NCBI RefSeq assembly: GCF_947166265.1
Contig: NZ_CAMVDO010000030.1
Coordinates: forward strand, 1 to 32,211
Direction: 5' to 3'
Length of the DNA stretch: 32,211 nucleotides
Origin: an uncultured Fibrobacter sp.
Lineage (GTDB): Bacteria > Fibrobacterota > Fibrobacteria > Fibrobacterales > Fibrobacteraceae
Shown piece after piece: positions 1-32,211 of this stretch. Position 1 is the stretch's first letter; every line of letters starts with the position of its first letter. A program made the position numbers and the translations under genes. The notes below the pieces were generated by a model. The model was not told the origin of the DNA. It saw nothing but the letters and a program-made list of their open reading frames with translations, and ran no database searches.

Positions 1-401
1 TGAAGCCGATCATCTGCATTGGCGAAACCCTCGACCAGCGCAACGGCGGCATCCTGAAGGAAGTCCTCGGCCTCCAGATCAAGGGCGCCTTCAAGGACGT
101 TTCTGCCGAAGACGCCGCAAAGTGCGTTCTCGCTTACGAACCGGTTTGGGCAATCGGTACTGGCGTTACCGCTACCGACGAACAGGCTCAGGACACCCAG
201 GCCTACGCTCGCTCCGTTGTTAAGGAAATCTACGGCGAAGCCGTTGCCGAAGGCATGCGCATCCAGTACGGTGGTTCCATGAAGGGCGCCAACGCTGCTG
301 GCCTCCTCGCTCAGAAGGACATCGACGGCGGTCTCATTGGTGGTGCAGGCCTCAAGGCTAACACCTTCATGGAAATCATCGCCGCTGCCGAAGCCAAGTA
401 A
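1..401 (+). CDS. tpiA: Triosephosphate isomerase, C-terminal part (5' truncated)
   Basis: The open frame enters at base 3 and runs 133 codons to TAA at 399-401, so about half of a normal ~250-residue protein is present. The enzyme interconverts dihydroxyacetone phosphate and glyceraldehyde 3-phosphate in glycolysis, in the cytoplasm. Visible hallmarks are the CIGE segment near the window edge, the catalytic loop-6 region AYEPVWAIGTG with its catalytic Glu, and the phosphate-binding stretches QYGGSMKGAN and GGLIGGAGL. The C-terminus is intact. secG follows 54 bases later on the same strand; tpiA next to secG is a common bacterial arrangement, so the two may be co-transcribed. Codon use is strongly biased (CTC, GGC, AAG), as expected of a highly expressed gene. 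The identification is secure; only the start is missing. Confidence 0.97.
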   Translation, partial: KPIICIGETLDQRNGGILKEVLGLQIKGAFKDVSAEDAAKCVLAYEPVWAIGTGVTATDEQAQDTQAYARSVVKEIYGEAVAEGMRIQYGGSMKGANAAGLLAQKDIDGGLIGGAGLKANTFMEIIAAAEAK

Positions 402-455
402 TTCTTGGTTCAGGCTCGTTCGACCATAAACTTTAAATTCAAGGTATAAACGACT

Positions 456-869
456 ATGACAACTCTCTTTTGGATTGGTATCGTCCTGCACGTGTTCCTG
501 TGCTTGTTCCTCATGTTGCTCGTCCTGGTTCAGAACGACAAGATGGGCGGCCTCGCAGGTCTCGGTGGCATGACTTCGCAGTCCGCTTTCTCTACCGCAG
601 GTGCCGCGACCTTCATCCAGAAGTTGACCCGTGCCGTGGCCGTGATCTTCTTTATCGTCGTGTTCGCCCTCGGCCTCATCACTGCCAAGCAGGACCAGGC
701 TGTGGAAGAATCCTCGATGCAGAAGGCTACCCGCGAAAACGCTGCCCAGCAGCAGGCTCCCGCTCCGGCTCTTCCGGCTGACTTTGCAGCACCCGCTGCA
801 CCGGCCGCCGATGTTGCACCGGCAGCTGAAGCTCCCGCCGCTGACGCCGCTCCGGCTGAAGCCAAGTAA
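456..869 (+). CDS. secG: Preprotein translocase subunit SecG
   Basis: SecG is the small auxiliary subunit of the SecYEG inner-membrane channel and assists SecA-driven export. The 137-residue product has two hydrophobic segments (about residues 5-26 and 58-77) joined by the family loop VQNDKMGGLAGLGG. After residue ~90 it carries an Ala/Pro-rich tail that makes it longer than a typical 75-110-residue SecG; the tail is low complexity and probably cytoplasmic or disordered. The ATG at 456 is preceded by AAGG at 441-444, a rather long spacing. The gene sits between tpiA and a tRNA-Leu(GAG), and secG followed by tRNA-Leu(GAG) (leuU) is also the E. coli order, which supports the call. Confidence 0.95.
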   Translation: MTTLFWIGIVLHVFLCLFLMLLVLVQNDKMGGLAGLGGMTSQSAFSTAGAATFIQKLTRAVAVIFFIVVFALGLITAKQDQAVEESSMQKATRENAAQQQAPAPALPADFAAPAAPAADVAPAAEAPAADAAPAEAK

Positions 870-874
870 GGATT

Positions 875-916
875 TTGTCAGGCTGTCGCTGGGTTAGTCC
901 CGATGACAGCCGACAA
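875..916 (+). other. Hairpin between secG and the first tRNA-Leu
   Basis: TTGTC plus GGCTGTC (875-887, one bulged A) pairs with GACAGCC plus GACAA (905-916). A small GGG/CCC hairpin can form inside. No T-tract follows, so it is not an intrinsic terminator. The tRNA begins 5 nt downstream. It could mark an RNA-processing site in a secG-tRNA transcript; that role is inference. Confidence 0.5.
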
Positions 917-920
917 ACCT

Positions 921-1004
921 GCGGTCGTGGTGGAATTGGTAGACACGCTAGCTTGAGGTGCTAGTGGGAGCGATCCCATGACAGTTCAAGTCTGTCCGAC
1001 CGCA
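921..1004 (+). tRNA. leuU: tRNA-Leu(GAG), copy 1
   Basis: This is an 84-nt class II tRNA with acceptor stem GCGGTCG/CGACCGC and discriminator A at 1004. The anticodon stem CTAGC/GCTAG closes the loop TTGAGGT, giving anticodon GAG, which reads CUC and CUU. The long variable arm TGGGAGCGATCCCAT and the T-arm loop TTCAAGT are present. CCA is not encoded. It lies 51 nt after the secG stop and is followed by its own terminator. It is identical over all 84 nt to the copies at 2769 and 3054. Confidence 0.97.
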
Positions 1005-1012
1005 TTACGAAG

Positions 1013-1044
1013 TCCGCCCTTGTGAAAGGGCGGATTTTTTTTTT
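1013..1044 (+). terminator. Intrinsic terminator after tRNA-Leu copy 1
   Basis: TCCGCCCTT pairs with AAGGGCGGA across a short loop and is followed by about ten T residues. It differs in sequence from the terminators of tRNA copies 2 and 3, so this copy has a separate local history. Confidence 0.9.
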
Positions 1045-1059
1045 GGCATAGCCGCAGTG

Positions 1060-1211
1060 TATGAGGTCGGGCCTTTGGCCCTCTGAGGAGTGAGCACGGC
1101 GCTTCGCGCCTTTGAGGTTTTATGGTCGCGCCGTTGGCGCCATATTTTAACACAAAGCACAGCAAGTGCGACCTCACAGCTCAAAGGCTTGCAAAGCAAG
1201 CCGACCTCATA
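1060..1211. repeat. 152-nt nested multi-hairpin palindromic element upstream of murD
   Basis: An outer stem TATGAGGTC (1060-1068) pairs with GACCTCATA (1203-1211). Inside it are GGGCC-TTT-GGCCC (1069-1081), then TGAGC (1091-1095) with GCTCA (1179-1183). Within that come GGCGC-TTC-GCGCC (1098-1110) and TGAGGT (1113-1118) with ACCTCA (1171-1176). This last stem encloses GCGCC-GTT-GGCGC (1128-1140, extended by TATG/CATA) and GCAC-AGCAA-GTGC (1157-1169). GGCTTGC-AAA-GCAAGCC (1186-1202) abuts the outer stem. The parts nest without conflict. It fills the space between the tRNA terminator and murD and has no convincing ORF. It may be a dispersed palindromic repeat or a structured RNA. Confidence 0.6.
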
Positions 1212-1243
1212 TCTCTTTTCTACCTTTTCCCCAGAGGTTTTTT

Positions 1244-2620
1244 ATGCAGAATTCTATTGTTGCCCCTGTTGGCGTTTTGGGCTTTGGCGTCGAAGGCCAG
1301 AGCACGTTCAATTACCTTGTCCGTAACGGAATCAAGGACATCGTCGTGATGGACAAGAACCCGGTGAAATTGCCGGAAGTGCCTGCCGGCGTGAACGTTA
1401 AGGTAAGTAGCGGAGACAATTACATGGACGGTCTGAAGGACTGCGTGACCGTGGTCCGTTCGGCAGGCGTCTACCCGATGAGTCCGGAGCTTTTCAAGTT
1501 CCAGATGAACGGAGGCTTACTCACAAGCCAGATTCAGCTGTTTTTAGAACAAACTAAGTCGAAGAAGACCGTTGGCGTTACGGGAACACTCGGCAAGGGA
1601 TCTACCGTGAGCATGATTAGCCACATTTTGACGAAGTGCGGCGTGAACAACGAGATTGGCGGCAACTTCGGTGTGCCGGCGTTGGACTTGCTCGAAACAG
1701 AAACGACAGACCGAGTGAGCATTCTGGAGCTTTCGAGTTTCCAGCTGATGACCTTGTCAGTTTCACCGGATGTAGGCGTGGTTCTGCGCGTTTCGACGGA
1801 GCACTTGGACTGGCACAAGAGCGTCGAGGAATACCGCGACGCGAAGGCGAACCTGGTACGTTGGCAGAAGCGCGCCGGCACCTGCGTGTACCTGAAGGAT
1901 GCTGAACCCACCGTAAAGATTGCAAGCGAAAGCCCCGCTGGGACAAAGTACGCTGTGAGCCTCAAGGATGGTCCGAGCGCAGGCGACGGAGACGCCGTGA
2001 TTGACGGCGCCACCCTCGCAATCGACGGCGAGAAGCTTTACCTTTCGGACTGCAAGGTCCGCGGAATCTACCAGCTGGAAAATATGGCGGCGGCGACCCT
2101 CGCCGTGAAAGCCCTCGGAATCAAGGTGGCAGACGCCTTCGAAGCGTTGAAAAGCTACGAGACACTCCCCTTCCGCATGGAATTCAAAGGCGAGAAGAAC
2201 GGCATTGAATTCTACAACGACAGCTACGCCACTCGCCCCGACGCGACGATCGCCGCAACGGCCAGCATGAAACGCCCCTTCGCGCTCATTCTCGGCGGCT
2301 CCGAAAAGAATGCGGACTTCACCGAACTTTCGAATATTCTGGTGAAGGAGCGCCCGAACCTGAAGCGAGTCGCGCTCATCGGCGCTACCGCCGAACGCAT
2401 GTTCGAATCCTTAAAGCAGGCCGGGCTTGAAACCGCTGGCGAAGACGGAAAGGGCATTCCCGCAAGCATTTTCCCCACGCTCGAAGAAGCTTTCACCGAC
2501 AGCCTGAACATTGGCAAGGGCGGTACAGTCATCATGAGCCCCGCCTGCGCAAGTTTCGGACTTTTCAAGAACTACAAGGTCCGCGGACAGGTGTTTGATA
2601 AGTTAGTTGCAGAAGTGTAA
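1244..2620 (+). CDS. murD: UDP-N-acetylmuramoylalanine-D-glutamate ligase (MurD), divergent
   Basis: MurD adds D-glutamate to UDP-MurNAc-L-Ala during cytoplasmic peptidoglycan precursor synthesis, using ATP. The open frame extends upstream to 1166, but the ATG at 1244 is preferred: AGAGG lies just upstream and the protein then begins directly at the Rossmann-like segment VGVLGFGVEGQST. It has 458 residues, a normal MurD length. Seen motifs: P-loop GVTGTLGKGST (111-121), ELSSFQL (162-168), EHLDWH followed by YRDAK (probable carbamylated Lys), an NMAAATLA segment, NDSYATRPDAT, and LILGGSEKNADF. Two motifs depart from the textbook MurD forms: GKGST rather than GKTTT or GKSTT, and NDSYATRP rather than NDSKATN. 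This looks like a divergent MurD subfamily. MurC, MurE and MurF are less likely because the DSxAT and LGGxxKN pair is MurD-like. Confidence 0.88.
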   Translation: MQNSIVAPVGVLGFGVEGQSTFNYLVRNGIKDIVVMDKNPVKLPEVPAGVNVKVSSGDNYMDGLKDCVTVVRSAGVYPMSPELFKFQMNGGLLTSQIQLFLEQTKSKKTVGVTGTLGKGSTVSMISHILTKCGVNNEIGGNFGVPALDLLETETTDRVSILELSSFQLMTLSVSPDVGVVLRVSTEHLDWHKSVEEYRDAKANLVRWQKRAGTCVYLKDAEPTVKIASESPAGTKYAVSLKDGPSAGDGDAVIDGATLAIDGEKLYLSDCKVRGIYQLENMAAATLAVKALGIKVADAFEALKSYETLPFRMEFKGEKNGIEFYNDSYATRPDATIAATASMKRPFALILGGSEKNADFTELSNILVKERPNLKRVALIGATAERMFESLKQAGLETAGEDGKGIPASIFPTLEEAFTDSLNIGKGGTVIMSPACASFGLFKNYKVRGQVFDKLVAEV

Positions 2621-2640
2621 TTCGGAATTTCAAAAACGGA

Positions 2641-2665
2641 GATTCCCGACTAAATCGGGAATGAC
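2641..2665. repeat. Short palindromic intergenic repeat
   Basis: ATTCCCGA pairs with TCGGGAAT around CTAAA and is followed by GACA. It lies 20 bases after the murD stop. There is no T-run immediately after, so termination is doubtful. Its GATTCCC...GGGAATGACA form resembles the other AGGATGACA-ended palindromes in the window. Confidence 0.5.
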
Positions 2666-2733
2666 ATACTTGAGAGAAAAAATCATCTTTTTTCTAAAAA
2701 TTTCGACTTCACCCCTTTACAAGATTCAATATT

Positions 2734-2746
2734 TAAACTAAATTTG
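2734..2746 (+). promoter_or_regulatory. Probable -10 region for tRNA-Leu copy 2
   Basis: TAAACT followed by AAATTTG ends 22 nt before the tRNA. The third tRNA has TATACT followed by AAATTTG at 3020-3032, in the same position relative to its tRNA, and dnaA has TTTTCT followed by AAATTTG at 18950-18962. I could not place a convincing -35 box. Confidence 0.4.
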
Positions 2747-2768
2747 TTGCCGTTCCGCTAAGGACCAC

Positions 2769-2852
2769 GCGGTCGTGGTGGAATTGGTAGACACGCTAGC
2801 TTGAGGTGCTAGTGGGAGCGATCCCATGACAGTTCAAGTCTGTCCGACCGCA
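2769..2852 (+). tRNA. tRNA-Leu(GAG), copy 2
   Basis: This 84-nt sequence is identical to the tRNA at 921, with the same anticodon GAG, long variable arm and no encoded CCA. Unlike copy 1 it has its own leader (GTTCCGCTAAGGACCAC) and a putative promoter, so it is probably an independent transcription unit. Confidence 0.97.
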
Positions 2853-2858
2853 GAAAAA

Positions 2859-2888
2859 AGACTCAGTGAAAACTGAGTCTTTTTTTTT
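2859..2888 (+). terminator. Intrinsic terminator after tRNA-Leu copy 2
   Basis: AGACTCAGT pairs with ACTGAGTCT across a GAAA loop and is followed by a T-tract. It begins 7 nt after the tRNA end. Confidence 0.93.
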
Positions 2889-2889
2889 G

Positions 2890-2976
2890 GCCCTTTGCTT
2901 CGACTACGCTCAGCACAGGTTTAAGCTCAGGGACCTTACAGCTTGTCAAACCACAGTGCGGGCCAGGGACCTATTT
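2890..2976. repeat. Degenerate dispersed intergenic repeat
   Basis: This stretch between the tRNA copies contains CTTCGACTACGCTCAGCAC and AGGGACCTTACAGCTTGTCA. It resembles the stretch after dnaA at 20341-20400, which has TTCGACAAGCTC, GCTCAGTGCAGG and AGGGACTTACACAGTTGTCA. The resemblance is by eye. No coding potential is evident. Confidence 0.5.
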
Positions 2977-3019
2977 TTTTCACTTTTTTTAGCGCCATTC
3001 ATTTCCAAAATCAAAATTT

Positions 3020-3032
3020 TATACTAAATTTG
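3020..3032 (+). promoter_or_regulatory. Probable -10 region for tRNA-Leu copy 3
   Basis: TATACT followed by AAATTTG, with a leader of about 22 nt to the tRNA. The AAATTTG extension is shared with the elements ahead of tRNA copy 2, dnaA and, on the minus strand, the gene starting at 22301. Confidence 0.45.
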
Positions 3033-3053
3033 CGCTGTTCCGCTAAGGACCAC

Positions 3054-3137
3054 GCGGTCGTGGTGGAATTGGTAGACACGCTAGCTTGAGGTGCTAGTGG
3101 GAGCGATCCCATGACAGTTCAAGTCTGTCCGACCGCA
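3054..3137 (+). tRNA. tRNA-Leu(GAG), copy 3
   Basis: This is the third identical 84-nt tRNA-Leu with anticodon GAG. Its leader and terminator copy those of the gene at 2769. Three genes for one GAG isoacceptor fit the heavy use of CTC leucine codons in tpiA, acn and leuB of this window. Confidence 0.97.
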
Positions 3138-3143
3138 GAAAAA

Positions 3144-3172
3144 AGACTCAGTGAAAACTGAGTCTTTTTTTT
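3144..3172 (+). terminator. Intrinsic terminator after tRNA-Leu copy 3
   Basis: This has the same AGACTCAGT-GAAA-ACTGAGTCT stem-loop as at 2859, followed by T residues. It points toward the 3' end of the convergent gene at 3205. Confidence 0.92.
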
Positions 3173-3204
3173 CAACCCTTTGCTTCGGCCCTTGAACCTA
3201 TTTT

Positions 3205-4413
3205 TTACTTAGAAAGGGCCTTCACGGCATCTGTCAGGCGATTGATCGCCTGGATGAGTTCATCCATCTTGGCTTCGCTCACGCCACCCTGCACAACGGC
3301 GGCGGCATTAGTGGCTGTCGCAGCAGCAGAAGCCAAGGCCCCTGATGCCGAAGGGACAGATTCCTTTACAGGAACCTTGCCGAGCCAGATGTCCGGCCAA
3401 CGGTCATTACCGGTATGGTAGGTAACGCGAGTTGCCGATTCGACCGGTTCACCAATCTTCCAGATGTACAGTTCGTAGTCGAACAAGTCGTGGTCATGGC
3501 CCTTGTCGGTTGCCCCCCAGACAAGCCACTTGCCATCGGGAGAAAGGCGCGGGAAGTATTCGTGGCTACGACGACCGGGCAAGTCCATCAGTTTCACGTT
3601 CTTGGGAATCCCAAAGAAACCGACCTTTTCAATCTGCTTGCCATCCTTGGCGCTGAACCAGAGGATTTCACTCGGAGCAGCCGTGCCACCGTTACCCGTC
3701 GGGTTCACGCGGTAAAGCTTGGATCCGTCAAAATTCCAGTCAATCTGGCAACCGTCGCCGGACTTGGTCCAGGCATTCTTTGCCAAATCCCACACGCCCG
3801 TTTCGCGCATGGAACCGCGGAGCGTGATCGCCAAATGCTTACCGTCGGGGCTCATGTTCGGCTCCTGCAGAATCACGCCGGACTTGTTAAAGGCCTTTTC
3901 ACCATCGAGCACAAGGGTCTCTTTCTTGCTTGCAAGGTCCATCGTGAACACCTTGCCGGCGCGGCTAAACACAATCGACTTGCCGTCGGGTCTCCAGGTA
4001 CCCCACGTGGCGTTGTCCACCACCTTACGAGCGTTTTCGCCCGAGATGTCGACCATCCACAAGTCCCACTTTTCCGGGTAGTTGGCATCGTTTTCGGGAA
4101 CCCAGCCGCCCTTGCTGCGGTTAAAGAGCACCGTAGAACCATCGGGAGAAATGCGCGGGAACCAGTCCACGTTGTCGCCACTCGTAAGCGCATGCGGATT
4201 GGTACCGTCTGCGTTCATCATCCAGATATCGTGATGCGAATTTGCACGACTCGTCGCCCACACAATGGCCCCTTCCAGCTTTCCCTTGAGAGCGTCAAGC
4301 GCTTTCTGTTCATCGCCCGTCGGATCTACAGCGGCTCCTGTGGGAGCTCCCTGTTGCGCAAATACAGTCGAAAAAGCCAATAGGGCGGGAATTGCAAATT
4401 TCATCAATTTCAT
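3205..4413 (-). CDS. Exported TolB/WD40-like beta-propeller protein
   Basis: The 402-residue product starts with a Sec signal peptide (MKLMKFAIPALLAFSTVFAQ), so it is probably periplasmic or surface-exposed. The body has repeated PD40/TolB-type blades: MNADGTNPHALTSG, then ISPDGSTVLFNRS, then WRPDGKSIVFSRAG, then MSPDGKHLAIT, then LSPDGKWLVWGAT. These form a beta-propeller like the TolB C-terminal domain. The N-terminal TolB domain is absent. The last ~50 residues are Ala-rich, then helical (ILQAINRLTDAVKAL-like). GAGGT sits 5 nt ahead of the ATG at 4413. The gene is divergent from the GH5 cellulase and convergent with the third tRNA. It probably binds a ligand or polymer; I see no catalytic motif and cannot assign a function. 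Confidence 0.8.
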   Translation of the reverse strand: MKLMKFAIPALLAFSTVFAQQGAPTGAAVDPTGDEQKALDALKGKLEGAIVWATSRANSHHDIWMMNADGTNPHALTSGDNVDWFPRISPDGSTVLFNRSKGGWVPENDANYPEKWDLWMVDISGENARKVVDNATWGTWRPDGKSIVFSRAGKVFTMDLASKKETLVLDGEKAFNKSGVILQEPNMSPDGKHLAITLRGSMRETGVWDLAKNAWTKSGDGCQIDWNFDGSKLYRVNPTGNGGTAAPSEILWFSAKDGKQIEKVGFFGIPKNVKLMDLPGRRSHEYFPRLSPDGKWLVWGATDKGHDHDLFDYELYIWKIGEPVESATRVTYHTGNDRWPDIWLGKVPVKESVPSASGALASAAATATNAAAVVQGGVSEAKMDELIQAINRLTDAVKALSK

Positions 4414-4613
4414 ATATACCTCAAAAGGGTTCGTTCCTGAGGAAACGGACCGTTTATCCGCAATCTAGTAAATTCCCCTCCAAAATAAGGAACATAAAGC
4501 CCCAAAAACATAATCCAAGTCACACTTTACACGCGCGTAAACAAAAAAGAAGCTCTTTTTTAATCTTTTTTCGGTAATAAAACTTATTTTCAGAAAAAAA
4601 AAGGATGACCACA

Positions 4614-5966
4614 ATGAAAAGAATCTCAAAACTCGCCATTCTTTCTTCTTTAGCGCTCAGTTCCACTTTCGCAGTGGCCCAGGACATCACTCCCACCCGC
4701 GTGGGTCCTGTCAGCCAGTACGGTCAGCTGATGACCGGCAAGAACTCGCAGGGCAAAGGCCGCATCTATGGCAGCTGCGAAGGCGTCAAGGACGGTGCGG
4801 AAGTCCAAGTGCGCGGCATGAGCCTTTACTGGAGCCTGTTGCCCAAGGCAACTGAATTCTGGACCGAAGAAGGTGTCAGCACCATGGTGCGCGACATGAA
4901 CATCCAGATTGTGCGAGCAGCCATGGCAACTGGCAGCGATGACTGGTGGGGCTGCAAGGATGGTTCAGAAAGTTGCGGCGATGACAAGTCCGCCCATATT
5001 ACCGGCTATGCCAGCGATCCAGAATTTCAGAAGAACCTCATGAAGACCGTTGTTGAAGCAGCCATCAAGAACGACATCTACGTAATCATTGACTGGCATT
5101 CCCACAATGCTAACGAACAGACCGAATCCGCAAAGACTTTCTTTAAAGAAATGGCACAGACCTACGGTCAATACGACAACGTCATTTTCGAACTTTTTAA
5201 CGAACCGACGGACATTGCGTGGAGCGTCATCAAGAATTACGCCAACCAAGTCGTGCCAGTCATTCGCGAATACTCCGACAACCTGATTCTTGTCGGCAAC
5301 AGGCAGTACGACCAGAATCCGCAAGAAGCCATCGGCAATACGGTTTCTGGCGAAAACATCGCCTATACCTTCCACTATTACGCCAATTCCCACTGCTGGA
5401 GCGGGCAGACCACCTGGGGATCAGCTTGCGAAGGCGCCAACGCACAGCAGGCAATCGATGCAGGTCTTTCCGTGTTCGTTTCCGAATGGGGCACGGGTAA
5501 CGCCGATGGCGGCGGCACTCCCGATCAGAGCAAGAACACGGGCTGGCAAAACTGGATTGACGGCAACAAGCTTTCCTGGGCGAACTGGTCCGCCTCCAAA
5601 ATTGACGAAGGAACCGCCGCATTCCAGGGATCTTCGAGCAAGACTTCGCTCCAGTACACCACTTCTGGCAACCTCGTAAAGAGCTATCTTGCCACCAATC
5701 CCACGAGCTATACCAAGTGCGGTGGCAGCGAAACCCCAACCTTTGCCAAGGCTACACACAACTTCAACACCAGCTTTGACGGCAAGGCATTGCATATTGC
5801 AGGCACGTCTGCAACCGTTGAAATCTATACCCTTAAGGGCGACAAGCTGATGAAAGTCGACCATGTGAGCGGAACACTTTCGCTTGCAAGCCTCCCTGCA
5901 GGCAAGTACATCGCAAAGATTCAGGGAAACGCAACAAACATGGTGCGCGTATTCCAGGTAAAATAA
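4614..5966 (+). CDS. Secreted GH5 endoglucanase (cellulase)
   Basis: This family 5 glycoside hydrolase cleaves internal beta-1,4-glucosidic bonds, fitting a cellulose-degrading organism. An ATG also occurs at 4605, but AAGGA (4601-4605) overlaps it and is well spaced for the ATG at 4614, giving 450 residues. Signal peptide residues 1-23 end in FAVAQ. GH5 marks: DWHSH (about 160-164), FELFNEP with acid/base Glu ~197, TFHYYA, and FVSEWG with nucleophile Glu ~291. The domain ends near residue 370. The last ~65 residues (FDGKALHIAG..., VEIYTLKGDKL, LPAGKYIAKI, MVRVFQVK) look like a beta-rich C-terminal sorting domain of the type IX secretion kind, reported for Fibrobacter cellulases. No carbohydrate-binding module is evident. 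A terminator follows at 5992. Confidence 0.94.
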   Translation: MKRISKLAILSSLALSSTFAVAQDITPTRVGPVSQYGQLMTGKNSQGKGRIYGSCEGVKDGAEVQVRGMSLYWSLLPKATEFWTEEGVSTMVRDMNIQIVRAAMATGSDDWWGCKDGSESCGDDKSAHITGYASDPEFQKNLMKTVVEAAIKNDIYVIIDWHSHNANEQTESAKTFFKEMAQTYGQYDNVIFELFNEPTDIAWSVIKNYANQVVPVIREYSDNLILVGNRQYDQNPQEAIGNTVSGENIAYTFHYYANSHCWSGQTTWGSACEGANAQQAIDAGLSVFVSEWGTGNADGGGTPDQSKNTGWQNWIDGNKLSWANWSASKIDEGTAAFQGSSSKTSLQYTTSGNLVKSYLATNPTSYTKCGGSETPTFAKATHNFNTSFDGKALHIAGTSATVEIYTLKGDKLMKVDHVSGTLSLASLPAGKYIAKIQGNATNMVRVFQVK

Positions 5967-5991
5967 ATTCGTTTAATCAACGAGAGAGAAA

Positions 5992-6024
5992 GGGAGGCGT
6001 GGCTTTGGCTGCGCCTCTCTTTTT
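5992..6024 (+). terminator. Intrinsic terminator after the GH5 gene
   Basis: GGGAGGCG pairs with CGCCTCTC (one G-T pair) and is followed by TTTTTA. It overlaps the TAA of the convergent gene ending at 6023 and may slow transcription from both sides. Confidence 0.8.
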
Positions 6025-7651
6025 ATTTCTTATCGAATACAACAAAGTAGTCGTCACGATACGCAAGGCGCCAACGCGGGGTCTTTTCAAGAGCGTGAAG
6101 CAGGGAATCCCAACGGGCATAATAACGCAGCGGAAAAACGGCACGGTCGATGTTCAATGAATCGGCATCGGCAAGGAATAGCGCCGGATTATTTGCATAT
6201 TCCAGATACCGCTCAAAAAAATCGGCTGTTTTCAGAATAAACCTTCCATCAATGTAGATGGAGTCTGTCGGATTCATAAAAGCAAAGTAGCCGCCCGCAC
6301 GGTCGTCGTTGAAAAGCCTACCGGCATGCAGGTGTTGCAGCATCCAGTTCGCCGCACCGACAGGAACACGCTGATAAGCGACCATCGAAGAATCGTAAGC
6401 AGAAAGGGAGCGCCCCCAGAGACCTAGGAGGAACGCAGCACAGACGAGAGACGAAAGACGAGAGACGAAAGAACAACTTAGTGGGAAGAACTTAGAATTT
6501 AGATGTTTAAATGAAGAATGAAGAATGAAGAATGAAGAATGATCTTTTTTAATTTTTATTTTTTCATTTCTCATTCCCAAAAGTACGGGCAAGAACAGCA
6601 CGAAGTTGCGTTCGGCGACAAGGGCGAGGATTGCGGTTACAAGGAGGGCTGCGTTTTGCACCATTTTTCTAGAGATTGCTTCGCTCCCTAGAGGTCCTTC
6701 GACTACGAGCTTCGCACGGAGTTTACCCTGAGCTTGTCGAATGGGCTCAGGATGGCACATAAAAAAGAACCTTGTGCACCAAATAATTCCTGCCACGCAA
6801 AGCGCAATCATCAACACACACTCTAGCGTATTCTCCCCCGCCATCAGAAGCGTAATGGGAGAACGGTTCTCGGCGATTTCACTGGCGAAAACGGCAGCGG
6901 ACGGAGAAAGTCCCAATAGGCGATCCAACAGCCCGAACGGATACAGGAACAGGTTCAGCCCTTCACGGTGCAAGAACGGCATGGCAAACAACGCAAGGAC
7001 AAAAGCAATACGCCACGCAAAAGACTTTAGCGAAACATTCTCCCCCGCTCTGCGAGAATCCCAGATAAAGGCAACCAAAACAAGCAACGCAAAAAGTGGT
7101 CCTAAAATGTAAAGCCCCTGGCATTTGCACCAGAACCACTGAATGGCAAGGACTAAGGTTACAGTACCGCAACTAGAGATTGCCACGCCCCTGCGGGGCT
7201 CGCAATGACGTTTTTCATTTTCAAACAAAGTGCGACCAATGTTCCCGAGGAAAACACTCGGCAAGACATTCCAATAGATTCCAAGGAACAATAGCGAAAA
7301 TAGCACCGGGCGCAATTCAAGATGGTAACGGAATATGAAAAGGAGAAAAACCGCAATGACATTCTTTGGCGGTTCGCAGGAACGCAAGAAAAGTGCAAAT
7401 ACGATTCCCCATAACATCGCCTTGAACGCCACCAACAAAGGAGCGCCACCCAGGCCGTAGACAAAGCTCAAGACCATTTGAAAGTACTCGTGAACATTCA
7501 CCACAGGTGTGCGCACTGGCGTCCATGTCGTCACCCATTCACGGGCACACGCCAAATGCCACCAGATATCGGTATCGGTCAGCGGGAAAATCGAAAACAG
7601 CGCGGCAAACGCAGCAATGAGTAAAGCCGTCCTGTTCACTGACAAACGCAT
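6023..7651 (-). CDS. Polytopic membrane protein (GT-C-like), with in-frame repeat insertions
   Basis: This is the last gene of the minus-strand operon and starts 3 nt after the stop of the lipoprotein gene at 7655. The 542 residues include many hydrophobic segments. An early luminal-type motif, TDTDIWWHLACAREWV (residues ~25-40), and a soluble C-terminal segment (ANWMLQHL, NDDRAGGYFAF, YIDGR, DYFVVFDKK) recall the large group of uncharacterised GT-C/PMT-like membrane proteins. I cannot name a substrate. Three stretches look like translated dispersed repeats rather than native protein: residues 148-159 (RHCEPRRGVAIS), ~299-327 (CHPEPIRQAQGKLRAKLVVE and on) and ~361-404 (encoded by short tandem repeats). 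They fall between hydrophobic segments and the frame stays open. Confidence 0.7.
   Translation of the reverse strand: MRLSVNRTALLIAAFAALFSIFPLTDTDIWWHLACAREWVTTWTPVRTPVVNVHEYFQMVLSFVYGLGGAPLLVAFKAMLWGIVFALFLRSCEPPKNVIAVFLLFIFRYHLELRPVLFSLLFLGIYWNVLPSVFLGNIGRTLFENEKRHCEPRRGVAISSCGTVTLVLAIQWFWCKCQGLYILGPLFALLVLVAFIWDSRRAGENVSLKSFAWRIAFVLALFAMPFLHREGLNLFLYPFGLLDRLLGLSPSAAVFASEIAENRSPITLLMAGENTLECVLMIALCVAGIIWCTRFFFMCHPEPIRQAQGKLRAKLVVEGPLGSEAISRKMVQNAALLVTAILALVAERNFVLFLPVLLGMRNEKIKIKKDHSSFFILHSSFKHLNSKFFPLSCSFVSRLSSLVCAAFLLGLWGRSLSAYDSSMVAYQRVPVGAANWMLQHLHAGRLFNDDRAGGYFAFMNPTDSIYIDGRFILKTADFFERYLEYANNPALFLADADSLNIDRAVFPLRYYARWDSLLHALEKTPRWRLAYRDDYFVVFDKK
6442..6470. repeat. Tandem 14-bp repeat inside the membrane-protein gene
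   Basis: GACGAGAGACGAAA occurs twice in direct tandem (6443-6456, 6457-6470). It is translated on the minus strand as part of the SFVSRLSSLVC region. Confidence 0.85.
6510..6542. repeat. Tandem heptamer repeat inside the membrane-protein gene
   Basis: AATGAAG occurs four times plus a partial fifth unit. Read on the minus strand it encodes a FILHSSF-type repeat. A 7-bp unit shifts frame with each copy-number change, so slippage here could switch the gene off or on. Confidence 0.9.
6674..6759. repeat. Dispersed repeat embedded in the membrane-protein gene (type A)
   Basis: The stretch contains GGTCCTTCGACTACGAGCTT, then CCTGAGCTTGTCGAATGGGC, then TCAGGATGGCAC. It matches the intergenic ATCCTTCGACTACG...GCTCAGGATGACA element at 20429-20470. 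It is translated on the minus strand as residues ~299-327. Confidence 0.75.
7178..7210. repeat. Dispersed palindromic repeat embedded in the membrane-protein gene (type B)
   Basis: ATTGC...GCAAT encloses GCCCC-TGC-GGGGC-like arms, and the element ends in AATGACG. It is a compact imperfect palindrome, translated on the minus strand as HCEPRRGVAI. Confidence 0.7.
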
Positions 7652-7654
7652 CTG

Positions 7655-10405
7655 TTACCTTTCAAGCGTCTTAAGTAAAGAATCCAGACGCTGCGTAGTC
7701 TGCGCCGCCCCAAGAGCACTCAGGTGATCCGTATTCAGCGCCATCTCGTCGGAATAATCGTGCTTTCCGTTCTTATTTTCATCCATCAAGGTGAAAACCC
7801 GATGATGTTTCTGCATTTTTTTCAACGAATCCAGTACCTCGGCCGCCACAGAACGCCTTGGCCCGTAACGTCCCCACGCCCCTGTTTCTTGGTAACGGGG
7901 ATTCTGTGGAAAAATCACCCCCACGACACGGATGTTCAAGGAATCCATTCGACCGAGAAAATCGTCCAACCGAGCAAGGTTCCACGGAATCTGTTCGGTG
8001 CGTTCATCAGTCCAGTTCGAATCGGATTCCACTAGCGGCAAGCCCCATTCCACTTCGCCATTGGCAGAAAATCCGCGAGACGCTTCGTACGCCATTTTCG
8101 ATGCGGAATAATTTGCCGCGGCATCGACCGCATTCACAAAATCCTTGGGCAGTTCCTCTTTCCAGAAGAAGTGGTTTGCGTCATAGACGTAGCCCGGTGC
8201 ATTCCGGAAATGTTCATCCGTATACTCTACCGTTGTCTGCCACAGGTCTAGATCAAGTGAAACGATAACCGCCTTTAACTTACTCAAATGGTTTACGCCA
8301 TAATTTTCAGCAACATATAAAGAGGCATTCAACTCATTACCGGGATGTCCCATATTCAGCGCAAAGCCGGATGTCATCTGCGTTACGGCAATACCGTCCT
8401 CGACTCTGGAACTTCCTACGCAAAGGATTTCGACATCATCCTTATACTTCCAGAGCATCGTCATCTTGAAGCCGAGCGCTTCGTGCATCCAGTCCTGCCC
8501 ACTTACAAAATAAATTCCCGCACTATCCAAATCCAAAAGCGACGTTTCCTTTTCGGCGGTCTCGGTTTTCTTGAACCACAGACACGGATGCCAAAGTTCC
8601 TCACCTTCGGCAAGGTCAATCAGAGAAGAATCCTTCAAATTAATCAGGACCATTTTCTGGTGCGCGCCATTTACATTCGCAAGGGAAGCCACCACGAGAT
8701 TTTCAGAGCCAATCACCCATTCGCTATGGTCAAAAGAATTTCCCGCCGGAGCCCCCACAGACTGAATCAATTCACCCGATGCATCGGCCACAAGCAAACG
8801 CTTATGCGTACCATATTTTTCCCCTGCAAAATTTTGCCCTGTCGCTCCGCCAAAATCGAGGAATAAAGTCCGTTTGCTACTATCCTTTGCAAGCGAGACA
8901 TTGCATGCCTGCAAACGATTGTACCACACAAAATCCTCCGCCTTTTCCGTTACAGAGGAATGCATTTTTGCCACACGCGCACGCAAGAGTTTCGACCCCG
9001 AAACGGCGAGGGTATTATCTTCGCTAATGCCTCCATGATAGGCACCGTCAAACAACTTCTGAGGCTTACCAAACTTGCCTTTCTTAAAAGGAACCTGCCA
9101 CGTAGATTTTTTTCTGAAATCGGCGTCTTCGGTATTGTCTCCGGCATCGGTCACATAAACAATCACCGTATCCCCATTTTCAAGCACTCGCCACCGCGGA
9201 ATCGCAGCCGATTCCACATTGAGCTTGACCAAGTTTTTCTCTTTACCTTCAAGACTGCGAACATAAACCGTCGACTGTCCCGAAACCCCTTCGAGTCCGG
9301 TGCAGAAGGCTACCTTGCTTCCATCGGGAGAAATATCCGGATGGTAGGCATCGATGCCATCATCCATTTCTACCACAGACAAAGTCGCCCCGGAATAATC
9401 GATTACAGCCAAATTTCCCGTAAGGTCATTTCGGAAAACGAGTTTCATCTTGTATGTTCCCGACAATGCATGTAGCGTCGTAGAACTTGCAAGGGGAACA
9501 ATGCGACTTTCTAAAGATTGTCCGTCGTTTCCAAGCCAAGTCGCATGAGGAACCGCACCGAAGGCAAGTCGAAAGCCCACATAGTCCGCACGCGTCGAAG
9601 AGGTGACCGTATAGACATCTCCCCGACTATACAAAGTCATGGATTCTGCCAAATTGCGGTAACTTCCGCCTTTCACGACACGCTGTCCCAAGGATCCTCC
9701 ATCGGGGGCGCCCACGAAATTCAAGACTTCCGTATCGTGAAATTCGCCCAGCCAATCATTCACCCATTCCATCGCGTTTCCGGCCAAGTCGCAAAACTCG
9801 TTTGCAACATTCTTTCCACAAACCTTGTGCAGCTTGTAGTCCGAATTTTCGGCATTCCAGCTATTTTCGGGATTCCAGTCCATACTAGCGACGAGCACCC
9901 ACTCCGCCTCGGTCGGCAAACGAAACGCCTCGACATCCGGGTGATAAGCAAATCCCTCCAAATTCGTGCAATGACGGTCAGAATCAAAAATAGCCGACAC
10001 ATACGTATAAGCCGTATCAAAGCCTTCGGCCTTGCTACGCTCATTGGCAAAAAGAACCGCATCATAATACGTCACGTGGGTCGCCGGAATTTGGGCGTCG
10101 GCACAATTCAGCGAAAGTCCCGTAGATCTTTCCATCAGGGAATCAAATTCACCACAAGTCACCTCGTGCCTTGCCAGCGAAAAATCGTACCCGAAACGAA
10201 TGCGCATTTGGGGGCGTTCATTCACCTTGGCCGAAGCCTCGTCTGTACCTAGAACCACCACTTCATCAGTCGCCTTGACAAGGATCATTCCTGCAAGGGA
10301 GTCCTCTTCGACAACCGTATCGGCCCCATCTTGCGACAAAGGGCGTTCCGAGTTGGAACAGGCGCCAAGCAAGAGCAAAAGCAATCCGAGCCAAGCAAAT
10401 TTCAT
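7655..10405 (-). CDS. TIGR02171-like lipoprotein, paralogue 1 (FGE-like, beta-propeller and SGNH-like domains)
   Basis: This 916-residue lipoprotein has a signal peptide ending in LLLGAC (acylated Cys16). Residues ~40-285 form a formylglycine-generating-enzyme/sulfatase-modifying-factor fold: EVTCGEF, RLPTEAEW (162-169), DLAGNAMEWVNDW and VKGGSYRN...DYVGFRLAFG. The Cys residues that make true FGE catalytic after RGGS are absent, so this is probably a binding or structural domain. Residues ~310-610 carry PD40-type blades (DISPDGSKVAFCTG). Residues ~640-916 look SGNH-hydrolase-like: GSSR (664-667) on a VEILCVGSSR strand, and NTDHLSALGA (D893, H894) near the end. It is 12 nt downstream of paralogue 2 and 3 nt upstream of the membrane protein. 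As I recall it, the architecture and length match TIGR02171, a Fibrobacter-only paralogous family of unknown function. The domain readings are by eye. Confidence 0.85.
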   Translation of the reverse strand: MKFAWLGLLLLLLGACSNSERPLSQDGADTVVEEDSLAGMILVKATDEVVVLGTDEASAKVNERPQMRIRFGYDFSLARHEVTCGEFDSLMERSTGLSLNCADAQIPATHVTYYDAVLFANERSKAEGFDTAYTYVSAIFDSDRHCTNLEGFAYHPDVEAFRLPTEAEWVLVASMDWNPENSWNAENSDYKLHKVCGKNVANEFCDLAGNAMEWVNDWLGEFHDTEVLNFVGAPDGGSLGQRVVKGGSYRNLAESMTLYSRGDVYTVTSSTRADYVGFRLAFGAVPHATWLGNDGQSLESRIVPLASSTTLHALSGTYKMKLVFRNDLTGNLAVIDYSGATLSVVEMDDGIDAYHPDISPDGSKVAFCTGLEGVSGQSTVYVRSLEGKEKNLVKLNVESAAIPRWRVLENGDTVIVYVTDAGDNTEDADFRKKSTWQVPFKKGKFGKPQKLFDGAYHGGISEDNTLAVSGSKLLRARVAKMHSSVTEKAEDFVWYNRLQACNVSLAKDSSKRTLFLDFGGATGQNFAGEKYGTHKRLLVADASGELIQSVGAPAGNSFDHSEWVIGSENLVVASLANVNGAHQKMVLINLKDSSLIDLAEGEELWHPCLWFKKTETAEKETSLLDLDSAGIYFVSGQDWMHEALGFKMTMLWKYKDDVEILCVGSSRVEDGIAVTQMTSGFALNMGHPGNELNASLYVAENYGVNHLSKLKAVIVSLDLDLWQTTVEYTDEHFRNAPGYVYDANHFFWKEELPKDFVNAVDAAANYSASKMAYEASRGFSANGEVEWGLPLVESDSNWTDERTEQIPWNLARLDDFLGRMDSLNIRVVGVIFPQNPRYQETGAWGRYGPRRSVAAEVLDSLKKMQKHHRVFTLMDENKNGKHDYSDEMALNTDHLSALGAAQTTQRLDSLLKTLER

Positions 10406-10417
10406 GATCGATTCCTG

Positions 10418-13192
10418 CTACTTTAATTTTTTCAGTTTGGCATTCAGCCTTAAGGTCAGCTGTTTTGCACCAAGATAACTCAAATGGTCCTTATTGGATG
10501 CCATCTCATCGGTATAATCATGGTCGCCCATCTGATTTTCATCCCAAAAGACAAAGTTCGGATATTCCTTGCTCAAGTCATTCAGTTCTTTCAGCAGTTT
10601 AGGCGCCTCACTGCGGCGAATTCCATAGCGGCCCAAAGCCCCTGTTTTCTTGTAGCCCGGACTCTGCGGGAAAATCACACCGATGACGTAGACATCTTTT
10701 TCCTTCGCCTGCGTCAAGATATTTTTCAGATGCTTCATGTTGGCGTAATAGTACGCAGATCGTTCCGACATCCAGGTACTATCGTTTTCGACCGACGGTT
10801 TCGATTCCCACGTACTGGGGTCAGCAGGATTAAATCCGCGAGTTTCGACAAAGTTGCTAAAATAGGATTCCGCCCCCATCGATTCCTCTGTCAGATACAC
10901 CAACTCATCGGGAGCTCGAGGAACCCAGAATTTATGATCCCTATCATAAACATATCCGGGATAGTTCTTGTATTCCTTGTAAAAGAAATTTGATTCCGTT
11001 TTTTCACTGCGATACCACATGTCAATATCCAAAGAGATCACGACATATTTAAGATTTGTCACATGCGGGAATACATAGTTTGTCATCAAATAATCAGATG
11101 ATGCCATCATATTGGGAACATGCGCCATATTCAAGGCAAAGAACTTTTTGTCAAGCAAACTCGGATTCACACCGTCCAACGGGCGCGAAGACCCCATAAT
11201 GACGACATTTGCGGTATCCCAGTATTTCCACAATAATTCCATCTTGTAGCGAAGAATCGCAGCCGCCTCCCCGCCCCATTCGTTAAAATAGATTCCGGCA
11301 CTGTCCAAGTCCAGTTTAATGCCATCCCTAACAAAATGCCTTGGTTTCACCCACAGACACGGGTGCCACAAGTCATCGCCTTCCATAAGTTCAACAATGG
11401 AACTATCGGCCAAGTGGACAAGAGCAATCTTTTGATGAGCGCCCTTCGTATTCGTAAGGGTCGCCACCACCAGGCCACTGTCCCCCGAAGCCCATTCGCT
11501 ATGGTCGAACGTATACCCCTTAGGGGCGGCAACCGTCTGAATCAGGTCTCCACCGCTATCGGTAACGAGCAGGCGTTCATGCGTTCTGTATTTCTTTCCG
11601 ACAAACTTCTGCCCTGTTTCGCCACCAAAGTCAAGGAACAAGGTTCGCTTGCTTTTATCCTTGGCAAGGGATACATTGCAAGCCTGTTCTCCGTTATACC
11701 AGACAAGTTCGTTGATATCCGAAGCGGTTCTCGCGCCCGGCCTTGCCGAACGCGCACGAAGCACCCTTGCTCCAGAAACCGCCAAGAGGTTATCATCACT
11801 GATTCCCCCATGATAGGCCCCGTCAAACAATTTTTGCGGTTTACCGAATTTTCCGTTTTCAAATTTCACCTGCCAAGTCGAGGCACCCTTAAATGAGCTT
11901 TCATCGGCATTATTGCCGGCATCCGTCACATACACGATTACCGTATCACCGCGTGACACTCGCCAACGCGGAATGGCGGCACTTTCGACATCCAGCTGCA
12001 CCAAATTGGAACCCTCGACGTCCAGATTGCGGACATAGAGTTTCGATTTTCCCGAAATACCTTCAAGCCCCGTGCAAAAAGCGACCTTGCTTCCGTCGGG
12101 CGAAATATCGGGATGATAGGCATCAATCGTATCCACAATTTCAGTCACGGTCAAGTTCACCATGGAATAATCCACATAGGCGATATTGCCCGTCAGTTCA
12201 TTGCGGAACGCAAGCTTTGCCTTATAGGTTCCAGCCAAGGAACGCAATTTTGTCGAGTGAACCAATGGAACGACACGTGTCGTTGCGGCATTTCCATCGG
12301 CAGCAATCCACACGGCATTCGGAATGGAACCGTACGCAAGACGGAACCCCACGTAGTCGGCACGCGTCGAAGACGTCACCATATAAACGTCGCCACGGCC
12401 ATACGACGTAATCGATTCCGACGTATTCTTATAGCTACCGCCTTTCACGATGCGCTGTCCAAACGAGCCTCCATCGGGGGCACCCACATAGTTCACGACA
12501 GTCGTATCGCGGAAATATCCAAGCCAGTCATTCACCCATTCCATCGCATTTCCAAGCATATCGCATACAATGGTACTTGTGTCCGCCAAGCTGCATACCT
12601 TGTGCAGCTTGTAATCCGAATTGTCCGCCGTCCAAGCGAAAGCGGGGTCCCAGTTGGATCTTGCGACCAGCATCCATTCCGCTTCTGTCGGCAAACGGTA
12701 TGCATTGACTTCGGGGTGGAAAGCGAATCCTTCTAGGCTGGTGCAATGTTTCTGGTTGTCAAAATAGGCATGAATGTAGGTGTAAGCCGTATCGAGATCT
12801 TCGGCCTTGCTGCGTTCGTTCGCAAAAAGGACCGCATCGTAAAAAGTCAAATCCGTCGCCGGGAAATTACTCCCGTCACAGTCCAGCACAAGCTTTGTTG
12901 CAGAATGCATCAGGGAATTGAATTCCTTGCAGGTCACCTCATGACGGCCTATGGAAAAAGAGTAATCCAGCGACACCTGCATTTGCGGGCGTTCATCGGA
13001 TTTTGCATACCGGTCGTTTGTCCCTAACGAAATCGAGGCATTTTTCATTTGCACCCGAATCATGCCGTCAAGCGTATCCTGAGTAAAGTAGGCGTCCGAA
13101 TCATTCGACGATGTGACTCGTTCAGAATTGGAACACCCTACACCCAAGAACAGGGAGGCGGCAATCAAAAAGAACAATACGACACGGTTCAT
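10418..13192 (-). CDS. TIGR02171-like lipoprotein, paralogue 2
   Basis: This 924-residue lipoprotein has its lipobox LGVGC at residues 16-20. Domain order matches paralogue 1: FGE-like (EVTCKEF, RLPTEAEW, DMLGNAMEWVNDW, VKGGSYKN, DYVGFRLAYG), propeller (DISPDGSKVAFCTGLEG, LFDGAYHGGIS, LFLDFGG) and C-terminal SGNH-like region (VVIMGSSRPLDG, FALNMAHVPNMM, VISLDIDMW, NKDHLSYLGA). Its ATG overlaps the TGA of paralogue 3 (ATGA, 13189-13192), indicating translational coupling. Its C-terminal domain resembles paralogue 3 more than paralogue 1 (HVPNMMASS versus NVPNMMASS; RYGIRRSEAP in both), which points to the more recent duplication. The function is unknown. An outer-membrane or periplasmic-face location is inferred from the lipobox. 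Confidence 0.85.
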   Translation of the reverse strand: MNRVVLFFLIAASLFLGVGCSNSERVTSSNDSDAYFTQDTLDGMIRVQMKNASISLGTNDRYAKSDERPQMQVSLDYSFSIGRHEVTCKEFNSLMHSATKLVLDCDGSNFPATDLTFYDAVLFANERSKAEDLDTAYTYIHAYFDNQKHCTSLEGFAFHPEVNAYRLPTEAEWMLVARSNWDPAFAWTADNSDYKLHKVCSLADTSTIVCDMLGNAMEWVNDWLGYFRDTTVVNYVGAPDGGSFGQRIVKGGSYKNTSESITSYGRGDVYMVTSSTRADYVGFRLAYGSIPNAVWIAADGNAATTRVVPLVHSTKLRSLAGTYKAKLAFRNELTGNIAYVDYSMVNLTVTEIVDTIDAYHPDISPDGSKVAFCTGLEGISGKSKLYVRNLDVEGSNLVQLDVESAAIPRWRVSRGDTVIVYVTDAGNNADESSFKGASTWQVKFENGKFGKPQKLFDGAYHGGISDDNLLAVSGARVLRARSARPGARTASDINELVWYNGEQACNVSLAKDKSKRTLFLDFGGETGQKFVGKKYRTHERLLVTDSGGDLIQTVAAPKGYTFDHSEWASGDSGLVVATLTNTKGAHQKIALVHLADSSIVELMEGDDLWHPCLWVKPRHFVRDGIKLDLDSAGIYFNEWGGEAAAILRYKMELLWKYWDTANVVIMGSSRPLDGVNPSLLDKKFFALNMAHVPNMMASSDYLMTNYVFPHVTNLKYVVISLDIDMWYRSEKTESNFFYKEYKNYPGYVYDRDHKFWVPRAPDELVYLTEESMGAESYFSNFVETRGFNPADPSTWESKPSVENDSTWMSERSAYYYANMKHLKNILTQAKEKDVYVIGVIFPQSPGYKKTGALGRYGIRRSEAPKLLKELNDLSKEYPNFVFWDENQMGDHDYTDEMASNKDHLSYLGAKQLTLRLNAKLKKLK

Positions 13193-15969
13193 TTTTTCTC
13201 CAATTTTTCAAGTAACAGATTCAGGCGTTCCGTAAACTGTTCGGCACCCTTTTTACTCATGTGATCCTTATTGTTCGCCATGGAATCGTCATAATCATGG
13301 TCGCCCATCTGATTTTCGTCCCAGTAGACAAAATGAGGATACTCTTTTTCCAAATCCTGAAGTTCCTTCAAAAGTGCAGGTGCTTCGCTTCTACGAATTC
13401 CATAACGTCCAAAGGCTCCCGTTTTCTTAAAGTTCGGGCTTTGCGGGAAAACCACGCCAATGACATAGACACCCCGTTTTTCGGCCATCTTCAGGATATT
13501 TTCCAAATGACCGAATGCAGCCCTGTAATTGGAAGAAAGGTAATCCATCCAGGTGCTGTCATATTCAACCGTCGGATTTTCCTCCCAGCTGATCGATTCC
13601 GCGTAGCAATATCCAGAATAATACCTGAACATCTCCGCAAGGTCATTTACCCCGTAAGACTCGGTCGTCATTTCGCTTAAACCTTCGGGAACCCCCGATT
13701 TCCAGAAATCATGGTTTTCATCGTAGACATAGCCGGGATACTTCTTGTACTCGGAATAGAAGAAATTATAGTCGCTAGTTTCGTCATGATACCACAAGTC
13801 AATATCAAGCGAGATAACTAGGTATTTCAGATTCGACACGTGCGGCAAAACATAATTTTCGACAATGTATTCCGACGACGCCATCATATTGGGAACATTC
13901 GTCAGGTTCAGCGTTCTGAATTCAGGGCGCATCTTATTCGGCAAAATAGCCTGCTGCGGACGCGAGGAGCCCACCACGATGACACTTGCCGAATTCCTGT
14001 AATTCCAAAGCAGTTCCATCTTGTACCTAAAGATCATCGCCGTAAGGTCTCCGTCTTCGGTCAGGTAAAATCCCGCACTGTCGGCGTCTAGCGAGACATT
14101 TTCCGACGACGCATTAAACCGTTTAATCCAAAGGCACGGATGCCACAGTTCGTCCCCTTCGGCAAGATCCACAATCGTAGAATCCGTCAAATTCACAAGT
14201 ACAATTTTTTGATGCACCCCGTTTGCGTTCACCAGGGTCGCTACCGCAAGGTTTTTCCCACCTAAATCCCATTCGCTATGGTCAAAGGTGTAACCTGCCG
14301 GAGCACCAACCGACTGCACCAATTTTCCCGACGCATTTACGACAAGCAGGCGCTCGTGAGTCCTGTAGTTTTCACCGACGAACTTTCGCCCCTTCTTTCC
14401 GCCAAAGTCAAGGAAAAGCGTCCGCTTGCTACTATCTTTTGCCATAGATACATTACAGGCCTGATCTTCAGCGTACCATACCGTATCAAGTGAGGTTTCC
14501 GTCGTTTTCGACTTCGCGGCCCCCGACTTCACCATGTGCGACCGCAAAAGTCGCGCCCCCGTGACGGCGAGCGTATTGTCTTCGCTAATTCCACCATGAT
14601 AGGCACCGTCAAAAAGTTTTTGAGGCTTTCCGAACTTGCCTTTCGAAAATTTTACCTGCCAGGTCGATGATGCCATAAAAGCCGATTCATCGTTATTGAC
14701 CCCTGCATCGTTCACATAGACAATAACAGTATCGCCGTTCGCCAATACACGCCAACGCGGGATAGCGGCACTTTCGACTTTCAGCTTTACAAGGTTCGAG
14801 CCCTCCGCATTCAGGTCGCGTACATAAAGTTCCGACTTGCCGCCCACTCCCTCGAACTTGGTACAGAAAGCCACCTTTTCACCATCGGGTGAAATATCCG
14901 GATGATACGCATCGAGCGTGTCTACGATTTCAGTCACAGAAAGGATTCCGCCCGCATAGTCAATATAGGCGATATTTCCCGAAAGATCATTCCTGAAAGC
15001 AAGCTTCGCCTTGTACGTCCCCGTATGGGAGCGAAGCGTTACCGCATTTGCAAGGGGAACTATCCTGCTTGTCGTCGCCCGGCCATCATCCCCCATCCAC
15101 ACGGCATTCGGAACATCACCGAAAGCAAGTCGAAAACCTACATAATCGGCCCGAGTCGAAGACGTAACCGTATACACATCGCCACGCCCGTACAGCGTGA
15201 TCGATTCGGCCATATTCTGAAAACTCCCCCCTTTCACGATACGCACCCCTAGAGCACCCCCATCGGGCGCCCCCACAAAATTCACGACGGCAGTGTCGCG
15301 GAAATGTCCAAGCCAGTCATTCACCCATTCCATCGCATTTCCGACCATATCGCACACGGGTACATCTTCTGAAACCTTGCGGCATACAGAGTGCAACTTG
15401 TAATCGGAATTGTCGGCAGTCCAGCCATCGGCTAAATTCCAGTACATTCCCGCCACGAGCACCCATTCCGCTTCGGTCGGCAGGCGGTAAGCTTTCGTTG
15501 CCGGGTGAAAGGCAAAGCCTTCCAGACTCGTGCAATGCTTTTCGGAATCAAAGACCGCGGAACGGTAGGTGTAGGCCGTATCGAATTTTTCTTTCTTGCT
15601 GCGTTCGTTTGCAAAAAGAACCGCATCGTAATAGGTCAAGTTCGTTGCAGGAATACTGTCGTTTTCACATTCGAGGGAAAGTCCCGTCGATTTTTTCATC
15701 AGTGTATTGAACTCACCACAAGTCACCTCATGGCGGCCTATGGAAAAATCATAATCCAGGGACACCTGCATCCGGGGGCGTTCCTCAGAGCGAACCAAGG
15801 AATCATTCGTCCCTAAATAAAGCACCTGTTCGTTAGTCTTTACCCGAACCATACCCATAAGGGAATCTTCCACTACGGATATTTCGGAATCCGCACTGGA
15901 CGACACGCTCCCTGAATCGGAACAGGAAACAAAAAAAAGCAAAAGCAATAGGAACAGAGCCTTCAGCAT
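13189..15969 (-). CDS. TIGR02171-like lipoprotein, paralogue 3
   Basis: This is the promoter-proximal copy of the three lipoproteins, 926 residues, with lipobox LFFVSC (Cys16). It repeats the same architecture: FGE-like domain (EVTCGEFNTLM, RLPTEAEW, DMVGNAMEWVNDW, VKGGSFQN), propeller (DISPDGEKVAFCTKFEG, LFDGAYHGGIS) and SGNH-like end (VIVVGSSRPQQ, NVPNMMASS, VISLDIDLWY, NKDHMSKKGA). As in the sister copies, no Cys follows the KGGS motif. The start ATG at 15969 lacks a clear Shine-Dalgarno; a small GCTA...TAGC hairpin lies directly upstream. It follows the transglutaminase-like gene by 36 nt and overlaps paralogue 2 by 4 nt. Confidence 0.85.
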   Translation of the reverse strand: MLKALFLLLLLFFVSCSDSGSVSSSADSEISVVEDSLMGMVRVKTNEQVLYLGTNDSLVRSEERPRMQVSLDYDFSIGRHEVTCGEFNTLMKKSTGLSLECENDSIPATNLTYYDAVLFANERSKKEKFDTAYTYRSAVFDSEKHCTSLEGFAFHPATKAYRLPTEAEWVLVAGMYWNLADGWTADNSDYKLHSVCRKVSEDVPVCDMVGNAMEWVNDWLGHFRDTAVVNFVGAPDGGALGVRIVKGGSFQNMAESITLYGRGDVYTVTSSTRADYVGFRLAFGDVPNAVWMGDDGRATTSRIVPLANAVTLRSHTGTYKAKLAFRNDLSGNIAYIDYAGGILSVTEIVDTLDAYHPDISPDGEKVAFCTKFEGVGGKSELYVRDLNAEGSNLVKLKVESAAIPRWRVLANGDTVIVYVNDAGVNNDESAFMASSTWQVKFSKGKFGKPQKLFDGAYHGGISEDNTLAVTGARLLRSHMVKSGAAKSKTTETSLDTVWYAEDQACNVSMAKDSSKRTLFLDFGGKKGRKFVGENYRTHERLLVVNASGKLVQSVGAPAGYTFDHSEWDLGGKNLAVATLVNANGVHQKIVLVNLTDSTIVDLAEGDELWHPCLWIKRFNASSENVSLDADSAGFYLTEDGDLTAMIFRYKMELLWNYRNSASVIVVGSSRPQQAILPNKMRPEFRTLNLTNVPNMMASSEYIVENYVLPHVSNLKYLVISLDIDLWYHDETSDYNFFYSEYKKYPGYVYDENHDFWKSGVPEGLSEMTTESYGVNDLAEMFRYYSGYCYAESISWEENPTVEYDSTWMDYLSSNYRAAFGHLENILKMAEKRGVYVIGVVFPQSPNFKKTGAFGRYGIRRSEAPALLKELQDLEKEYPHFVYWDENQMGDHDYDDSMANNKDHMSKKGAEQFTERLNLLLEKLEKK

Positions 15970-16005
15970 CGCTAAAAAATAGCAATTTAAGGAGGCTTAC
16001 TTTAT

Positions 16006-16752
16006 TTAAAGGTGGTCAGGCAAACGGCTTTTCGCGATTTCCTGATTCGCCTTGATTCCCGGATACTCCGGAAAGAACGTTTCGGCCATGCGGTACCACG
16101 TCAAGGCGCGCCGCAAGTCGGAATCCAGATAGAGGTTTCCCATGTTAAAGGCGGCAAGCCCCACAAACTGCGTCGACGACAAGGGCATGAATTCTAGCCC
16201 CGTCCAAGGGCCGTTCCGGTATTTTCCGCGATATTCTTCGTCGGTATAGCGGAAACCTTCGCGATTGGGTTCCAGATTTTGCACCGTCGAAGAATCTTCC
16301 CCATAACGAAGGAACACATGCCCCGGCAACATCACCACCGAAAGTGGAATATGCCTAGCCTCGGCCACCATCATTGCAAGCCACGAAAGCCCCATGCAAC
16401 CGGATTTTTTAGTTTGCAAGACACGCATCGGAAGTATCGCATTTTCGGATACGGCAGGCTCCCCTGCACCGGCGAATTCAAGTTTCCAATACTCCCACAA
16501 GAGTCGCTTCAGGCTCTGCAAGGTATCACCAGACGCCTTCAGCGAACTATCGTAAAAGGCAAGTCCCCCGCTCCACGCCGCCACGGAATCGAGGCAGCCG
16601 GGCATACGGTCTTCAAATGAGCATGCCGCGTCGCGAAAGCCCATATTTTCGGCCCGGCCGCTCCAAAGCACAAGCGCCAGTGACGCCGCAAACACGATAA
16701 TTAGCGTCGGCCAAAACAGGCGCTTCGCAAGACGGGATAACCTAGAGAACAT
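16006..16752 (-). CDS. Membrane-anchored transglutaminase-like protein
   Basis: The 248-residue product has one N-terminal hydrophobic segment (residues ~14-31) preceded by basic residues, so it is probably anchored in the inner membrane and faces the periplasm. The core SGCMGLSWLAMMVAEARHIP (Cys119), followed by MLPGHVFLRY (His145) and NLEPN, matches the Cys-His-Asp/Asn pattern of SirB1-type transglutaminase-like proteins. The C-terminal ~50 residues (FNMGNLYLDSDLRRALTWYR) read like a TPR unit. The family includes peptidase-like and non-enzymatic members, so the activity is open. It starts 6 nt after the AlgX-like gene stop and precedes paralogue 3 by 36 nt, so it belongs to the same operon. 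Confidence 0.75.
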   Translation of the reverse strand: MFSRLSRLAKRLFWPTLIIVFAASLALVLWSGRAENMGFRDAACSFEDRMPGCLDSVAAWSGGLAFYDSSLKASGDTLQSLKRLLWEYWKLEFAGAGEPAVSENAILPMRVLQTKKSGCMGLSWLAMMVAEARHIPLSVVMLPGHVFLRYGEDSSTVQNLEPNREGFRYTDEEYRGKYRNGPWTGLEFMPLSSTQFVGLAAFNMGNLYLDSDLRRALTWYRMAETFFPEYPGIKANQEIAKSRLPDHL

Positions 16753-16758
16753 CCTAAA

Positions 16759-18747
16759 CTACAATCCATCCCATTCCATCGGAGATTGCCAGAAGTCGCG
16801 AGCGGTCATCATGTAAATCACGAGGCGCTTGCTCTGCATATCTTTCTTCATTTTCATCATGCGGTGATACACACCGGGGCCGCCACCCCAGCTCGTAAGT
16901 ACCTGCACGTCAAGTCCCGTCGCATAAGCGAGGAGCGAACCCGGACCACCACTTTTCTGATCGACCGATTCAAAGACGCCCGTAAACGAATCACCCATCA
17001 AAAGAATCGGGGCATTTTTTCCGCCCTTGTAAGGTTCAGAACCCTTGAAAATCTTCATCACAGACAAAGTATCTGCCGGATATTTAGCCTTTTCGGCATC
17101 GGGCAAATGAGCCACCAGGTCCCCTTCGCGAAGGGTAGTCGTCTCTTGCATATTGAGCGACCCCGGCTGCGCCCCCGATTCAGCGTACCAGGAATACTGC
17201 GTGACACGGGCGGCAAGCTGTTCCATCGCGGCAAGCATTCCCGGAAGCGCCCAGTGCGTATCGTAACGTTGATAGCTATAGCGCGGAGGTTCGTCACCCG
17301 TCTTCGCTGCCATTAGCGCCGGGTAAACATCCAAAACGTCGAGACCCGCCGCAAGCATTTCACGGGTGAATTCACGGCCGGCAGGGTTCACGCAGAGGTC
17401 TGCGGCAGTCCCTTCGACAAGTCGTTCCCCATAGATTTCTTCCTTGACAGGAATCGGCACCACCAGCAGCTGTACGCCAAGCGAATCCAGGTACTTCTTG
17501 AGTTCCAAGAGACGTGGAAGCGGATTATGCAACGAGTCCTGGGCCGAAATCTTATCCGCAAGCAGATAATTGGCGTTACGCCTGAACCAAAGCATTCCAT
17601 TAGACGCCCAGGCGTTCTGCTCCTTGGGGAGCTTTTTCAGCGTCTTCGAGAGATTCTCCTTAAACTTTTTAGTCGCATCATTTGCAGGGCATGTTCCTTC
17701 GAGCGAGGCCAATGTTTCCAGGCGGAACGTGGAACTCGTATCAAGGACGCGGTTCACCGGAACGACTTCACCTACTGCAGCCAGGGAATCCGCTACCGCT
17801 TTGGCACGCAAGGCCTCGTCACTCAACCGAAACGCCGGAACATCGAAAGCGATCCACATCGGGGTCCCCATCGGATTTCCGCGCATCACCGCAAACGGTC
17901 GACTCTCCTTGAGAGACTCCCAGGGAGCACCCGGCGTATGCGGTTCCAGGTCAGTATTGAGCGTCGGGTACCAGTAAGAAGACAACGTCCGAGCCCAATT
18001 CAGGGCGTCTTCGGCAGACATTTCCGCCGTCAGGTAATAATTCAGGATTTCAGCTGTTTCGCCACGCGACACGTGTTTCAGCTTTCCGTAGAACGCCGTA
18101 CGCCCCGTCCACACCGCAGGCATCACCTCGGCCCACCATTGCACCGAGCCGTCACTCATGGGAATTCCCCAAAGGCGCGACACCGTCTGGAAAGCCCTGA
18201 ACACCTCAGGTTCGCCCCACTTGACCGCCTCTACTTCGTTCAAAAGAACCGTCAGCGAATCGTTTCCGGTCTGGGCATAAAGAAGTTTCGCCAAGGGTTC
18301 CCAGGCCAGGGGTTGGCGCCCTGCGACAGCGGCTGGTTCATATTCCGTAAGGGAATCTAGCATCGGAAACGGGTAATCCCCTATTGCAGTCCCCGACATT
18401 TTTCCTGCGTAGTTTTCAGGCTTTTCCTCTTTTCCGGCATAGCGAATCGGATTGGCAAAATAAGCCGCAAAATCGAGGGCCGCCAAGGTCGGCCGGTCAA
18501 TGACTCTAGCCTGCCTATCGGCATCCGCGATTTTCATTTCGAACACCGTCACCGGAGTGGAAGGGACCGGAGGCAAAGCCTGCGGAGGAACCGACTCCGT
18601 TTCTAAAGCAGTCTCATTTTCAGGAACGGGTTCATCGGTTGAAGGCTGCTGCTTGTTCGAAGCACAAGAAAGAAGCGTAAGTGAGAAAGACATAGAAACT
18701 GCAACGGCAGTTCCTCTAAGGCAAGATCTGTATATATCGTGTTTCAC
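16759..18747 (-). CDS. AlgX/AlgJ-like SGNH lipoprotein
   Basis: This is the first gene of the six-gene operon. The frame stays open to a GTG at 18816 with a GAGGGG-like ribosome site. The GTG at 18747 is preferred because it gives a sensible lipoprotein signal (KHDIYRSC..., lipobox LLSC) and 662 residues; the longer form would put ~50 residues ahead of the lipobox. The C-terminal half carries the AlgX/AlgJ order of catalytic residues: RYDTHWALPG (Asp and His, codons near 17254), then LLMGDSFTG (Ser, codon 16987-16989). In alginate O-acetylation, proteins of this type transfer acetyl groups to periplasmic polysaccharide. The N-terminal ~300 residues are unrecognised. No MBOAT partner (AlgI-like) occurs in the window. 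Acetyltransferase function is inference. Confidence 0.78.
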   Translation of the reverse strand: MKHDIYRSCLRGTAVAVSMSFSLTLLSCASNKQQPSTDEPVPENETALETESVPPQALPPVPSTPVTVFEMKIADADRQARVIDRPTLAALDFAAYFANPIRYAGKEEKPENYAGKMSGTAIGDYPFPMLDSLTEYEPAAVAGRQPLAWEPLAKLLYAQTGNDSLTVLLNEVEAVKWGEPEVFRAFQTVSRLWGIPMSDGSVQWWAEVMPAVWTGRTAFYGKLKHVSRGETAEILNYYLTAEMSAEDALNWARTLSSYWYPTLNTDLEPHTPGAPWESLKESRPFAVMRGNPMGTPMWIAFDVPAFRLSDEALRAKAVADSLAAVGEVVPVNRVLDTSSTFRLETLASLEGTCPANDATKKFKENLSKTLKKLPKEQNAWASNGMLWFRRNANYLLADKISAQDSLHNPLPRLLELKKYLDSLGVQLLVVPIPVKEEIYGERLVEGTAADLCVNPAGREFTREMLAAGLDVLDVYPALMAAKTGDEPPRYSYQRYDTHWALPGMLAAMEQLAARVTQYSWYAESGAQPGSLNMQETTTLREGDLVAHLPDAEKAKYPADTLSVMKIFKGSEPYKGGKNAPILLMGDSFTGVFESVDQKSGGPGSLLAYATGLDVQVLTSWGGGPGVYHRMMKMKKDMQSKRLVIYMMTARDFWQSPMEWDGL

Positions 18748-18891
18748 GGCCTGAATATAAAAAAAGCAGGGCCAGGGCTGCGAGAAACTCCCTTTTTTTA
18801 CGTTTTTCAAGCTCACCGCCCCTCGTTAGACGCCTAGCCACAAGAAATAACTTAACTATGTGATAATCAACGACTTACGGTGCCAGTCCAA

Positions 18892-19003
18892 CGTTATTTT
18901 TTTATATTTTTTCCTTAAACCGCTCGACTTATCAACAACCGGAGCAATTTTTTCTAAATTTGAGAGCCTAATTGTTGATAGATTCGATTCACCTGTGGAA
19001 AAG
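18892..19003 (+). promoter_or_regulatory. dnaA upstream region: AT-rich tract, DnaA-box-like sites, possible oriC
   Basis: An AT-rich tract (18893-18919) is followed by TTATCAACA (18929-18937), its near inverted copy TGTTGATAG (18973-18981), and TGTGGAAAA (18994-19002, reverse complement TTTTCCACA). Each is within one or two changes of the DnaA box TTATCCACA. A -10-like TTTTCT followed by AAATTTG (18950-18962) lies between them. The last box overlaps the dnaA ribosome site. This suggests dnaA autoregulation or an origin; by sequence alone I cannot separate the two. Confidence 0.5.
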
Positions 19004-19011
19004 GACGAGAA

Positions 19012-20334
19012 ATGCAAGCCGAATGGGAAAGATGTTTGAATTACCTCCGTGGAATGCTTTCGGACACGGTCTATAAGACCTATTTCGCACAGACCAAGCT
19101 CACCAGTCTGACCACAGGCCACGCCGTCGTCTCTGTCCCTCCCGGACTGGACACCGCAGTCTATTCCGCATACAAGGAACTTATCCGACTCGCCTGGCGC
19201 GAAGTCACGCACGACGAATCGGCAATAGAATTCGATTTCCAGCAGCAAGAAGCCGTGGCTCAGCCGCAGGTTTCCACCAACAGTTTCCGCGACTTTATCA
19301 AGCCGAGCATTCCGCTGTCGGGTTCTTTCCGCTTCGAAAACTTTGTGCCCGGAGACAAGGCGCAGCTCGCATTCAACGCAGCCCTCGCCGTTGCACGTAA
19401 CCCCGACGGAACGCAGTACAACCCGCTGTTTATTTACGGTTCTTCGGGACTTGGTAAGACGCACCTTTTGCAGGCTATTGGCAACTACATCTTGGAAGAA
19501 GACCCGACCAAGCGCGTGTGCTACCTGACTTCCGAAGACTTTTCTCAGCAGTACATGAAGTGCCTGCGCGAACAGCGCATCACCGAAATGTCGGACTTCT
19601 ACAGAAACGACGTCGACATTCTCCTTATCGACGATATTCAGAACTGGACCGGCAAATACGAAACGCAGAACGAATTTTTCTTGATCTTCAACGCGCTGCA
19701 TCAGGCTGGAAAGCAGATCGTGCTCACTTCCGATGCGCCCGCCGCCGAAGTCAAGAACCTCTCCGACCGCCTCGTCAGCCGCTTTGCCTGGGGCCTTACC
19801 GTAGACATCCAGCCGCCTGACGTTGAAACTCGCGAAGCCATTCTTCACAAGAAGGCAGAAGAACGCCACCTGGAAATCAGCGACGAAGTGTTGCACTACC
19901 TCGCCGAAAGCATCGCAAGCAACGTGCGTTGCCTCGAAAGTGCCATCATCAAGCTCACGCTGCAGTCGAGCCTGATGAGTCACGATATCGACATGAACAT
20001 TGCGCAGAAGGTCGTCGCCGAAATTGCACCGACGCTTCGTCGCCGTGTAAGCCTCGACGCCGTATTGCACACCGTTTCCAAGCATTACGAAGTTCCCGAA
20101 GCCAAGCTCACCGAATCGGGCCGCGGCACCAAGGAAATTTCAAAGGCACGTCAGGTCGCCATGTACCTGATGCGCGAATGCTCCCCCATCAGCCTGCAGA
20201 GCATCGGCTCGCGCTTTGGCGGAAAGGACCACTCCACCGTCGTTCACGCCATCAAGAGCGTGAAAAAGGAAATGGAGACGGATCCGAGCTTCGCAAGACT
20301 CATCGAAAGCCTCAAAAACTCGATTCACGACTAA
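19012..20334 (+). CDS. dnaA: Chromosomal replication initiator DnaA
   Basis: DnaA binds DnaA boxes at oriC and opens the duplex using ATP. The protein has 440 residues, normal to slightly short. Seen: N-terminal domain I (WERCLNYLRG, residues ~5-14), a short linker (~75-95), AAA+ domain with Walker A GSSGLGKT (143-150), Walker B DILLIDDIQ (202-210), an SRFAWGL sensor region, and DNA-binding domain IV with the signature GGKDHSTVVHA (403-413; textbook GGRDHTTVLHA). AAGGA lies 7 nt ahead of the ATG. The gene is alone: dnaN, recF and gyrB, frequent neighbours elsewhere, do not follow. It is divergent from the lipoprotein operon, with DnaA-box-like sites between. Confidence 0.97.
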   Translation: MQAEWERCLNYLRGMLSDTVYKTYFAQTKLTSLTTGHAVVSVPPGLDTAVYSAYKELIRLAWREVTHDESAIEFDFQQQEAVAQPQVSTNSFRDFIKPSIPLSGSFRFENFVPGDKAQLAFNAALAVARNPDGTQYNPLFIYGSSGLGKTHLLQAIGNYILEEDPTKRVCYLTSEDFSQQYMKCLREQRITEMSDFYRNDVDILLIDDIQNWTGKYETQNEFFLIFNALHQAGKQIVLTSDAPAAEVKNLSDRLVSRFAWGLTVDIQPPDVETREAILHKKAEERHLEISDEVLHYLAESIASNVRCLESAIIKLTLQSSLMSHDIDMNIAQKVVAEIAPTLRRRVSLDAVLHTVSKHYEVPEAKLTESGRGTKEISKARQVAMYLMRECSPISLQSIGSRFGGKDHSTVVHAIKSVKKEMETDPSFARLIESLKNSIHD

Positions 20335-20340
20335 CAGTTG

Positions 20341-20470
20341 GCCCTTCGACAAGCTCACTTCGGCCATGCTCAGTGCAGGCAGGGACTTACACAGTTGTCA
20401 AAACTCTAGGTTAACAAATCTCGACTAGAGATCCTTCGACTACGCCTAACGGCTCCGCTCAGGATGACAT
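20341..20470. repeat. Two dispersed repeats between dnaA and the next gene
   Basis: The first (20341-20400) contains TTCGACAAGCTC and CAGGGACTTACACAGTTGTC and resembles 2890-2976. The second (20429-20470) reads ATCCTTCGACTACG...CGCTCAGGATGACA. It belongs to the same family as the copy inside the membrane-protein gene (6674-6759) and the fragment at 27026-27061. No gene is seen here. Confidence 0.7.
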
Positions 20471-20489
20471 GACGTGTCAGTTCTGACTA

Positions 20490-22301
20490 CTATTTCTTCT
20501 TGGATTTTTTAGCGGATTTCTGCTTGGCTTTCTTTTCTTTCGCCTTGCGGGCTTTTTCGGCCTTCTTGGCCTCGCGTTCAGCCTTTAGGGCTTCCTGTTC
20601 GGCCTTCTGAGCTTCGGCAAGAGCCTTTTCCGCTTCAAGCCTAGCCTTCTGGGCATCCAACTTCGCCTGTTCCGCCTTTTCAAGAGCAGCCTGTTCCGCG
20701 CTCGTATCTGGAGCGGCCTGTGGAGCACTTTGTTGAACAGGGGCAGGCTCAGCAGGTTTCTCTGCGGGAACGGGTTCAGCAACAGCATTCGCCTGTTTCA
20801 CCGAATCTTCCGCAGCCTTCTGCATTTTTGCATTCTGTTCCCGTTCCGCTTCAATCTTACGTTCTTCTTCGGCAACGGCCTTTTCCTTGGCAATGCGGGC
20901 AAGTTCGGCGGCCTTCGCAATCTTTTTCACGGCAGCAGAATCCAGATCGGGGCAAATCAGGCTCACGTCACCCTTCTGCCCGTCGGCACATTCCATTTTG
21001 CCCTGGAACGCGCCCATCTTGTAAGTTCCCCACTGCTTTTTGACAAGGCGTTCGGTATAGCAGACTGAACGCCCCGGCATCCAATAATAACAGGTATCCT
21101 TGGCGGTCCAGAAAGTGACGAGGCCATTCGGAAGTCCCTTATGGAAAACACCACCAAAATCACCGAAATCAACAAAACCCTCAAGATCGTCGGCGTTAAA
21201 GGTCAACGTCACGTTTTTCTTCTTGTAAGGGTTAAAAATCGTCATACGGCCATGCTTCGCGTTACGCTTATAAGGAATTTCGGCCATCAGGAATCCCCTA
21301 TCAGAAAACATGCGCACGGTTCCATTCACAAATCCCTGCGTGTAAGGGACTTCCAGGTGCTTGAAGTAGTAATTCGTATCGACGCGATCCAAAACATTGG
21401 AACGGTAGAACTTGGCAACGCCGTCACGCTTGCCGCGCTTATATACAGACGTCCATGCCACCTTTCCCCATTCCGGTCCTTGGCGTTTCGGGTAGTTAGG
21501 ATCGTTCATATAACCAATTTCTTCGCCATGAACGAGTCCGTTTTCATCTACATGGCGCACGTTTTCGACGTAGCCGTTCGAAGCAAAGCCCGTCAACACA
21601 CCCTTATCCAGGCAACGGATATCACTGAAATCCGTAAAGCGGCCAATCGCACTCGGAATCAGCTTGGGAGGAAGCCCCGAAATATGGAACAGGGACGGAT
21701 CGCGACGGTCCTTCACAATCGAAAGATCCGGACGTTCATGCAAATTGTAGAAACAGCTCACGGAATCAAGCCTGTCCTTGTGATCCTCCACATATTTGCC
21801 AAACGGAGTCTGAGAATGATCCTCTTCAAAGGAAAGCGCCACCATACCTTCCATGGCCCCGCCCTTCGCAAAGTCCTTAAGAACCGGAGCAGACTCCTTG
21901 ACATGGTCCATGCACTGGGCAATGAAGAAATCCATGGAGCAGGAATACCCCTTGGGGCAAGACAACAGGCGCGGCTTGGGGAGATCCCACACCTTTACGA
22001 TCTTTTTGCCTTCGTCGTTTGCACGCCATCCAAAGCCACCCTTTTCGCGAACCGTATAGCAGCCACACAGATTGGCATCGTCACGGATAAGTTTCAGGCG
22101 GTTACGTTCCCTAGGTACTACCGTCGAGGACTGTTCCACCCAGCAATCAAAGTATTCAAAATGATTGACATCGTACATACCGGGGGTATTGGCGGCATCG
22201 GCAGAATCCACGGCGGCAAGGGCATCTTCGAAGTCATCGGCAAACGAAAGTGTCGAGGCGAGCGAAAATGCGGCGACAATTTTCAACGAAAGCAATCTCA
22301 T
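20490..22301 (-). CDS. Exported MORN-like protein with Lys/Ala/Glu coiled-coil tail
   Basis: The 603-residue product has a cleavable signal peptide (MRLLSLKIVAAFSLASTLSFA), so it is exported. The middle (about residues 240-400) has YwqK/MORN-like steps in which text-like motifs recur: GLVHGEEIGYMN, KRGKRDGVAKFYRS, TQGFVNGTVRMFSD, KRNAKHGRMTIFN, HKGLPNGLVTFW. The Cys-rich N-terminal part (DCWVEQ, CGCYTV, CPKGYSC) is unrecognised. From ~residue 440 the chain becomes a long Ala/Glu/Lys helix with a Pro-rich break (~510-545) and a strongly basic end (KKAKQKSAKKSKKK), reminiscent of TolA-like spacers or wall-binding tails. A likely promoter (TATAAAAT, then AAATTTG on the minus strand, 22309-22325) sits just upstream. 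No function can be assigned. Confidence 0.7.
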   Translation of the reverse strand: MRLLSLKIVAAFSLASTLSFADDFEDALAAVDSADAANTPGMYDVNHFEYFDCWVEQSSTVVPRERNRLKLIRDDANLCGCYTVREKGGFGWRANDEGKKIVKVWDLPKPRLLSCPKGYSCSMDFFIAQCMDHVKESAPVLKDFAKGGAMEGMVALSFEEDHSQTPFGKYVEDHKDRLDSVSCFYNLHERPDLSIVKDRRDPSLFHISGLPPKLIPSAIGRFTDFSDIRCLDKGVLTGFASNGYVENVRHVDENGLVHGEEIGYMNDPNYPKRQGPEWGKVAWTSVYKRGKRDGVAKFYRSNVLDRVDTNYYFKHLEVPYTQGFVNGTVRMFSDRGFLMAEIPYKRNAKHGRMTIFNPYKKKNVTLTFNADDLEGFVDFGDFGGVFHKGLPNGLVTFWTAKDTCYYWMPGRSVCYTERLVKKQWGTYKMGAFQGKMECADGQKGDVSLICPDLDSAAVKKIAKAAELARIAKEKAVAEEERKIEAEREQNAKMQKAAEDSVKQANAVAEPVPAEKPAEPAPVQQSAPQAAPDTSAEQAALEKAEQAKLDAQKARLEAEKALAEAQKAEQEALKAEREAKKAEKARKAKEKKAKQKSAKKSKKK

Positions 22302-22357
22302 AGTACGTCAAATTTAATTTTATATCAGGCCATTGTCTTGTAAAACTTTTTTACAAA

Positions 22358-22771
22358 CTAGAATCCGAGGACCGCCTCCGAAATTTCGTTCGCTTCATCG
22401 GAATAGTCGTCGGCATAGTCTGGGATAAACTCGCCCCAGCCATCACTGGTGCCACAACCGACCCCCACATCCAGGGAAGACCACTTGAAGGCACCAAAAA
22501 CACGTTCAAATCGTTCCATCAAGTCCGCAAAGAACTCCTCGGGGAATTCGTCTTCAATGAGTACCGAACCGTCCATCGCCAAAAGTTCCCCCTCGGGAAG
22601 CTCTTCGAAACGACATTCGTACTCGTCCATCATCACGTCATCTACCGAATACCAGTCGCCAGAATCTTCACCGGGCAGGTCCATTTCCGGATACTGCTCC
22701 ATCAAGGAATCGTATACGGCAGAAAGTTCATCGGTCGTTCCGACAAAACGCATCAGGATTCTACAACTCAT
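22358..22771 (-). CDS. Small acidic hypothetical protein
   Basis: This 137-residue, strongly acidic protein begins MSCRILMRFVGTTDELSAVY. I do not recognise it. The first ~30 residues could form a beta-alpha unit. The middle is rich in Asp and Glu (GEDSGDWYSVDD, IEDEFPEEFF), and the end has a Gly/Cys patch (VGVGCGTSDGWG). There is no signal peptide or membrane segment. GGAG lies upstream of the ATG. It precedes the exported protein gene by 56 nt on the same strand, but that gene appears to have its own promoter. The codon bias matches its neighbours, so it is probably a real gene. Confidence 0.6.
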   Translation of the reverse strand: MSCRILMRFVGTTDELSAVYDSLMEQYPEMDLPGEDSGDWYSVDDVMMDEYECRFEELPEGELLAMDGSVLIEDEFPEEFFADLMERFERVFGAFKWSSLDVGVGCGTSDGWGEFIPDYADDYSDEANEISEAVLGF

Positions 22772-23084
22772 AAAATCTCCATTAGAGCCCTAAATATAAC
22801 CGTTTTCCGACATTTTCTTTAGAAAGACGGTTCCAAAGTAGCCTCTCAAAGCCGCCAGCAACTTCAAAAACGGAACTTTTTACCCCGTCAAATGGTGGAA
22901 TATCACACAAAAAACGCAAAAATAATATTTTCATAAGATTTTTTCACGTTTTGGGGTTGCCGGAGCCCCCGAAATTTTATACCTTATAGTGCAGAACTCT
23001 TTGTTCTCCTCCTAACCCCCAAAAAACTGGCTCGGCTCTGCTGGGCCAGTTTTTTTAGCAGAAAAATGCTATTTTTAGGACACT
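22772..23084. promoter_or_regulatory. Divergent intergenic region and leader of the CobW-type gene
   Basis: These 313 bases hold no credible ORF. The left part is AT-rich. A GGGG...CCCC hairpin (22953-22970) is followed by TTATACCTTATAG, a possible -10 region for the rightward gene. A leader of roughly 80-90 nt then follows, with a small AGAAC/GTTCT hairpin (22993-23007), the terminator at 23025, an AGCA/TGCT hairpin (23057-23070) and AGGA 4 nt ahead of the ATG. Confidence 0.45.
23025..23056 (+). terminator. Terminator-like hairpin inside the CobW-gene leader
   Basis: AACTGGC (23025-23031) pairs with GCCAGTT (23045-23051), followed by a run of T. It ends 28 nt before the start codon of the next gene on the same strand. 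If the promoter lies at about 22980, it must be bypassed for expression, as in attenuation. The A-run ahead of the stem means it could also terminate leftward transcription, although no gene points left into it. Confidence 0.7.
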
Positions 23085-24389
23085 ATGAAAAAGTCAGTAC
23101 CTATTACGCTGCTCACCGGTTACCTCGGAGCCGGAAAAACCACCCTCCTCAATTTTGTACTTAATAACCAGCAGGGTTACCACGTCGCCGTCATCGTGAA
23201 TGACATCGGCGAAGTGAACATCGACCAGACCCTCATCGAAAAGGGCGGAAACATCACTAAGGAAGACTCCGGCAAGGTGGTGCCGCTTTCGAACGGTTGC
23301 ATCTGCTGCAGCCTGAAGACCGACCTCTTGGAACAAATCGCCGAACTTCTGGAAATGGGCAAGTTCGACTACATCTTGATTGAAGCAAGCGGCATCTGCG
23401 AACCGATTCCTATCGCACAGACCATCTGCATGGCAGGCGCCCAGCTCCAGAGCCGCGACGGCCGCCCGCTCCCCTGCCACCTGGACAACATCGTGTCCGT
23501 GGTAGACGTGGCACGTCTCGCCGACGAATTCGCCGGTGGCCAGAAGCTTTTGTCCAAGGATCTCGAAGAAGAAGACATCGCCAACCTTCTTATCCAGCAG
23601 ATTGAATTCTGCAACACCATCGTGATGAATAAGGTTGATAGTTTGTCTAAAACCGATCTGGAACACGTGAAGGCCGTGGTGCGCGCTTTGCAGCCCGAAG
23701 CCAAGATGATCGAGACGAACTACGGCAAGGTCGAAATGAAAGATATCCTGGACACCAAGCAGTTCGACTTCGAAAAGGTCGGAAATTCCGCTGCCTGGGC
23801 CAAGGAACTCATGAAAGAAACGTCCCCCGAAGATGAAGATGATGATGACCATGACGAACACGAACATCATCACCACGACCATGACGATGATGATCATGAT
23901 GAGCATGAGCATCACCACCATCATGACGACGACCATGACCACGAAGATCATAGTCACTGCGACCATGAACACGGCGTGTGCCATTGCGGCCACCACCACG
24001 ACAAGGATCATCCGCATGGTGACGAATACGGCATCGGAACGTTCGTGTACGAACGTCGCCGTCCGCTGATCCGTGAACGTTTCGAAGTGTTGCTCGACGA
24101 CTACCCGACCAGCATTATCCGCACCAAGGGTCTCGTGTGGTTCGAAGACGAACGCGACAACAGCTACCTGTTCGAACAGGCCGGCAAGCAGGCCTCTGCC
24201 CAGAATTTCGGACCGTGGTTCGCCAGCGAAAGCGAAGCCGAACAGAAGCGCATCCTGCGTGAAAATCCGGACTTGCTTAAGGTGTGGGACGAAAAGTACG
24301 GCGACCGCATTATCCGCCTCGTCTTCATCGGCCAGCACATGGACAAGAAGAAGATTATCGCTGCAATGGACAGCTGCTTGGGCGAATAA
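23085..24389 (+). CDS. COG0523/CobW-family GTPase with His-rich metal-binding insert
   Basis: This is a 434-residue G3E-family P-loop GTPase of the metallochaperone type (YjiA/ZNG1/CobW). Seen: Walker A GYLGAGKT (12-19), the metal-binding CICC (72-75), EASGICEP (100-107) and the guanine-specificity motif NKVD (182-185). A His/Asp/Glu-rich insert (about 248-316, some 26 His) ends in a Cys/His cluster (CDHEHGVCHCGHHH). The C-terminal CobW_C domain follows, with RPLIRERF and RLVFIGQHMDKKKI. The family delivers metals such as zinc to client proteins or supports cobalamin enzymes; the His-rich insert favours zinc, nickel or cobalt handling. There are no cobalamin genes nearby. It precedes the tandem RNA element by 3 nt and aconitase by ~310 nt. 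Confidence 0.92.
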   Translation: MKKSVPITLLTGYLGAGKTTLLNFVLNNQQGYHVAVIVNDIGEVNIDQTLIEKGGNITKEDSGKVVPLSNGCICCSLKTDLLEQIAELLEMGKFDYILIEASGICEPIPIAQTICMAGAQLQSRDGRPLPCHLDNIVSVVDVARLADEFAGGQKLLSKDLEEEDIANLLIQQIEFCNTIVMNKVDSLSKTDLEHVKAVVRALQPEAKMIETNYGKVEMKDILDTKQFDFEKVGNSAAWAKELMKETSPEDEDDDDHDEHEHHHHDHDDDDHDEHEHHHHHDDDHDHEDHSHCDHEHGVCHCGHHHDKDHPHGDEYGIGTFVYERRRPLIRERFEVLLDDYPTSIIRTKGLVWFEDERDNSYLFEQAGKQASAQNFGPWFASESEAEQKRILRENPDLLKVWDEKYGDRIIRLVFIGQHMDKKKIIAAMDSCLGE

Positions 24390-24392
24390 AAA

Positions 24393-24484
24393 GACCGAGC
24401 TGGCTAAACTCAACCGAGTCCTTACTCTGAAGCCAGCTCTCTCGCCACCGCCCCAGCTTAACACCCGAGGGCTTTGTGGCTCAC
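24393..24484 (+). ncRNA. Structured RNA unit 1 (undescribed, tandem with unit 2)
   Basis: Stem P1 is GAGCTGGCT (24397-24405) with AGCCAGCTC (24431-24439), 9 bp. Inside it hairpin P2 is ACTC-AACC-GAGT (24408-24419), followed by CCTT. After a CTCTC-like linker, stem P3 is GCCAC (24444-24448) with GTGGC (24476-24480), with inner GCCC/GGGC pairs and a loop beginning AGCTTAAC (24455-24462). The unit ends CTCAC. It starts 3 nt after the CobW-type stop codon. Unit 2 keeps every element. Confidence 0.7.
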
Positions 24485-24489
24485 TAAAC

Positions 24490-24580
24490 GACCGGACTGG
24501 CTAATCCCTGCAGATTCCTTGCGCTGGAGCCAGTCCTCTCGCCACCGCCCCAGCTTAACGCATGGGGCTTTGTGGCTCAC
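24490..24580 (+). ncRNA. Structured RNA unit 2 (undescribed)
   Basis: P1 is GGACTGGCT (24494-24502) with AGCCAGTCC (24528-24536). Compared with unit 1, two pairs change on both sides (A-T to G-C and G-C to A-T), which preserves pairing. P2 is AATC-CCTGCA-GATT (24503-24516), different in sequence from unit 1 but in the same place and again followed by CCTT. P3 is GCCAC/GTGGC (24541-24545, 24572-24576) with inner GCCCC/GGGGC and the identical loop start AGCTTAAC. Unit spacing is 97 nt. Confidence 0.7.
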
Positions 24581-24582
24581 AG

Positions 24583-24601
24583 AAGACCGAGCTGGCTAAA
24601 C
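24583..24601 (+). repeat. Truncated third copy of the RNA unit (5' strand of P1 only)
   Basis: AAGACCGAGCTGGCTAAAC is identical to 24391-24409 of unit 1, but no AGCCAGCTC partner follows. It could compete for the 3' strand of unit 1 P1, or it may be a remnant of a third unit. Confidence 0.75.
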
Positions 24602-24626
24602 AAGACTGTTCGCGCCAATTCAGGAT

Positions 24627-24657
24627 AAGTCCGCACCTAAATGGTGTGGACTTTTTT
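24627..24657 (+). terminator. Intrinsic terminator between the tandem RNA and aconitase
   Basis: AGTCCGCACC (24629-24638 region) pairs with GGTGTGGACT over TAAAT, about 10 bp with one G-T pair, followed by six T. It lies 43 nt before the aconitase ATG, so it either ends an RNA gene or acts as an attenuator for acn. Confidence 0.88.
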
Positions 24658-24700
24658 CTATCTTTACGCCCGAAAATTCAACCTAAAACCCGAAGAGACT

Positions 24701-26974
24701 ATGCTTTTCAATTTCGACATGATCCAGGGCGTCTATGCCCGCATTCCCGCCCGCGTTGAAGCTGCCCGCAAGCAGCTGGGCCGTCCGCTCACCCTCGCCG
24801 AAAAGATTATCTACAGCCACCTGATCGATGGCGCCGAGAACAGGACCTACGAACGCGGCAAGGATTTTGCCGAATTCCACCCCGACCGCGTGGCCATGCA
24901 GGACGCTACCGCCCAGATGGCCCTTTTGCAGTTCACCACCGCCGGTAAGGCCCGTGTGGCAGTGCCGAGTTCCGTGCACTGCGACCACTTGATTATCGCT
25001 CGCGAAGGTGTCGAAAAGGACCTCCCGCGCGCGAAGGAAGAAAGCAAGGAAGTGTACGACTTCTTGCAGTCCGTGTCTGCCAAGTACGGCATTGACTGCT
25101 GGCTCCCGGGTGCAGGCATCATCCACCAGGTGGTGCTCGAAAACTATGCCTTCCCGGGCGGAATGATGATCGGTACCGACTCCCACACCGTGAACGCTGG
25201 CGGCCTCGGCATGCTCGCGATTGGCGTGGGCGGTGCAGACGCCGTGGATGCCATGGTCGGCCTCCCGTGGGAACTCAAGTACCCAAAGATGATTGGCGTG
25301 AAGCTCACTGGCAAGCTCCAGGGCTTCGCAACAGCGAAGGACATCATCCTCAAGCTCGCAGGCATCTTGACTGTTAAGGGTGGCACCAACGCCATTATCG
25401 AATACTTTGGCGAAGGCGCACGCAGCCTCTCCGCTACCGGCAAGGCAACGATTGCGAACATGGGTGCCGAAGTGGGCGCTACCTGCTCCACCTTCAGCTA
25501 CGACGATTCCATGAGCCGCTACCTCAAGGTGACCGGCCGCGCCGACGTTGCCGCCGCCGCCGACAAGATTGCAGAACACCTCAAGGCCGACCCCGAAGTC
25601 GAAGCAAATCCGGAAAAGTACTTTGACCGCGTCGTCGAAATCGACTTGAACACGCTCGTGCCGCACTTCAACGGCCCGTTCAGCCCGGACCGCGCCTACG
25701 CCGTGACCGACATGGCCGAAAGCCTCAAGGCTACAGAAACCAAGCCGGAATCTACGCCGGTCGTAAGCGCCGCCCTCATCGGTTCTTGCACGAACTCCAG
25801 CTACGAAGACCTCTTCATGGCCGCGAACATGATCAAGCAGGCTCTCGCGAAGGGTCTTTCCCCGAAGTGCCCGCTCCTCATCAACCCGGGTTCCGAACAG
25901 GTTCGCTACACCGCTGAACGCGATGGTCTCATCGACTTGTTCAAGCAGTTCGGTGCAACGATCATGACGAACGCCTGCGGTCCTTGCATTGGCCGCTGGG
26001 ACCGCGCCGGTGCCGACAAGAAGGAACTCAACACCATCGTCCACAGCTTTAACCGCAACTTCGCAAAGCGCGCCGACGGCAACCCGAACACGCACGCCTT
26101 TGTGGCTAGCCCGCTCATGGCCGTGATTGCCGCCCTCTCCGGCGATATCCGCTTCAACCCGATGACCGACACCCTCGTGAACAATGAGGGCAAGGCCGTG
26201 AAGCTCGACCCGCCGGAACAGTGCGAACTCCCGCCGAAGGGCTTCGAAGTCAAGGACGCCGGTTACCAGGCCCCTGCCGAAGACGGATCCAAGATTACCG
26301 TTTCCATCAACCCCGAAAGCAAGCGCCTCCAGGCCCTCGCACCGTTCGCGGCTTGGGACGGCAAGGACATCGCCGGAGCCCCGCTCCTCATCAAGGCGAA
26401 GGGCAAGTGCACCACCGACCACATTTCCATGGCCGGCCCGTGGCTCAACTACCGCGGTCACCTCGAAAACATTTCGAACAACATGCTCATCGGCGCCGTG
26501 AACGCCTTCAACGGCGAAACGAACAAGGTTCTCTGCCAGTGCGGTGAATACAAGGAAGTTCCGGAACTTGCCAAGATTTACAAGGCCAAGGGTACGGGCT
26601 CCATCGTCATCGGTGACGAAAACTACGGCGAAGGCTCCAGCCGCGAACATGCCGCCATGGAACCGCGCTTCCTCGGCGTGAAGGCCGTGATCGTGAAGAG
26701 CTTCGCCCGCATCCACGAAACGAACCTCAAGAAGCAGGGCATGCTCGCCCTCACCTTCAAGAACGCCGCCGACTACGACAAGATCCAGGAACAGGACGTG
26801 TTCGACATCGTTGGCCTCACCAAGTTCGCTCCGGGTTCCGAGTTCACGCTCGTCGCCCACCACAAGGACGGCTCGGTCGATAACATCGCCCTCAGCCACA
26901 CCTACAACGAACAGCAGTGGGCATGGTTCAAGGCGGGTTCCGCCCTCAACTTGATCCGCGCGAACAACAAGTAA
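24701..26974 (+). CDS. acn: Aconitate hydratase (mitochondrial-type)
   Basis: Aconitase interconverts citrate and isocitrate through cis-aconitate in the TCA cycle, using a [4Fe-4S] cluster. The frame is open from an ATG at 24641, but that start lies inside the terminator hairpin; the ATG at 24701 gives 757 residues, the usual length of the mitochondrial-type bacterial enzyme. Cluster ligands are visible: Cys363 in [10 protein letters not shown], and Cys426 and Cys429 in [10 protein letters not shown]. Other marks are [36 protein letters not shown], and the swivel domain with [15 protein letters not shown] and [17 protein letters not shown]. The codon bias is extreme, implying high expression. 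The tandem structured RNA and terminator immediately upstream probably bear on its regulation. Confidence 0.96.
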
Positions 26975-27025
26975 GCACCCCGGCGCATTCCTATCCACGG
27001 TACAAACCGTTACGTATGCGCCACA

Positions 27026-27061
27026 CGTCATCCTGAACAACAGCAAGGTTGCGAAGGATCA
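27026..27061. repeat. Dispersed repeat fragment after aconitase
   Basis: CGTCATCCTGAACAACAGCA followed by AGGTTGCGAAGGATC is the opposite-orientation form of the ATCCTTCG...CTCAGGATGACA family seen at 20429-20470 and 6674-6759. Confidence 0.6.
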
Positions 27062-27070
27062 AAACATTAA

Positions 27071-27100
27071 AATCCATCGGTAAAAACCGATGGATTTTTT
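27071..27100 (+). terminator. Intrinsic terminator after aconitase
   Basis: AATCCATCGGT pairs perfectly with ACCGATGGATT around AAAA, followed by T residues. It ends 41 nt before the stop codon of the convergent MATE gene. Confidence 0.95.
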
Positions 27101-27140
27101 GCTATAAAACGAGCGATGTCCGAAGAATCATTGCAGCGGT

Positions 27141-28556
27141 TTAAGCCGCATTCATCACATGGCGGCGCCACTTACCGCTTTTCCAGCGACGCCAGAAAAT
27201 AAGCGGCGCCGTACTGTACACGGCAACAACTGCAATCCAGGCGTATTGAGCCGGAAGGTGGAAAATGTAGGCAGCCACGTACAAGGCGCCCGCCACGCAC
27301 CAGTTCATAATGGCACACGCGAACATGACCCACACGGTATCGCCCGCACCGCGAAGCGCACCCGCATAAATTACGAGCAAGACTTCAACAAAAATGTAGA
27401 AAGTTGCTATCCGCAGCATGAAAATACTCATGGGTCTTGCCGCATCAAAAATGGCAAGAGCCTCGGCAGAAGCCTCCGCCACATCGGGCCTAAAGATATC
27501 CGTCAGCATGCCCGGCAGGAATATAAAGAAAATGGCCATCAGCAACGAATATCCCCAACCAAGCCGCAGTCCCGAATAAGTCGAACGCGTCGCGGCGGCC
27601 CCATCACGAGCACCAACATAACGCCCTACGAGGCTTGTGGACGCCACCTCTAGCCCCATCAGCGGAACGTATGCCACCATATCCCAGTTAAACATCACCG
27701 AAGCAGCCGTAGCCGACTCGGGGCCAAGCGCATGGAACATGAGAATCAGCAGCTGGAAAGCACTCATGTTCAGGCACATTTCGACACCCGAGGGAATCCC
27801 CTTCTGCAAAAGTTCCTTAGTCAAGGGCCAGCTGAATGCAAACGCATAGCGGGTACGGAAACGCTTATGGCAGCTTTTTCCCCAGAATTTCGCGAATAAA
27901 ATTACAGTCGAAATCAGGTTCCCTATCAAGGTTCCGTAAGCGGCCCCCGCAACGCCCAAAGCCGGAATCGGCCCGAATCCGTAAATCAAGAAGAAATTAC
28001 AGACAACATTCGCTACCATTCCGACAAAGGCAGCCTTCATCACGATTTTGGTTTCGCCGATACCGCTAAAAAAGCAAGGTGCAGCGTTACGCACCAGATT
28101 AATGATGCCACCGAACATCAGAATGTCAAAGTACGTTTTCTGGTACTGCAACTGGTCGGCCGGCAAATGCTCCAGGCCAAACGCAAAATGCCCCAGCGGA
28201 ATCGTAAGGTACAATAGCGGGACCGAAATTAGCGATAGGTATACCGCCTGCATGAACACGCGACCGCAATCCCAACGTTTTTTGCCCCCCAGCCGCTGCG
28301 CCACCATGGCGGTCGTGTAGCTGATAGCACCGGTAAAGAACATCGTAAGCGCAAGTTGCACCGCCCCCGCCCCGAGCGCCGCGTTCATTTCGGCAGGACC
28401 AAGCTTCGATAGGAACAACCGGTCGATAAAGGTCATGATGGTGTCGAAAGACATCGACATAAGCATCGGAAGCGCTACCACGAGCACATCCTTTACATCA
28501 CCGTTTTTCTTGAATTTCGACGGTCTATAGAACTTATTCAGTATTGCGTCGACCAT
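27141..28556 (-). CDS. MATE-family efflux transporter
   Basis: The 471-residue integral membrane protein has about 12 hydrophobic segments. Family features include the start KDVLVVALPMLMSMSFDTIMTFIDRLFLSKLGP, the following GAGAVQLALTMFFTGAISYTTAMVAQRLGGKKR-type region, an internally repeated second half (KGIPSGVEMCLNMSAFQLLILMF, VASTSLVGRYVGARDG) and GALRGAGDTVWVM. MATE proteins export drugs or metabolites in exchange for Na+ or H+; the substrate here is unknown. The upstream region on the minus strand is AT-rich (28557-28640) and probably holds its own promoter, because a terminator for the methyltransferase gene lies just before it. The stop is convergent with the aconitase terminator. Confidence 0.9.
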   Translation of the reverse strand: MVDAILNKFYRPSKFKKNGDVKDVLVVALPMLMSMSFDTIMTFIDRLFLSKLGPAEMNAALGAGAVQLALTMFFTGAISYTTAMVAQRLGGKKRWDCGRVFMQAVYLSLISVPLLYLTIPLGHFAFGLEHLPADQLQYQKTYFDILMFGGIINLVRNAAPCFFSGIGETKIVMKAAFVGMVANVVCNFFLIYGFGPIPALGVAGAAYGTLIGNLISTVILFAKFWGKSCHKRFRTRYAFAFSWPLTKELLQKGIPSGVEMCLNMSAFQLLILMFHALGPESATAASVMFNWDMVAYVPLMGLEVASTSLVGRYVGARDGAAATRSTYSGLRLGWGYSLLMAIFFIFLPGMLTDIFRPDVAEASAEALAIFDAARPMSIFMLRIATFYIFVEVLLVIYAGALRGAGDTVWVMFACAIMNWCVAGALYVAAYIFHLPAQYAWIAVVAVYSTAPLIFWRRWKSGKWRRHVMNAA

Positions 28557-28644
28557 ATTGAGGGACGAATATAGAAAAAAAATTATAGTTATAGTTTTAA
28601 AAATGCAATGACAAGCTATAACAGAGCCAAAAATCTATATCTCA

Positions 28645-28692
28645 AGAAAAAAAAGACACACCGCATTCTTCTAAACGCAAAGCGGTCTTTCT
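28645..28692 (-). terminator. Probable terminator after the methyltransferase gene
   Basis: Read on the minus strand, AGACCGC (28691-28680 region) pairs with GCGGT and GTCT (with a 2-nt bulge), followed by a run of T opposite the A-run at 28647-28654. It separates the restriction-modification operon from the MATE gene. Confidence 0.65.
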
Positions 28693-28705
28693 CAAGCATC
28701 AAAAA

Positions 28706-29890
28706 TTAGCGATAAATAGAATTATATATGGCACAAGCCATTTCATATCCAAGTACAGGAGGAACCGCGTTTCCAACTTGGGTAAATTGTCTGGCCATAG
28801 GTCCTATAAAAACATAATCATCCGGAAACGTCTGAAGTCTAGCACATTCACGCACAGTCATTGTTCTTGGGATAAATGGATGCAAATGCGATCTGCCGCC
28901 ACCTCCGGTTCCTCCGGCAATTATCGTTTTTGAAGGTTTTTCAGGATTAAGCCGATCAACACGTCCCAACTGATCTCGTTGTCCAAAGCCAAGAATCATA
29001 TAACGCGATATTGATTCAGCCTTGTGATTTCGCGGAACATTGCTTTCGGTTGATGTAATTATTTTTTTTAAAGCACTTCCAGAAGGAATTTGCTTTTCCA
29101 CCTTATCGGGAAAGGTAAAATCTCCCACACGGCTACCGATGATCAGAGTTCGCATTCTTTTTTGTGGAACTCCGTAATCAGCTGCATTTACAACCGTAGG
29201 TTTAGCAACAGAATATCCTGCAGTTTGCAAAATTTCACAAGCATGACGAACTTGCTCTCCTCCGTCAATGCTTAAAAGTCCATCGACATTTTCTATTAAA
29301 AAAGTTTCGGGCAAAAAATGCACAATAACATTTATATAACAAAAAAGCAAATTGCCATATTTTTCATGTTGAAATCCAACACGTTTAAAATTTTCTCCAC
29401 TTTTAGAAAAACGTTGATTTGCTGCAATACTAAACGATTGACAGGGGGGACCACCATGAAAAACACCTGGGAATTTTTTTTGTACTCCTTCCGCTTCAAG
29501 ACGAGCTATAACAGATTCGTAGTCCTGCATATTTCCCGAAAAATCAGGAGGACCAAGAACCTTCTTTGCACCATTAGCACGAAGTGTATCACAAAACATT
29601 TCATTTATTTCAACATCAAAAATTGTATCAAAACCAGCATATTTAAAGCCAACATCCAAACCTCCCGCGCCAGAAAAAAAACTGACACAAGGAATATGCG
29701 GAGCAACCATTTTTCGCTCATTTACAGGAATAAACTCAGGAAAAACAAAGTCTTCAAAACTCGATTCATCAGAATAAACGAGAGAATTGTAGTCAAGTCC
29801 CTTTTGCGCGAGGATTTCTTCGAAAGGAGTCTCTGTTTTAATGGAATAATCTAATAATTTTTTTTGATTTCTATAAGAAAGTCGTTTCAT
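28706..29890 (-). CDS. DNA (cytosine-5-)-methyltransferase, type II R-M
   Basis: The 394-residue C5 methyltransferase transfers a methyl group from S-adenosylmethionine to cytosine in its recognition site. Motifs appear in canonical order: I FFSGAGGLDVGF (71-82), IV GGPPCQSFS with catalytic Cys150, VI FLIENVDG (197-204), VIII QKRMRTLIIG (243-252), IX RECARLQTFPDDYV (347-360) and X QVGNAVPP (371-378). The region between VIII and IX (~255-345), which holds the target-recognition domain, is short, suggesting a small target; the site cannot be read from sequence. An N-terminal ~65-residue extension is unrecognised. The ATG overlaps the stop of the HNH gene by one base (TAATG), so the two are translationally coupled. 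Base composition is clearly more AT-rich than the flanks, indicating transfer. Confidence 0.95.
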   Translation of the reverse strand: MKRLSYRNQKKLLDYSIKTETPFEEILAQKGLDYNSLVYSDESSFEDFVFPEFIPVNERKMVAPHIPCVSFFSGAGGLDVGFKYAGFDTIFDVEINEMFCDTLRANGAKKVLGPPDFSGNMQDYESVIARLEAEGVQKKFPGVFHGGPPCQSFSIAANQRFSKSGENFKRVGFQHEKYGNLLFCYINVIVHFLPETFLIENVDGLLSIDGGEQVRHACEILQTAGYSVAKPTVVNAADYGVPQKRMRTLIIGSRVGDFTFPDKVEKQIPSGSALKKIITSTESNVPRNHKAESISRYMILGFGQRDQLGRVDRLNPEKPSKTIIAGGTGGGGRSHLHPFIPRTMTVRECARLQTFPDDYVFIGPMARQFTQVGNAVPPVLGYEMACAIYNSIYR

Positions 29891-31044
29891 TATACAATAT
29901 TCCTTTTCGCAAGTTCATATACATCACGAGCCATTTTCTTAGATGAAAAATCGGAGACATTCCATTCCGTGAGTTTTATTTTGTAATAAATGTGGATGCT
30001 TCGATGGCAAGTTGGACACAGAGGCTTCAAATCATCTAACGTTGTCGTCGAGCCATTGCTATTAAGCGTTGCAGACAGAGGCAAGATATGATGTAGTTCT
30101 AAGATATTGGAATCTGTAAGCCAGGGGTATTTTTCTACAGGATGCATTCCACAAGCATCACATATATATTCAGGATTCACTCTAAAAAAACGTGTTCTCA
30201 AAAGTGGGCTACGCTCTATCTTTTGGTGAGAATCAAAAGCCTTTCGACCTTCGCGCACGGCAAATTCAAAAACACTTCGATCTCGAAGTTTTATATCCAA
30301 ATTCTGCATCTGCGCATAATTTTTTAAAGATGAGAGCCTAAGGAATTCCGTATTCGGGTCACACTCCCTTTTCTCTCCTATAAAAGGAACAGTAGCGCTC
30401 AATATTGCGTCTATATCAGAAGTGTCTAAATAAAGTTTTTTATCAAACCAGCGAATATAAGAGACCTGTCCCATAAAAACGAGCATTTCGCGAACTTGAC
30501 GTTCTTCATCGCCATAAGGCAATCTCGAAGTTCTATTTAAATTTCTATAATGAGAAATGTCTTCTAATCCAGTACAATCATTCCCAATGACATAAGAAAA
30601 CACATCTTCCAAAGATACAGGCCTTTCTCTTCTTGCTATAAGTAGCTTTAATATTGCTATAAAAGGAAAAACTGGAGGCACTTGTGCACTATACTCTTCA
30701 AATGCTGGATAAGGATATTGAAAATGCGAGAATACAAAATTCAGATACTCATCAGGAGAAAAAGGGGCTTGCCCCGCAAGATTTTGACACAAGCTCGTTA
30801 CAATAAGCCTACCTTCAATTTTTGAAGCAAGCATTGAACATTGAAAGACACGTGCATAATTTCGCCACACCTTATAATGCGATGGCGAAAACGGCAAGCC
30901 CGTATTCATTTCAAGAGGGTTGCGCAAGAAATCATCTTTAGCATCAAGATCTATACCGTCTAAAGAATTCAAAACCCTTGCAATCGCACAAATATTATCA
31001 AAATGGAAATACGACAACCGTCCTTGGTCCCAACGCCACCGCAT
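29890..31044 (-). CDS. HNH-type restriction endonuclease (partner of the C5 methyltransferase)
   Basis: The 384-residue protein has a C-terminal HNH nuclease domain: zinc knuckle CDACGM (Cys295, Cys298), LELHHILPLS (His318, His319), LDDLKPLCPTCHRSIH (Cys343, Cys346, His347). The N-terminal ~280 residues are not recognised by motif but begin MRWRWDQGRLSYFHFDNICA, a start I associate with type II restriction proteins; this part would hold DNA recognition. GGAG lies 8 nt ahead of the ATG at 31044. The gene precedes and overlaps the methyltransferase, and both are AT-rich compared with leuB and acn. It most likely cleaves the unmethylated form of the methyltransferase target. A methyl-directed enzyme is less likely given the coupled methylase. 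Confidence 0.85.
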   Translation of the reverse strand: MRWRWDQGRLSYFHFDNICAIARVLNSLDGIDLDAKDDFLRNPLEMNTGLPFSPSHYKVWRNYARVFQCSMLASKIEGRLIVTSLCQNLAGQAPFSPDEYLNFVFSHFQYPYPAFEEYSAQVPPVFPFIAILKLLIARRERPVSLEDVFSYVIGNDCTGLEDISHYRNLNRTSRLPYGDEERQVREMLVFMGQVSYIRWFDKKLYLDTSDIDAILSATVPFIGEKRECDPNTEFLRLSSLKNYAQMQNLDIKLRDRSVFEFAVREGRKAFDSHQKIERSPLLRTRFFRVNPEYICDACGMHPVEKYPWLTDSNILELHHILPLSATLNSNGSTTTLDDLKPLCPTCHRSIHIYYKIKLTEWNVSDFSSKKMARDVYELAKRNIV

Positions 31045-31161
31045 GATTCAACTCCAAAAACTAAGAATAAAATTTTGTTCTCTAATATAAAAAAAAGGTA
31101 TGTCATAAGGCGACATCTATCTATAATTGTATTCAATTCACCCTATTTTTTCATCATCACG

Positions 31162-31190
31162 TTGTCATTTTTTTTGCATAATTCTATTTT
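31162..31190 (+). promoter_or_regulatory. leuB: Probable leuB promoter
   Basis: TTGTCA (31162-31167) and TATTTT (31185-31190) are separated by 17 nt, followed by TGAGCC. The start codon of leuB is 33 nt further on. This lies in the AT-rich 179-bp region shared with the leftward restriction gene. No leucine leader peptide is seen. Confidence 0.55.
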
Positions 31191-31193
31191 TGA

Positions 31194-32211
<1,018 letters not shown>

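Follow-up and report, generated by a model that had tools for sequence, protein, structure and literature searches.

What is the function of six linked genes in Fibrobacter, a genus of gut bacteria that is a major cellulose degrader of the rumen and whose mode of fibre attachment is incompletely understood? The genes lie in the window, by which we mean the whole stretch of 32,211 nucleotides analysed here, from an uncultured Fibrobacter sp. An earlier note on this DNA had taken them for one operon modifying an envelope or surface polymer. The reading that fits best makes them half of a split system, spread through the phylum, by which a polymer of the cell surface would receive acyl groups and sugars.

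Organization of the operon

All six open reading frames were confirmed on the minus strand at 6023-18747, with successive gaps of 6, 36, -4, 12 and 3 nt. They encode an AlgX/AlgJ-like lipoprotein of 662 aa with a GTG start (16759..18747), a transglutaminase-like protein of 248 aa (16006..16752), three TIGR02171 lipoproteins of 926, 924 and 916 aa (13189..15969, 10418..13192 and 7655..10405) and a polytopic membrane protein with a predicted GT-C fold (6023..7651). A longer GTG start of the AlgX-like gene is possible at 18816. A plus-strand hairpin of 17 pairs with a T tail (5987..6024) probably acts as a two-way terminator at the far end of the operon. It lies between the operon and a convergent plus-strand GH5 cellulase gene (4605-5966), which was rejected as an operon member because it is convergent, past the terminator and not universal. 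A tie to the dnaA neighbour was also rejected, since the upstream neighbour varies among genomes. Further along the minus strand, a PD40/TolB-like propeller protein of 402 aa is encoded at 3205..4413 (PF07676, 1.7e-16). No polysaccharide synthase or export gene was found in the window.

Synteny and co-inheritance

Whole-genome searches were made in Fibrobacterota genomes only. The linkage described in the earlier note held: order, orientation and spacing were kept in 47 genomes, which puts the six-gene arrangement far beyond chance. The six linked genes were kept through most of the genus, and the AlgX-like and transglutaminase-like genes were adjacent in every Fibrobacter genome having both (47/47), so that synteny was conserved in essentially every relative with the genes. 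Between this pair and the membrane protein gene, Fibrobacter genomes carried 1 to 6 copies of TIGR02171.

Other classes of the phylum also have the core. Four genera besides Fibrobacter carry AlgX/GT-C directly behind genes for an MBOAT and an AlgJ-like protein; the transglutaminase gene is present in three cases, and in two the PD40 propeller gene comes after the core, adjoining the GT-C gene. The order MBOAT-AlgJ-AlgX-TG-GTC-PD40 was contiguous in genomes G132 and G095; G142 carried MBOAT-AlgJ-AlgX-TG-GTC, G092 an MBOAT fragment followed by AlgJ-AlgX-GTC, and G049 PD40-MBOAT-AlgJ. MBOAT and SGNH genes were contiguous in all of these and in G054, and unlinked in the window's genome. In Fibrobacter the MBOAT and AlgJ genes occupied separate loci and were not part of the window operon; in five related genomes each, the distance to the operon was 6.9-8.7 kb for MBOAT1 and 10.5-15 kb for AlgJ.

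Presence of AlgX, TG, TIGR02171, GTC, MBOAT1 and AlgJ was compared in 61 genomes. All six were found in 46 and none in 9, and mixed profiles occurred only in genomes at no more than 84% completeness. The PD40 gene showed the same presence and absence as the operon. Among the 33 genomes at least 90% complete, 31 were with and 2 without all seven components together; as the absences are essentially confined to a single small-genome clade, they represent about one or two events of joint loss. The gene set is thus wider than six, and the PD40 gene, the unlinked MBOAT and the AlgJ-like gene belong to it too. Both the MBOAT/AlgJ-like linkage of the AlgX/GT-C core in other genera and the co-occurrence of seven components are new.

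AlgX-like, transglutaminase-like and MBOAT proteins

Assignment of the first gene product to AlgX/AlgJ-like SGNH proteins was borne out by a match to PF16822 ALGX (1.7e-18) spanning residues 402-625 of 662, and its profile matched that of the AlgJ-like protein at 99.8% (hhalign). No match was found between the AlgX-like profile and PDB sequences. The protein consists of an uncharacterised N-terminal domain (about 60-370) followed by a permuted SGNH-like domain with the motifs D496-x-H498-W and GDS587, in which D496, H498 and S587 were invariant in 15 genomes. These residues follow the same permuted order as D174/H176/S269 of Pseudomonas AlgX. However, Pseudomonas AlgX has its SGNH domain at the N-terminus, followed by a C-terminal carbohydrate-binding module (PMC4148444), whereas the extra domain of the window protein is N-terminal and its SGNH domain C-terminal, so that it does not have the AlgX layout.

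For the transglutaminase-like protein, PF13369 Transglut_core2 gave 2e-8 and 34.3 bits (cut-off 23.5), and C119, H145 and N159/E161 were invariant in the alignment, in agreement with the proposed anchored Cys-His type. The protein is anchored in the inner membrane with its Cys and His kept, and its activity is a prediction. A weak TPR match (0.019) was found in its C-terminal, TPR-like tail.

MBOAT1 of the window's genome, at the unlinked locus L166, ends in FLYFQF, as did all 14 MBOAT1 homologues (14/14; the window's genome and 13 others). A C-terminal hexapeptide FXYXXF is the MBOAT acyl-shuttle motif (PMC12148441). The AlgJ-like protein matched PF16822 at 4.6e-28. Two traits of MBOAT-SGNH systems are therefore present, the C-terminal acyl-shuttle hexapeptide and a partner SGNH protein with Ser-His-Asp residues. 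Alginate O-acetylation by AlgI-AlgJ-AlgX in Pseudomonas likewise employs an MBOAT with a C-terminal F-x-Y-x-x-F motif and two permuted SGNH proteins with D-x-H ahead of the Ser motif, but the window lacks alginate machinery and TG, GT-C, PD40 and TIGR02171 genes are added. An MBOAT-to-SGNH acyl relay would also be shared with PatA-PatB peptidoglycan O-acetylation and with DltB-DltD.

The GT-C-like membrane protein

No match was found for the membrane protein in Pfam, or for its profile among PDB sequences of solved structures. Its ortholog in genome G005 was modelled with AlphaFold (pLDDT 64, pTM 0.63), and the top 20 Foldseek matches were all GT-C proteins (best E 8.6e-5, TM about 0.4-0.5), including DPY19, OST, AglB and AftA. 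An invariant DTD was found near the N-terminus (D17 and D19 in G005 numbering). The protein is thus predicted, at moderate model confidence, to have the GT-C fold that the earlier note had suspected; it shares this predicted fold and the acidic N-terminal DTD motif with GT-C glycosyltransferases (OST/STT3, DPY19, AftA), although without a sequence match to solved structures.

Since the best Foldseek matches were the protein glycosyltransferases DPY19, STT3/OST and AglB, the target might be protein: the GT-C enzyme would glycosylate surface proteins, SGNH proteins would acylate the glycan and TIGR02171 lipoproteins would serve the modified proteins as receptors or chaperones. Cellulose-binding proteins of Fibrobacter succinogenes are glycoproteins, as cited in PMC3079729 (Gong 1996), which agrees with this. 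However, AftA and ALG12, GT-C enzymes whose acceptors are glycans, matched the model of pLDDT 64 too, and AlgX/AlgJ/MBOAT systems of known function work on polysaccharides; we consider protein modification unlikely.

Two in-frame repeat insert regions were observed in the membrane protein gene of the window, both on the minus strand. The first (CHPEPIRQAQGKLRAKLVVEG, 6647..6796) was missing from the relatives' rows in the alignment, and 37 of its 150 nt matched a second genomic locus at 97%. In the second (KRHCEPRRGVAIS, 7157..7264), 41 nt matched the membrane protein gene of genome G036 at 93%.

TIGR02171 lipoproteins

The three lipoproteins of about 920 aa, attributed to TIGR02171 in the earlier note, scored 1267.5 to 1299.7 bits along their full length (1281.8, 1267.5 and 1299.7 in gene order), over two-fold above the family cut-off of 544.35. 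No papers on TIGR02171 were found in the open-access library searched and the NCBIfam entry has no assigned function; the present analysis supplies a model of its domains and places it in a genomic context. Lipoprotein 3 (AlphaFold pLDDT 89.1, pTM 0.82; domains read with Foldseek) has a lipobox C16, a FGE/C-type-lectin-like domain (40-283), a TolB-like propeller (about 300-612) and an SGNH-like domain (about 635-916). TIGR02171 proteins are accordingly predicted to be lipoproteins with formylglycine-enzyme-like, TolB-like propeller and SGNH-like domains.

In the C-terminal domain, G664, S666, N684 and H894 were invariant and position 891 was always D or N (49/49 sequences); G664/S666 would correspond to the G-x-S of SGNH block I, and 891 with H894 to the D-x-x-H of block V. 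This is the canonical SGNH order of PatB/DltD systems, Ser first and D/N-x-x-H last, and the secondary-structure order of the model fits an SGNH alpha/beta/alpha fold without a significant sequence match. Nothing significant was found against SGNH-type Pfam families (best ALGX 0.06, DltD 0.15, GDSL 0.16) and no match against PDB sequences; similarity to the AlgJ-like profile reached only 24% probability, which is insufficient, and that of full TIGR02171 to the AlgX-like profile was rejected as a signal-peptide artefact. TIGR02171 gave no significant sequence match to PatB or DltD, and it differs from both in its three-domain lipoprotein layout, which includes a lectin-like and a propeller domain.

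The FGE/C-type-lectin-like fold is shared with formylglycine-generating enzymes (PF03781 fold), but not their copper-binding catalytic cysteine pair: no conserved Cys was found at 245-284 in the 49 sequences. PorK is among the relatives of known structure of this domain, and PorK/GldK share its fold and the lipoprotein anchor. The missing cysteines and the PorK relationship are what one would expect if TIGR02171 proteins had no enzymatic activity and were envelope scaffolds of the PorK/GldK type, their FGE and SGNH folds being degenerate and their genes merely co-transcribed with an acylation module. But S666, N684 and H894 were invariant in 49 sequences reaching down to 27% identity, unexpected in a dead fold, and we regard a purely structural role as quite unlikely. 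Membership in type IX secretion was rejected (22.2 of the 350 bits of the NCBIfam GldK equivalog cut-off).

Genomes bearing the operon contained 4 to 12 full-length TIGR02171 copies. TIGR02171 genes did neighbour the AlgX-like and transglutaminase-like genes at the operon (47 genomes), but elsewhere in Fibrobacter they were mostly orphans away from these partners, and more distant homologues in the phylum were single orphan genes with no partner nearby. Because most other copies are orphans, the operon is one home of TIGR02171, not its universal context. The copies are not fixed positional orthologues: in the tree they have duplicated and moved between the operon and orphan sites, and only closely related species keep them in the same positions. 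Open frames of about 1840 aa had looked like fused double genes, but on checking G080 these proved to be separate ORFs.

Proposed function

The operon probably supplies the periplasmic and outer-membrane components of an O-acylation system of the MBOAT-SGNH kind, which would work together with a GT-C glycosyltransferase on a surface polymer. The polymer modification suggested earlier is independently supported by the linkage to MBOAT and AlgJ genes and their co-inheritance, by the acyl-shuttle motif of the MBOAT and by the predicted GT-C fold. From the computed gene set, synteny, co-inheritance, motifs and predicted folds we infer the following chemistry. The MBOAT encoded elsewhere would take an acyl group (probably acetyl) from acyl-CoA and load it on the Tyr of the FLYFQF motif at its C-terminus. 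From there the group would travel, via the catalytic Ser of the AlgJ-like and AlgX-like SGNH proteins, to the polymer. The GT-C protein would use a lipid-linked donor to attach a sugar to this polymer or its carrier. The anchored transglutaminase-like protein may process, cross-link or scaffold. TIGR02171 lipoproteins, putatively at the outer membrane, would use the lectin-like and propeller domains to bind the product and an SGNH domain of their own to act on it, and variable copies might give different acceptor specificities.

That the SGNH domains of TIGR02171 are instead esterases deacetylating plant cell-wall polysaccharides, the operon serving the digestion of fibre and not the cell's own surface, would suit a genus of fibre degraders, lipoprotein anchoring and the GH5 gene adjoining in several genomes, but is very unlikely given that GH5 is convergent, past the terminator and not always present, that the strict core partners (MBOAT, AlgX-like, GT-C) are biosynthetic and that the core extends beyond Fibrobacter to other classes of the phylum.

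No described system with this gene set was found in the open-access library searched. The surface-polymer reading points to an undescribed modification across the phylum, including a major rumen cellulose degrader, and links TIGR02171, a large paralogous family, to an MBOAT-SGNH module and a GT-C protein, which makes its function directly testable for the first time. A more speculative extension, which we hold to be doubtful, is that TIGR02171 arrays are fast-duplicating tri-domain acyltransferases or esterases that share one MBOAT/AlgJ acyl source and diversify the Fibrobacter surface. Such a system could be named 'one donor, many writers', in which every copy would bring a lectin-like and a propeller domain of its own for recognition.

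Gene content and boundaries of the operon

The earlier note had assigned six minus-strand genes at 6023-18747 to an envelope operon, and both the genes and the gaps between them were re-found in the sequence. Its family calls also held in Pfam and NCBIfam, with PF16822 ALGX (1.7e-18) for the AlgX-like gene (16759-18747), PF13369 Transglut_core2 (2e-8) for the transglutaminase-like (TG) gene (16006-16752) and TIGR02171 for the three lipoproteins, which scored 1267-1300 bits (NCBIfam; family cut-off 544 bits). No family match was found in either database for the last gene, encoding the predicted GT-C membrane protein (6023-7651). The operon end is set apart from a convergent GH5 cellulase gene by a T-tailed hairpin of 17 pairs; inside the operon, terminator-like sites did not exceed their frequency in shuffled sequence. 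The dnaA gene (19012-20334) adjoins the operon in this genome; relatives have other upstream neighbours.

Among 61 genomes of the genus, TG was present in 49, the GT-C gene in 48 and a full-length AlgX-like gene in 47. The AlgX-like and TG genes were adjacent on the same strand in all 47 genomes having both. TG and GT-C shared a contig and strand in 46 genomes, at spacings clustering at multiples of 2.77 kb, which correspond to one to six intervening TIGR02171 genes, also seen directly. The fixed flanking genes and stepwise spacing thus indicate that the operon ends are constant while the inner TIGR02171 array expands and contracts. Part of the TIGR02171 copies were orphans elsewhere with no AlgX, TG or GT-C neighbour. 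A tree of 82 copies indicated that they have duplicated and moved between operon and orphan locations, keeping their positions only in close species; in other lineages of the phylum the homologues were single orphan genes.

Co-inheritance with unlinked loci

In the window's genome, an MBOAT gene (MBOAT1, contig C4:59040-60455) and an AlgJ-like gene (contig C45:5710-7332) are unlinked to the operon. In five related genomes for each gene they lie 6.9-8.7 kb and 10.5-15 kb from it, respectively, a loose linkage consistent with a split ancestral cluster, although the genomes concerned are closely related. The AlgX-like, TG, TIGR02171, GT-C, MBOAT1 and AlgJ-like genes were all present in 46/61 genomes and all absent in 9/61; the six mixed genomes were each at most 84% complete. 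The TolB-like propeller gene PD40 (3205-4413) followed the same pattern. Fisher values for this co-occurrence are too strong because the genomes are not independent. In a tree of a second MBOAT, present in every genome, nine operon-lacking genomes formed one clade, including G084 with two residual TIGR02171 genes, and two more, incomplete (about 71%), fell elsewhere. Since operon-lacking genomes mostly form one clade, the evidence amounts to about one coordinated loss, which affected four or more unlinked loci.

Homologous clusters in other genera were traced through a GT-C profile survey of the phylum. Genomes G132 and G095 carry, in this order, MBOAT, AlgJ-like, AlgX-like, TG, GT-C and PD40 genes; G142 has the same arrangement with no PD40 gene recognised, and G092 has an MBOAT fragment at a contig end followed by AlgJ-like, AlgX-like and GT-C. 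In the genus of G096, G098 and G137 the genes run AlgX-like, TG, GT-C, one or two TIGR02171, PD40. The PD40 gene of these clusters is the counterpart of 3205-4413, beyond the interval first proposed. A lone distant transglutaminase-like homologue without adjoining AlgX or GT-C occurs in a Chitinivibrionales genome (L129:9902-10633).

Predicted functions of the proteins

MBOAT1 ends in FLYFQF in 14/14 homologues. This is the acyl-shuttle motif F-x-Y-x-x-F, through which PatA and related MBOATs transfer the acyl group to their SGNH partner (PMC12148441). The second MBOAT carries FIYFQF, so the motif is diagnostic of the class and not specific to this system. A gene for a conserved small secreted protein (L166:7602-8000, about 132 aa, no Pfam match), possibly an AlgF-like partner, directly precedes MBOAT1 in genome G054 and in most of the Fibrobacteraceae examined.

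In the AlgX-like protein, D496-x-H498 precedes GDS587, and all three residues are invariant. AlgX (D174/H176/S269) and AlgJ (D190/H192/S288) have the same permuted order with similar spacing (PMC4148444). Unlike in AlgX, the additional domain is N-terminal, and this differing domain order ruled out AlgX itself as the protein's identity. In alignment, TG retains C119, H145 and N159/E161. The GT-C protein was modelled with moderate confidence (pLDDT 64); the first 20 Foldseek matches were all GT-C enzymes, and the protein carries an invariant DTD motif close to its N-terminus. Its gene contains repeat-like inserts at 6647-6796 and 7157-7264 (CHPEPIRQAQGKLRAKLVVEG; KRHCEPRRGVAIS), translated in frame within variable loops and reminiscent of rickettsial palindromic elements. 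Matching DNA occurs elsewhere in the window's genome and, in G036, at a different place in the same gene.

The TIGR02171 model was confident (pLDDT 89, pTM 0.82), and the lipobox cysteine was present in 49/49 proteins. Residues 40-283 match the formylglycine-enzyme (FGE)/C-type-lectin-like fold, best T. denticola TvpA; this first domain lacks the FGE cysteines and is therefore probably a binding rather than a catalytic domain. The middle region matches TolB propellers. The C-terminal 280 residues show an alpha/beta order, with G664, S666, N684 and H894 in 49/49 and D or N at 891. No sequence method gave a significant match of this domain to SGNH; the weak matches (ALGX 0.06, DltD 0.15, GDSL 0.16) all pointed in the same direction. 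It is probably an SGNH domain with the canonical pattern of invariant residues.

The set of genes, their synteny and co-inheritance, the motifs and the predicted folds were computed in this analysis, and we infer the chemistry, the polymer, the acyl group and the roles of TG and TIGR02171. In the favoured reading, an acyl group would pass from acyl-CoA to the MBOAT tyrosine, then to the serine of the AlgJ-like or AlgX-like protein and on to the polymer; GT-C would add a lipid-linked sugar, and the TIGR02171 lipoproteins would work downstream, on the product. Rival readings are that the TIGR02171 role is purely structural, that the system glycosylates proteins and the glycans are acylated, or that plant polymers are de-acetylated. 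The core chemistry of the acylation reading, MBOAT-SGNH acylation, is already known; its combination with TG, GT-C, PD40 and an expanding TIGR02171 array appears to be new within the open-access literature.

Other features of the window

Three identical plus-strand tRNA-Leu(GAG) genes are located at 921-1004, 2769-2852 and 3054-3137, with a Mur-ligase-like gene between the first and the other two. At 28706-31044, a C-5 cytosine methylase gene abuts an HNH endonuclease gene, probably forming a restriction-modification pair.
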